DNA of 64,000 bases from Mesostigma viride (taxonomy: Eukaryota > Streptophyta > Mesostigmatophyceae > Mesostigmatales > Mesostigmataceae), in the NCBI GenBank assembly GCA_009746045.1, contig RPFO01000667.1, positions 3,771,273 through 3,835,272 of the forward strand, given 5' to 3'. Below, one piece after another: positions 1 through 64,000 of the stretch. Each line of letters begins with the position of its first letter. Position 1 is the first letter of the stretch. The position numbers and the translations under genes were made by a program. The notes under the pieces were generated by a model. The model saw nothing but the letters and a program-made list of their open reading frames with translations. It was not told where the DNA came from and searched no databases.

Positions 1-129
1 GACTTTAGGACTCATTTCATGACTTATTGTCCTTTGGTCAGGACTTTTGTATGGAATTATGATAGTTTGTGTGATTTAGCATCGTGCAAATGAATTACAA
101 GTGAGGTTGATTAATTAATTTATATACAT

Positions 130-157
130 GTGCTCCCGTTGGGGAGTCACGGAGCCC
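130..157 (-). repeat. stem-loop repeat (GTGCTCC family), copy 1
   Basis: This is a degenerate member of a short family whose ends, GTGCTCC and GGAGCAC, are inverted repeats around a conserved CGTTGGGGAGTCAC loop. The right arm has decayed here (GGAGCCC). Read on the minus strand it is followed by a TTAATT-rich tract, the layout of a LINE 3' end: hairpin, then simple-repeat tail. Confidence 0.6.
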
Positions 158-340
158 CCCCAATGATGGACAAACATCCTACCGTGATATTGATTAATTA
201 GTTAATTAATAGACACGGGAGAGAAAGAAAAAAAGAACGAACGAAAAAGAAAAGAAGGACTGTGATATTAGCATAGGTTAAATTGTGTGTGTGTGGGGGG
301 GGGGGGTGCCACCTCCCCTAAGGTATACTTAACTATCTTA

Positions 341-592
341 CACGTGTAGACTGCGTCACGTGATCATAAATCCTCAATGTGATGGAAATGGAATGGTGGC
401 TGTCTAGCTACTAGTGGCAGGTTTTGAGGCGCCATAGTGATTCGGGCCGTGGTGCCCACAACCCTGTAACTAGGACCTAGATAGCTTACATAATCTATTC
501 CATCCCATGTTCCCCTCCCACTGAGGACTTCTGCTCACGTGACGCAGTCACATGTCTATTAATTAATTAATTAATTAATTAATAGACAAGTG
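341..592. repeat. inverted pair of LINE 3' tails
   Basis: Two copies of the 3' tail of the RTE-like LINE lie here in opposite orientation: a minus-strand one from about 341 to 430 and a plus-strand one from about 432 to 592. Both carry the CACGTGAC...GTCACGTG hairpin sequence, and the right one ends in TTAATTAA repeats. They are severely 5'-truncated insertions, or one insertion into another, with no coding sequence left. Confidence 0.7.
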
Positions 593-633
593 CTGCCTCC
601 ATATTAATTAATTAATTGATTAATTAATTAGAG

Positions 634-2415
634 GCGGTGATTAACCTGACGGCGCTCACGGGGTTCCTGCTTGACGTCTGCAACCGGATCCTGCTTGCCG
701 ACGCGCCGCCGATTCCTGAGTGGCAGCACAGCTACCGTATTATGCTGTACAAAAACAAGGTTCCCCTGACAACCCCGCCAACTACCGAGGAGTCTGCATC
801 CAGAGTGCCGCACTCTCTAAGTTGTTAATTAATGCGCATGATCCTCAACCGCCTTCGTTCTGCTCTCGGCCGTCACATAGGGGAAAGTCAGCAAACGGGC
901 TTTCGTCCTGGGCGCAACACCGTCATGGCCATCTTCGTCGCGCGTCGCCTCTTCGAGGAAATCGCTCTCCTGCAACCTGGTGAGTTTCCCGCAATCCTGA
1001 TCTTCATCGACTTCATCAAGGCTTTTGATTCTGTCCTCTCGGACGCTCTATGGGCTATACTTGCTCGCGCTCGCGTCCCCACTCCCCTGATTACCGTCAT
1101 CCGCACGCTGTATGAGGGGTCGACCACTTCGGTGCGCACTCAATTAACACGGCTTTACCCCGCCATGCCCACTGCAGACCAGCGTCTGGCCGGCAGGGTT
1201 GCGTCCTCAGTGTCGCCGTACCTGTTTATGAATGTAGTGGATTATGTTATGCGCCAGGCACGTGCTCGCTTTGCTAGCATTGCAGGCCGTGCCCCTGGCC
1301 TAGCGATCACGAACGAGCTTGGAGAAGGGGGGCCAACTAACAAGCAGAATTTACTAGCTGACCTCATTTATGCCAACGACATCACGCTCATCGAGAAGCC
1401 GGAGTCTGCCCTGACTTTGGCTGGACTGCCTGGCGCTCGAGGCTCGGGCGGTTGGTCTAGAAATCAGCCCCAAAACGGAGGCCCTGGCCCTCGGCATGGC
1501 AGGGCCCCCACCCACACTCCGCCTCTTAGACGACACCGAGGTCAACTACCCTACTTCAGGCCGCTTCAAGCTGCTCGGCAGTTGGCTTCCCGACTGCGAG
1601 GACGACCTGACGACACGGATCGGCATGGCGTGGGCGCAACTCCATGACCACCGCCGCTGGTGGAGCAACCCCGCCCTACCCCGGATCGTCAAGCGTGACC
1701 TCTTCAAGGTTGTCATTCTGACGATCCTGACCTACGGCGCCGAGACCTGGACACTGACGCAGGAGCTGGAGCAACGACTCGACGGCAACGTCTCCAAGAT
1801 GCTGCGCAAGGCCCTTAACATCCCCTTCGGTTTGCACATTAGTAATGAGGATTTGTACGCTGATTTCCCTTATGTTCCCCACATTATTAGGCACAGGCGC
1901 CTGGGCCTAGCCGGGCACCTGGCCCTCACAGATCAGGTAGACACATCAGATAGACTAGCTGGCACCAAGCCCGCCCAGCCTGGGCGATATGTCCTCACCT
2001 GGCGTGCCCCAGGCCGCGCGCGGCAGGGGCCGCCACCCGTGGACTTTTCGTGATAGACTCGGCATGGACATGTGCTACACTAGACGTGACGGGCTCCCAC
2101 CCGGGCAGCCTCCTGGTTTGTCTGTAATATGGAGGCAGATGGTAAGCAAGGATAGATGGCAAGTAGTGATGAAGGAGACCACCCCCAAGTCTGTGGGGGC
2201 TCCGCTTGTGACCGCGTATGGCATTCATAGCGATTCGGGGTGAGGTGCCCACACCCTAGCTGTAACTAGGACCTAGATAGCTTACACCATCCATTCCATC
2301 CCATTTTCCCCTCCCACTGAGGACTTATGCTCACGTGACGCAGTCACGTGTCTATTAATTAATTAATTAATTAATTAATTAATTAATTAATTAATTAATT
2401 AATTAATTAATTAGA
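634..2415 (+). pseudogene. RTE-like LINE, 5'-truncated, dead copy A
   Basis: This is the reverse transcriptase part and 3' end of a non-LTR retrotransposon. It aligns with the better copy at 24.2-26.2 kb (minus) from the residues VIKLTALTGFLLDVCN to the end. Recognisable parts are FIDFIKAFDSV, the GCV..SPYL block and the C-terminal LTYGAETWTLTQELEQRLDG segment. It is broken by several frameshifts near 770, 820 (a TTAATT insertion), 1140, 1405 and 2030, and the catalytic YADD is YAND. The coding part ends at 2243; then come the conserved tail, the 19-bp hairpin at 2332-2350 and a TTAATTAA tail to about 2413. TTAATTAA repeats also lie directly before the 5' break, so the copy sits inside a TTAA array. 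Similarity to the RTE clade rests on motif style only. Confidence 0.88.
2332..2413 (+). repeat. LINE 3' hairpin and (TTAA)n tail
   Basis: CACGTGACGCAGTCACGTG is a near-perfect palindrome at 2332-2350, followed by TCTA and about 60 bp of TTAATTAA. The same hairpin-plus-tail ends other copies of this LINE. By analogy with other LINEs the hairpin is probably what the reverse transcriptase recognises; that is inference. Confidence 0.75.
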
Positions 2416-3069
2416 AGCGCCACAGCCCGGCAGAATCACTATGTTTACCGAATTTGGTCGGACATGCATTACCCCCACCAACGGGTTTAAGGTATATTTC
2501 ATAACCTCCTGCCGATAGCACATGCTTAGGTCTCCTTGACGTTTAGGCCAAGCGCGACAACACAGCCCACCGCTACAATTCAAGCTCGTGACTGTCCAAA
2601 GCCAGGTTCGGTCTTTGAAAAGCCAGATGTGCATCTGTCCTCTGGGGGACCCCCATGCAAAGCCCACTGGCCAGCAGAAGGCTACGCAAGCATCGTACGA
2701 CACGGTCGACACCCAAGTTGGTGGGGGCGCTGCGTGTCATTGGAAACGATAACGTAGAGAGATGGGCCCCAGGGGGGGATTTGTAAGACGAGAAAAAAAA
2801 CACTTCCTGCATTGAAATATGCCATCATCCCCACCATAATCCATTCTACCTTGATATTTTATGCTCCGTTAGCTAATCAGCAACTACTAGCACGTGACCC
2901 TGTAATGTGACTCCATTTCATTACTAGCATGCTCCATTAGCACCGTCACATGATGTAATGACCTCTATCTGCTGTGCTTTTGCGTCAGCCTACCTATTCA
3001 TTGTGTTGCACCCATAGTTGGGCCTGCAGTATGATGCAGAAAGAGTCCTCTTCTGTGGCCTGCCCACTT
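2416..3069. other. no gene seen, 2.4-3.1 kb
   Basis: I find no exon, repeat array or transposon signature in this stretch. Short open frames on both strands carry no recognisable motif. It is the region downstream of the sialyltransferase-like gene's 3' end. Confidence 0.4.
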
Positions 3070-3155
3070 GTGGCAGTGAGAGAAGCTAGTGCAAGCTAGT
3101 CGAGGGCACCCCCCCTCCTCGTTGTGTATAGGGTTTGAGGGTTCCTTTATTGGCA
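3070..3155 (-). promoter_or_regulatory. 3'-end element with poly(A) signal, GT29 gene
   Basis: About 70 nt downstream of the GT29 stop codon the minus strand reads GGTGCCAATAAAGGAA, with AATAAA at 3146-3151. This and the following sequence (ACACAACGAG, then a G-rich run, TAGCTT and, slightly further on, GGCCACAGA..GGACTC) is also found downstream of the peroxiredoxin gene at about 23,967-24,070, in the same orientation relative to transcription. It is either a shared 3'-UTR module or a repeat carrying a poly(A) signal. Confidence 0.65.
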
Positions 3156-3217
3156 CCGCTGGACGCAGTCATGTGCTTATAATTTATCTGCTGAGCTATT
3201 GCACTGATCGAAGCTGT

Positions 3218-6200
3218 TTAATGGATATATAGAGGGTACCCCTCCCCCAGCAGCTGGTACGCGTAGATGGCGAAGTCAAAAGAATGATGTTCTGTGACAC
3301 CCTGCAACGCAGAAGACCGGGGGAATGCAAGGCAAAAGTGCGCAGGGAGTGCCATTGCAAAACGCCCTTGTGAGTATCCCGCAAACTTTTTTATATACAC
3401 GACGCCGAGCTTCTCTGCAAACAAATGCATCGGATGCATGAGACAAGCGGAATACAACCACCAAGGAGAATGGCTTGTGAAGCGGTAGCATCGCTTGCGT
3501 TCATGCAGCAGGCAAGCTAAGTCAGAAGCAAAAAGTTAATATAGCAGCAAAGTTCTTGCCTGCTGCCTGGCTTGCCTTGTATGTCTGATAGCACATTGAT
3601 TGCTATAGTTGTGTTAGATATGCACATCATATCCATGTTTGAAACCTGACTTCACCCAGACATGCCCAACATTTGATGGGTAAAAAAAGGAATCAGGGGA
3701 GCTCCGGTTAAAACCTTGCGGCAAGTTACAACAAGGGAGCTTTCTGAGCACCCAGTTAGCTAGCTGCATCTATGCCCGAAACGGATGATTGATTTCCCAG
3801 TCAGCCCGTGGTAGGCTTCATTGAAACCCGAAAATGCCAAGTGTGAAACCAACAATCCTCTTAGCGCTGACGTGACGTGCACAGAATGAATGGCAGAACA
3901 TGCCCATTGCCCATTATTGACAAAATATGAACAAGGTAATTACCTTATAGGAAATAGACTTGTCTTACCTATTGTAACGGCAGAGTACAATAAGCACTCC
4001 AGAAAAGTCACAGAAACACGACTACTAGCAATCCCAACCATAGTCATAACAAGCCAGGATTGCACCCTTTGGGTTGCAACACATCGTTTGTATAGATATA
4101 GCCCGGAATCCCTTTGCCACTCGGCTCTAAGGATCCGGATCGCGCATAAACTTAGGTCACCAGCGAGTGGTTATGCTGGATAGGTATTGGTCCAGATCCT
4201 TAGAGCTGAGCGGCAAAAGGATTCTAGGCAACATGTAAACTAACGCATATCCCTTATGACAGTTGTTTACCTGGTCAAGGTTTTAGGCTTTCTGTTTCCA
4301 GACCTCCTCTTTGTCAAAGTAACCACAGGGCCAGCTATGTTTACGCAACCGGACCCTGGCAAAGAAGTGATGGGGATAGTTAAGCTTACCCAACTTGATG
4401 AAATGAAAGCAATTGTAGGGTTACCTACGACCATGCACCTCAGCTTCATGGAATAAAAGATTAAATTTGAGGAAGGTGGGGTAAGTTATGTCCACGCACC
4501 TCCACTTTGTCAAAGTAATGATAGGGAGCCTTTGCCGTCTTCTTTGACACGTAGGCCTCAAAGCCGTAAAGGTGGACCTCGTTGCAAATCTGCGGGGCAC
4601 GCACGCATAGCATGCCACACCATGCCGTGCCATGTCATGCCATGCCGTGCCGTGCCGAACCATGCAAAAGTACGCAAGTATGAATTAGTAGCCCCAAAAC
4701 CGGAAAGGAGGCGGATGGCACGGTGCATTCAGTTGTGTGGATCCTTACTTGTGCATGCGCAAACTTGTCATTTGAAGGCAATTCTAAGAACTGTGGTTGT
4801 AGACGAACAAGCACATCCCAGCAGACAGAATGCCCGCGCACTCTACAGGCACTTTGTGGTACCTGTATTGATGAAAGACACGTGTACATACTAGTTTCAC
4901 ATACTAGTGCACTGTACCGATGATGGACTATACAGTGGGCACTGCGGGGTCACTATACATTCCCGTCGGTGTGTCGGTACAGTGAATCCATCCATTTCCA
5001 GTGCTCCAAACTAATTAGGAGAATTGTGGTATACGCATCGATAAATCACACAGTGCATTAATCCATTTCCAGTGCTCCATTATGCCTAAGTGCTCCATCT
5101 TCAATGCTCCGCGATACATTGTACTGCACGGCTCATAGTGTGCCATATTACAGCCAAAAATACCTAATAAAATCGGTTTCTCTGAATATATATAATTAAC
5201 GCATGCGGGAAAGATAGGGCCGCTATGCCTTGGCCTGCATGTGGGAGGCTGTCTGCGACATGGGCTGACTAATTCGATCTGTACAAAGGGTTTCATGTTC
5301 GCCTGGATTTTCCTTGGGTGACCCGGTTGTTTATAAGGGTCCGTGGCTATTAATTAGTGGTCCGAGAAAATTAATTGTAGGTTTTATACGACTTGCTTGC
5401 AAAGATTCTTGTTTGGTTGCACCAGCTGAGGTTAGCTGGGGACCTGTAGGGTCGGCTGGCTGCTTAACGAATCTTTGACTGATTTTGGCTCTTTAGTGAG
5501 TCGTGATTAATTATTGTATAGTGGATTCGGACCGGCCCAAGGGGTCGATGGGCGAGTTTTATGTTTGTCAGTCTTGGGAACCTTGTACAACTACCTGTAC
5601 GGTTAACGCACTAGCCTGGGGGTGCGTGGCCATGTTGTTTGTAGTGGCGTTTTCACCACTGTTCAGGCCGGCATGTGACGCGTGCCTGTGTTACTTAATT
5701 TAGGATGATGTCAGCTTGTGTGTCGGCGGACCATGCCTTAAGCAAGCTAGGCAGGCAATGATCCACGATTGTTTCTTTCCCCTCCCTCCCACTCTGAAGG
5801 CTTCTTGCTTCCGCGTGCGGATTGAGAAACCACTGTTAACTGCTGCATTTGTGGCAGGGTTCCACTTATTGTATTCAATTAAATGCTGGTCTTCTTGGGA
5901 GCTTAGTGATCGTAAAAGTAGTACACAAATTCCGCCGTCTGCGTATCCTGTACATTGGTGCCCTCGTGCTATGAGCAGCGGGCATGCCACACCCATCTGT
6001 GCTTACTTCACGTACTGTACTGTATCATGCCTAGATTTCACCGCCCCAACAGCCTGTGCCTCCGTATCCTTGGGCAAAATCTTCCTTAATCTATACTTCT
6101 ATGTATTCGGGTGAAGCCTGCTCACAATCTTGCACTAGTACCATAACCAAACACCCCCCCTTATGTACATCTGGTTTCACCCTGTACTGGAAGCCAATTG

Positions 6201-9200
6201 TAGCTGCATAAGAAGACAGGGTCGTGCAGTACCCGCTCGCAGTCTCTCTATCACTCGACGCTTAAAAATGATCAATAGCCACTGATAATTCTATTCCAGG
6301 CACCCACTGAACCTGCATAAGAAACAGGATCACCGCGTAGACCCACACACAGTCTGGTAGTATTACCAGTAGTATTACCAGTAGTGTTACCAGTAGTGTT
6401 ATCAGTAGTGCTACCAGTAGTGTTACCAGACGTATTACCAGTAGTATTACCAGTAGTGTTACCAGACGTATAACCAGACGTATTACCAGTAGTATTACCA
6501 GTAGTATTACCAGTAGTATTACTAGTAGTGTTACCAGTAGTGTTACCAGTAGTGTTACCAGTAGTGTTACCAGTAGTGTTACCAGTAGTATTACTAGTAG
6601 TGTTACCAGTAGTATTACTAGTAGTGTTACCAGTAGTATTACCAGACTCTATCACCAGACACTCTCACACTCTCACAGACCATTACGGGGGCACTCTCAT
6701 ACATTTTCATTGCTTGCATCCTGTACCAGGCCACCAAACATGCACCCGGGAGGGTATCACTGATCGCATTCAACCCGCTCTTAGTCGCTACATTGCCCTC
6801 GCTACCTTCTTTGATCCGGGAGTTCAACATCTACTCTCATCCTATTGCAGTCGCCCTCCGCACCTGCATAAGAAATAAGATCACGTTGAACCCGGTCATA
6901 GTCTCCAGTGCCTTAACCATGATCGCTAATCATTTCCATACTATACCAAGCCCATCCTGAGCCCATCCCACCTGCATAAGAAAAAGAATTGCATAGAACC
7001 CGCTCATCGGCTTGTCGTGGTACTTTGTTGCATGGCGCCGCTCCATCTCGTCCTTAAGCTGGTTCCACAGGTGGAAGCTGCGGGCGACAAAGCCGGGGTG
7101 GAGGAAGTGGATGCGGTTCCCCCCGCTGGCGTACTTCTCCACGAGGGGGGCAAACAGGTTCTGTGGGCGGCAGCCAGACCAGCCAACGACAAAACCGCAG
7201 GCTCGCCACCCACCGCAAATCCGCCACAACGCCAGCCGGACCCGCCAGGTGGCACACCAGAGGGCACCAAAGCGGCAGGCCACCGCAAGCCGCATCGCCA
7301 TGAGGGACAAATGGCACACTATGTGAGGGAATGAAGGGCGGTGTTGTGCAAGGGCGCGTACGTGGAACCGAGCCAGACAGGTAAGGGGACAAAAAGGTTC
7401 TTCCAGGTAAGGCGCGGGGGTGGGCGTGGCACACAACGGTGTCGACAGCGGCAGAGGGTAGTCTCTTTCAAGAAAGATGCCCCATGGCGCAAACCGCAGT
7501 GTGTTGTTCGGGCGGGAAACAAAGGCAGTGCAGCGGGCCAACCTAATCAAAACGTGCTATCAGCTGTATCAACTTGGTCATCTTGCTGCAAACAAACTGT
7601 GGCTGACAGGCTGTGGACAACCGCTCCCAACTTTAATGAAGTTAGATGTGAAAAAAATTATTCAATTAAACTTATTCATTTAATCGAAATTCATGATATG
7701 AGACCGGCCTTAGCCTTTCCTCCCGGTTCGCGGGAGTTTTTTACTAACCCAGATTCCTATTCACAAGATATACGTGAGTTTAATCTGAGACTGGCCTTTG
7801 CGCTCACCTTGCGGTTGGTGGGCGACGAGAACTCGAAGAAGAGCAGCGTGGAGGGCGGACTGCGGAAGCGGAACCCCTTGGACGCATGCAGGATGCGGCG
7901 CGCGTTCTCCCCTGTGCATGCGCACATGATGTGTTTATTGATAAAATAGCAGTAATGAACTGATGGTCAACAAAAGATCTGCTGGACGCAGGTGCTCCAC
8001 ACACATGCTGATAGTCGCACAGACGACATGTGCACCCACCACCCATGAAGATTCTCTCCTGCACGCGCGCAGTTGTGTGTATCGATTAATTAGTTTGTCC
8101 ACATCAGTTGAATTTACTCGCACAGAAGACACTCACGGTTGCAGAAATGACCCGTAGTCATAATGGACTCTCATGGTCGCAAGAGCCACTCCCTGTTGCA
8201 AACACCTCGGTGGCGGTGGCAGAACACAAATGACACTCCCAGTCGCAGGAAACGAGAGCACTACCGGTTGCAAAAGCCGGTCAAGCCACAAGAACTACTC
8301 ACAGATATAAACGCCACTCATGGGTGCGAACGCCACTAACGATTGCAAATGCCGCTCACCATTCCTGACCTTACAGTCCCAGGGAAAACTCACGAACGCA
8401 AAATCGCTAACATTTGCACAGCTGCAAATATTACTCACGGGTGGATGGCTCAAGCTAAGCTCCATGGGAGTGCCTTCCTACCATGAGAAACAAATTTATT
8501 ACAATGAGTGTGTGCAGGCTTTATAGTAGACCCTAGCCACTCTATCAAAATCATTGTACAAATCATTGTCATGGCCCGGCCATTTCACCACGCTGAGGCT
8601 CAGCACATGCCTAGCTTGTCCCTCAAACAGCAGCATGCATTAGCGGGTGGGAACTGCAAAACGGCCTCCATACGTCCACCGCACCACGCGGTACATTCGT
8701 GTGCACAAATATCCACAAAAATAGCTTTAGATATCTGACAGTGCATCCAAGGCGCTGCCCCCCCTTTTGGTACTTGAACTACCACAAAATGGGGGGGGCA
8801 CGTACCACACTGGGGCACTCGGCACTACCAGCACACACAGCCGACCCCTCTACTCATGTCCAACCGTCATCAAGCACCGTACATGGTGTAAGTGACGGAC
8901 GGTAGAGCGACGCTGCAGGCTTCAGATCGGCCCCCTTTGACCCCGCCGCAAGCACCTATAAGTGAGCAGATAGCTCAACAATTGCAAACGCTGCCACCAC
9001 AAAGATAGCTCACGGTTGCAAAACTGATTCATAGGCACAAAAATCACTCGCGGTCACAAAAGTCACTCATGCTTGCAGATGTCGCAGACGCAGGCATGCT
9101 GCAACTCACGGTCACAAACATCGCTGATGGTTGCCAAAGTTGCAATCAGATGGATCACTCGCGATCGCAAAAATCAAAAGCACAGCTGCAAACTGCATCT

Positions 9201-12200
9201 GCAAAGTGAAACAACTCACGGTTGCAGAAGTCAAACGTGGTCTTCCTGCCCACGTCGTCCTCGTAGGGGTGCACGGGCGCGTAGTTAAAACGCAGGACCG
9301 CCTCATGGGCATCGATGGCCTTCTGTTGAGGGTTGAGGGTTGAGGGTGGGGCCCATTCGCCCCGCAACCAGGCACAGGGGAACGAGGGAAAGAATATAGC
9401 GCAGACTGACGAGCCAGAAGAGGCAAGTAGGACCGGTCACAGGATAGTGAGAGGAAACAAATAGCCCATGGGGGGACCCAAGGCAGGTATGTGGGGCCAT
9501 GCAGAAACATAACTACAATCATGGAAATACAACAGACATACAGTAAACGATGAAATCCATACTATGCAGAATATTGGACGTACAATGAGCACACGGCCAT
9601 GGTGGGGATGGGCGGGGGTGGGGATGGGCGGGGGTGGGGATGGTTGGGGGTAGGGATGGTTGGGGGTAGGGATGGGCGGGTGTGGGGATGGGGATGTGGT
9701 GGACACCACCACCGGCGGATAATAAAGCGCCCTTAGGCCATCAGCGCACGCATGCAAGCATCAGCGCACACACGTGGGCATCCTAACGCCTTGGCGGAGC
9801 CATCTCTCAAGTGGCGCTGACGTTCCCTCCCTCCATGGCCCCCTTGATACCTCCTTGCCAGAACCCCCTTCGCAACTGCTTGCGAGCACGCGCGGTGCCC
9901 CCTTGCCATGCGAAATGTGGCCCGCTGGATGCCCCTGCCATTCATGAATCTACCCACCTGTTAGAAACATACCTTGTTGTTTGCAGTTGCCACAGTAGCC
10001 CCTTCTGGCAAACCACTTCATCCCTTTCACTGTTGCACATGCTTATTTCGCGGCACTTGCATGCTATAAATTACAAGCATGCTTTGCTCATAATGCAAAG
10101 AGTAAAAGACACAAAATCAAGTTGCCCCCTCAGATTCCTAAACCGCCAATGAAGGAGGAGATCCGGCTCAGGGGCGAATACTTAATTATTTATAAGTGCA
10201 TGCTTGCTTAGTTAAAGCGAATGCTTGCTTAATCAAAAGCGAATGGTTGCTTATTTACAAGCAAGTTCTCTCTTACTTAGATGGGAGAGCTTGCATAATT
10301 TAAAGCAAATGCTTAATTATTTAAAAGCAAGTGCTTGCTTCATTAAAGTGGATGCTTGCATAATTAAGAGCGAGTGCTTGCACAATTAAAAGCGAATGCT
10401 TGCTTAACTAAGAGCGAGTGCTTGTTAAATTGAAAGAAAGTGCTTGCTTACTTAAAGCGAGTGCTTGCTTACCTAAAAGCGAGTGCTTGCTTACCCCACT
10501 CTTGGAGCGCAGCCAGGTGCCAGAGTTCCCTACTTAAAGCGGGTGCTTGCTTACCCCACTCTTGGAGCGCAGCAAGCTGCCAGAGTTCCCCACGACCGCG
10601 CACGACGCAAAGTGCCGCCGAGGGTGGTCCGCCGCCGGGAGGTGCTTGAGGAACGCCCTGGATGGCGTGGAGGATATCCGTGGCGCATGGTGCAGAGGGA
10701 CATGCCACCCATGCACAATTCGCAGAGAGGCATGTCACCCGTGCACATATGACAACAAGGTGTGCCATCCATGCAGATATAGCATAGTGGCATGTCATCC
10801 ATGCACATAGGGCAGAGAGGTGTGCCATCTATTGCACACAGGGCAAAGAGTTGCAGTGACCATGAGGCCAAATGGTGTCAGATTGCGCATTGAATGTATA
10901 CTATCACAGTAACAATGATTAGTATGCTATGGGCAGGTTGACAACACCCATAGTAATCCCTAGGACATGCACGAGTACACCCATAGTGATCCCTAGAGCC
11001 CGCACGAGTACCCCTGCAGCTGTCCTACCCAGACATTCAATCCATTTAAGTTTTCCTCCATTCACAGGCAAGAGACGGATGGTTGGACGCAGAAATGCTC
11101 AGATACACTCACAATGACACACAGACGCAGAACACAGAAGCCCCCAAGCCCCCAAGCCCCCAAGCCCCCAAGCCCCCAAGCCCCCAAGCCCCCAAGCCCC
11201 CAAGCCCCCAAGCCCCCAAGCCCCCAAGCCCCCAAGCCCCCAAGCCCCCAAGCCCCCAAGCCCCCAAGCCCCCAAGCCCCCAAGCCCCCAAGCCCCCAAG
11301 CCCCCAAGCCCCCAAGCCCCCAAGCCCCCGAGCCCCCGAGCCCCCACGCCCCCACGCCCCCACGCCCCCACGCCCCCGCGCCCCCACGCCCCCACGCCCC
11401 CACGTCCCCAAACCCCCAATCAGATAAACAAGACCAGCAAACGACACAATAACACAAGCACGCGAACACAACATCCTTCAAGGGTATTCCCACGCTGCAA
11501 CATTTTCCTAATCCGAGTGTACTTTTGAAAATGGTAATGGATCACAGCGGAACGTCCCCAAACCCCTGGCTGACCTCTCCAGGGTCATCTGCGAGTGCGA
11601 CGCCCCTGTCATGCTGAGGAAGTGCAGGATGGGCTCCTGGCCGCTGCTGGTGTCCACGGATGCGGACGACAGCACAACGGGGTCCTCATCTGGAACGATG
11701 GCCTGGGCTACGAACCACGCGGCCGTCTCTGGACAAAGGGGGTGCAGGGAGACATGTAGGAGCAGGAGATGGGGGCGCGGAGACTCGTTGGATAAAGATC
11801 CTGTGGCAAAGGATGTGAGGGAAAAGGGTGCTCTTTCGATGCGAAAAACTGGCCAAGGTGGTACGGTTGTAATTGTGAGGAAGGGCGGGTCATGGTGGAT
11901 GAAATCTCAGTGCATGCGCCATCTGGGGGAGGCAAATGTAGGGCTACAAAATTGAAAGGAAGATAATTAAATTTATAGTTGGTCAAGGTAGATGGGCCAA
12001 ATGGTGACGAACCAAGGCACGAGAGTTAAGGTATCAGACTGGTTAATTATTGAGTGAGTAGGTGAGGGAATGGGTGACTGGGGGAAGGGGGAAGAAGAGA
12101 GGAAAGAAAGGAGGGAGGGGGCAGTGGGCTCGTCAGGCAGGCAAGGAGGTTGCGACAACGCAAGTAAAGGAGGGAGGGGGCAGTGGGCTCGTCAGGCAGG

Positions 12201-15200
12201 CAAGGAGGACACGACAACGGAAGGGAAGGAGGGAGGGGGCAGTGGACTCGTCAGGCAGGCAAGGAGGACGTGACAACGAAAGTGATTGAGGGAGGGAGCG
12301 AATCGTCGGGGGGGCTGCGGGAGGGATGACGGGTGGGCAGGCGGCTGGAAGGTCACCTGAGAACCGCAAAACTACCTGACACACATACAGAGACGGAGAG
12401 GGAGGGAGGGAGGGAGGGAGGGAGGGAGGGAGGGAGGGAGGGAGGGAGGGAGGAGGGAGGGAGGGAGGGAGGGAGGGAGGGAGGGAGGGAGGGAGGAGGG
12501 AGGGAGGGAGGGAGGGAGGAGGGAGGGAGGGAGGGAGGGAGGGAGGAGGAGGGAGGGAGGGAGGGAGGGAGGGAGGAGGGAGGGAGGGAGGGAGGGAGGG
12601 AGGGGGAGGAGGGAGGGAGGAGGGAGGGAGGGAGGGAGGGAGGGAGGGAGGGAGGGAGGGAGGGAGGGAGGAGGGAGGGAGGGAGGGAGGGAGGGAGGGA
12701 GGGAGGAGGAGGGAGGGAGGGAGGGAGGGAGGGAGGAGGGAGGGAGGAGGAGGGAGGGAGGGAGGGAGGGAGGAGGGAGGGAGGGAGGAGGAGGGAGGGA
12801 GGGAGGGAGGGAGGGAGGAGGGAGGGAGGGAGGGAGGAGGGAGGGAGGGAGGGAGGGAGGGAGGGAGGGAGGGAGGGAGGAGGAGGGAGGGAGGGAGGGA
12901 GGGAGGGAGGGAGGGAGGGAGGGAGGGAGGGAGGGAGGGAGGGAGGGAGGGAGGGAGGGAGGGAGGGAGGGAGGGAGGGAGGGAGGGAGGGAGGGAGGGA
13001 GGGAGGGAGGGAGGGAGGGAGGGCAACTGCCCTTGGCCAAGGCATGTCACCCCCGTTGCAAGTCAAGGTGACGTCGGCACAGCCTCTGCTGCCCATAGAA
13101 GATGGAAAGGCCCCGCTGCACGATCAGAATCCTGAATCCATTAATCCCAGGAGTAAAGATGAATTGAAAAACAGAATGCGGTAACATGTTACCGGAGTAG
13201 TGCAAATGGGCAGCATGCCGCAGTACCAGCCCACACAGTACTGTATGCCAGCTGGACTCACGCCGCTAACCACGGGGACATGTGCCTGTCCTCGCATTGC
13301 AACAAATGCATTCAGGGGCGAGAAACCACCTCGTGAGGCAAGCTACTATTTCACGTACTTGCACCGCCGATGGCACTGCTGCCACCTCCTCCCGTGCTGC
13401 CACCTGTCACGCTGCCGCCACTGGACGAGCCTACCGTGCCGCCCCGGACAGCACCCTGGGTGGGGCTGCCCCCGCCTGTCGCAGCCATGGCCAGGAGGCC
13501 TTGATTAGAGTCCCCAGCATGTGATGCGGATCCAGCAGGCGTGTCGTCCCATGCTGATGCAGGCGTGTCATCCCATGCTGATGCAGGCGTGTCGTCCCCT
13601 GATGCCGCCCCGGTCACAGCATGCAGCCACGCACGCACATGGGTGAATGGCTATCACACACGTGGAAAGGGCCTGGGCATCAAAAAAGTCTCCACGATGG
13701 TAATTCGGTTCATCTACCCGAAGACTGCGTCACATGAGCATCAGTCCTCAGTGGGATGGGAGCGCGATGAGATGGATGGATCTAGCTGTCTAGCTTCTAG
13801 TTACTGGGGGATTGGATGGCCATCCTTACCACGACAATGTGAGCGTGGGAGGGATACAGGTGGATGCGTGGACATGAACGGGGGAAAGGGTTGCAGACAG
13901 GATGGGGCGGTACTGTAGGGAAGACGGTCGCAGACAGGATGGGGCGTCACAGTAGGGAAGACGGTCGCAGACAGGATGGGGCGTTACAGTAGGGAAGACG
14001 GTCGAGAAAGGATGGGGCATTACAGTAGGGAAGACGGTCGAGAAAGGATGGGGCGTCACAGTAGGGAAGACGGTCGCAGACAGGATGGGGCTGTACAGTA
14101 GGGACGACGGTCGCAGACAGGATGGGGCGTGACAGTAGGGAAGACGGTTGCAGACAGGATGGGGCTGTACAGTAGGGAAGACGGTTGCAGACAGGATGGG
14201 GCGTGACAGTAGGGAAGACGGTTGCAGATAGGATGGGGCTGTACAATAGGGAAGACGGTCGCAGACAGGATGGGGCGTCACAGTAGGGACGACGGTCGCA
14301 GACAGGATGGGGCGTCACAGTAGGGAAGACGGTCGCAGACAGGATGGGGCGTTACAGTAGGGAAGACGGTCGCAGACAGGATGGGGCTGTACAGTAGGGA
14401 AGACGGTCGCAGATAGGAGGGGGCTGTACAGTAGGGAAGACGGTCGCAGACAGGATGGGGCTGTACAGTAGGGAAGACGGTCGCAGACAGGATGGGGCGT
14501 TACAGTAGGGAAGACGGTCGCAGATAGGATGGGGCTGTACAGTAGGGAAGACGGTCGCAGACAGGATGGGGCTGTACAGTAGGGACGACGGTCGCAGACA
14601 GGATGGGGCATTACAATAGGGAAGACGGTCGCAGACAGGATGGGGCTGTACAGTAGGGACGACGGTCGCAGACAGGATGGGGCGTCACAGTAGGGAAGAC
14701 GGTCGCAGACAGGATGGGGCGTCACAGTAGGGAAGACGGTCGCAGACAGGATGGGGCTGTACAGTAGGGAAGACGGTCGCAGACAGGATGGGGCGTTACA
14801 GTAGGGAAGACGGTCGCAGACAGGATGGGGCTGTACAGTAGGGAAGACGGTCGCAGACAGGATGGGGCTGTACAGTAGGGACGACGGTCGCAGACAGGAT
14901 GGGGCATTACAATAGGGAAGACGGTCGCAGACAGGATGGGGCTGTACAGTAGGGACGACGGTCGCAGACAGGATGGGGCATTACAATAGGGAAGACGGTC
15001 GCAGACAGGAGGGGGCTGTACAGTAGGGACGACGGTCGCAGACAGGATGGGGCGTCACAGTAGGGAAGACGGTCGCAGACAGGATGGGGCGTTACAGTAG
15101 GGAAGACGGTCGCAGACAGGATGGGGCGTTACAGTAGGGAAGACGGTCGCAGACAGGATGGGGCTGTACAGTAGGGAAGACGGTCGCAGATAGGAGGGGG

Positions 15201-16653
15201 CTGTACAGTAGGGAAGACGGTCGCAGACAGGATGGGGCGTCACAGTAGGGAAGACGGTCGCAGACAGGATGGGGCGTTACAATAGGGAAGACGGTCGCAG
15301 ACAGGATGGGGCGTCACAGTAGGGAAGACAGTCGCCGACAGGATGGGGCTGTACAGTAGGGAAGACGGTCGCAGACAGGATGGGGCGTTACAGTAGGGAA
15401 GACGGTCGCAGACAGGATGGGGCTGTACAGTAGGGAAGACGGTCGCAGATAGGAGGGGGCTGTACAGTAGGGAAGACGGTCGCAGACAGGATGGGGCGTC
15501 ACAGTAGGGAAGACGGTCGCAGACCGGATGAGGCGTCACAGTAGGGAAGACGGTCGCAGATAGGAGGGGGCTGTACAGTAGGGAAGACGGTCGCAGACAG
15601 GATGGGGCGTCACAGTAGGGAAGACGGTCGCAGATAGGAGGGGGCTGTACAGTAGGGAAGACGGTCGCAGACAGGATGGGGCGGTACAGTTGGGACGACG
15701 GTCGCAGACAGGATGGGGCATTACAATAGGGAAGACGGTCGCAGACAGGATGGGGCGTCACAATAGGGAAGACGGTCACAGACAGGAGGGGGCTGTACAA
15801 TAGGGAAGACATTGTCAGTGGGGGACGCATGACCGCACGCGAAAATGCCCGTGGGATATCACAAATTATGTCTGTGGCCTATTTGCAGCGCGTCCCTCTG
15901 CCATCTGTCACCTTTACGCGCATGCAGGGGCCCCTCACACACCATGATAGATACTACATCGCCATGCCTGGGAGGAAATAGGGGGTTGCTTTGCGAAGCC
16001 GTAGAGCATCATAACTGGAAGGGAATATTACGACTGGAAGGACATACCATCACTGGAAGGAAGTAGGGTGGTTAGGAGGGGATAGTACCATAGGGCGGGA
16101 GAAAAAGAAATTCTAGTACACTGTCAAAAGTATGTGGCTTTCCTAGTATTCTGAGGTGAGTTACCATCGACGAACCATGTAAGGTTGTCGGCACGTTGTA
16201 TACCGAATCAGGAAGACATGCTGCTTTGGGGAGTTCTGAGGGGGCCAAGGGAGCTTAGGATGGCAGTGGTGGTGGCAGGGCAAGGGGCTTCGCCATGCGC
16301 GGTCTCATGCTTTAAAGTCCGGACACCTCCCCTCCAGTGAACATGGACTGGGTTTGTCAGAGGGGGGGAAGGGAATCCCGTACATCCAGCAAGAGCCAGT
16401 GTAGTGCCCCGTTCCAAATAACGCTACTAGCGAGCGATGCTGCTTTTACCAAAACCTCTTTATGAGCAGCAACCACGTCCAGGAACGGAAAAACATCATT
16501 TGTCTTACCGGTTAAGCTGTTCGAAGATGTAGTCGGGCGCAGAGACGAAGGCTGCGAGGTTGGTGTGCTCGGCAGGTATAAGAGTGTGCGTAGTATGACA
16601 ACCACTAGGGCGACAGCGAGGAGTAGGCGCACGGACCGAAGCGGACTGGTCAT
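3218..16653 (-). CDS. GT29 sialyltransferase-like protein, 9 exons, complete
   Basis: I rebuilt this gene from exon to exon. Exons (minus): 16653-16509, 13598-13359, 11728-11575, 10657-10555, 9322-9220, 7911-7808, 7160-6972, 4589-4500, 3301-3218. They total 1,212 bp (403 residues plus TAA), all phases agree and every intron is GT..AG. Residues 3-27 form a type II signal anchor after MTSPLR; a Ser/Gly/Asp-rich stem follows. Sialylmotif L starts at C199 ([16 protein letters not shown], then [14 protein letters not shown] and DVGRKTT). Sialylmotif S spans exons 7-8 ([14 protein letters not shown], then [10 protein letters not shown] with C348), motif III is YHYFD at 369-373, and motif VS is HHSFDFA at 381-387. 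The two cysteines that pair in the family are present. The VS glutamate (H-x4-E) is replaced by alanine, so acceptor, donor or activity may differ. It is expected to be a Golgi-lumen transferase. Exons 4-9 are anchored by motifs; exons 1-3 rest on phase and composition. An in-frame ATG at 16689 is an alternative start. Confidence 0.9.
4103..4226. repeat. long imperfect hairpin
   Basis: CCTTTGCCACTCGGCTCTAAGGATC near 4110-4137 is matched by an imperfect inverted copy near 4192-4222, with about 55 bp between. It lies in intron 8 of the GT29 gene and may be a small MITE remnant. Confidence 0.5.
4291..4526 (-). repeat. copies of the exon 8 donor region (GT29 intron 8)
   Basis: The true exon 8/intron 8 junction has CTTTGTCAAAGTAA at 4505-4518 just inside the exon. 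The same 14 bases recur at 4309-4322 with the adjacent CCTC of the junction, and a second partial copy of the donor sequence (CATGCACCTCAGC) is near 4433. Both extra copies lie in the intron, downstream of the donor. Confidence 0.7.
4604..4660. repeat. CATGCCGTGC-type short tandem repeat
   Basis: Degenerate 10-bp repeats of the type CATGCCRTGC lie in intron 7 of the GT29 gene just upstream of exon 8. Confidence 0.6.
4910..4984. repeat. 75-bp inverted-repeat element
   Basis: CACTGTACCGA at 4910-4920 is perfectly inverted as TCGGTACAGTG at 4974-4984. It lies in intron 7 of the GT29 gene and could be a very small MITE; no target duplication is obvious. Confidence 0.45.
6203..6983 (-). repeat. 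copies of the exon 7 end in GT29 intron 7, with a 12-bp minisatellite
   Basis: The exon 7/intron 7 junction (exon ends at 6972) contains ACCTGCATAAGAAA on the plus strand at 6970-6983. Exact copies occur at 6862-6875 and 6311-6324, a close one at 6204-6215, and the neighbouring exon bases (AACCCGCTCAT) are also copied near 6770 and 6890. Between 6355 and 6655 lies a 12-bp minisatellite, AGTAGTRTTACC, of about 25 units. Open frames through it (NTTG repeats) are artefacts of the multiple-of-three unit. Confidence 0.8.
8120..9226 (-). repeat. donor-derived degenerate repeats, GT29 intron 5
   Basis: The exon 5 donor reads ACTCACGGTTGCAGAA on the plus strand at 9214-9229. An exact 16-base copy is at 8131-8146, and many diverged ones (CACTCACGGTTGCAAAAG-like, spaced roughly 24-27 bp) fill 8120-8460 and 8960-9213. 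The segment in between looks unique. The copies point the same way as the real donor. Confidence 0.8.
9597..9705. repeat. G-rich minisatellite
   Basis: Units of the type TGGGGATGGGYGGGGG lie in intron 4 of the GT29 gene. Consecutive G runs could form G-quadruplexes on the plus strand, which is the non-template strand for leftward... reading genes only in the antisense sense; the transcript itself would be C-rich. Confidence 0.7.
10170..10554 (-). repeat. donor-derived minisatellite, GT29 intron 4
   Basis: The exon 4 donor and the next intron bases are GTAAGCAAGCA (TGCTTGCTTAC on the plus strand at 10544-10554). The same 11-mer occurs exactly at 10484-10494, 10462-10472 and 10441-10451, and diverged units of about 24 bp with TTAATTA spacers continue to 10170. 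The last 45 bp of exon 4 together with the donor are also copied once, at about 10484-10530, so a second plausible donor follows the first by about 60 bp. Confidence 0.85.
10690..10830. repeat. 30-bp tandem repeat, ~5 copies
   Basis: Units of the type CATGTCACCCATGCACATA followed by an AGAGG-like end repeat about every 30 bp in intron 3 of the GT29 gene, next to the acceptor of exon 4. Confidence 0.75.
11138..11416. repeat. 8-bp (CCCCCAAG)n array, GT29 intron 3
   Basis: About 24 pure CCCCCAAG units are followed by CCCCCACG variants. The edge of the array contains ACGTCCCCAAACCCC (11402-11416), which is identical to 11552-11566, the sequence 9 bp inside intron 3 from the exon 3 donor. The array therefore looks grown from donor-proximal sequence. 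The minus strand, which is the sense strand of the gene, is GGGGG-rich and can form G-quadruplexes in the transcript. Confidence 0.85.
12107..12290. repeat. 59-60-bp tandem repeat, ~3 copies
   Basis: GGGCAGTGGGCTCGTCAGGC recurs near 12119, 12178 and 12238, with AAGGAGG following. It lies in intron 2 of the GT29 gene next to the GGGA array. Confidence 0.8.
12393..13023. repeat. (GGGA)n homopurine array, 630 bp, GT29 intron 2
   Basis: GGGA tetranucleotides are interrupted by occasional GGA triplets. The plus strand is pure purine, so the pre-mRNA made from the minus strand carries 630 nt of (UCCC)n. Long open frames here (Pro/Ser on minus, Glu/Gly/Arg on plus) are simple-repeat artefacts. Confidence 0.97.
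13535..13600 (-). repeat. 24-bp repeat inside GT29 exon 2
   Basis: Three near-identical 24-bp units (CATGCTGATGCAGGCGTGTC) encode DDTPASAW-type repeats in the stem region of the sialyltransferase-like protein. The unit is a multiple of three, so the frame is kept. Confidence 0.7.
13726..13810 (-). repeat. LINE 3' tail remnant
   Basis: The segment GACTGCGTCACATGAGCATCAGTCCTCAG and the following bases match the 3' tail of the RTE-like LINE in minus orientation. It lies in intron 1 of the GT29 gene directly before the 37-bp array. Confidence 0.65.
13886..15810. repeat. 37-bp minisatellite, ~52 copies, GT29 intron 1
   Basis: The unit is CAGTAGGGAAGACGGTCGCA followed by GACAGGATGGGGCGTCA, about 52 tandem copies. 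Variation is concentrated at a few sites: CGTCACA/CGTTACA/CTGTACA/CATTACA, GGAAG/GGACG, and ACAGGATGG/ATAGGAGGG. Because 37 is not a multiple of three, open frames through it cycle through all phases and are not genes. The similarity of CTGCGACCG in the unit to CTGCGCCCG near the exon 1 donor is suggestive only. Confidence 0.97.
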
Positions 16654-17884
16654 CTCCTTAGACTGCTGACCATGAATGGAAGCCAGCATTTGTAATCATT
16701 GCCCTGTGCGCTGCTCAGGGGTCGCCGCTATCTCGTGGATGCATGTCCCCATTTGCTGATCACGACTCGTGATGCATGCATCTTCGTTTTTGGGTACAGA
16801 AATAGTGCCTGCTTGGAACGCGCTGCAGCGCAAGTAAGAAAGGCGCCGCAAATATAGCAGTTTGTAAACTGTCGCCCTACTTCGTTTCTAGGTGCAACCA
16901 CGCCTGTGTCACAACAATAAGCCACACTCTACTTGCATGCATTACTTCGTTTTTCGAGCCCAATCACGAACGCAGAAACATACAGCATTTGTGGTGAGTC
17001 CTGACCTTTTAATTCACGCTGTGGACATTGGGTATATAAGTGCGGGGCATTTTTTTCCATTCGCAAATCGGGTTAGAGGATAATTAACTGGTGACGCCAT
17101 GGATGGCGAACACTTTTTCGCCCCTTAGCGTCCTGCCACGTGACAAACAGCTGGTTGACCAGCTGTTGTTGTTGTTGTTGGTTAATGGACTGTTAACCCC
17201 TGGTCATGGTTACCAACGCCGCACATGGGCAGAGATTTTGAAACGGCCGAGGGATGACAACTGAAGGGCTCTGATTTTTATTCTGCATGCGCAACCTCCG
17301 AACTCATTACTCATGTTACATAGTAGAAACCACTCACTAGGAAGAATAACTACTATTTTTAGTATAAAAAGTTCACAGCCGGTACCGATGCTAGTAGCTT
17401 TGATGGAGCCAGCACGACGGAGGAATTAGTGCCCACTGTCCTCTGCCCATCGGTGCCATGGCGCCAGTAGCGGTAGGGTAAAAATCCTGTCACCTTCCTG
17501 CTATGGTCGATCATACTGTATGTCACTTCGACTGTTGACATAAATGCTCAGTTTCTCTGGGCGGTCGAAAGGGAAAGCCGGATTTAAGCTCGGATGTTGG
17601 CTTGGGGCATTGCTTTTCTTGAGAGGACTAGGACAGAGAATTAATTAGTTGTTTGAATTGTCTAATTGACGAGACCCACTAGCTAGGGTTTCCTTGGCCC
17701 TGCCAATTGCTGCAATTAGGAGCCAAGTGCAGCGCCAGCATTGAGTTGACTGGTATAGAAGCAGATGTGATATGGCAAAAGACTACAAGTGACGACGTGT
17801 TTTTAGAAAGAGAGCTCTGTGTGGAAAGTTGCAAGAAAAAAAATTGGTACGGGCCCGCCGTCCTCAGTGATACTTATACAGATC
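16654..17884. promoter_or_regulatory. divergent intergenic region, GT29 and peroxiredoxin
   Basis: The two complete genes face away from each other across 1.23 kb. TATAAAAA at 17363-17370 and TATATAAG near 17033 on the plus strand are possible TATA boxes for the peroxiredoxin gene, though distant from its ATG. A copy of the (GTT)n/CCGCACATGGGCAG repeat sits at 17166-17260. No coding signal was found. Confidence 0.4.
17166..17260 (+). repeat. (GTT)n-CCGCACATGGGCAG repeat, copy 1
   Basis: A short GTT run, then ACGCCGCACATGGGCAGAGA and AACGGCCGAGGG. Related copies are at 35,073-35,150 (plus), 48,765-48,850 (minus) and 55,757-55,815 (plus). Confidence 0.65.
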
Positions 17885-20800
17885 ATGACGATTGATGTCG
17901 GGGACAAGGTGACCGGATTTGGCCACGCAAAATCAACTATCAACCTTGCAGCCATCGAATTTATGGGGGTTATGCGGAGCATCGGTTGTAATTACTAATG
18001 TGGAGTTTCCTCCTCTCGGTAGCTTTTCAAGTTCCTACTCGATCGATCGCTAGCTAAGGTGCTAGTTACAAACGTGCTTATATATATATATATATATATG
18101 CCCCCGCGGCCCCGCCTGCCACAGATTCCTGACGTCACGCTCAATTACTTCGACGCAAATGGCGAAATGCGCTCAATCTCCACAAGCGCCCTGACCGCTG
18201 GAAAGAAAGTTGTGCTTTTCGCCGGTACGTAAGACGCATACGGCGTGATCTCTTCAAAGCCGCCATCTTCCCTACGTGTTGTTCTACGATCGACCAGACG
18301 TGCTTGATTTGCGAGCCCTAACGCGTTATTCTCTTCTTCCTCCTGCCAGTGCCAGGCGCGTTCACCCCCACATGCAGCATGAAGCACCTCCCCGGGTATC
18401 TGGAACTGGCTGGCGAGATCAAAGCGAAAGGTCTGTTTTTGGTTAAGCGCTGCATGGGCCAGCTGAAGCCACTTGGAGTGCGAGGGACATAGGCAGTGGT
18501 AGTATTCCATTCCGTTCCGTTCCATTCCGTTCAATTATATTCCGTTCCATTCCGTTCCATTCCGTTCCATTCCATTCCATTCATGATCCCATGCTCCTTT
18601 GATGTTTTCCACTGCGGCTTCCTTTGAGAACGAGTTCCCGCCATGACGTGTCACAATTATCCCGTGTTCCTCGATGTGTTCCTTTGATGTGGCCCTTGGA
18701 TGACGTATTCCCGCGAGGACCTGCTCCTTTGATGTGGCCCTTATTCGTTCCACGCACCGAGGATGTGTTCCTTTGATTGTGGCCCTTATTCGTTCCCCCG
18801 AGGACGTGTTTCTTTGGCGTGTTTCTTTGATGTGGCCCTTATTCGTTCCACCAAGGACGCGTTTTTTTTTATTACACGTTCCATCACGTGTTGCATACAG
18901 CGTCTCTTCGTTGAAGCATCCCCTCGACGACGCGGCACTCCAGGGGCGTTCTATAGTGGGGTTTGAAAGCCACATGATTCTTGACCCTGCTGCCTTGACC
19001 AGGCCGCGCTGTTGACGAGCCGTAGGGAGTAGTAGGTGGGCAGGGAAGGACAGTTGGTGTAGCAACGAAGTCCGCAAACCCTAGACCTCGTGAAGGCTAC
19101 CTGTATAGCCTCACCAACCATTGTAGTTATACAGTGGTATCGGCCGCATAACCAATGCAAATGAGCCTGTAAGGTGTGCCTTGCTCCCACGGAGTGACAT
19201 GTCATGCCGACTTTGGCAGCGAATGGGCCTGGGAGGTGGCAGTACCGTAGTGGTCAAAATCACTTTGCGACAAACCTCTTTGCGAATCGACCTCGCAAAC
19301 TACATTTCAGGGGCTTCATTTTGGGTCGCAAAGTTCAAAACTTACCGCGTCGCGCCTGCGCCGTGCCGCACGCAGACAGGTAGAACAAACGCGTGGCGCC
19401 AAAACTTTCGCGCCTTTTGTCACTTGTCATGCGAAAGCCAAAGGCTTGTGCAGCCATGCACGTTGTCCTGGCACGATGGCAGAAGAGCGGGGAGGCCGGC
19501 AGGCCAGCAGGCTTGACTGCCTGCTGGCCTATAAATTTACAACATCAGTCGAGTACCTGCCACTGACCATAAACAAGTCGATGGGCTCGCAAACCTAAAA
19601 CTTTGCCTTCATTTTGGGTCGCAAACTATAAATTTCACCCTGTTTTTGGGTCGCAAAGTAGGTTTGTCGCAAAGTGATTTTGACCACTACGGTAGTTATT
19701 GGTCAGTGCACATCACTGGGTGGTGGTGGCCACAATTATTTGCGATGTGGCCCTTTGTCTCACCAGTTATAATATCTTTTATAGCCATCTTGTTCACTTC
19801 TACAGTGATCCTACCTTGCCCTTTTTTATCCCATGTCATCACGCGAATACTCTCGGGTTGGGGCATGATACAGACGATCCTTGTCTGTTGTTGACTTTTG
19901 TGTAGTGTTTTTTTCTAATGCGATTAGCATAGTACTCCATCGCATGCCTCTGCGCATGACACGCAAGTACTTACTTACTTGGTCACGCGAAGCACCACCA
20001 AGCTTCCAGAACACACTGATGAGTACTATTTGAAGTTCGTAGCTCACAGTTATAGCCTGTGGTGGGAAACGGGAGAAGAGAAACCTAGTTGCGCATCCAG
20101 CGGATGCCTTTGTGCCTCACTATGATTGCTTGCGGCAGCAAGGGATGGGTGGCTTCTATTCACAGATAGTTGTTATAAACGATCACTACCCTCAATAAGA
20201 CTCGCTATGATTGCAGATGGCATTGAGGAATGGGTGCTTCCCACAACTCTCCTCTTAAAGTGCCTAATGGGCATAAGAGGGCATAGAATGGGCTTGCTGG
20301 TGCTCCCCGCCCCCACTACGGAGACGTAGGCACGCGGCTAGATACTACCTATATAATATTGGAGTACCCATTAAATAGCACATACCTATAAGTAATAGCA
20401 TAGTCAAGAAGTCTCTACCATCACGCTTCTTAGCCACATGATTAGCCAGTAGAGCGATTACACCTTTGCACTAGTTTCTACTTCGATGGCTAAACGGAGA
20501 CAGTTTACTTTACGGTACGCTTGGCTCCGTTTTGCTTTCTGCCTGCGTCTTTGCGGCCACACCGTGCAGGTGTCGACACCGTGGCGTGTGTGGCCGTAAA
20601 TGATGCGCATGTGATGAACGCGTGGAGCAAGTCTGTGGGGGCGGCGGGCAAGGTGAGCCGCACACACAGGGGCGATATGGCTGTCATGCACATGGACAGG
20701 GCGGCAAACCATTCATTATTCATAACGCATAATTTCTCATGCCGGAAGATTGTGTAAGGACGTTCCTGTGGAAGTTGTGGGGCATTTCCTACCCTGTGGG

Positions 20801-23109
20801 GCTAGAAAAAATTGGGTTGTCTTGCAAAGCTGTAGGGTCGGCTTGGTACGCAAGGTCTATGCAGTCCCTGGGATGTACCCCCTGCAGGTTTGGGATGTAC
20901 ACCAGCTTCTTCACGCGTGCTATCCGAATCCCTTTCGGTGCCGGAGGTCTGGCACACCCTGGGGCCCGGCTGCCTGGGTTGACCCACAAAAATGGCACCT
21001 GTGCGCTATCAAATACGACACCTGTGCGCTATCATTAGATCATGCTGCATCCTGTGCTAGTCTGGCTATCGATATCCTGTTCAATGAGCAAGTCAAGTGT
21101 CAAGTTGGAGGGGCTTCATTATCATTAGGTAGACCATGGTGGCTGCGATGGATGCCTCAGTCAGTGCCTTGTTGGTCCCGCTGGTCCACTGGCATGCCAC
21201 AAAGCAGGGCAAGGCTGCCAGGGCAGTGCAGTCGCCAGAGACAAATGGGGACAGACATGCATGGTAGAGGCTGATGGGGGAGGGCTGGGTGGGGGAGATG
21301 CGGATGCGTTCGTGGTAGTGCAGGGTGACGTCGCATGGGTTCGTCAGTTGTAGTGGCTCGCATGTCCAATAGATTTCTGGACTGTGGCACCCATCAGGAT
21401 TCTCTTCGCTGACAGTGGCTGGGGATCCACTGCTTTGCAACTGGCAAACCCTACCTCAATACGGCTACGGGGGCTGTGAAGGGGCCTGGCTTGCGATATT
21501 GTTGTGGTGGGATCCCACTGCCCTCACTATGGTTACTGTGATGGATTACGGCAGGGATGAGTGGCTTCCCACAACTAAGGGGCCTGGCTTGCGATAATGT
21601 TTTGGTGGGATCCCGGGTCCTCTGGTAGGACTTTCCTGGCTCTGTGAGTCGACCGCCACAGGCTCTCCCTTATTCTCGCCTTCTTATCACCTCTCGTCTT
21701 CGCCTCTCCTTTGATTATCCGCACGCCCGGGGCGCTGTGCGCCCTGTTGTTCGAAGTGGGTAATGTCTCATGGTACATGGTGGGTGCCATTGCATGGGTT
21801 CACCCTGTTCTTCCGGCATGCTGCGCTTGTGGTGCGGCGTGATCACCCGTTGCTGGTGCTGGCGGACGGAGTCTCACCTCCCTGGTCCATGGATGCTGTC
21901 TTCTGAAACATGGTTTGTGCCCCCTTGTCCTCACCAGGTGCTGATGCTGGCCGACGGGAGCGCCCAATTGGCCAAGGCGATGGGGGTGGAGTTGGACCTG
22001 GAAGAGAGAGGTGAGGTCTCCCGGTGCATGGTTACTCAGAGCATGTGCTGCTGCTATAGCTCCAACATACTGTCTTGACGCTTGTTGTGGGGTGGACTAG
22101 GAGGAGGGAGATGGGTGATGGTGAGGGGATGTGGTGGACAAGAGGTGGTGGAGCGGTGCAATGACCAAGGGTTGGGAGGTTGGGTTGACGACGGACAAGC
22201 GACGATGGACGCGGGTTGAGTAATGACCAAGCGGTTTGGGATGGCAGAACAGGGGGTGTAATTGTGTTAAGACCAAGGGGGGGTGACGGACGATTGAGTC
22301 GCTGCATGGTGGCTGGTACCTGCTGCTATATGGTTACGTCGCCCTATGCATGGTCGCTGGTGCCTGCTGTTGTAAGTGTAGCTGTTCAGTGCATACTGTG
22401 GGATATTGCTGGGTGGAGCGAGGTGAGTGATGCTCGCTCGATTAATGCCTTCCTGCATGCATTGGGGCCATTGAGTGGCTACACGTGACGCCATCTGCCC
22501 TACTTACAGTTTGAACTTTTATGGCCTGGACATAATGACGGCAAAGCGTGCGTGGCGAGTATCAGACAGCACCAATTAGGAATTAGCCAGCAAAGGCCAT
22601 TGATACCATTTTATGAAACCACGTCATTGGCAATTATCATGGTAGCATGCTGCCCCTACTGTGGTCCCTTGGCGTCACCCTGTCTGGATGCCATGGAGCA
22701 CGAAATCCTGGGTCCCCACCAGACTGACCTATCACACAAAGCATCCAAAACCTTCTTCCTGGGTGTAAACTATGGCATGTGCTCGTGCATGACTGGTAGC
22801 TGCTGCGCTGTTGCATCATTTCTACGATAGACCTGTCCCTCAACTGCTGACTGCCTGTCACTCAATTGCTACATGGACAACATGTCATGTTGTCCATGTA
22901 AATGTTGTCCATGCATAATTAAGGTTAAGATGGTATCGTTTCATTCTCTGCTGTGGACGTATGCTCATGCGCATGCTGTCGCAGGTCTCGGGCTGCGCTC
23001 GCGTCGCTATTCGATGATACTTGAAGATGGCATCGTGAGCACTCTTTTCTTGGAGGAAGGAGGCAAATTCGAGAAGAGTGGGGCACCGGATATCCTCAGC
23101 GCACTGTGA
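17885..23109 (+). CDS. type II peroxiredoxin (Prx5/PrxII), 6 exons, complete
   Basis: This enzyme reduces H2O2 and alkyl hydroperoxides using thiol donors. Exons: 17885-17908, 18125-18224, 18350-18430, 20570-20652, 21938-22010, 22985-23109 (TGA at 23107). They sum to 486 bp, 161 residues; every junction is GT..AG and phases match. Exon 1 encodes only MTIDVGDK, matching the start of cytosolic plant PrxII, so no targeting peptide is predicted. The peroxidatic cysteine is C50 in PGAFTPTC; the second cysteine, C75 in [11 protein letters not shown], has the spacing of the resolving cysteine in plant PrxII. Other family blocks are [35 protein letters not shown] and the C-terminal [13 protein letters not shown]. 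The donor of exon 3 (GTCTGT) is weak. Intron 3 (2.1 kb) holds a MITE, and a 39-bp minisatellite begins at the stop codon. Identity is near certain. Confidence 0.95.
18080..18100. repeat. (TA)n microsatellite
   Basis: A short TA run in intron 1 of the peroxiredoxin gene, about 25 bp before the acceptor of exon 2. Confidence 0.9.
18508..18595. repeat. (ATTCC/GTTCC)n pentanucleotide repeat
   Basis: CCATTCCGTTCC-type units in intron 3 of the peroxiredoxin gene. Confidence 0.85.
18630..18880. repeat. degenerate ~40-bp repeat, peroxiredoxin intron 3
   Basis: Units built on GAGGACGTGTTCCTTTGATG and TGGCCCTTATTCGTTCC recur about every 40-60 bp, with deletions. No link to the exon 3 junction is visible. 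Confidence 0.7.
19245..19692. mobile_element. MITE with perfect 33-bp terminal inverted repeats
   Basis: The first 33 bp (19245-19277, starting CCGTAGTGGTCAAAATC) are perfectly inverted at 19660-19692, and a TA dinucleotide flanks both ends, which fits a TA target duplication of Tc1/mariner-type transposases. The element is 448 bp, non-coding, and sits inside intron 3 of the peroxiredoxin gene. Its interior repeats TTCATTTTGGGTCGCAAA twice and holds a 12-bp perfect hairpin (19501-19530). The perfect inverted repeats suggest recent insertion or strong selection on the ends. The superfamily call rests only on the TA. Confidence 0.85.
21480..21615. repeat. direct repeat, peroxiredoxin intron 4
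   Basis: AAGGGGCCTGGCTTGCGATA followed by a TTGGTGGGATCCC-like segment occurs twice, near 21478 and 21575. Confidence 0.7.
21838..21960 (+). repeat. copy of the exon 5 start upstream of its acceptor
   Basis: TTGCTGGTGCTGGCGGACGGA near 21851 resembles the true exon 5 beginning, CAGGTGCTGATGCTGGCCGACGG at 21935. It is an intronic copy of an exon edge, here on the acceptor side, about 90 bp upstream. Confidence 0.6.
22011..22380 (+). repeat. donor-proximal repeats, peroxiredoxin intron 5
   Basis: The first 45 bp of intron 5 contain GGTGCATGGTTACTC and TGCTGCTGCTATA. Related copies are near 22301-22336 (CTGCATGGTGGCTGG, CTGCTGCTATATGG) and 22346-22376 (ATGCATGGTCGCTGG, CTGCTGTTGTAAG). Confidence 0.6.
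22871..22913. repeat. perfect 13-bp hairpin plus third arm
   Basis: ACATGGACAACAT (22871-22883) and ATGTTGTCCATGT (22887-22899) form a hairpin with a GTC loop; a third ATGTTGTCCATG follows at 22902-22913. It lies in the last intron of the peroxiredoxin gene, 70 bp before the final exon. Confidence 0.8.
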
Positions 23110-23958
23110 TTCTTATCATGAAAAGCACGTGACGCAAGCGCGCTATGATTCTTATCATGAAAAGCGCGTGACGCAAGCGCGCTATGATTCTTATCATGAA
23201 AAGCGCGTGACGCAAGGCGCGCTATGATTCTTATCATGAAAAGCGCGTGACGCAAGCGCGCTATGATTCTTATCATGAAAAGCACGTGACGCAAGCGCGC
23301 TATGATTCTTATAATGAAAAGCGCGTGACGCAAGCGCACTGTGATTCTTATCATGAAAAGCACGTGACGCAAGCGCACTATGATTCTTATCATGAAAAGC
23401 GCGTGACGCAAGGCGCGCTATGATTCTTATCATGAAAAGCGCGTGACGCAAGCGCGCTATGATTCTTATCATGAAAAGCACGTGACGCAAGCGCGCTATG
23501 ATTCTTATCATGAAAAGCACGTGACGCAAGCGCACTGTGATTCTTATCATGAAAAGCACGTGACGCAAGCGCACTATGATTCTTATCATGAAAAGCACGT
23601 GACGCAAGCGCGCTGTGATTCTTATCATGAAAAGCACGTGACGCAAGCGCGCTGTGATTCTTATCATGAAAAGCACGTGACGCAAGGCGCGCTATGATTC
23701 TTATCATGAAAAGCACGTGACGCAAGCGCGCTATGATTCTTATCATGAAAAGCACGTGACGCAAGCGCGCTATGATTCTTGTCATGAAAAGCACGTGACG
23801 CAAGCGCGCTATGATTCTTATCATGAAAAGCACGTGACGCAAGCGCACTGTGATTCTTATCATGAAAAGCACGTGACGCAAGCGCGCTATGATTCTTGTC
23901 ATGAAAAGCACGTGACGCAAGCGCGCTGTGATTCTTATCATGAAAAGTACATCACCGC
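23096..23958. repeat. 39-bp minisatellite starting at the peroxiredoxin stop codon
   Basis: About 22 tandem copies of a 39-bp unit run from the last codons of the peroxiredoxin gene (AGCGCACTGTGATTC encodes Ser-Ala-Leu-stop) to 23,958. Every unit keeps GCGCRCTRTGATTC followed by TTATCATGAAAAGCACGTGACGCA. The unit is a multiple of three, so open frames exist on both strands, but occasional 40-bp units (CAAGGCGCGC) break them. If transcribed it is the 3' UTR. Each unit has a CACGTGACGCA segment that also occurs in the LINE 3' hairpin. Confidence 0.95.
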
Positions 23959-23966
23959 ATCACGTG

Positions 23967-24072
23967 GGTGCCAATAAAGGAAACTTCAACCCTTATTATA
24001 CACAACGAGAAGGAGGGAGGGCGCCCTTAGTAGCTTCTCTTGCTACCTCAAGCGGGCCACAGAGGACTCCAC
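23967..24072 (+). promoter_or_regulatory. 3'-end element with poly(A) signal, peroxiredoxin gene
   Basis: GGTGCCAATAAAGGAA with AATAAA at 23973-23978 directly follows the 39-bp array. It shares about 105 bp, with small gaps, with the 3' end of the GT29 gene (3050-3155, minus), including ACACAACGAG, TAGCTTCTC and GGCCACAGAGGACTC. Confidence 0.65.
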
Positions 24073-24271
24073 ATCAATCCGACGCCGCGCCAAAGTGTTC
24101 GCGGTAATTCCGGGGTGAAATTGGCGAAATTTGGTGCGGGCGGGAGATGTTGAGTGCAAATTTCATTGCGAAGGCTATTAATTAATTAATTAATAGACAC
24201 GTGACTGGGTCACGTGAGCATAAGTCCTCAGTGGGAGGGGAACATGGGATGGAATGGATGGTATAAGCTAT

Positions 24272-26155
24272 CTAGGTCCTAGTTACAGGGGTGTGGGCAC
24301 CGCGGCCCGAATCGCTATGAATGCCATACTTGGTCACACGCGGAGCCCCCACAGGCTTGGGGGTGGTCTCCTTCATTACTACTTGCCATCTATCCTTGCG
24401 CACCATCTGCCTCCATATTACAGACAAACCAGGAGGCTGCCCGGGGGTGAGCCCGTCACGTCTAGTGTAGCACATGTCCATGCCGAGTCTATCACGAAAT
24501 GTCCACGGGTGGCGGCCCTGCCGCGCGCGGCCGGGGGCACGCCAGGTTAGGACATATCGCCCAGGCTGGGCGGGCTTGGTGCCAGCTAGTCTATCTGAGG
24601 TATCTACCTGATCTGTGCGGGCCAGGTGCCCGGCTAGGCCCAGGCGCCTGTGCCTAATAATGTGGGAAACATAGGGCAAATCAGCGTACAAATCCTCATT
24701 ACTAATGTGCAAACCAAAGGGGATGTTAAGGGCCTGGCGCAGCATCTTGGTGACGGCGCCGTCGAGTCGTTGCTCCAGCTCCTGCGTCAGTGCCCAGGTC
24801 TCGGCGCCGTAGGTCAGGATCGTCAGAATGACGACCTTGAAGAGGTCACGCTTGACGATCCGGGGTAGGGCGGGGTTGCTCCACCAGCGGCGGTGGTCAT
24901 GGAGGTGCGCCCACGCCATGCCGATCCGTGTCGTCATGTCGTCCTCGCAGTCGGGAAGCCAACTGCCGAGCAGCTTGAAGCGGCCTGAAGGAGGGTAGTT
25001 GACCTCGGCATCGTCTAAGAGGCGGAGTGTGGGTGGGGGCCCTGCCATGCCGAGGGCCAGGGCCTCCGTTTTGGGGCTGATTTCTAGACCAACCGCCCGA
25101 GCCTCGAGCGCCAGGCAGTCCAGCCAAAGTTGGGCAGACTCCGGCTTCTCGATGAGCGTGATGTCGTCGGCATAAATGAGGTCAGCTAGTAAATTCTGCT
25201 TGTTAGTCGGCCCCCCTTCCCCAAGCTCGTTCGTGATCGCTAGGCCAGGGGCACGGCCTGCAATGCTAGCAAAGCGAGCACGTGCCTGGCGCATAACATA
25301 ATCCACTACAATAATAAACAGGTACGGCGACAGGACGCAACCCTGCCAGACGCCGGTCTGCAGTGGGCATGGCGGGGTAATGCCGTGTTGAGTGCGCACC
25401 GAAGTGGTCGACCCCTCATACAGCGTGCGGATGACGGTAATCAGGGGAGTGGGGACGCGAGCGCGAGCAAGTACAGCCCATAGAGCGTCCCAGAGGACAG
25501 AATCAAAAGCCTTGATGAAGTCGACGAAGATCAGGATGGCGGGAAACTCACCAGGTTGCAGGAGAGCGATTTCCTCGAAGAGGCGACGCGCGACGAAGAT
25601 GGCCATGACGGTGTTGCGCCCAGGACGGAAGCCCATTTGACTTTCCCCAAGGTGACAGTCGAGAGCAGAACGAAGGCGGTTGAGGATCATGCGCATGAAC
25701 AACTTGAGTGCGGCGCTCTGGATGCAGACTCCTCTGTAGTTGGCGGGGTCGTCAGGGGAACCTTTGTTTTTGTACAGCATAATACGGTAGCTGTGCTGCC
25801 ACTCAGGAATCGGCGGCGCGTCGGCAAGCAGGATCCGGTTGCAGACGTCAAGCAGGAACCCCGTGAGCGCCGTCAGCTTAATCACCGGGGCTGGGAGCTG
25901 GTCAGGTCCAACGGCGGCATAGAAGCGGAGTTGCTTGGCGGCGGTGCTCAGCTCGAGCTCGGTGAACGGCGGGAGCTCGTTGGGGTCGGCCAGGGGTTCC
26001 GTCAGGGCTGGGTACGTGTAGTCCTGCTCAGCGGCGGGCGGCGTGGGCGGCGCAGGGACGTCCGCAGGCGCTACTGCCAGGCGTGCGGCCGCCAGAGGGC
26101 CAAGCGGCGGAGGCGGCGGGGGGCGCCGAGCAGCCGGGACTGGGAGGAATACCAC
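24272..26155 (-). CDS. LINE reverse transcriptase, open frame of 627 codons
   Basis: This is the reverse transcriptase of a non-LTR retrotransposon. Visible blocks are NYRGVCIQSAALKLF, MGFRPGRNTV, LIFVDFIKAFDSVLWDAL (first catalytic aspartate), QTGVWQGCVLSPYL, LIYADDITLIEK (the YADD box) and the C-terminal LTYGAETWALTQELEQRLDG and RRLGLAGHLARTD segments common in RTE-type elements. The first 20 or so residues (Pro-rich) are probably out of frame with the natural linker: a frameshift near 26,150 separates it from the endonuclease. The catalytic residues are intact, unlike those of copy A, so this is the younger copy. Confidence 0.9.
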   Translation of the reverse strand: MVFLPVPAARRPPPPPPLGPLAAARLAVAPADVPAPPTPPAAEQDYTYPALTEPLADPNELPPFTELELSTAAKQLRFYAAVGPDQLPAPVIKLTALTGFLLDVCNRILLADAPPIPEWQHSYRIMLYKNKGSPDDPANYRGVCIQSAALKLFMRMILNRLRSALDCHLGESQMGFRPGRNTVMAIFVARRLFEEIALLQPGEFPAILIFVDFIKAFDSVLWDALWAVLARARVPTPLITVIRTLYEGSTTSVRTQHGITPPCPLQTGVWQGCVLSPYLFIIVVDYVMRQARARFASIAGRAPGLAITNELGEGGPTNKQNLLADLIYADDITLIEKPESAQLWLDCLALEARAVGLEISPKTEALALGMAGPPPTLRLLDDAEVNYPPSGRFKLLGSWLPDCEDDMTTRIGMAWAHLHDHRRWWSNPALPRIVKRDLFKVVILTILTYGAETWALTQELEQRLDGAVTKMLRQALNIPFGLHISNEDLYADLPYVSHIIRHRRLGLAGHLARTDQVDTSDRLAGTKPAQPGRYVLTWRAPGRARQGRHPWTFRDRLGMDMCYTRRDGLTPGQPPGLSVIWRQMVRKDRWQVVMKETTPKPVGAPRVTKYGIHSDSGRGAHTPVTRT

Positions 26156-26488
26156 TGGTCGAGCTGCTGCTGCGGTGAGCCAGAGAGCGTCCGCGGCGCC
26201 GGCTGCGCGCCGCCGGCGGGCCGTTGGGCGTGACGCAGGCGGGTCCAGGCGTACTTGCCGTGCTGGTCCTTGAGGTGGGCGAAGTACTCGCGGACATGAA
26301 GGTCCTCCTGCTCCTTGGTCGCCTGCCGGATGGCCGAGTGGTAATCGGCTTTGAGGCGGGCGTAGCGGGCGGGGTCGCTGTTGTCGCGCAGGGCTTGCCG
26401 GGCCTGGATGACGGCGGGGAGCCGGTGCAGGCTGGTGAAGCGGGGCGGGCGGCGGGGGGGCAGCAGGGCCCCGGCCGCGGGCAGCTTG

Positions 26489-27071
26489 TCAGCGAGGTGC
26501 CGAAGGGCCGATGCCGGGCCGGCAGCGAACAGCTGGGCGTGGCTGGCCGGGATGTCCAGCGCGTCGACGAACGCCTCTGCCGCGCGCTAGCTTGTGGGCG
26601 CGTTTTTCAGGGAAGTCCTCCAGAGCGTCGTCAGATTTCTCAAGCAACTGAAGTGTGCGCAAATCAGGTGGTGCCACGTGCTTACGAAAGGGCGAGGGGA
26701 ATCGCAGGCGGATGCGGGCGGTGACGATGCGGTGATCGGAGCGCACCAGGGGGATCACATGCGAGCGAGCAGCTAGTACAGATCCTTGATGACGCTTGCG
26801 CATTACAACATAGTCAATGCAGCGTTCAGTGCTGGCCAGTTGGCGAGGTGTGTGTGACCAAAGCATCTGGACTATGTGGAAAGCGGGTGTTGGCAGTGAC
26901 CAAATCGCATGTCGTAAGCAAATCAGCAAAAAGTTCAGTGTTGGCATTGGAGACCGTACCGTTGGGGGCGTGCTGACATGCGAAGGCTATGGTAGCGTGA
27001 AAATTTACTGTGCACGGATTACGAAGCCATTTTGTACCGGATTTTGCTTGTTCGATCGGCATTGATGTCAA
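26489..27071 (-). pseudogene. LINE APE-type endonuclease remnant
   Basis: Frames at 26,947-26,489 and 27,071-26,826 together carry the C-terminal half of an AP-endonuclease-like domain: NANTELFADLLTTCDLVTANTRF, then after a frameshift CIDYVVM and SDHRIVTARIRLRF. A second frameshift near 26,595 leads into the linker (AEAFVDALDIPASHAQLF). The N-terminal catalytic part is missing. Confidence 0.75.
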
Positions 27072-27359
27072 AGAGACAACCAGCGCAGGCCAGAAATCGG
27101 GAGAATCCGGACCATGGTAGCTCGAGCCTGCCGTTATCTTTTCCGCGTTTTCGAGTCGTTCAGGATGATGAAGATGAATGGTGATGGAAATGTGTATCCT
27201 TGTGCATTGAAATTATGGCTGGCTTACGTGTGGAGCGACTAGATGACCTAGACGGTGGGGCCGGAAACAGCATGCTTGATCAGGGCGTGTGTTTCTAGCC
27301 TAGCTGGCCGGGAGTGTCTAGTGGTGAGCACCAGTTGCTGCGATCGCTCTCCCACCATT

Positions 27360-27640
27360 TGCGAGGAAATACCCGCAAATGGAAAACCACTGAAAAGGTC
27401 TAGCTAGTCAGTCATCACGTTAGCCATGCCATGATTCCAAACGTCCAAGAACTGCACACGGTGCAAAGGCAAAAAGCCGGAGGACAGCACTTTCAAATGT
27501 GCGGCGGGAACCAAAAGCCCGCGGATGCCAGAAAACATCGTGTTGCGGCAGCGACGCGACGATGTGGACAACGAATCCAGTGCCAAGCTCGGAACGGCCG
27601 CAAAGGAGATCTGGCATCACAGGGTTCAGATGTGCGGAGA
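27360..27640 (+). repeat. dispersed repeat, inverted copy at 51.0-51.3 kb
   Basis: About 280 bp from GGAAATACCCGCAAATGGAA to CACAGGGTTCAGATG recur inverted at 51,025-51,320 with scattered differences. The 51-kb copy has an extra palindromic insertion. I recognise no protein in it. Confidence 0.75.
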
Positions 27641-27642
27641 TA

Positions 27643-27967
27643 CTATGCGATCCAGCCGGTCCACGACCTGTTTGTAGAGCTTGTGCCAAGGGGCAGCGCC
27701 GAACAGATGTGGGTGACGTTGCAAAAAACATCGGACTTGACGGAGCATAATGGCTCGGTCGTAGTCTTTGACCAATAAACGCTGCAAGAGCTCAACAAGA
27801 GTCGTGATGAAATCAACACGATAAGAACAAAGACGGGAAAAACGATGTAACTGAGAAAGAACAACACCATATTTTGCTGTGTGGGAAAGGAGGATGTAGG
27901 GAAATTTTTTCTGCAAAAAAAAACGTTCGGAAGTAGTTCTTTTTTGGGAGGGTGCGAGGGCAAACAC
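27643..27967 (-). CDS. unidentified open frame, possible exon
   Basis: The minus-strand frame reads through LVELLQRLLVKDYDRAIML and RCFLQRHPHLFGAAPW and ends at 27,643. The C-terminal 60 residues look like an amphipathic, protein-like sequence; the N-terminal part does not. It may be an exon or part of the neighbouring repeat. No family is recognised. Confidence 0.25.
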
Positions 27968-28239
27968 GCAGCAGTGGCCAGTTTTGCACGCTGGGCGCAG
28001 CTACCCGTGTGTCTTCAAGGAATAACCTCTAGAGCAGATTAAGACGCTAATGGTGGGGGGGCACACTTTCGAACAATTCCTTATATCATTTCGAAGAAAT
28101 TTAATGTAGGAATTCCCTTAATTTTGCGTTTGCATGTTGCACGCAATTTTCCCGTAAAAGTCAGATTTATAGGAGCGCTGACAGGGGCAAAAATGCATGT
28201 CGTGGATTGAATCGCTTTTACCCCATTTCTTGCAGCTTT

Positions 28240-28362
28240 ATGACTTCCCTTGGGGGGAGCATCATTGTCCGCTGCATAAACTGTGGGCGGGGCTCGCTGC
28301 CGACGTCGCTGGTGTGCCCGGGGTGCGGCAGAACCAACATCTACTGGTTTCTATCGTCGTAA
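28240..28362 (+). CDS. small zinc-ribbon ORF or terminal exon
   Basis: Forty codons from MTSLGGS to a TAA encode RCINCGRGS and CPGCGRTNIYW, that is two CxxC pairs spaced like a zinc ribbon. TTTCTTGCAG directly upstream (ends 28,235) looks like a splice acceptor, so this could be the last exon of a gene whose other exons I did not find. AATAAA is near 28,494. No specific family is assigned. Confidence 0.4.
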   Translation: MTSLGGSIIVRCINCGRGSLPTSLVCPGCGRTNIYWFLSS

Positions 28363-28734
28363 CCCGCTTTTTCATCGTCATTAACCGGCGTAGTAGTCTA
28401 GTAGTTTAAGCGTCCGGCGACGGACGAAAAGAACTCTTGCCCTGACGCCATGGCCTGAGGAGGCACTCCGAGAAGGACTGGGGCGGGAGGGCAAAATAAA
28501 ACGCGACAGTGCCCGCACCCCGCCGGCGCACCCCGCCGGGCGAACAAGACAAAGCGCACCGTTCCCCCCGCCTGGGCCCATCGCTGCCGTCGCCGGGCGG
28601 CACGTTGGGGAGGCGGCTCCTTCTCCCTTTTTTGGCGTCTGTTGCATCATTTTGAACCCCTGACCAACGGAGGCATGTTAATGAATTTGAGTGGATGCAT
28701 GCATGAATGAACGGATGCATGAAGGATGGCCCGG

Positions 28735-29376
<642 letters not shown>

Positions 29377-29584
29377 CACCTGAGTAGGTGGGTTGGGAAG
29401 GTGACAGTGCTTTTTATTGTGATGATTAGCTAAGTTACGTGTGTATTATTGATGTACATGTTGACGTTGTATCATGGGCGTGTGCCCCTAAGTCTGCCTT
29501 CCTGCAATTTCACATAATATAAAATCTAGATGTGTTGTTGGGAACCCGACTATATATTCCAAACTGGAATGGTTGACATGCAAC

Positions 29585-30100
29585 TATGTGATGAAACCCT
29601 TGAAAAACAATTAATAGGAACTGCATTTTTTGTGCTATGTTTGCTAGCATTTTTTACCTATTTTTCATGCAAACAGTCTGAATTTCTTGTGGGCAGTTAA
29701 TATCGTTGCTTTTATGAGCTGTGCAAAGTTCTAGGCTTAACTGAGTTCATGGATGTATGCACCCATGTGTTGGAACCCTTGGAAAACCATGAAAAACTGC
29801 ATTTTGGGGGGGATTTTTGCTGGCATCTGTCACCATTTCGTCATCAAACCAGCCTGAAATTTTGTGGGCATGCTGCATATGGGATGTGTTTAGAACATGT
29901 GCAAAGTTCCAGGCCCAACTGACTTTTAGATGTGCATACATGCCAGAAAGTGCTGAAAATACGGTATTTTATGCTAGCAAATGTCACCATGTTATCATGC
30001 TGCCGAGTCCCAAAATTTTTTTTGACCACATGACAAAATAAGATATCTGATAAGAAACCTTAGTTGGTGCCAAATTTGAGGTCAAACTGACCATTATTCT
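29585..30100. repeat. degenerate ~180-bp tandem repeat, 3 units
   Basis: Three units share AACCCTTGGAAAAC, CTGCATTTT, GCTGGCATCTGTCACCAT, CATCAAACCAGCCTGAAATT, TTGTGGGCA, GTGCAAAGTTCCAGGC and AACTGACT in the same order. Starts are near 29,587, 29,767 and 29,944; the third is the most decayed. Confidence 0.7.
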
Positions 30101-30336
30101 ATCTCCTGATAATTTTCAGGGGAAGAACATGGGTTTTCGGATTGATGTGTCTCTCTGCATCACAGTGCACCTGCCCAACTGTGGGTGAAATAAAGCTTCG
30201 ATATAGCTAGCAAGCGCATACAGTACCGGATGTAGTAAGGCTACCCCAGGGTCCAGAGGCTGCCCGCAGACACTGAGGCTTGGAATGCACTTAGGCCGGT
30301 TTGGGAGAATGTACACAGGCCTCTGTTTTCATTTAT

Positions 30337-31022
30337 GATCCTTCCTTGCAGATCACAGGTCAAGATCAAGGCTGAGGAAGTGAGAGACTGAGAGACAAAA
30401 TGTTCACGCAGAAAATTGGCAGCTTGATCGAGATGCCCTTGCTGCCTTTGTTCATTTCATTATATAGGCAATTAGGTGGCAAAGGTAGAACTGCCACATG
30501 TCAAGCACGGGTTGCAACACTTCTAGATTCCTAGAATATTTGTTGTGTGATTGCCAGATGGCATTTGCTGAAATACAACATAAGGAATGATTGCCATCTG
30601 TCAACATGCAAATAACCATCATATGGAACTGCCATCTGTCAATAAACTAAGCAATGTGCTCTAGGCATTCGCCACATGTCCATGGAATAAAGTATCTAGA
30701 ATCCTTGTCAGGAATCAAGAAACACTGACGTAAGATCTGACACAACAGTAGTTACTGTTCCATGAATCTACCTCATGAACTAGCAACATGTTCAGGCCAG
30801 TTGGCATGCCAGTTGTCAGCACAATTGTCACGTGATATGCTGACACACTAGTCTACTTGGCAAGACCATAGTGCATATAACTTTGGAAGGCCGTATCTCA
30901 GCCATTCGTAGTCCAAATCGAGTAGGAAAAAGTGCTACAAGTCCAGCTATTAAATCTCTATCAAGCTGACTATATACAAGCACAATGTGGGCAGGGCAGG
31001 TGGATACACTAATATCCAGACA
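30337..31022 (-). mobile_element. 3' LTR of a truncated copia element (approximate)
   Basis: On the minus strand a purine tract (AAGGGGGG) is followed by TGTCTGGATATTAG at 31,022, the expected start of an LTR. A TATATAATG is near 30,465. The other end is not certain: a TG on the plus strand near 30,337 is my best guess. The sequence holds about five copies of a TGCCANNTGTCA motif between 30,490 and 30,690. Confidence 0.6.
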
Positions 31023-31056
31023 CCCCCCTTAGTCCAATGACGTGCCCACTAGCAGC

Positions 31057-32013
31057 TCAAGTCACACAGGAATGCAGGAGCCGTCCTCGAAGCAGCTCGA
31101 AGCGTGGTCGCGGAAGTGCCTTGGTCAGGATATCCGCCACCATCTCCTCACCGGGGCAATGTTGGACATTGATGTCACCATCCTCCACCTTCTCACGAAT
31201 GAAGTGGAAACGCACGTCAATGTGTTTTGTGCGCTTGGGGTGAACCGGGTCCTTGGAGAGTGCCACAGCACCGGTGTTGTCGCAGTAGACCGGAGTAGGT
31301 GCAGCCGTAGTAGAGCCCGTCAGCTCCATCAAGATCCTCCGCAGGGGGAGCACCGACTGCAGCAAGGTGCCCGCAGCGATGTACTCGGCCTCGCATGAAG
31401 AAAGAGCGGTCACCGTTTGGCGGCGGCTTGCCCAATCAATAGGGGCACCAGCGTACATGACCAGGTTGCCGCTGACAGACCGCCTGGTCTTGACGTCATT
31501 TGCCCAGTCCGCATCTGACCAGCCTTCAAGGCTCCCGCCAGTGAAGCGGAGACCGAGGCCGTGGGTTGCCAGCAGGTAGCGGATGACCCGCTTGGCAGCC
31601 TGCATATCACCTAGCGTGGGTGATTGCATCTGTTGCGCTAGGCGGTTGACAGCGAATGCCACGTCTGGCCGCGTCCATTGGGTGACGTAGATGAGCGCCC
31701 CCACTATTTGCTGGAACACCTCCCGTTGCGATTGGTCACACTGTCCCCCCTCGCTCAACACGGCACCCGGGACAACCGGGGTGGGAACACCACGACTCTC
31801 ACCTAGCCCAAAGCGGGCAGCAATTTCTATGATGTAGGGAGACTGGTGCAGGGCAAGGGAACGGGTGACGCTGTCAATAGAAAGACACACACCTAGAAAC
31901 AAGGAAGGGTGGTCCGATTCGGACAGCTGAAAACGTGTACCAAGGCGAGAAACCCAGGCGGCTACCCAAGGGGCAGAGGGGCTGGCAACGATCATGTCAT
32001 CAACAACGATCAT
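31057..32013 (-). pseudogene. Ty1/copia pol, 3' part: RT thumb and RNase H
   Basis: The open frame (318 codons) starts in the reverse transcriptase active site (VVDDMIVASP), includes PYIIEIAARFGL, GALIYVTQWTRPDVAFAVN and AKRVIRYLLATHGLGL, and ends with the RNase H: WSDADWANDVKTRRS, TALSSCEAEYIA, CDNTGAVALSKDP, RTKHIDVRFHFIREKV and VADILTKALP. All are standard for Ty1/copia. The 5' part with gag, protease, integrase and palm is absent. The reading frame is undamaged, so truncation is probably recent. Confidence 0.92.
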
Positions 32014-33080
32014 GTCAGAGTATGTTTATACCTGGCTGCCCTACCTAGCTTTTAGGCCCTTGCCTGAATTGAGGGGGGAGAGACTGTTTGCCCTACCTGC
32101 GTAGTGTCTTCACTTTAGGCATTGTGCAAGGGGGGTGTCAGAGGTGAATTTCACCCTGTGTGCCCAACTGCCTGTTTACATTTGTAGTGTCTGGCCATCA
32201 TGTTGTAAACGGAGGTATTAGGGTTGCGTCCCTAACAATCGCACCCGCCTGCCGTCTTTCTGGCCGATAATTAAATAGGCTTGGTAGGGCCCGCCGTAAG
32301 CTTTCCGGCACAACTTATAGCACTGAATATAGTGCAGTATAGCAAAAGTTATGTAGTGCCGAAGTTGTAATTCCGGCACAATACTTTGCGTACCTTAGGT
32401 GCCGACGGTACTATCCTCGGCCGAATATTCCGTGTTGGATATTTCGTATGACTGAATCCAGTTCTAGATGCATTGTTTGCAGTGTTAGTTGCTTGACATC
32501 TGGCGTTCTCCTAATCGTCAATTGTATAATCGACAGCTGGCAACTTGTGCAGAATATTCTAGAACGTGCACCGCTGCCCCAATGTGCCTTGATAAGGAAG
32601 TGACGCACCTACGTTGCACTTACCTTGCAGTCCGAGCCCAGTGTGGCTATGGATGCTATGGTCCCCACCCGGGAACCGCACCATGGCTTTGGTGGTGAAA
32701 CGGTGGCAGTCCGTAACCTAAATATGCAATGAATAAACTGTCTATCAATTGTCTCAATCAGTCTTGACGACCCAGGTTGGCCAATACGTCGGTACGTCAA
32801 ATACGTCGGCCTCAAAATACGAGTATTATACGTGGAGCATGGCAGAATACGTCACCAGAATACGTGGCAGTGTGCAGCATCATTGGTTATGAATGGGCCT
32901 TTAGGGTTTAGGCCTTAGGGGGCATAGTTATGCATGGAGATCAGTAAATTATGGTGGAAGGCATAATTTAATCTGCACCATTCCTTGCACTTATTCCCCA
33001 CCTGAGCGGCTGAGCCTGCCATACATTTTTAATGCAATATGTGCACATTCCTTGCACTTATTCCCTACCAACCTGCCACC
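32014..33080. other. no gene seen, 32.0-33.1 kb
   Basis: AT-richer sequence with short open frames and no recognised motif. ATACGTCGGC/ATACGTGGCA-like words repeat near 32,780-32,870. Short repeats of CATTCCTTGCACTTATTCCC occur near 32,980 and 33,048. Confidence 0.4.
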
Positions 33081-33085
33081 ATAAT

Positions 33086-33640
33086 TTACCCATTACTGCA
33101 TGTGCACATTCCTTGCAAGGATTCATTGTGCATGCCAAGTCCGGGAGCAGTGATCAGCCCTTTGTACTGACTAAGGCCGGCAATCATCGCCTTGAAAGAG
33201 CGGCTCTGAGCCGCGTGAAAGGAAATAGCATTCTCAACAAAGAAATTCACCACCAGGAGATGGCATTCCTCTTCGTTTATGGGGCTCACAAACCTCGTGA
33301 TTGTCTGCTGCATGCATGGCGAGCATCTCCTGCACCTGCCGACCCCGGCCGAAGCAAGGCCGTGGCCGCTCTCCACCATTGTCCTGAAGCTAATGTGCTG
33401 CTGCTTCCTCGCCTTCAGCCCGGCCTTCTTGCTCAACAACTCCTGGAATTCTGACCTCCGTTTCTCCCCACTCTTTGCGTCAGGGCAAGCATCTATGCCC
33501 TGCCCTGCGATGCCCGCAAAATGTGCGTGCATCCGGGTCGCACTAATCTGCTTGCCATCGCCACTGGTAAAATTGTGGCAGCAAAATGAGCAGCTAAACT
33601 TCAGCTGCGAAACCGTTTCCCCCAGAGCATCCTTCACCAA
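33086..33640 (-). pseudogene. hAT-like transposase, N-terminal fragment
   Basis: A 184-codon open frame shows a BED-type zinc finger pattern (CSFCCHNF, then ATRMHAHFAGIAGQG and DAC) and the block NFFVENAISFHAAQSRSFKAM typical of the segment following it in hAT transposases. The catalytic RNase H-like core and dimerisation region are absent. No terminal repeats were identified. Confidence 0.6.
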
Positions 33641-34364
33641 GACAACTGGTTCTTTTCGTTACAAGATTATGCTCTGGCCCTTTTTCTGGCATGGCTGCAA
33701 AAACGCGATTGCCCTTGGCGACAAAATCCAATGGCACACCGCCATGCAATACAGGCTGATACAGGCTGTGTTACATGCAAGTACCACGTTCCTAGCACAG
33801 CTGGCATTTTCATCGTGCTGGCACTCACTCCGTGTAATTTCAGGCTTCAGCTAGCTTGCCAACTGCCAAGTCATTACTGGACTTGCGAAAAGCTGCCTAG
33901 TTCGTAGTAGAGAATCTTGGTAAAGGTAGGCGCCGCGCCACGGTCCGGTTGGCCTGGCGCCAAGCGCTGCCCCAGCTCGAACCTCAAAAATTTCCAAGTC
34001 CAAATCACGTATTCCTGACAAAATACGCGTATAGTACGTCGGGGCCAAAAAAACGCGTATTGCCGTATTTATTTTGACAATACGCACGTATTTGCCAACC
34101 TGGTTGACGACCAAGGAATTAAATGAAAATTTCTGACAGCCTCTCCTGGAGCCTGAGCGGTTTTAGGGGCATATAGCCAGGGTTCACCCACAACCCCTCT
34201 GATGAATGCGCTATGATGAAGGAATGATTCATTTTCACGAATGACACACGCGTGCCTGTTGGGGAGCCGCTCTGCATGCGGGCGACGTGTAGGACCCAAT
34301 GAATGCTTGTTGCAGCCAATGGGGACTTGCAGGTTGCGCGCGGTAACTAGGAAATCCGGCCTAT

Positions 34365-34590
34365 TAATTAATTAATTGATTAATTAATAGACACGTGACT
34401 GCGTCACGTGAGCATAAGTCCTCATTGGGAGGGGAATTACATGGGATGGAGTGGATGGTGTAAGCTATCTAGGTCCTAGTTACAGGATAATGTGGGCACC
34501 ACGGCCCGAATCGCTATGAATGCCATACACGGTCACACACGGAGCCCCCACAGACTTGGGGGTGGTCTCCTTCATCACTACTTGCCATCT
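34365..34590 (-). mobile_element. LINE 3' tail, severely 5'-truncated
   Basis: This contains the last ~220 bp of the RTE-like LINE: TTAATTAA tail, hairpin (CACGTGACTGCGTCACGTG), tail and the codons for VMKETTPKSVG. It ends abruptly at CTTGCCATCTAG. Confidence 0.85.
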
Positions 34591-34621
34591 AGATATCCGG
34601 CCTATTACCTGCATGCAACTA

Positions 34622-34750
34622 ATGCGTATGGAACTAGATAGCTACCATCATCCATTCCATCCCATGTTCCCCTCCCACTGAGGACTTATGCTCACGTGAC
34701 ACAGTCACGTGTATATTAATTATAATTAATTAATTGATTGATTGATTGAT
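34622..34750 (+). mobile_element. LINE 3' tail, opposite orientation
   Basis: A plus-strand LINE tail (CCCACTGAGGACTTATGCTC, then the hairpin and a TTAATTGATTGATTGA tail) facing the copy at 34,365-34,590, giving an inverted pair about 30 bp apart. Confidence 0.8.
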
Positions 34751-35072
34751 GCGTATGCCACATGGACACTAGGTTACATCCAAGATGACCTGGTGGCACC
34801 TGAGCCGGCGCCTGAGCCGGACAGGTGTCAAACAGATGTGAGCGCAGATCGACATAGAATCTGAGATTTTTTAGTAGATCGAGATACATTTCGTTGTTAC
34901 TAGGGTTGCGGTGTGATGTACATCGCGTTGAATTCTGACGTGCAAGTGAATTCAATACTAATGCGCACTTGACTGTGTCACATGAGCAGAACTCCTTAAC
35001 AGAGTGGGTGTGGTGCGGGTGGACAGCGTAATGGACGGAATGTACAGTTGGAAAGATGAGATCGAGTGTAGA

Positions 35073-35150
35073 TGTTGTTGTTGTTGTTGTACGTTGTGTC
35101 CCACGCCGCACATGGGCAGCAGAGAATCTATAGTGGCCGAGGGCCGCATA
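35073..35150 (+). repeat. (GTT)n-CCGCACATGGGCAG repeat, copy 2
   Basis: GTTGTTGTTGTTGTTGTACG, then ACGCCGCACATGGGCAGCAG and GTGGCCGAGGGCCGCAT. Confidence 0.7.
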
Positions 35151-35469
35151 TATTTAGTATACCCCGGGCCGACTTTGTCGCGACCCACGCGGTCTAGATT
35201 CCTTCCAGGCCTGCATGGTGGGCCGGCAGCGCTGTTGCTGCGTGTAGTTTTGTGATGTATAGTTAGTTGTACCTTGTGCCGCTGGCGTGATCCTTGGATG
35301 TCTGTGTCAGATTACTATTAATTTCTTCAGGGTTATTCTCCCAGTCATCGGTTTTTTCCTTATGTTGCATGCCTATCTCACCTTCGTAATCTATCATTCT
35401 CAATGAATATATTTAGTATCGGTGGTACTATCGGGGCACTGGGACATAATTAATTAATTAATTAAACTC

Positions 35470-35497
35470 GTGCTCCCGTTGGGGAGTCACGGAGCAC
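35470..35497 (-). repeat. stem-loop repeat (GTGCTCC family), copy 2
   Basis: A perfect 7-bp inverted repeat, GTGCTCC (35,470) and GGAGCAC (35,491), with a 14-base loop. On the minus strand it is followed by GAGTTTAATTAATTAA. Confidence 0.75.
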
Positions 35498-35499
35498 CG

Positions 35500-36299
35500 A
35501 AGTGCTTTTAATCCCTGTGTGTGCACTACAGGAGAAAGGGCAGAGACCCCCAGTCTCCTTCATGCCAAAGGCATGCCACAGCTGCAATCGGGCGCGGCTA
35601 GCGAAAAGGACAGGCTAACGATCCGGCAAACTGTGGGTGCAATAAGACCCATGTGAGCATATCATAGCAAGGAGCGTGGGCAAGTAATCTGAACTGGGAC
35701 ATAGACGGTTGCATCATCGGATACCTAGTAACGCGTGAGTTAACAACGAGATGTATCCTATAGCAATCGATCGCACGCCAAGTAGCCTCGATGGAGTGGC
35801 ATAGGCCGGAGGATAGCACATTATACCAGATACGACATGAACCCGGGTGCTCGTCGACGTGGACCCCGCCCCGCGAGTGTAGATGTACCATGCCTAAACT
35901 ACAGACAGCAAACGTACAGCCTGTCATTACACGTAAACTGCCTGTAACTGTTAACCTGCTACTAGCTATATAATAAATTAATGCACAAACGTACCCTAAT
36001 CTACTAGAGTCGGGAGCTATCGACTGAAAAATCGCAACAGTCTGTACAAGTCAAGTGGATAACAATCTTTATAATATCCATGACTAGGGTCCACATGCTG
36101 GGTCTATAGGGACGAAGCACAAGCTAAATAGACCGTTTTTTTTTCTTTTTCATCTGTACATTGGATCGCCATGTGTCCAGGAATAGTTGTCTCACAACAT
36201 TATTATCAAAAGAACTTAATTGCACCGTGATCATCAAAGATCGACAACCAGAGCAGCCCATGGCCAGAAATCTTGAAGAATCCGGACCATGGTAGCTCG
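35500..36299. other. no gene seen, 35.5-36.3 kb
   Basis: No coding or structural signal is recognised. The segment 36,240-36,302 (GACAACCAGAGCAGCC, GGACCATGGTAGCTCGAGCC) resembles 27,070-27,133 and is a dispersed repeat of unknown kind. Confidence 0.4.
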
Positions 36300-36735
36300 A
36301 GCCTTAATCTACACGTAACTGCGTCACACGAGCATAAGTCCTCAGAGAAATGAGTATGGGATGGGGTGGATGGTAGTAATTAATTATTGAATTAATGTAA
36401 CACGTGCTCACGTTGGGGAATCACGGAGCACCAAGCAGAGTGCTTTTAACAGGGCGCACAATCGTACCCGTCGAAACGATCCAGCATCCCCTGTGGATGC
36501 AATATGACCGGTGTGAGCATTAAATTGCTAGGGAAGGGGGGGGCGGGGGGCGGGGGGATGTAGCTATGTCTAGAGTTCCTAGCTAGTTACAGGGTTGCGG
36601 GCACCACGGCCCGAATTCGGCTATGCTCATGCCAAACTTAGTCACATATGCATGCGGAGGCCCCGCTGACTGGGTGGTGGTGACCTTAGTTAATCACCGT
36701 CTGCCACCCATCTTTATGCGTCATCTGCCTTCATC
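36300..36735 (-). repeat. two degraded LINE tails around a stem-loop repeat
   Basis: 36,300-36,380 and 36,570-36,735 match the RTE-like LINE tail on the minus strand. Between them, at 36,404-36,431, is a GTGCTCA...GGAGCAC member of the stem-loop family. Confidence 0.65.
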
Positions 36736-36739
36736 CAGC

Positions 36740-37600
36740 TCGAGCCTGCTGTTACAGTACAGTATCTAATCTGCGTTTGTCATGTCCACCGAAATAAAAA
36801 ATTATGGCTGCCTAATGTTCATCGCGATCTGATGGTTGAAATCCAACAATTGACCAAACTATTGAGCCATATCCGTCTGTCCTACCAGCTGCATCCCTAG
36901 AAGCCTTCTCCGACTGTCGGTTGCCACCCTGCACCACGTGTGCGCGATTGTTCGGACTCCTCCCGAACGTTGTCACCCTCAGCCTGACCACCTCAGTTGT
37001 CCATGCCAAGAAAAATGCACGTCTTTAATTGAAGCGTGCAGCTTCAGTCGCGTACATCAAGTATCATAATTATGTGTAACTGTATAGCCCAAACTTGTAC
37101 AATGATAGTATATATTATTCATCGAGAATGAAAAATTACGGAGGTGAGAGTGGCATGCCACCGATAAGGAAGTTAAACCCCGAAAAGAAGAACGTACCCT
37201 ATCAGTAAAGGAAATAATGATAATCTCAGTGACATGGGCATATGCAACATGACCATTCCTAGGAAGCTATAGGCAAACCTGCCATGATGAACTACACCCA
37301 GATGTTGCTGCATGGCTGACCTAGTGGTCCCAGCTCAGCTTTTGAACACCGCATCCACTCCCTCTCCCTTCTTTGGACTGCCATGCAGAACAAGAAGAGG
37401 TGGCAGAAGACTGTCCAGGCCCACACGCCAGCCCCTGTGGGCAAGCCACCTCCCCCCATGCAAGAGGAAGGGGCGTTTTGCTGAGTAGTGCATGTTACTA
37501 GTTAGGATTTTCTAGACTAGAAAGCTTAGAGTTAGGTTTGTTCGATTCCGCGGCTTCGTCCACCTCCACCCATCCAGCAAGGAATATGTGCTACATGATC
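36740..37600. other. no gene seen, 36.7-37.6 kb
   Basis: No exon, repeat array or transposon domain is recognised here. Confidence 0.4.
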
Positions 37601-37602
37601 TC

Positions 37603-37926
37603 CCAACGGCTCCAGGCATGTTATAATATAATATAATTTAATAACACAACCTGGATCACGCCAGCACATTAGGTACAACTAACTACAACACAAAACTACA
37701 ACATGCATTTTGTATGAAGTGAGACAACTATGCCTGGACGCATGGCGATCCAAAATTTTGTATCGCCAACGGCTCCAGGCATGTTATAATATAATATAAT
37801 TTAATAACACAACCTGGATCACGCCAGCACATTAGGTACAACTAACTACAACACAAAACTACAACATGCATTTTGTATGAAGTGAGACAACTATGCCTGG
37901 ACGCATGGCGATCCAAAATTTTGTAT
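37603..37926. repeat. perfect 161-bp tandem duplication
   Basis: 37,603-37,763 and 37,766-37,926 are identical as far as I can read, separated by two bases. The unit contains a TATAATATAATATAAT run and ends in GATCCAAAATTTTGTAT. Confidence 0.92.
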
Positions 37927-38533
37927 GTATGCGAATCATACAAACCATGGCTATAGACATGTGATTAATTGTTGCTAGAAACGTCTCGTTAAGTGCCGGT
38001 CTGCGCCTGTGCTGCACTGACTTGCATGTTGACATTGATGGAGTAACGCAAGGCACGACGACGTCCCTTCTCCATGATTCGCATTTCGACCCATGCATCT
38101 GAACAATCGACTCGTCGGCATGCAATGCACGCGGGTTATATACGTCAGAAGCAGACTTGATGGGATACTTGAGGGACCGCGATTCTTGCGACGCCAATCA
38201 GCTGCCTGTGCTGCCAGATTGTCTCATTGACAGTACAAACTACATGCTTTGTATTACACGGTCAATAACATATGTTCACGATTGCACGTACTCAGACTAG
38301 GTTGGATCAAGAAGTCCCAGTACATATTGTTGAGCGTGTGCAGCACGGCTCTTTGGGATTTCAATCGAGATCTTTGTTTGAATTGCGGCCATTGCGGCAG
38401 CTGCGCAGCTTTTTTTGATTGACAACGCCAGGCAAGAAATATGACTAGAAAGTACAAATGCATGCTGAGATGCATGTATGCCGTTGAGCCACATTTCCCC
38501 AATAAGCTTCAAGCTGAGCCTATTATAAGTGCG

Positions 38534-38590
38534 CATTGACGCAGTCATGTGTCTATTAATTAATTAATTAATTAATTAATTTGTTAATTA
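38534..38590 (+). repeat. LINE hairpin remnant and (TTAA)n
   Basis: GACGCAGTCATGTGTCTATTAATTAA and following TTAA repeats are the last bases of a plus-strand LINE tail. Confidence 0.6.
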
Positions 38591-38905
38591 AGTGCGCTCT
38601 AGATCCAATTTGGACAGATCACAGCTTCCATCACCGGAGTAGAAACAGCCTGGCCACCTCTTGAAATTTCCTTAACCCCTCATTGGTCTGGCAGCTGATT
38701 TTCTGCCAAAAATCGACTTAGAACTGATGCATCGGCCCCTTCTCGGGGGACCAAATGCCGCGAAAACTATTGAGAATTAGGAAAAGTTTAGCTGAGAAGA
38801 TCGAAAACTTGTTTATAATTTTCCTCACAGCATGGTACTAGGGTTCGCATACTTCTGAAAAAGTTATAGGGGTGTTCTGGCCGGTCAAAATACAGTCATT
38901 CACGC

Positions 38906-38962
38906 CTTAAGTTGGGTTCGAGGGTTTCTTCGGGTCAACCCAACGCGTGAACCCAACTTAAG
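38906..38962. repeat. 14-bp perfect inverted repeat
   Basis: CTTAAGTTGGGTTC (38,906-38,919) and GAACCCAACTTAAG (38,949-38,962) flank 29 bp. CGCCTTAAGTTGGGTT occurs once more near 41,223. Confidence 0.75.
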
Positions 38963-39216
38963 GTCGTTAAGTTACCATAACTTGCGACCCCCCGCCCTGC
39001 TGATGGACTTTAGAGTGTCTTTTGATAGCTCTCGTCAAGGCCGATCGAACTGCGAGGTGGCACCCCAAAACCCTTTGGCATATGCTAGAATTCACCCCCA
39101 AGGTCGTATTTCGGGTCGAAACTAGGATGCAAGTCATCAAACCGGCTGTAGCCGGCAGGTGAAGCCCCACACAACACGGTAGTGCTACAGTAGCCAAAAC
39201 TGCCTAACTTGGTGTG

Positions 39217-39414
39217 CTACATAGGGCATGCGCGTTCATTTATGAGTAATCGTAAACAGTGCTGTGTTGCTGGTTTGAGAGCTTGCTTGGCCTTGGCACC
39301 CGCCTTCTCGCCTGTGGTGTCTCGTTTCTGCTTTTTGTTGGACGCTGCCCCGTTGCCCGAAAACAGTTCGTTCCATTTGGCCTTATCCGTCATCAGTTTT
39401 AATTTGTCGGCCAT
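39217..39414 (-). CDS. small Lys-rich ORF, unidentified
   Basis: Sixty-five codons from a real ATG: MADKLKLMTDKAKWNELFSG, then a Lys/Ala-rich tail and a stop. It could be a first exon or part of a transposon. Nothing recognised. Confidence 0.2.
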   Translation of the reverse strand: MADKLKLMTDKAKWNELFSGNGAASNKKQKRDTTGEKAGAKAKQALKPATQHCLRLLINERACPM

Positions 39415-39545
39415 TACTTAGTTGTTGCATGGGTCGCATTTAGGATGGGTTCAAATGTGACGAACGCCTTTGAACCGACTACAGCATGACTGAAGCCGTT
39501 TGCCCATGTATACAATACCGTGTCAAGTTGTTGGGTAGCTTACTC

Positions 39546-40358
39546 CCCAGCTGCGATCGAGCTACATAGGCCGACGTTGACCACCGTATCTCCCTCGCCT
39601 GCCACGCTTTACGCCAATACAGGGCCCTGTGGCGCAAGCGCTTGGGCAAGCTAGAGAGAAACAGGAGTCCCCTTCCTGTTCTTCTTCCTGGTCCTTCGAT
39701 CCTGTTCTCACGTATGGGGCCGAGACGTGGACCCTCACAGCTGACCTTGCCATTTAATTGAAAAGCTGGACGGCACGGTCACCAACATGCCGCGGTCAAT
39801 TTTCCGTGAAAATGTGGGCTATATGCTGCTCACGTCCGCGTGTGGGCTATGCTGCTCACATCCGCAAGGAGAACTTGTACCTATAGGCACACCACCAGTT
39901 AGGCAGCACCATCATGAAGCAGCGGCGCCTGCAGCTAGTAGTAGGGCACTTAGCTCGCACCAACCAGGTACTAGACACATCACGTGCCCCCTCCGCGCAT
40001 GGGCTGCGACCTGCTCAGCCTGGCAGGCACCTCCTCATGCAGTCACGTGGGACGGGCCCGGCAGCAATGCTAGACGCCGCTGCAAGGCCCGCACTTTCAA
40101 AGAGCAGCTAGAAGAGGACATGGGGAGCCTATGAGGCCTCTCCGTGATTTGGAAAAAGATGATGGACAAGGCCAAGTGGGCTCAGGTTATAGAGGACAAC
40201 CGCGACCCCCCTCCAGTGGGGAAGCCGCGTGTTTGCAAACGCGGGAAGCATGCTAGGCAACTGACCCCTACTAGGGTCTGGGGCACAATAGATAGAGTAG
40301 GATTGTTTGTACATACCTAGATAGAACAGACCTAATTAAATTAAATTAAATTAAATTG
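39546..40358 (+). pseudogene. second RTE-like LINE family, 3' fragment
   Basis: Frames carry the C-terminal segment of a reverse transcriptase ORF: LTYGAETWTLT, then a broken stretch, RRLQLVVGHLARTNQVLDTS, PAQPGRHL, and SVIWKKMMDKAKWAQVIEDN with PPPVGKPRV. It parallels the end of copy B but is clearly divergent. Stop codons and frameshifts are frequent. The tail ends in (AATTA)n at about 40,334-40,358 rather than TTAATTAA. Confidence 0.75.
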
Positions 40359-40359
40359 T

Positions 40360-40645
40360 AACATTATTATCTCCGTTGGGAGTACATATGTAGCACATAT
40401 CCCTGAGAAGGGGCATATGCCTTTTAATACATTCTGGGCTTAGTACTTCCTGCAAGGGTAGGGTGTAAACTACGCCTGCTCTGGGTGCACAAAGTGCACC
40501 TGCACCACTATGTATTCCAGCACCTGAGGTGCGGACAGAGGGTGGAAGATCATCGTGGCTAATCAATGGCTAGGGCATGGCTTCTCAGCGGAGAGTATCT
40601 CTCTGCATAGGCAGAGCTTGGCTAATTTGAAAGACCGGTAAGATT
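40360..40645 (+). repeat. dispersed direct repeat, copy 1
   Basis: Starts with CTCCGTTGGGAGTACAT and contains CTTCCTGCAAGGGTAGGGTG, GGGTGGAAGAT and GGCTAGGGCATGGC. It matches 41,310-41,590 with indels. Confidence 0.8.
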
Positions 40646-40671
40646 GCATGTACCCATCCATCCATCCAGCA

Positions 40672-40820
40672 GTGGGGAAGCCGCGCGTTTGCTCACGTGG
40701 GAGGCATGCTAGACAAGACCCCTCGGGTCGCGGGCACCATAGTTATAGGACTGTTTCAGTAGATAGCTTGTAGATAGCTTAGAACGGTAGGATTGCGTGT
40801 ACCCATGATCCAGCATCCAT
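40672..40820 (+). repeat. tail of the second LINE family
   Basis: GTGGGGAAGCCGCGCGTTTG and GGTAGGATTGCGTGTACCCAT match 40,216-40,310, the 3' end of the fragment before it. It ends in CATC repeats. Confidence 0.65.
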
Positions 40821-40832
40821 CCATCGGGGTTA

Positions 40833-41032
40833 ATGCTCCGTGACCGACTTCCAAACGGGAGCACCAGTTTAATTAACTAATGAATTCATCCATCCATCCA
40901 TCCATCGGGGTTAATGCGCTCCGCAGTGACTCCCCAACGGGAGCACAAGTTTAATTAATTAATCCATCCATCCGTCCATTGATCCGGACCGTTGACCCAA
41001 TGCTCCGTGACGGACTCACCCCAACGGGAGCA
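40833..41032 (+). repeat. three stem-loop repeats (GTGCTCC family) in a row
   Basis: Members lie at about 40,833-40,864, 40,917-40,946 and 41,001-41,032. Each has TGCTCC...GGGAGCA, then AGTTTAATTAA-like sequence, and they are separated by CATC repeats. Same orientation. Confidence 0.75.
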
Positions 41033-41309
41033 TGAGTTTACTTAATAATGTAATGAGTTAATAGAACACCGACAATGATGATAGACGCAGCAACGAAATG
41101 ACCAAGATCCGCAGTGAATTCTAGGTTTCAAGTGTGGGTGGGCAGGGTGGCGCGGGCTGGCGACCACCCACAAGTCGCGGCAGTCAAAAACAGTGCCACA
41201 CCACACTAGAAGCCAGTTCACGCCTTAAGTTGGGTTTTCGCTAGTACAGCCAGCAGCCTTAGATTAAATTGGAACATACTGGTTGTCTCCTTGATATCTC
41301 CATTGTCTC

Positions 41310-41640
41310 ACTTAATTTCTCCGTTGGGAGTACATGCATGTAGCACATTATTATCCCTGAGAAGGGGCGTATGGCTACATTCTGGGCTACTTCCTGCAAG
41401 GGTAGGGTGTAAACTACACCTGCTCTGGGTACTCCACAAAGTGCAAAGTTCTGCACCACCATGATGTATCATACCTAAAAGGCCTAGCATGGGGTGGAAG
41501 ATTATTATGGCTAGGCAATGGCTAGGGCATGGCATCTCAGCAGAGAGCAACTCTCTGCATGCAGTGCAAAGCGTGACTAAATAATGCCATGCATCATCTG
41601 GTGTGGAGCCCATCATAGGTGCACACATGTACATATGGCT
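41310..41640 (+). repeat. dispersed direct repeat, copy 2
   Basis: Second copy of the element at 40,360-40,645. ATAATGCYAATTCATCATCTGG-like sequence is repeated twice at its right end (41,582 and 41,644). Confidence 0.75.
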
Positions 41641-41814
41641 AAATAATGCTAATTCATCATCTGGTGTGGGGCCCATAACAGGCGTACATGTTCAAGGCCA
41701 CGTCGGCTAGGCCTTACTATTGATGAGACTAGTACACCACTACACTACAGTCCCCTAGGCTGGGGACGTGGGTGAGGGTGCTGGGGCAGCGCTGGGGTCG
41801 CTTGCCAAGGCTTG

Positions 41815-42159
41815 AGTTGAGTAACTCTAGAGCCCTAGGATCTGGCTCTGAGTTCCCCATGTCCGTCCGCACGCCTTCCGCTAGCGTCCGCTCAGCCGCC
41901 GGCTATAATCCGGCGGTCCGATGCGGGCGACCGGTCTAAGGGCGGCGCCTAGGGCCGGCGCCACCTAGGCCCCAGTCCGGGGCCTTATCCGGGTCAGTAC
42001 GGACGGCTAGCTTGTCCCACGGTTACGGCTAACCGGATAGGGTTTGCTGGCTAAGACATAAACCAGTGGTGGGCCAGCTCCGACAGCAGTTCTCTGTGTT
42101 CACCTTATCCCAAGCTCAACGTGACCGACCGCCATAGCTGAGCCGGTCGGGCTTTAACT
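41815..42159 (+). repeat. 5' LTR of the copia-like element
   Basis: 345 bp from AGTTGAGTAACTC to GGGCTTTAACT. Differences to the 3' LTR: G/A and C/A substitutions near 41,849 and 41,893, one extra G near 41,925, T/C near 42,088. It contains GC-rich inverted segments (GCCGCCGGC, GGCGGCGCC). Confidence 0.93.
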
Positions 42160-42178
42160 TGTATTCATAAAAATCCCG

Positions 42179-44962
42179 ATGGCTTCCGGTACACGGAGCC
42201 GCACGGGCGAACACACAGATACGCCAAGTGGCGAGGCCGCAGGGTCCGTCCTGCCACGCTTTAGTGCGGACGAGGCCACGAGGTTGATGCAAACCCTCGT
42301 GGCGCAACCTGAACTGGCCAAGCAGTTCAAGCATCTGATGCTTGCTGCTGACGATGCACTAAATCGCGGCCCTCTCAAGCAAACGGAGGTGCCCGCTGAT
42401 CTACCGGCCGACTATACGGCGGACGACGCAGCAGATTTTCTAGCTGCTCTCAAGCGTCTGCGCGATGGACGCGCAGACAAAGATTCGGAGCTGATTGGCA
42501 AGTTCCGTGCAGTATTCTGCAGTACAACAAAGCACCCAAACATTGCCAATCTAGTTCGCATTGCGGACGACAACAAACAAACCTGGGAAGTTTTTTACAA
42601 CGGTCTAGATGCCCACTTGTCGCGGTCTAAGGAAGAGGCCGACGAGCAAGCCTTCAACGACTTCGAGGGCTATGCAGTTAATAAGGCAAATTTGCCCGGG
42701 GCTGCACGTGATTTCCAGGTCTTCGTGCACAAGCACAAGCTGCTAGATACTCTCAAGCCCATTTTCCTGTGCAATCGATTTCTCAAGAAATGCGACCTGT
42801 CGTCGGATGTGCATCTGACCATAGCGACGGAACTCAAAAAGAAGAGTGCCGTCAGTTTCGACGAGGGCATGCTGTATTTGATCTCATGCTTCAAGAGTGC
42901 GCAGTCCAAGCCGGCTGCCTCGGCTGCTCTGCCATCCCTGCGCAAGGTGGATGCCGGCGCGTCTTCTTCTTCAGGCGCAGAGGCTCCAATTACGCGGTCG
43001 GAGCTTACGGCCATCCTGAAAAAGGTCGTCGGCCACGGCAACAACGGGGGCCAGCGAGGGCGCAAGCGCGGGCATGGTGGCGACGCCAAGCAGGGTGATA
43101 ATCCCCCGGCCAAGCGGCAGCAGGGGGCGTCTACTGACCGCAAGCAACGCTGTGAGCGCTGCTTCGGACGTCGCCATGTCCGGGATGACTGCCGAGTTCG
43201 CCCGGACCTGGAGCTCGAGGACAACCTTTGCCGCAAGTGCCACGACGTTCTGCGTGGTCACAGCGTGGAGGCGTGCAAGGCCAAGCGCATCGTCGTCCAC
43301 GGCACACGCGAGGAGTGGGCAGAGCGACGGGCAGCACGAAAGTCAGGTGAGAGCACGCTCGATACCCCTTCTTTTGCTCAATGCGTCACGCTGAACCGGG
43401 CCGTCGTAGAGCCTGACGTCGTTCCTAAAAGCAACGTGACTGCATCCTCTGTCTCATTCCGTGATGTGCTCACGCAATCCGTTGATGCTGCTCTGGCTCT
43501 GTCGCGCCAGGATCACGTGCTTCCTGAGCACGGGTCTACAATGCGTGACCTAAGCAATGTGGTGTCTTCTAGGTCGGGTGTGTACAACGCCGAGCGACCA
43601 AGCACTACTGCAGCACCCCAGCTAGATACTGGGGCGGTTGGGCCTATGAGGAATGTTGTGACAGTGCAAGAGAATGCTGGGCGGGCAGATGTTCTCGGTA
43701 CACACCACCCTAGTGTGGATCTTCACATTGGCAAGGTGCTCACACGGGCGGCCTTTCGTGCAGCCTCTGAAGCTGCCCAGTTAGCCAATGTCACTACCCC
43801 AGTAGTCACCCCACCTGTTGAGAATCCTGACAATGCCACTGCACCTCAGGCTGTCACCCTGAAACTGTTAGCATACCAGATGCACCGTGCATACGGGCAT
43901 GAGGCCCAAGCCGAGGTAGAGGGGGCACACATGTTAGGGGCACCTTTATACAACGAGCTGAAGAATGTGCGTGCTCAGTGTCCTGCCTGCATCAAGATCA
44001 GGAAGAAGTCGCGTAGGCGGCATGCCAAGACTCCACCCTTGGAGCGAGGGTACCTTGTGGGGGATGTCATGCACATGGAAGGGGGGGACACCTATTTCAT
44101 AGTCAAGGATAGGTTCAGCAAGGCCACCTACATTGAGCCGCTGCCTCACATGTTTGAGGCTGACCTGCACAGGGCTATCAAGATCAGCCTGGCTTTCTTT
44201 CATCCCGTAGTGGAGCTCATGCTAGACCAGCAGTTCCGCTGTGTGCAAGGTTTGCCGGGGATGGAGGCCGTGGTCATCGTGGGGCGTGAGGATCACGGCA
44301 ATATGGGCATGATAGATCGCACTGTAAGCTATGTCAAGACTGTGGCAGCCAAGCGACAGGATAACCCACATGGCAAATCCTACGCGGTCAAGACGGCGTG
44401 GTGCAAGGAGCTCATGCATGTGTGCAACCATAGGCACGTGCTTGATGTCAAGGGCTTTGGGCTAGTCACGCCTCGGGGGCTGTCAGCGGGCACCTACTCA
44501 CCCGAGGTAGTAGAGGCATACCAACAGCATCTACAGGATACCGCCGCCAAGCTGCGGCTCAAGGATGCCACGCTGCCTGATTTGTCTAGCGCTTTTGAGG
44601 TCGGGCAGTTGGTCATGTTCCACAAGGAGAGCTCGCCCAGCGGCAAACGGGGCACCATGCAGGGGCCTGGGGCCATCACAAAGTTAGACTGGCCGCTGCG
44701 GGTCATAGACATAGAGTGGAATGATCGGGTGTATAGGGTACCATGGGCATCGGTGGCAGGCTATAAGCAAGGGGATAGCATGGAGAGTGAGCTGGCAGCC
44801 AACAGGGCACTGGGGTGGGTAGTGAAGGATAATGCGCCTGTCGTAGCATCTGAGGTGGTACCCCACGGGTCGCTCCCAGGGGCAGACACAGCTACACCCC
44901 CCCCTCCCCTGGGCCCCAATATGACCCCGTGGATGGGTGGGATGAGGATGGGGTGGGTTTGA
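42179..44962 (+). CDS. copia-like ORF1: gag plus integrase, 927 codons
   Basis: The ATG lies 19 bases after the 5' LTR. The first ~320 residues are an alpha-helical, charged gag-like region. Two zinc knuckles follow: C325-x2-C-x4-H-x4-C338 (standard spacing) and C351-x2-C-x6-H-x4-C366. After a linker comes an integrase: HHCC zinc motif H569-x4-H574 and C601-x2-C604, then a retroviral-integrase-like core with D629 (GDVMHMEGG), DRFSKATYIEPL and D683 (ELMLDQQF). The usual NGVAERxNRTL block with the catalytic glutamate appears as GNMGMIDRTV; the Glu is not obvious, and D713 is the nearest acidic residue. An SH3-like C-terminus (VGQLVMFHKE...YRVPWASV) follows. No protease lies between gag and integrase, where Ty1/copia has it. 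Integrase is thus fused directly to gag. Confidence 0.87.
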   Translation: MASGTRSRTGEHTDTPSGEAAGSVLPRFSADEATRLMQTLVAQPELAKQFKHLMLAADDALNRGPLKQTEVPADLPADYTADDAADFLAALKRLRDGRADKDSELIGKFRAVFCSTTKHPNIANLVRIADDNKQTWEVFYNGLDAHLSRSKEEADEQAFNDFEGYAVNKANLPGAARDFQVFVHKHKLLDTLKPIFLCNRFLKKCDLSSDVHLTIATELKKKSAVSFDEGMLYLISCFKSAQSKPAASAALPSLRKVDAGASSSSGAEAPITRSELTAILKKVVGHGNNGGQRGRKRGHGGDAKQGDNPPAKRQQGASTDRKQRCERCFGRRHVRDDCRVRPDLELEDNLCRKCHDVLRGHSVEACKAKRIVVHGTREEWAERRAARKSGESTLDTPSFAQCVTLNRAVVEPDVVPKSNVTASSVSFRDVLTQSVDAALALSRQDHVLPEHGSTMRDLSNVVSSRSGVYNAERPSTTAAPQLDTGAVGPMRNVVTVQENAGRADVLGTHHPSVDLHIGKVLTRAAFRAASEAAQLANVTTPVVTPPVENPDNATAPQAVTLKLLAYQMHRAYGHEAQAEVEGAHMLGAPLYNELKNVRAQCPACIKIRKKSRRRHAKTPPLERGYLVGDVMHMEGGDTYFIVKDRFSKATYIEPLPHMFEADLHRAIKISLAFFHPVVELMLDQQFRCVQGLPGMEAVVIVGREDHGNMGMIDRTVSYVKTVAAKRQDNPHGKSYAVKTAWCKELMHVCNHRHVLDVKGFGLVTPRGLSAGTYSPEVVEAYQQHLQDTAAKLRLKDATLPDLSSAFEVGQLVMFHKESSPSGKRGTMQGPGAITKLDWPLRVIDIEWNDRVYRVPWASVAGYKQGDSMESELAANRALGWVVKDNAPVVASEVVPHGSLPGADTATPPPPLGPNMTPWMGGMRMGWV
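44899..44905 (+). promoter_or_regulatory. possible -1 frameshift site between ORF1 and ORF2
   Basis: C CCC CCT in ORF1 frame fits the X-XXY-YYZ slippery pattern; slipping by -1 enters the ORF2 frame, which is open from 44,854. Alternatively ORF2 starts at its own ATG at 44,929, inside ORF1. A G-rich run that could form a quadruplex (44,935-44,957) follows, at a longer distance than usual. Confidence 0.4.
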
Positions 44963-47247
44963 CGGGACCTAGTGCACGTAGTGACTCACCTCCTGTGCTA
45001 GCCACGGATAATGTGGGAGGCCCGCCTAGCGTGGCCTCGCCGGAGGGTCAGGGTCCTGCCCATGCGCCTCGCCCACCTAGGGACCTGGCTTCAACGGTCA
45101 CGGCCTTGTGGCGTGCTCAGGCGCTTAAAGCGAAAGCTGCATCAGGGGTGGCTCAGGTCAAAACTCTCTCACAGGGGGTCAGGCCGGTTAAGTCAGCCTT
45201 GTTTCCTACGTGTAGACCGTGGCAGCTGGTGGCTGTGGACACGCAAGCATCCGTGTCTATTATCTCTCGTCGGGCAGCCACCCTGTATCCAGTGCTAGAG
45301 TCGCCGTACAAATCGGTGACCGACTTTGCAGGCACTTCGGCATATCAAGTTACCGGGATGGTGGTGCTGCCGGTGTTGGGCATTGACACGCCGTTTCACG
45401 TCGTGGATGGCTACGAGGATGTGGCCTTGCTGGGCGAACCTTTCGTATCATACCCGGGGTTCTCAGTGTCCGCTGACTTGCTGTCAGTCGCGGGGGTGGG
45501 CAGCATCCCGCTTCGCGAGTACCACGCTCCATTGGGGGTGGTGGTCGGGCAGCCCGGCGTCGTGCGGCGCTTACCGATGGCGGCGTTTTCCACACCGCCG
45601 CTCGTCCAGTCCATCATTCAGCCTCAGGATTGGCACCCGCGCAGCTTCGGCCTCCACTCACACTCACTGGCGGCGGATAGCCCTGTGACGTGGGAGCAAC
45701 TTGTCCTGGACTGTCAAGATCCTCTCAAGTTTGCTTTGTGGCGCGACGCGTTCATTCGAGCCAAGGAGCAGTGGCGAGAGCGCGAGGTCTACCGAGGATT
45801 GGAGAGTGTGCCAGCCGGGGCCACGCGGTTGCGGTTGAAGTTCGTGCTCACCTACAAGCCGGACGAGACCAACTCTTCGGTGGTGTTCCGGGTAAGGCCC
45901 GTGGTCACGGAGACGAAGGGGTCCTCCCCGCTGGACGCCAAGGATCTTTATACCCCTGGGCTCAACCATGTTTCGCATCGGCTACTGACGGTCATCTACT
46001 TGGGCAAGCGGAACGCGGGCAAGGACTACGGGATGTGGTGCGGTGACTTTCAGCGGGCATTCCTCCACAGCGACGCTGGGGTCGCGCAGCAAACATGGCA
46101 AGGCACCCGCTACGTGGTGAAGGTCCCGGTGGTCTGGCAGGATGGCACCATTGGCAGCGAGTATATCGAGCTGTTGACAGGGGTGGAGGGGCTGCAGAGC
46201 TCTCCCATCATCTTCCGCATTTCCGCGGAGGAGGTCTTGCAGAGCTTAGGGGCCACGTACCATCGCGCGGATCCTAACTTCTTTGTGGTCCCCACCGGCG
46301 TCCCTGGCGAGCCAGCCCTCTTCGTGTGGCATGGCGATGACTTCAAGCTGGTGGCACCTCGCACCTTTGCTACCCAGTTTCTTGCTGCAGTGGCGGCTAA
46401 GTTTCCCCTGGGCAGGGCGGTGGATCATGAGGAGGGTAAACCCGTGGTGTTTTGCGGCGTGCAGTCTACGTTGCAGCGGGATTCGCGTTCTGGCGAATGG
46501 GTCATGCACATGCAGGATAGCCGCAACTATGTGGTTGACCTGCTGGCCGACCTCCCGTCCCCGCTGTTGGCAACCCATGGGCCCTCGGTTAAGGGCAAGC
46601 TCGGGTGGTTGGCGGACACGGTGGCACCTGATTTGGCGGTGCTCGCTCGCCTGCCCGATGATGTGCTGGAAGGACTAGGGTCCATTCATGTTCGGCGGCA
46701 GCTGGCCATGACGCCCGGCATTGTGCTTCGTGGGCTCGATTGCTCACAGCCGGTGCACCTCGAGATAGTGACGGATGCTAATCTAGAGACGCGCACAGTC
46801 AGCCAAGTGCGGGCCCGCATGGGGGCACTGTTCTTTATCAGCAATGAGGGACAGCCTGGCATGTTGTTAGATTGGTACTCGCGCTTGCACAGCCGCATTG
46901 CCACTAGCCCCAACACGGCTGAATGCCGGGGCATTGTTTCAGCTATCTCACATGGCATGTGGCTGCGGTACTTGCTGGGTTGGGTATTTGGCTCGTGTGG
47001 GTTCACTCTTCACTGGACTAGCACGGTGCACACTGACTCACAAAGTTGTTTGGCCTTCCTTGACAATCCCTATGCGCGGTCACAGGACGTTGATTACCTC
47101 GTACTCGCTGAGGCGGCCTCCTGCGTCACGCGTCTCCAGCACATCGCGGATGAACTCAATCCCGCGGATGCACTCACCAAGGAGGCGCGGGAGGCTGCCC
47201 CGCAGTACGCAGTGTTGCGCAAGCGCATGACGATGCAACACCCGTGA
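44929..47247 (+). CDS. copia-like ORF2: protease, reverse transcriptase, RNase H
   Basis: Up to 772 codons, -1 relative to ORF1 with which it overlaps by 34 bases. A retropepsin-like protease comes first: active site D104 in VDTQASVSIIS, VTGMVVLPVLGI and the late ALLGEPF block. The reverse transcriptase has LRLKFVLTYKPD, D373 in GDFQRAFLHSD, and D470-D471 in VWHGDDFKLV in place of the usual YVDD. RNase H has D616 in EIVTDANLE, then SPNTAECRGIVSAISHG, HTDSQSCLAFL, and ends with ELNPADALTKEAREA. All catalytic carboxylates expected for RT and RNase H are visible. Together with ORF1 this gives gag-IN-PR-RT-RH, whereas Ty1/copia is gag-PR-IN-RT-RH. DTQAS instead of DTGAS is also unusual. Confidence 0.88.
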   Translation: MDGWDEDGVGLTGPSARSDSPPVLATDNVGGPPSVASPEGQGPAHAPRPPRDLASTVTALWRAQALKAKAASGVAQVKTLSQGVRPVKSALFPTCRPWQLVAVDTQASVSIISRRAATLYPVLESPYKSVTDFAGTSAYQVTGMVVLPVLGIDTPFHVVDGYEDVALLGEPFVSYPGFSVSADLLSVAGVGSIPLREYHAPLGVVVGQPGVVRRLPMAAFSTPPLVQSIIQPQDWHPRSFGLHSHSLAADSPVTWEQLVLDCQDPLKFALWRDAFIRAKEQWREREVYRGLESVPAGATRLRLKFVLTYKPDETNSSVVFRVRPVVTETKGSSPLDAKDLYTPGLNHVSHRLLTVIYLGKRNAGKDYGMWCGDFQRAFLHSDAGVAQQTWQGTRYVVKVPVVWQDGTIGSEYIELLTGVEGLQSSPIIFRISAEEVLQSLGATYHRADPNFFVVPTGVPGEPALFVWHGDDFKLVAPRTFATQFLAAVAAKFPLGRAVDHEEGKPVVFCGVQSTLQRDSRSGEWVMHMQDSRNYVVDLLADLPSPLLATHGPSVKGKLGWLADTVAPDLAVLARLPDDVLEGLGSIHVRRQLAMTPGIVLRGLDCSQPVHLEIVTDANLETRTVSQVRARMGALFFISNEGQPGMLLDWYSRLHSRIATSPNTAECRGIVSAISHGMWLRYLLGWVFGSCGFTLHWTSTVHTDSQSCLAFLDNPYARSQDVDYLVLAEAASCVTRLQHIADELNPADALTKEAREAAPQYAVLRKRMTMQHP

Positions 47248-47625
47248 GCCACACAGGGTTACGGCTCGGGCGCTTTATGAATACAGCCATAACTCACCCT
47301 GTGTTGCTAGCATTCACGAATATCATGGTGGTAGTTTTTTTTGCTTGTCCTGACCATACCCTAGCCACGTTGGACGGTGCCTTGGGCCCGTCGGCGGGTC
47401 ACTGGTCCTAATAAATGGGTCACCTTTTGTCTGGTGGCATAGTTGTTTTTTTCTCGATACTTATTACATCACTATTCATGTGTGATCACAAGGGCGCGGG
47501 TCGATACCGTGGTGATTTTGACGGCCTTGAGGCCCCCTTGAGTTCCCTACCTTAGAGGGTTTTGTATGGTCTGCATTTGATGTAATTATTTTGATAATTA
47601 ATCAAAGAACAAAAGAGTATGTCGG

Positions 47626-47969
47626 AGTTGAGTAACTCTAGAGCCCTAGGATCTGGCTCTAAGTTCCCCATGTCCGTCCGCACGCCTTCCGCTAGCGTCC
47701 GCTAAGCCGCCGGCTATAATCCGGCGGTCCGATGCGGCGACCGGTCTAAGGGCGGCGCCTAGGGCCGGCGCCACCTAGGCCCCAGTCCGGGGCCTTATCC
47801 GGGTCAGTACGGACGGCTAGCTTGTCCCACGGTTACGGCTAACCGGATAGGGTTTGCTGGCTAAGACATAAACCAGTGGTGGGCCAGCTCCGACAGCAGT
47901 TCTCCGTGTTCACCTTATCCCAAGCTCAACGTGACCGACCGCCATAGCTGAGCCGGTCGGGCTTTAACT
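47626..47969 (+). repeat. 3' LTR of the copia-like element
   Basis: 344 bp, four differences from the 5' LTR, followed by the target duplication GCTTG. Confidence 0.93.
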
Positions 47970-48091
47970 GCTTGTGCATGGCCGACGTAGATGACCGGCG
48001 CCCCCTTCCAGTACACGTACCGGCTTTCCCGCCGTTGTCTGCCGGAGATGCATGGAGGTTATAGGTCGGCCATAGCTCCCGTCGCCGTTGT

Positions 48092-48246
48092 TCATATGTC
48101 ATGCTGCGGCAGGGTCAAGTCGTCGTCCAAGGTGTAGTAGTGAGTCCTCTCGAGCCGCTTCATGCGGCCGCGTCTGCGGAACGAAATCTTGTCCGCCGCG
48201 TTCTCAAAGATGAGCACTAGCCAGCAGCGGAGGCGGTCCCGGCCGC
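48092..48246 (-). CDS. terminal exon of an unidentified gene
   Basis: The minus strand reads DRLRCWLVLIFENAADKISF, FRRRGRMKRLERTHYYTLDDD and LTLPQHDI to a TGA at 48,092. The composition is convincingly protein-like. The acceptor is either after ..GGATAAG at 48,247 or after GGCTAG at 48,217. The upstream exons would lie beyond 48,320; a short candidate (AG at about 49,010, donor GTAAGT near 48,962) is weak. I do not recognise the family. Confidence 0.45.
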
Positions 48247-48268
48247 CTTATCCCGCGAGCGGGGAAGG

Positions 48269-48316
48269 CCGGCGGTGGGCCTCCAGCTTGATCTCACCAA
48301 TGAGGCCCACCGCCGG
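48269..48316. repeat. 15-bp perfect hairpin
   Basis: CCGGCGGTGGGCCTC (48,269-48,283) and GAGGCCCACCGCCGG (48,302-48,316) around an 18-base loop, just upstream of the exon at 48,092-48,246. Confidence 0.85.
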
Positions 48317-49507
48317 GTGCTTTCACTCTGATGTAATTAAGTTGTTATAGTATATAATTGTTAATTGTAACGACTAAAAATGATCATCTGCATCATCCAT
48401 AGTCCAAATCATATATAACGACATGATCACGATACATAATATTTACAAATATTAGTACTGTAGGCCAGCCTGTCCGTCTAGCCGTACTGACTGACGTGTT
48501 CGAGGATGCCTGGCCGAACTGGAATGATGTGTGGCACCATTGCCAATTGAATTTCGAGCTCCACTTGACGGAAGTCATCAATCGAACAAGTTGCCCCGAC
48601 TACTGAAAAATTGAATTGACTGACCCAAGGGCCCGCTTGGAATATGCAAAACATCCTACGCAACTAGCGCAACGCGCGCACTACTAGGAAGTGCACACAC
48701 TATAGTGTGCAACCCTTGTCACTACTAATTAGCTGCACGTACACCCTCGCGACGGCTGCACGTCCCCGCCCAACGCATATGGCCCTCGGCCGTTTCCACA
48801 TCTCTGCTGCGCATGTGCGGCGGGCAACAACAACAACAACAACAAAATAATGGCCAGCAGCAGGCAGTCAGTGACTGCACGGGAAAAGGCCGCAAACCTT
48901 TTGGCGGCAAGTTGTCGTGTCGTTCTGACCAGGTGGCGTTGCATGGGAATCACTGTACTTACGGCCGTGACCCTTGTACCACCGGATTCGGAGCACGAAG
49001 CATTCTGAACAAGCGGTTGGTAACATTCCCCAACCAGACGGATGGCTGATAGCATTAGCATGGATGAATGTGAGGCCCACCCCTCCCGCGCAACCGCGCA
49101 AGGCCATGGGTTCTGTCATCTCTGTTCTCGTGCGGGCGTTTCGTCGATGTCGCGGGCGGGATGCTCTAGAGAAAGTGTACGCTGGCAGAGCCTGACCACG
49201 CTCCACGCATTGAAGAGCCTGTGCGGCTGAACCGGGTTAGAATTTGTGGGAGACGCAAGCAAATTTGCGGTCAAAATGTTTCCTTCCTAATCGGTACTGA
49301 TGGGCGGAAGGGTGCAACTAACTCGGCCTTTTGTCTGTGCCTAGTAACCCAGCAATTCTCAGGCAGGACTGTGTTGTCCCATCAAAGGACACGGAGTAAG
49401 TGATCGTAGGCTCCTAAGGCGGAGTCCTGACGTCCTCGTCGAGATATGCCGGGCAACGCTTAATTCCTAAGTCTCTACTTCCCAGTGCTTTGGCTTTAGC
49501 GTTCACC
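48317..49507. other. no firm gene, 48.3-49.5 kb
   Basis: A minus-strand (GTT)n-CCGCACATG repeat copy is at 48,765-48,850. A strong donor-like GTAAGT (minus, near 48,960) may belong to the gene ending at 48,092. Otherwise nothing is recognised. Confidence 0.4.
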
Positions 49508-49831
49508 ATGGCGCATTACGAGCTTTACCGCAAGTCTGCTATCGGTGCCACGCTCACCGAAGCTTTGGACGAGATGGTAGAAGATGGAAGCATTCCTCCC
49601 CAGCTGGCGCTGCAAGTGATGCTGCAGTTTGATAAATCCATGAACGAAGCCCTGAATACGCAAGTGAAGTCCAAGTGCGTCATCAAGGGCCATCTTCATA
49701 CGTACCGCTTCTGTGACAACGTCTGGACATGGATTCTGGAAGATGCAACGTTTAAGATCGATAACAACATCCACAGCGTGCCCACGGTCAAAATTGTCGC
49801 ATGTGACGCCAAGATGTTACCTGCGGGGTAA
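49508..49831 (+). CDS. TFIIA gamma (small) subunit, intronless
   Basis: The 107-residue protein is the small subunit of general transcription factor IIA, which binds TBP-TATA complexes with the alpha/beta subunit in the nucleus. The family is recognised end to end: MAHYELYRKSAIGATLTEAL, DEMVEDGSIPPQLALQVMLQ, FDKSMNEAL, then HTYRFCDNVWTWILEDATF and KIVACDAKML. An in-frame ATG at 49,490 is less likely because the conserved start is MA-Y-LYR. TAA is at 49,829; AATAAA follows at 49,946-49,951. There is no intron, while the other three host genes here have many, so it may be a retrocopy, although the frame is intact and no poly(A) tract or direct repeats were found. A GGTAAGG at the stop could also be a donor hiding a last short exon. 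Confidence 0.93.
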   Translation: MAHYELYRKSAIGATLTEALDEMVEDGSIPPQLALQVMLQFDKSMNEALNTQVKSKCVIKGHLHTYRFCDNVWTWILEDATFKIDNNIHSVPTVKIVACDAKMLPAG

Positions 49832-49945
49832 GGTTCCATCTCCGCACAAGTTGGCTGAGGGACAAGACTACCTGCGCCACCTGCGCTGTGGCTGGCAGGC
49901 CTTTGCTCGAACGCAGACAAGCCTCTCAATTGGCAGAAAAAGTTG

Positions 49946-49951
49946 AATAAA
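49946..49951 (+). terminator. poly(A) signal of the TFIIA gamma gene
   Basis: AATAAA 115 bases downstream of the stop codon. Confidence 0.45.
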
Positions 49952-50485
49952 AGACACCCCCAGGTCGGGATAACTGCATCTGCGAGCCAGCTACGCCGCG
50001 GAGACAAGTGGCATCAAACTAGATGGCCTATCACACAGCCAAGTGAATGGCCAGCCATGTTTAAGGTCTGGCCACAGAACGCTTCCCCGCCCTTTTGCCT
50101 GTCTAGAACTACTTGGGGTTTTCTTGGTGCCTCTTTCGAGATGATGATTGCCATCTCGAAGCCTTGGAGACCCTCGAGCCTTCGTGACCCTGACAAGGGA
50201 GGGTTTAGGAGATCATGTGTGTCTTGTAGACGTGCCCGGCAGGGGACTGCGGGTTGTTGTGGCTGTTGGGCAAACTTCCCAATGCGTGCATGGCTACCGA
50301 TCTCTCGTACAGTCGGTATGGTTAAGATAGTCACCATAGGTTAACAAGCAATCAGTTAATTACGCGTGATTGCAACCAGGCAGATGGGTAGCAGCCATGT
50401 AGAAAAGTAAGATTTGCCCCCACCCGCAACTCATGTGAAGATCCCTGCCGTTGATCATGAAGCGGCCCGGGTCACGTGCAGAACA

Positions 50486-50715
50486 TGTTCATGCCCGGGG
50501 AGCCCCCTGGCTTGTCTGTGGTCTGGGGGCAGATGACTAACAAAGCGACTTGACTGGAGGTTATGAAGGAACAACCCCCACTCGGTAGGTATGTGAAAAT
50601 TCATTCATTAATCAATTAATTCTCCACTCATTGACGAAAACTTGTGTGAGATAATATTGTAAACATAGCGGAATTTGGGCCGTGCCCCCGGGAATCCTAC
50701 AGCTAGAGGTTGGAT
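50486..50715 (+). pseudogene. degraded LINE 3' end
   Basis: CCCGGGGAGCCCCCTGGCTTGTCTGTGGTCTGG matches the GQPPGLSVIW codons of the RTE-like LINE, followed by VMKETTP-like remains and, near 50,670, AATTTGGGCCGTGCCCCCGG from the tail. It is heavily decayed. Confidence 0.6.
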
Positions 50716-50869
50716 ATATGCGCATGACACTCAAGTACTCACTAACTAATTCAACGCAGTCCCGTTGGGGAGCCAAGGATTAATGAGAAGAAGCCTATAC
50801 TAGAGTCTTTAAGTAGTTCCCATTGCATAGTTGTCTCACTTACTAGTCTAGCCTGGGGGGCAGGGCCCC

Positions 50870-51005
50870 GGTTGGCATGATTGAGGCATGCAGGGTGACA
50901 CGCGCCGCTTCGCTACTGGAGGGGGCGTGTCGGCCTCCACCACCTGATGCCAAACCACTCCAGCTTGTCCCGCATCTTCTTCCATACCACTGAGTATCTC
51001 TGAGC
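50870..51005 (-). pseudogene. second LINE family, ORF end
   Basis: Minus-strand frames read SVVWKKMRDKLEW and, in another frame, HQVVEADTPPPVAKRRV, matching the end of the fragment at 39.5-40.3 kb. Confidence 0.6.
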
Positions 51006-51024
51006 ATCTGAACCCTGTGATGCC

Positions 51025-51320
51025 AGATCTCCTTTGCGGCCGCTCCGAGCTTGGCACTGGATTCGTTGTCCCCACCGTCGCGTCACTACAGTATCAAGGA
51101 GACAACCGGCGCAGGCCAGAATGATGTTTTCTGGCCTGCGCTGGCATTCGCGGGCGTTTGGTTCACGCCGCACATTTGAAAGTGATGTCCTCCGCGGATT
51201 TTCGCCTTTGCACCGTGTGCAGTTTTCTTAGACGTTTGGAAACATGGCATGGCTAGCGTAATGACTGGCTTGCTAGACCTTTTCGGTGGATTTCCATTTG
51301 CGGGTATTTCCACGAAAATC
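51025..51320 (-). repeat. dispersed repeat, inverted copy of 27,360-27,640
   Basis: About 280 bp shared. This copy has an insertion around 51,102-51,150 with the hairpin GCGCAGGCCAGAA/TTCTGGCCTGCGC. The arm CGCAGGCCAGAA also occurs at 27,081. Confidence 0.75.
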
Positions 51321-51501
51321 GTGGGATCGAGTGATCGCATGTACAGTGAAGAAACAGCCACGAGCCACGAGGTAGCCATGGCTGACGGCGGAGCTCATAA
51401 CTTTCACGTTTGGGCACCAAATTCGGCTGTGAACATCACTATCGCTTCGTCTTTCTAAGGCGCACACGCTGATATAATTTTCCGAAGATATTACGCAATA
51501 T

Positions 51502-52053
51502 ATGACGAGCAAACGCTCCTCGACGCAACGCAGCCTGGCGGCTGCGCTAGGCCATGAAAATACGTCTGCAGCTCCGGCTGCACCTCAGTTCGGCCCTCAG
51601 GTCCGGCAGGCAGCGGTGACACTAGTCGCGCAGTGGTGGTCGCTCCGAACCCTCCCGGGCTTAATGCCTCGCCATCGGCATCGCCTGATCCTAAACGCAG
51701 CCGTCCAGCCGACAAAACAGGAGGGTTTTCGCGCCCCACAGAACCGCGCTTTCGACACCAACCTTTCAAGGTCGACCATCACGACTGGACCAACATGTTT
51801 CCGGCAACTGCCCTGCATGGCCTCTTCTACGGGGACTACGCCTCGCTTTACTACGACCTCAGCCTCCATCTCCACGACATCAATCGCCTCGTCACCCCGG
51901 ACGGCAACTGGTACCGACGTTCTGCTCGGGTGCACCCGCCCCCAACTCCAGCACACCATTCTCAACTCCCTTCTCAAGTTCTCATGTGCTCCGGATGGCG
52001 AGATCTGGGCTCCATCCATCTCCGCCCCCACACTCCGTTCCATCCTTACGTAA
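51502..52053 (+). CDS. unidentified ORF, frame-shifted or spliced
   Basis: MTSKRSSTQRSLAAALGHEN starts at 51,502 after an AT-rich TATATAA-like leader. The protein-like reading moves to the -1 or +2 frame between about 51,600 and 51,920 (RHQPFKVDHHDWTNMFPATA, LHGLFYGDYASLYYDLSLHL) and returns to the first (LQHTILNSLLKFSCAPDGEI) to a stop at 52,053. Two compensating frameshifts or a short intron could explain this. It may be a gag-like ORF. Nothing recognised. Confidence 0.35.
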   Translation: MTSKRSSTQRSLAAALGHENTSAAPAAPQFGPQVRQAAVTLVAQWWSLRTLPGLMPRHRHRLILNAAVQPTKQEGFRAPQNRAFDTNLSRSTITTGPTCFRQLPCMASSTGTTPRFTTTSASISTTSIASSPRTATGTDVLLGCTRPQLQHTILNSLLKFSCAPDGEIWAPSISAPTLRSILT

Positions 52054-52684
52054 GCCTTTCAGCAGCACGTGAGGCCCCTCAGCTTCTGAGCGCTGTGATG
52101 CCGCTGCGACGATAGGGTGCTTGACTGCGACGATAGGGTGCACACAACCATACCCACATCATCCTTGCCATAACACGTTTTATGAATCCCCTCAAACCTT
52201 TGCGAGAAGGCTGCGACAGCGTCCCCTGTCCACGACATAAACGCATATGCGTTCTCAGCTTCTATATACATTAATAAATAAAGCTTCCATATTCCGTTCA
52301 TGCCGTCTTGTGAGGGGTCCGACGTACCTTTGCTGCCAGAGATTCTTCTGCGAATGCGATTGCCGCTGTATGCTTTGCCACCCAGCGTGCTTCCAAGGCC
52401 CGCGCGTCCTCCATCGATACACGACATAGGCTCCCTGACTGCGAAAGACTTAAGGGGTCCGGACGGACCTGAACCCCCCCAAATTGAATACACATGTTTT
52501 GCACTCAATACCCATTCTGGCAATGCAAATTATGATGGGGGGCCATAAATATGACCCTTGGGCATGCATCTGGCTACTTTTTGAGTTCAAGGTCCATCAC
52601 CATACATGTTCAGCCCGTCTCACGGTGCGAGACTGAACAAGTCTCGCGTGCAGACACGTGTGTAGTACTCCTACACACAGATCT

Positions 52685-52955
52685 CGAGTGATTTATCTAG
52701 TACCAAATCCGAAAGGCTTGCATCACTCCCCGGACAGGAGAACTTTTGCGGATGACTGTAGGTGTAAGTTGGCGATGCCATGGTAACCGGAGACGTCCGT
52801 CCTATAGTCAGCAAAATTGGTGCGAGAGGTCCCCAGTTCGATTCCGGTCGGATTCATTTGCAGATCGCGTTTTTCCGCGTTTTCCGCGGCCCGGTACTGA
52901 ACGCAAATGGTTTTCACCTTTGCGGAGTGCCTGATCAAATACATGTGCACGGAGC
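52685..52955 (+). repeat. tRNA-like SINE candidate, copy 1
   Basis: About 265 bp, nearly identical (about 5 differences) to 60,885-61,152 in inverted orientation. The middle has GTGCGAGAGGTCCCCAG and TTCGATTCCGG: anticodon-arm and T-arm sequence like the 3' half of a tRNA, with a good B box. The A box is weak (TAGTCAGC). The 3' end reads GTGCCTGATCA. Confidence 0.6.
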
Positions 52956-52999
52956 TATTTTTAGCGCGCACACCCCCTAAAAGCACGGATTGCCTAGGA

Positions 53000-53640
53000 C
53001 AACCCCCCCACACTTGTGGACCAAACACCTCATTTTTGTCAAATCCCCACCCAGACCAAAGAATGGAGCTAATTTGCAGCACCAAAATCGCACGTCTGGG
53101 CATACTTATGCAGTTTACCGAAAAATACGTCTTTTTTGTGACTAAAAAAAAAAAATCAAATCAAATACGCATGGGTTGGGCCCAGGGAGACAAAAATAAC
53201 TTCCACAGGGTGGGAATATCAATGGGACCAATTTTCAGCTCATTCTGACCACGTATGTGAACAGTTATGTTCTGTTGTATGAAAAAAAAAATGCACGAAA
53301 ATACGGTTTTATGCCAAATGGCTGCACCAATCACAACCTTGCCCACCACCAAGTGGGGCAAACAAGGTGCCAGCAAGTTATTTATCATGCAAACTATCTT
53401 GGAATCAAAATTCAGGTCATTCTGAGCTAGACTGATGGCATAAACTAGTGTCCTCAACTGCCACCCCTCAACCCTAGTATAGACTGGCATGAGCTCAAAC
53501 ATAACCCTTTTCATCACCTGCCCACCACAAATCATCAGAATCCTAACATAGACGGCTGCCAATTGAGTTATACAAACAGCCACCAAATGCAGGATCAAGC
53601 TGAGCATGAGCCTTGAGTACTAGAGAGGTCATTCATAGCA
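53000..53640. other. AT-rich repeat-like interior, no gene
   Basis: Segments such as AATTTTCAGCTCATTCTGACC and AAATTCAGGTCATTCTGAGC recur about 180 bp apart, suggesting a degenerate tandem repeat. Long minus-strand open frames here have no recognisable domain. Confidence 0.4.
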
Positions 53641-55027
53641 TGCAGCACCACACTATGGTAGCATAGTTGGCAATCTTCATTGGTAATAACAGAAATGTTT
53701 AGAGGCCCAAGCAACGTTCAATAGCAACAGAAACATGTGGGATTAGATGGGTGACTCGTACATGCTAGCCACACCCCACACCTCACCATGGTTGTAAACC
53801 ATGCTCAACAATAAGGTGCATAAACAGCATGCTCATCTACACGTGCTATGCTGACTTAGAGTAGAGGATGATGCCTCAATCAACCAGCAATAATAACACA
53901 ATGTTCTAACCCTGCAGGTTCACATCACCCCGTTCAAAAACCAACCAACAAAACAGAACTGTAAGCGCAAACACGAAATACAGCAAAGCCATAAGAGAAA
54001 TGGCTTGCAGCCATCCTCATAAGCATGGCTAGCATCCTTGAGAGCACATTGATTGTGAAGCATAGTGGCTGTGATCCACAAATCTAAAGAGGACACACAC
54101 GTAAGCATAGCTTACACATATACAAAGCATGGCCAGCAAGAGAAGTATAGCCACCTTGTTTCCCAGCACGTTGAGACGCACGGTTCATATGCTCGCCAGC
54201 TTGTTGCATGCCGCCCTCGAGGCATGCCGGGGTACGTGTTGAATATGCAATATAAGCACTCTGCCATCCAAATCCTTCCATATATCATTACATTAACGTA
54301 GCAGCTTACCTTGATATTACCCAATCCTAGACAGGATTTCAGAGCTTGCCACGCATAACGTAAGCGAATCGGTTGAAAGCTGCCGGAAAACTAGAGACGT
54401 GCATGCAGCAAGCGGCGAACAAAACAACGCACCCTTCCAGGAAACCGTGCTGAAAGCTTAGAATAAAGGGATTTCTAAACGCAATAGACTTCGGGGGTAA
54501 CCACTGGATAATAGACGTACAATGGCATGCTATCTTTCCTGACAAGGCGCGCAAGAAATGCCAGCCACCCATGGACGGGTTGACAGCGCATAAAGCAGGA
54601 CCTGGCGTTTTCTTTCCGAAAATGACGAGGAAAAGTAATAAAATAAAAGGTTCTTTAACATTTTCAATCTCCCCGTTAATGAACGTTGCTTTCTGCATCG
54701 CTAGGGACTAAGAACCTTTGTAATTATCGCTGTAGGCATGTATTGCTGCTTATTCGTTGCGGCAAGATTTCCGGGCCAGACCCCCTCGCAAACGCGGATG
54801 AAAAATGGCATCGATCTCGTCAATAATGCATCTTCGGCTACGCAAGATCATGATGAAACTTTGATTTGACGCATCTGCATAATTTTCTGCGGTCTTATTG
54901 CCATATTACTGCATTTATTACCTAACGCACGTCGCCATGGCCAACTTGGCGCAAGGGTTACGCGCATCGTGCACCACAATTTCACGTGCCGGGTACCGGC
55001 GCGAATTTTTTGGCGCGAAATAATTCC
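53641..55027. other. no gene seen, 53.6-55.0 kb
   Basis: No domain or repeat family is recognised in the rest of the TTAA-flanked element. The final 60 bp before the right end contain GGCGCGAATTTTTTGGCGCG. Confidence 0.35.
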
Positions 55028-55129
55028 GGTCCGTCCGGACCCCTTAATTACCAATGTCTTCGTCCGCGTCAATTAACGCGTCTTCTACGTCTTGCACAGT
55101 GTGCATGCGTAGCTAGCCAGCAACGTCGC

Positions 55130-55460
55130 GGTTTACGATCCCGTTAAAGATAACGGCTCCGTAACCAGCCCAATACCTAATATTGGGGCAGCTCTGGCGC
55201 CGTACCCACTACCTGACCCGTCCCCGTATACCCCAACGTAACCTAAACCGCCGGAACCCGTTCACGCCCCCGTAAACATAACCGGCCCAGTTACTGGGCC
55301 ATACCGGGTCTCGGGGCCAGTATTCCGAATGGTGCCGTAACCGGTCCGGTAACCCAAACCGCCAACGGCTACGGCGGACCCGTAACCTGGCCCGTCGAAG
55401 TTACCGGGCAGGCTACGGGGGCGTCGAAGTTACCGGACAGGTTACGGGGGCTTCCTAGTG
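55130..55460. repeat. GTAACCGG/CCGGTTAC word array
   Basis: The 8-mers CCGTAACC, CGTAACCGG, GTTACCGG and GTTACGGG recur about 15 times in both orientations with irregular spacing. The last two units (GCGTCGAAGTTACCGGRCAG, GTTACGGGGGC) are a clear 40-bp tandem pair. There is no coding signal. Confidence 0.65.
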
Positions 55461-57115
55461 AGGGGGGGGGATGAGTAGGAAAGGGCTGGTGTGGCGGCCT
55501 CAACGGGTGGGGAAAGGAGTGGAGGGGGACGCGGAGGGGGTGGGTTGTGGCAGTGGGACGGGTGGTGGGCTGGTAGTGGCGGTTTTGGTGGGGCGGAAGG
55601 AGGGGTGGTGCCCACGTGAGCTTGGGTTTTCCGGGTAAATGGGAATATCGTTAGGTAAAGGGGTACCACGTGAGATTGGGTTTCACCCCAGCAAAGCATG
55701 TTGATACTGCTGACACTGTCATTCATGATGAAATGGATCTCGAGAGCAGTCAGTCATGTTGTTGCTGTTGCTGTTGTTGTTGACACCAACGCCGCACATG
55801 GGCAGTCAGTCGTGATCAGTTTGGATCCCACCGCCCACGCCGGTTGTACTGTTGCCAGACAGATCTCGACAGATACAGTGTAGTTAGCTGTACAGTATCC
55901 CACGCCGCATGATCTCGCCAGCATGATCTCGAGTCTATCGGCAGCAGAGATGAAATTTTTCGCACCCAGAAAGAAACCCGGGCCCCGGGGAGTCATCAGA
56001 TCGTGACAGTTAGTGCATGGTTAGTGAGTTTAACAATAATGACGGGTGCAAATAGGACCAAGGGGTCTTCTTGTCGAGTTGTTTCTAAGAAGCCTGGCCG
56101 GAATGTGTCATCCAAGTAGAGATTTTCCTGTAGCGATTTTCTTTGACTATGGATATGGCGGGGATTCGAGGACGACCGCAACCCCTTTCAGACGAGGTCC
56201 AATGACATCTAATCGTCCAATGACATCACTTTGATAAGGGAGACTTATAACGCAATTATCGCCCCGTCATCTTACCGACCAAGACGGTGCTACAACCTTG
56301 CCCTCGAACTACGGCGGCCGCCCTCTCATGATAGGCGGTACACTTTTTTGGTCTACCATGATCCTTAATGGCGCCCGGGGGCGTCAGCACAACCAGCGCT
56401 TTTATCCTATGAGATCCGTTGTATCATAATGACGAGGTCGTAAGGAAGCCCACACGCTGGTAACATGGCGAGAAATGGTCGGCCTTCTTAGAAATGCATT
56501 TTGATGGGTACATTCGCTGACCCAGTTTTATGGACCTTCGTTGGGCCGGTGGTTGGTATACATGCCCGAGGTCCCCGCTGCAGAAGGAATGCTTGCTTTC
56601 CCGTTAACGCCTAGTCAGGGGAGCTACCACCTCGCAAATAGCTGCTAGGTGCTTTCTGCCTGGTCGGAGGCGCATGGCCATGGCCTGTAGATTGCCGAAT
56701 GCCGGGGAGGGACAGGACGAGACAGATCCCTGCAGCGCCTCTAACCTGAGCCTAGAAGGAGAATCAACTCGTGACCATGGTAAGCATGGGAATGCGTATT
56801 TCGCTGCATTTTCTCCTCGAGTTGTTGACTAGTATAGCGTCGCAATTTCAACCGGCAAAACATCAGCTAGGATCTGTTGCCGTTTGATCGATTGGTTGTT
56901 TTAGAGAGGTGAACTTGCATCCTACCAATTTCCCTTCATCTGCCACGACTGACCTTCCCTGCAGACGCCAACATACCTAGGCTGGCCAGCAGGTCCGAGC
57001 AAACATCTATAGATAGCATTCTGAGCACTGCATGCTTGAGCCATGATGTAATTTTGTCGAATATGTAAACCTGTCTCATCCCAGTCATGTTCCCTGTCCT
57101 GTTCTCACCTTGCAG
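55461..57115. other. mostly featureless, with a short repeat copy
   Basis: A plus-strand (GTT)n-CCGCACATGGGCAG repeat copy lies at 55,757-55,815, and a G-rich purine stretch at 55,440-55,590. No exon is recognised, though upstream exons of the gene at 57,116 may lie here. Confidence 0.4.
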
Positions 57116-57448
57116 GGGTGCAATATCTGCCTCTCAACCAGCTCATTGCTGATTACGGCTGCGCTGCCGTCCTGTCAACAACCACCAAGTTGGTAAAAGT
57201 GGACGACATTGCCAATGACGTCAGTCAAATGCCATCGAGCGAGTCTGTTGACAGTGCCCAGGGGTCCCCACAGATACCTGGGCACAGCAGCTCATCCTGG
57301 TCAGGCTCGGTACAACATTCGCCGCGCGAGCAGAAAGCGTCTTGAAACCGTGAAGAGAAGGCGAAACAACACATATGCCTACACCCCCCCCCCTGGATGG
57401 GCTTTGCATATGTACCCACTAGAGCCACAAACTGGCTATGCAGCGTGA
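57116..57448 (+). CDS. last two exons of an unidentified gene
   Basis: Exon 57,116-57,192 (VQYLPLNQLIADYGCAAVL, STTTKL) lies between CTCACCTTGCAG and GTAAAA. Exon 57,305-57,448 (ARYNIRRASRKRLETVKRR, RNNTYAY, GWALHMYPLEPQTGYAA, TGA) follows after a 112-bp GT..AG intron. Both are phase 0, which supports the pairing. The protein has a basic stretch and an aromatic tail. I do not recognise it. Confidence 0.4.
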
Positions 57449-57648
57449 CATATCCCAGTGTGCTCCTCCCTGGGATGGCAATTCACAGCGACTGGCAACT
57501 GGTCTACCAAAGGGTAGCATTGTCGGGCAACAGTGGCTCGCCATGTAGTTGACACTCTTTGGGGCTTAGTCGTAGTTAGTGAAGTAAATAGAAACGCGTG
57601 TCCATGGGGAGGTCTTCCCAAGACCATATTGTTAAGTGAGACAACTAT

Positions 57649-57692
57649 ATTCTGATCAGGCACTATATATTCTGATCAGGCACTATATGTTC
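57649..57692 (-). repeat. two tandem 3' ends of the tRNA-like repeat
   Basis: TATTCTGATCAGGCACTATA occurs twice in tandem; it matches the 3' end of the tRNA-like repeat next to 60,895. Confidence 0.55.
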
Positions 57693-58180
57693 CAGAAGAT
57701 AAGGGCTGAAACAGTCCTGGCTCTTCCTGTTTTGTGATGAAAATTGGCAGATGACAACAATAACTGGACTGCTTGCAGTTTGGGATTTCCCCCGTGTGGC
57801 CCCTGTTTATAGCGTAGCAAATGTTGCGGCCATTACTTCTGCACCTTGCACGGCAGCTCTGTACCATCAATGGACTTGCGTAACTTTGCGTAACAATTAA
57901 GGACAACTAACACCTTTCTGATTTTATCAACAAATGATCTGCACCTCGGGTTCTCATCACATGGATAGCTCCAGGCGCCGGTTTCAAATGGAAATTCTTC
58001 AGCATGAGGGGGAAATTTTTCAATGGTTGCTTGCTCTCCTGTCCACCAGACGTGGATAGAAACACTGACTGACAGTCTATCCTCCATATGATGAGGACAA
58101 TAGGAAGACAAAGGACATTAGAGTGGAGGTGAGAGGTTGAATGAAGGGTTTGCACATTACGTATAGTTGGACCACAGGAC
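57693..58180. other. no gene seen, 57.7-58.2 kb
   Basis: No motif or repeat recognised. Confidence 0.35.
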
Positions 58181-58796
58181 TTGGTCACTTTTCGTGGCCC
58201 TAACGGCCGTCAGGCCTGTTTATACTACGTGGTGGTACGGCAGCCCAGGTGCACCTCGGTTCTGGACACCCGAGTGTTTGACACGCCCACGGTGTGCTCT
58301 GACCACCGGTTAATTGGTGCGCGCGACCATTCGGCTTCGGTTCGACGTCCCCGCGCGCCGCGCCCCAGTGGTCCGCCCTGACTGGTCTGCTCTACGCCCG
58401 GTCCGGGGAGATCCTGAGGACTCGACGGACGCCGAGCACGCGCGGAACCGGTGCCGACTGGAGTACCTGTCGGCCCTGGACGCCCGGGCGGACGTCGACG
58501 AGCTGGACAAGGGTGCCCCCAACGCCGCCATTTTTGCGGGCTTTGCGGCCCGTGCCCCGTTGCTGGCGGCCCGGCACCTGCCGGTCATGTCCCGCCGCCG
58601 CCCCGGCCCGCTCTACCGCCAGGACCCCAAGGTCTTGGCCGCCCGGCACCGACTCAAGCGTAACCGGGACCCGCTAGTGCAGAAACCGGTGCTCAAGGCC
58701 GCCCTCGTGGAGGCCTACGAGCATGCTCAGGACGCGGAGGCGGCCCAGTGCATCGCAGATGCCAAGGCCTGCCAAGCTCGCAACCAGGGCCTTCGT
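58181..58796 (+). pseudogene. LINE endonuclease C-terminus and linker
   Basis: The frame reads FRGPNGRQACLYYVVVRQPR and TVCSDHRLIGAR, the C-terminal part of an APE-type endonuclease. The conserved aspartate of the (I/L)DYVV motif is tyrosine. After a frameshift near 58,315 the linker continues (TIRLRFDVPARRAPVVRPDW to about AKACQARNQG), structurally like the linker of LINE copy B. It stops at the junction with the gypsy piece near 58,797. Confidence 0.75.
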
Positions 58797-59290
58797 GGTA
58801 GCCACAGATGCTAGTAAAGTAGCCATAGGTGGTGTTCTCCTTCAGGATCAGGGTCAGGGTTTGTAACCGATAGAGTACATTTCTAGGACTATGCTCCCTG
58901 CGGAGCGCAACTACCCTGTCCACCAGCAAGAATTGCTGGCCGTGGTATATTGTTGTCACGCATGGCAGCATTTCCTTAAGGGTGCTCAGTTCGATGTCTG
59001 CCTTAACGAGCCTTGTGAGTTAGATCCTTATAGGTTGGTTATACAGACGGACCACCGTCCCCTCACCCACCTCCTTTCCCAACCTAACCTTACCCCTCGT
59101 CAAGCGCGCTGGATGGAGTTCTTAGCACAATTTTCCCCTTTTAAACTTCAGTATGTTAAGGGTGTAGATAATATTGTGCCTGATGCCCTCTCCCGCCGTG
59201 CGGATTACTCCTTTTTCGAGGATTTAGATGTTCTCAACACCACCCTAGTGCCTACCACTCTTGGTGTCTCTCCCTTAGGCACGAACTTCA
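58797..59290 (+). pseudogene. Ty3/gypsy RNase H fragment
   Basis: The frame runs VVATDASKVAIGGVLLQDQG, one TAA stop at 58,864, PIEYISRTMLPAERNYPVHQ, QELLAVVYCCHAWQHFL, VIQTDHRPLTHLLSQPNLTP, RQARWMEFLAQFSPFKLQYV, KGVDNIVPDALSRRADY. These are the RNase H domain and the DALSR end of a gypsy pol. RT and integrase are missing. The upstream edge abuts LINE sequence without a gap, so one element inserted in, or recombined with, the other. Confidence 0.88.
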
Positions 59291-59303
59291 CAACAGTCCA
59301 CAT

Positions 59304-59347
59304 GACACCTCAGTACCGTATGGAATACCGTACAGTACTGAGGTGTC
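59304..59347. repeat. 13-bp perfect hairpin
   Basis: GACACCTCAGTAC (59,304-59,316) and GTACTGAGGTGTC (59,335-59,347) with an 18-base loop that itself contains CCGTATGGAATACCG-like symmetry. Confidence 0.85.
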
Positions 59348-59544
59348 CCGCTCAGCCGCGGTATAGGCAATACGCGGCGGGCAGGCCGGAATCCGTGTGT
59401 CAGCCTAAACATCTCAGCTAACTGGGGCGCCGGCACGGCGGTACATATCCATAGGGGGTCGCCGTCGTTGGAGGAAGGTCCTGGCCGTGAATGCGGACGA
59501 TGAACACACCATTACAGAGGCGGGCATAGATATGCTGCACCGTC

Positions 59545-60760
<1,216 letters not shown>

Positions 60761-60884
60761 CATCAGCATGTTGCAGGGGCGCGGACGCTAGTGATTGTTG
60801 GGATGATCTTCGTATTCCGCCATATCGAGCTGAAAAAGATCGATATTTGCTGAGCAGGGCAGTGCCGGTATCTTCGGAAATATA

Positions 60885-61152
60885 GAAAATTATATATTCT
60901 GATCAGGCACGCCGCAAAGGTGAAAACCATTTGCGTTCAGTGCCGGGCCGCGGAAAACGCGGAAAAACGCGATCTGCAAATGAATCCGACCGGAATCGAA
61001 CTGGGGACCTCTCGCACCAACTTTCGCTGACTATAGGACGGACGTCTCCGGTTACCATGGCATCGCCAACTTACACCTACAGTCATCCGCAAAAGTTCTC
61101 CTGTCCGGGGAGTGATGCAAGCCTTTCGGATTTGGTACTAGATAAATAGATT
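60885..61152 (-). repeat. tRNA-like SINE candidate, copy 2
   Basis: Inverted, about 98% identical copy of 52,685-52,955. TTCGATTCC (B-box-like) and GTGCGAGAGGT are read on the minus strand. TATATTCTGATCAGGCAC flanks its 3' end. Confidence 0.6.
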
Positions 61153-61948
61153 ATATATTTTCATATTAACATTTTCATATTAATAGCTGCAGAAAATTAT
61201 ATCAGCGTGTTCATCTTCAAAAGACGAGTCTCATGCAACCAACCCGGTATAATTTCATGGCCGGAGTCAAAAGTTATGAGCATTCTCGTATACTGCATTC
61301 TGTCACCACATTTCCGTGTGGAGTCCTTCAGCTAGTTGGTGAAAAAATTCGGCCAGGTAACAAGGATGCCCCCCAAAGGCAATTTTGGTGACACAAGAGC
61401 ACCCAAATCGTCGCCCGGGCACACTAAAATAAATATTAGTTCAATGGGATATTGGCCTTGGCGACTATTACCTAAGGCATACCATCGCCATGCTTTCGGC
61501 AGGCTGTCGCCGTTTTACACGCCTGGCAAGCTGCTTCACGACTTCACTGCCTTTATACATTGCAGACCAACAAGCTGCCAGTTTCTTGCATCAAAGACCG
61601 GCAGTCAAGCGAATTTCGAACTTGCTTTGCTGAACAGCCGCATTAAGAGCAGCGTCGCATCAGTAACTGACGGAGTGAGACATAATTTAGAAACTCTTTG
61701 TGAGTCTACCAGAGGTCTCCCCAGGGCAACTCATTCATAATGCATGAACTGAAACAAGCTCATCAGCACAGCTGGGCCATAAGGACAAGACCGTGGGCAG
61801 CATTGGGTCGAGCCCAGTCAAGACATCCAGCGCAAACGTCGACTGCATGCCTTGTCAGCAGCCAATTGCCCGCCGCGTGCAGCAGTCAAAGCCCCGCTTT
61901 TCACCCTTGAAAGCAAATCATTCCGTCAAACCTTCCTGTATCATGCCT
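61153..61948. other. downstream region of the MscS-like gene
   Basis: A 134-codon plus-strand open frame at 61,336-61,740 has no recognised domain. No second copy of the shared 3' element was found here. Confidence 0.35.
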
Positions 61949-64000
61949 TCACCACCACCGGTCATGACCTTTGTCCTCTCCCCCTTGCCCCCGTAGCCGT
62001 TGCCGCAACCCCTCCCCTTCCGCCTCCTCCCCCCCCACCTCGCCCTTCTGCCCCGTGGGAGCGTTATCCCGCCTCGCACCCCTCTTTCCGCCGTCACCCC
62101 CCTTTAATGACTCCAGGGTGGCCAAGATGCTCCTCAGGGCGGCCGGGTCCGGTGGTATATCTGCCGGCACCGACAGCGTGACAGGTTGCGGTATCTTGCT
62201 AAAGTTGATCCCCAGATCTTCCATCGCGTCCTTGATGACATAAAACAGGGCCATCTTGTGTGTGGATAGCGGGCCCGAGTCCTGGAAGGTGCCCCTGTGG
62301 CTGAACCACAGCTCGTACGTCGCTTTGTGGTTATCCTCCACCCCCGTGAGGACCATGCGGAAGATGGGCCCGAACCACGTCTGGTTCACCGCCATGAAGG
62401 CCTCGACCTTGTCCTGGAGCGTACCGATCGCCTCGATCGACGTGGACCACGGGAGGCAGAAGGTCACGCACTCCCACAGGTCCTTGCTGCGCCGGTGGTT
62501 GACGATGTTCTTGGTCGACAGCAACATGGTGGGCATCGTGACCAGTCGGCCGTCCGTGCCGTGCATCGTGCAGGACCAGATGCCGATTGCCGCCACCTGG
62601 GCGCGGGGGTGGTGACATTGTTTTCGCAATATGGTGATGCAATGCATGAAAATGCAGGAAAGTCAGCTCGATGAAAAAACTGTGCTTGTGCACTTAGGGG
62701 ACCGCTCCCAATATCCTCTTCCCACTATTCCTTTTTATTTTGGGGGGGGAAACCCCCGACGTGCAAAGTGGAGTGGCCAAACCTAGAGGCTGCTGCAGGA
62801 AGCATGCGCATCAACATGTGAGGTGTCTTCAGCCCCCCAAATCCCTCAACGTGAGCAATGTTGCCATCAGCTGCTATGGACTGGATATAGTACAGCCACG
62901 AGGCGCTGTCCAATGAGACATTCGTAGCCATGCACCGGGGGCGCTGTGGCCATATCTGGCACGGCAGGTCCCCCTGCCCTGTCTGCTGTGCACCCCAGAT
63001 ACTTGCACGCCACTGGGTATGCACGGTAGTATTGCTGAGGAATGAAGGGAAAAAAAAAGAGAACAACCCTCGAATGCTTGTACCCAGTCCCGCCCAGAAA
63101 AACAGTGTTTTAACCAGGCAGCCAGACTAGGAATCGGACTATCGGTGATCGAATGTACATGTATGTGCATAATTGCCACCACACGAAGCGGCGAATCACT
63201 CAGCACGCGACATGGGCTTCCCACGGAAGACAGGCACAGGCACCCACATTCCAAAGCAGTGCTTTCCCACTCACACAGTAACACTTGTTCACTCATGCAG
63301 CAGTGCTTGCCATGGCGGTCAAGCACAGGCATCTAACTCACAAAGCGACGATGACACCCAACTGCAACCTAGTACTTCCCACCCATTCAAACTAGGATGC
63401 TTTTCTATCCACCAAAGGGCTCGCCATGGCAGGCAAGCACAGGCATTCCAAGTTATGACAAGATGATAGCCAGCTCACAAACCAATGCCCGCCTGCTCAT
63501 AAAGCCGCACCTGCATCTAACTGACAAAGCAGTGCTAGCACACTCACACAAGAACGCTTACAAAGCAAGCCGTGCCCAGTCGTATCAGGTCAAACCTTTC
63601 CATTACAGACTAATGCTGTCACCCTCTCGCAAAAAAGTGGCACGTACAGTATCCTACTATGCTGGTTGCCCACTCGCAGAGTATTGCCCACTCGCAGAGT
63701 AGTGCTTGCCTATTAATTAAAGCGTAATGCTGCCACCCACTCAAAACGTAGCGCGATTCCTACAGAGCAACTCACAGAGTAGCGCTTGCTCATTCCTACA
63801 GCAACTCGCCTATTGCTACATTAGCTCACAACATAGTGATTGGCATGAGAAACACTATGCTACCGTACCTCAACAATTCAGTGCTTGCCTATTTCTACAG
63901 TGACTCACGATATAGTGCTTATCCTCAATCTCCACGCGATCGCCCACGTCAAACGGGTGCACCAAGAACAGGAACAGGAGCGCCTCAAACAGCATGCGCA
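61949..64000 (-). CDS. MscS-like mechanosensitive channel, last two exons (partial)
   Basis: The penultimate exon runs from beyond the window to 63,909 (FEALLFLFLVHPFDVGDR, VEIEDKHYI) and has a perfect donor GTGAGT. The last exon is 62,596-61,949 after an AG at 62,597-62,598. The junction is phase 0 and joins two halves of the MscS domain: DVGDRVEIEDK continues with IGIWSCTMHGTDGRLVTMPT, STKNIVNHRRSKDL, ETFCLPWS-like strands, PIFRMVLTGVEDNHKATYEL and HRGTFQD. This is the order of plant MSL proteins (VHPFDVGDR, then YPNS/IxNxxRS). The C-terminal ~50 residues are Gly/Arg/Glu-rich and end HDRWW. It should be a tension-gated membrane channel. N-terminal membrane helices lie outside the window. 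The 1,312-bp intron is filled with repeats. Confidence 0.88.
62600..63925 (-). repeat. donor-derived repeats in the MscS-like intron
   Basis: The donor junction reads GACTCACGATATAGTGCTTA on the plus strand (63,902-63,921). Diverged copies of the type CTCACARAGTAGTGCTTGCC recur through the intron, clearest at 63,660-63,850 (AACTCACAGAGTAGCGCTTG, CACTCGCAGAGTAGTGCTTG, GCTCACAACATAGTGATTGG) and weaker at 63,170-63,560. Confidence 0.7.

Follow-up and report, generated by a model that had tools for sequence, protein, structure and literature searches.

The question raised by this locus is whether introns grow by repeatedly copying their own exon end together with the splice donor, as a sequence-only reading had proposed, or whether ordinary tandem duplication suffices. 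The analysed stretch, hereafter the window, comprises 64 kb of eukaryotic DNA with 0 ambiguous bases, and tandem repeats are abundant across it (43 TRF rows, some of them overlapping). Three gene models were used. The GT29 (sialyltransferase-like) gene has eight coding exons with GT-AG introns, which after splicing give a 335-aa open frame that matches Glyco_transf_29 (Pfam PF00777, 5.1e-35) over residues 105-316, and the exon borders 4/5, 5/6 and 7/8 fall within gap-free protein alignment to a solved sialyltransferase; the exon 2 implied by the earlier numbering, a putative exon, is unnecessary for the open frame. The peroxiredoxin gene (+ strand; Pfam Redoxin, 1.2e-32) has five located exons and a coding end at 23109, and its 5′ end was not found in the 64-kb window. 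The MscS-like gene (- strand; Pfam MS_channel_2nd, 8.7e-12) is truncated by the window end; MscS-like genes are not known from animals. The TFIIA gamma gene (49508-49831) is one uninterrupted open frame, unlike its intron-rich neighbours.

The 12 introns of these three models form the test set, and they come from the same locus where the pattern was first seen. In the plain 40-mer test, the junction 40-mers of all 12 introns were compared with 100 dinucleotide shuffles of their own intron. In the junction-forced score, applied to 11 of the 12 introns (the 125-bp peroxiredoxin intron being omitted), the match must cross the junction, with a threshold of 26 or more. The features on which the analysis relies are collected in Table 1.

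Table 1. Gene model and boundary-related repeats in the window (positions are those of the window).
Feature	Position	Strand	Basis or remark
GT29 (sialyltransferase-like) gene	3218..16689	-	Spliced frame, Pfam match, gap-free borders against solved sialyltransferase
GT29 coding exons	16689-16509, 11728-11575, 10657-10555, 9322-9220, 7911-7808, 7160-6972, 4589-4500, 3301-3218	-	
GT29 intron 3, 15-mer	11566-11552 (intron +8..+23) and 11416-11402	-	Second at edge of 8-bp array 11138-11419; junction excluded
GT29 intron 4, tandem duplication over exon 4/donor junction, 60 bp, 1.9 copies	10476..10590	-	TRF
GT29 intron 4, array of ~22-bp units starting at the donor, in phase with donor GT	10201..10493	-	TRF; autocorrelation peak 22
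GT29 intron 5, exon 5 end and donor	8131..9242 (original 9242-9214, copy 8159-8131)	-	83%
GT29 intron 5, copy of exon 6 acceptor junction, -38..+7	8052..8093	-	76%; score 26, P 0.016
GT29 intron 6, marginal copy of exon 6/donor junction	7696..7734	-	75%; score 28, P 0.033; absent from the earlier reading
GT29 intron 7, diverged units with pyrimidine-rich exon 7 end TTTCTTATGCAG	6140..7007	-	
GT29 intron 8, single copy of exon 8 end and GT, -27..+2	4302..4330	-	86%; 196 bp from true donor
MscS-like intron, copy of exon end and donor	63805..63841 (original 63920-63884)	-	78% over 37 bp; P 0.016
Peroxiredoxin intron exC-exD, acceptor-junction copy including 20 exon bases	21843..21869	+	85%; upstream of true acceptor 21937/21938
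39-bp minisatellite (21.7 copies) whose start overlaps the last 12 bases of the peroxiredoxin coding sequence	23098..23947	+	TRF; non-splice boundary

The five exact words on which the sequence-only reading was built were all recovered by exact search, namely the 15-mer of intron 3 (at 11402 and 11552), the 11-mer of intron 4 (10441, 10462, 10484 and 10544), the 16-mer of intron 5 (8131 and 9214), the 14-mer of intron 7 (6311, 6862 and 6970) and the 14-mer of intron 8 (4309 and 4505). Copies that span the donor junction are present in GT29 introns 4, 5 and 7 and in the MscS-like intron, with intron 6 as a marginal case. Hence, of the five GT29 introns for which copies of the junction or of the first intron bases had been claimed, introns 4, 5 and 7 carry junction copies, intron 3 repeats a word without the junction, and intron 8 barely qualifies, since its copy comprises 27 exon bases and only 2 intron bases and therefore falls outside the 5/11 junction-forced set (its donor 40-mer gives P 0.0099 against dinucleotide shuffles).

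The structure of these copies differs between introns. In intron 4, the 60-bp duplication covers about 37 exon and 23 intron bases with 54/60 positions identical in register, reaches a junction-forced span score of 84 with the copied junction at 10494, and adjoins the ~22-bp array, in which GT is kept in 3/12 scored units. Intron 5 contains 12 degenerate units (at 9172...8146, including the 8159-8131 copy), each with at most 6 mismatches to the 18-mer spanning its junction and five of them keeping GT; the mean in mono-nucleotide shuffles is 0.46, the other 11 introns hold 0 or 1 each, and the lag-19 autocorrelation has a z of 5.8. The unit of intron 7 (original 7007-6961) recurs at 6899-6853, that is 108 bp on, at 6330-6311 and near 6218, where it reads CAGCT, and the repeat region encloses a 12-bp minisatellite (6357-6645). 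The same behaviour had been attributed to the MscS-like intron and to peroxiredoxin intron 5; it is found in the former, whereas the latter is weak and which intron was meant is uncertain, the exD-exE donor giving a junction-forced score of 21 (P 0.033) and P 0.059 in the 40-mer test. A 22-bp period suspected by eye in the MscS-like intron is not borne out by autocorrelation, which is strongest at lags 114, 112 and 85. A search for RNA genes within the introns gave no tRNA and no Rfam match at gathering scores.

Compared with shuffles and with other introns, the copies clearly exceed chance. Four of the 12 donors (introns 4, 5, 7 and 8) and two of the 12 acceptors scored above every shuffle in the 40-mer test, and the junction-forced score gave own-intron copies (26 or more) for 5/11 donors and 2/11 acceptors; the acceptor of GT29 intron 6 lies above all shuffles in the former test (score 24) and fails the latter. 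At the same threshold, no match was found in the 110 pairs of a donor with another intron of the window, nor in the 110 corresponding acceptor pairs, and in reverse orientation the junction-forced score gave 0/11 donors and 0/11 acceptors. Scored against the intron just upstream in its gene, no donor exceeded 17 (eight pairs), and the own-intron versus cross-intron difference is significant for donors (Fisher P 2.3e-6) and for acceptors (P 0.0076). The copies are local, direct, intron-specific and beyond chance. The proposal that introns grow by copying of the exon end and donor is thus partly upheld. The argument that the pattern is too consistent for chance holds against shuffles and cross-intron pairs, and less clearly against the repeated intron interior (P 0.15 in the 40-mer test, 0.06 in the junction-forced test). 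In addition, the downstream position and common direction of the copies, which had been taken as the sign of a mechanism, say little, as both follow of necessity from every tandem duplication that occurs within an intron.

Indeed, the intron interiors are themselves highly repeated, with 28% of 2,552 interior 40-mers scoring 30 or more elsewhere in their own intron. Against this rate, 4/12 donors compare with 2.28 expected in the 40-mer test (P 0.15), and 5/11 with 2.54 expected in the junction-forced test (P 0.06). The donor excess over the interior is about two-fold, with P ranging from 0.001 to 0.17 according to threshold and control: over thresholds 20-33, P is 0.013-0.17 with the two-sided interior control and 0.001-0.067 when copies on one side only are counted, and once short-period arrays are removed, P is 0.033 at threshold 26 and 0.10 at 30. 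The comparison with neighbouring positions depends on where the neighbours are taken. Donors do not exceed positions +100..+300 (5 versus 3.88 expected, P 0.29; range 0.21-0.54), and they outnumber positions +30..+100 (5 versus 1.33 expected), for which the P value is untrustworthy since there are only about three points per intron, mostly with zero rates (0.12 of 33 points repeated). Along the introns, the repeat profile peaks at the junction (3-5/11 from -12 to +18), dips to 0-2/11 at +24..+66 and reaches 2-6/11 from +78 on, with 0-3/11 in the last 240 intron bases. On the exon side it falls to 0/11 by 36 bases into the exon, and only 2/311 exon-interior 40-mers score at least 30, both from the intron 4 comparison. 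By intron fifth, from 5′ to 3′, the repeated fractions are 0.34, 0.31, 0.16, 0.15 and 0.17 of points (11 introns, equal weight), so that repeats are about twice as frequent in the 5′ two fifths as in the remainder. A 5′ bias of intron repeats is therefore likely, and in this set of 11 introns a preference for the junction itself is at most a possibility.

These data bear directly on the idea of a process tied to the donor, such as strand slippage or transcription-coupled breakage around the 5′ splice site, which would preferentially duplicate junctions and thereby seed minisatellites. Such a process would account for the two-fold excess over the interior, for the local peak above the following 30-100 bases together with the general 5′ bias, and for the donor 40-mers of introns 4, 5 and 8, which outscore 98-100% of the interior 40-mers of the same intron. 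Nevertheless, we consider it unlikely, as the excess comes from 11 introns of the very locus that first drew attention to the pattern, gives P 0.05-0.17 under the two-sided interior control (thresholds 26-33), and vanishes against positions +100..+300. Moreover, other boundaries are copied too.

Acceptors, which in the junction-forced test stand at or below the interior repeat level, are copied in 2/11 introns as opposed to 5/11 for donors, a difference without statistical significance in these 11 introns (P 0.375 by the exact McNemar test, 0.36 by Fisher). In addition, the units of the 39-bp minisatellite carry versions of the last peroxiredoxin codons and the stop, with a span score of 84 at the stop boundary, which makes one of six coding-start and coding-end boundaries with strong copying; the GT29 start boundary scores 20 and the other four score 0, including the MscS-like stop at 61949. 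The acceptor copies and the stop-codon copy mean that a donor is not required. Thus, since the interior is repeated, acceptors and a stop codon are copied, and donors do not differ significantly from acceptors, donor-specific seeding is not established.

Our results rather suggest that plain tandem duplication, which the borders of coding sequence can tolerate, probably accounts for most copies, and no special splice-site copying would then be needed. These introns are rich in minisatellites and tandem duplications, and according to this explanation some of the founding duplications straddled a coding exon/intron edge by chance. A straddling duplication would be harmless as long as splicing keeps the outer, original site, and the extra exon end and donor would become silent intron, free to drift or to be multiplied through unequal exchange or slippage. 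Whatever its length, a duplicated segment can be placed over the junction in as many ways as over a given interior point, so that, if junction-spanning duplications are harmless, junctions and interior should be copied at about the same rate. We infer that the copies are neutral and that the first donor continues to be used. The gap-free protein alignment at borders 4/5, 5/6 and 7/8 points to the exon as the source for introns 4, 5 and 7, and the exon sequence would then be older than its intronic copies.

The tolerated-duplication explanation was explored by simulation with a model and settings of our own choice (four settings, 60 introns per setting). In these runs, donors were copied at rates of 0.33-0.83, acceptors at 0.22-0.87 and the interior at 0.25-0.88, with a donor/interior ratio of 0.94-1.39, beside observed rates of about 0.45, 0.18 and 0.23, respectively. 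A second simulation (two settings, 200 introns apiece) gave 0.47/0.31/0.36 and 0.24/0.17/0.22 for the donor, nearby positions and positions further in, that is, a post-junction dip milder than the observed one; contrary to observation, it also put acceptors level with donors (0.46 and 0.26). The 5′ bias of intron repeats is accounted for neither by this model nor by plain neutrality.

The fate of the splice signals speaks on whether selection could instead be retaining the copied donors, be it as decoy or spare splice sites or for recursive splicing. Among the 31 listed donor copies, GT is kept in 13 and lost in 18, and donor function is not visibly maintained in the copies. The first copy to keep GT lies beyond an in-frame stop both in the MscS-like intron and in GT29 introns 4, 5, 7 and 8, and its use would consequently truncate the protein. 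Some sequences do look suited to such a role: the strong donor ACCGTGAGT occurs three times in intron 5 (original included), CAGGTGCGG in intron 7 scores 7.1 versus 4.8 at the true site (with a PWM built from only 12 donors), and some intron 7 units read pyrimidine tract-CAG|GT, as a recursive splice point might. However, with GT kept in so few copies of introns 4 (3/12) and 5 (5/12), and with the GT-keeping copies of GT29 and of the MscS-like intron sitting behind in-frame stops, retention by selection is very unlikely.

An assembly artefact or a wrong exon model deserves slightly less credence still. Long arrays assemble poorly and the exon models derive from the genomic sequence, but divergence of the junction copies amounts to about 10-25%, and residues 105-316 of the 335-aa GT29 product fall within the family match. 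Finally, dispersed mobile introns (introners) or transposon fragments can practically be dismissed as the origin of the copies, for although transposon-like frames and dispersed repeats are present in the window, the copies occur in their own intron only and none of the 110 cross-intron pairs within the window reached a score of 26.

Tolerated duplication at boundaries has a close counterpart. The sequence-only reading knew of no named process, but the lancelet "mirages", minisatellites overlapping exon-intron borders, match (excerpts of PMC3087553 and PMC3902484). In these excerpts, mirages are described as direct tandem repeats with units of 10 to ~160 bp, located at both 5′ and 3′ boundaries in several genes per genome, with AG/GT signals in many but not all copies, with splicing reported as normal and with a repeat length that is unstable between haplotypes or somatically; the excerpt of PMC3902484 gives 60- and 108-bp cases in PGBD5 and also cites troponin C. 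The likeness extends to boundary-spanning direct repeats at the donors of GT29 introns 4, 5 and 7 and of the MscS-like intron, to the acceptor boundaries of peroxiredoxin exC-exD and GT29 intron 5, to the duplication of both boundary types (5/11 donors and 2/11 acceptors, at a score of at least 26) and to splice signals retained in part of the copies (GT in 13/31). In contrast to mirages, the acceptors and the MscS-like donor show few copies and no long arrays here, the copies are mostly more diverged than the 81-100% given in the consulted excerpts for one lancelet globin, and the pattern occurs in another eukaryote, in several introns of one gene, with a structure known from one sequence. 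Among the matches listed in the literature, no mirages beyond lancelets were found, only related human and potato cases. It is improbable, in our judgement, that introns in this genome grow preferentially from their 5′ ends by a transcription- or splicing-linked duplication of junctions, with mirage arrays as a general growth route outside lancelets.

Boundary repeats in other genomes may have other outcomes. In genes of human segmental duplications, minisatellites (~30 bp, ~4 copies) can overlap exon-intron boundaries (excerpt of PMC2812944), and such repeats in human and potato can also create introns (excerpts of PMC2812944 and PMC4974935). In the human segmental-duplication genes novel introns and alternative splicing are possible, whereas the true sites here are probably unchanged. 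Likewise, Rogers 1989 and Hellsten 2011, as described in an excerpt of PMC4974935, proposed that tandem duplication across an intron-exon boundary gives rise to a new intron; a boundary-crossing duplication is common to both situations, but there an intron arises and here existing introns lengthen. In the Rogers model, the new intron is flanked by two copies of a segment that used to be exonic. No intron-lacking relatives were found among prokaryote and viral contigs, where 23 and 1 pattern matches, respectively, were obtained and none was confirmed. Introners produce related copies across introns of many genes (excerpt of PMC9860276). Such cross-gene copies were not found here, with 0/110 donor/other-intron pairs in this window. 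The human IFI6 (6-16) minisatellite reportedly has units with multiple splice donors beside the exon end, and these donors are said to be used; donor-bearing units near an exon end are thus common to IFI6 and the present locus, but IFI6 is a single human gene with donors in reported use.

The novelty seems to lie in the setting and in how densely such copies occur: donors are copied across several introns of a single gene and in one intron of a second, and acceptor and stop-codon copies are present in a third gene, all within one window of another eukaryote. Boundary-straddling duplication may therefore be a common and mostly silent route of intron lengthening, which would also supply spare splice signals. 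Should the donor excess hold genome-wide, what is now an anecdote would become a mutational bias open to testing.

Several other repeats of the window should be mentioned. The first modelled GT29 intron contains a 37-bp minisatellite of 52 copies (13882-15810) and a 626-bp tetranucleotide tract (12398-13023), and TRF detected a perfect 163-bp tandem duplication at 37603-37926. Two inverted copies of a non-LTR retrotransposon-like element (635-2371 and 24177-25887), 95% identical over 1.7 kb, carry open frames that by eye resemble reverse transcriptase. Direct 346-bp repeats (41814-42159 and 47625-47969), 98.8% identical, lie around long open frames, and the pair looks like a young LTR retrotransposon. 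Lastly, the exact 15-mer GTGCCAATAAAGGAA is common to the 3′ regions of GT29 (3142-3156, - strand) and peroxiredoxin (23968-23982, + strand), with 2 matches (at most 2 mismatches) versus 0.07 expected and flanks alike by eye, and is possibly a shared polyadenylation element or a repeat.
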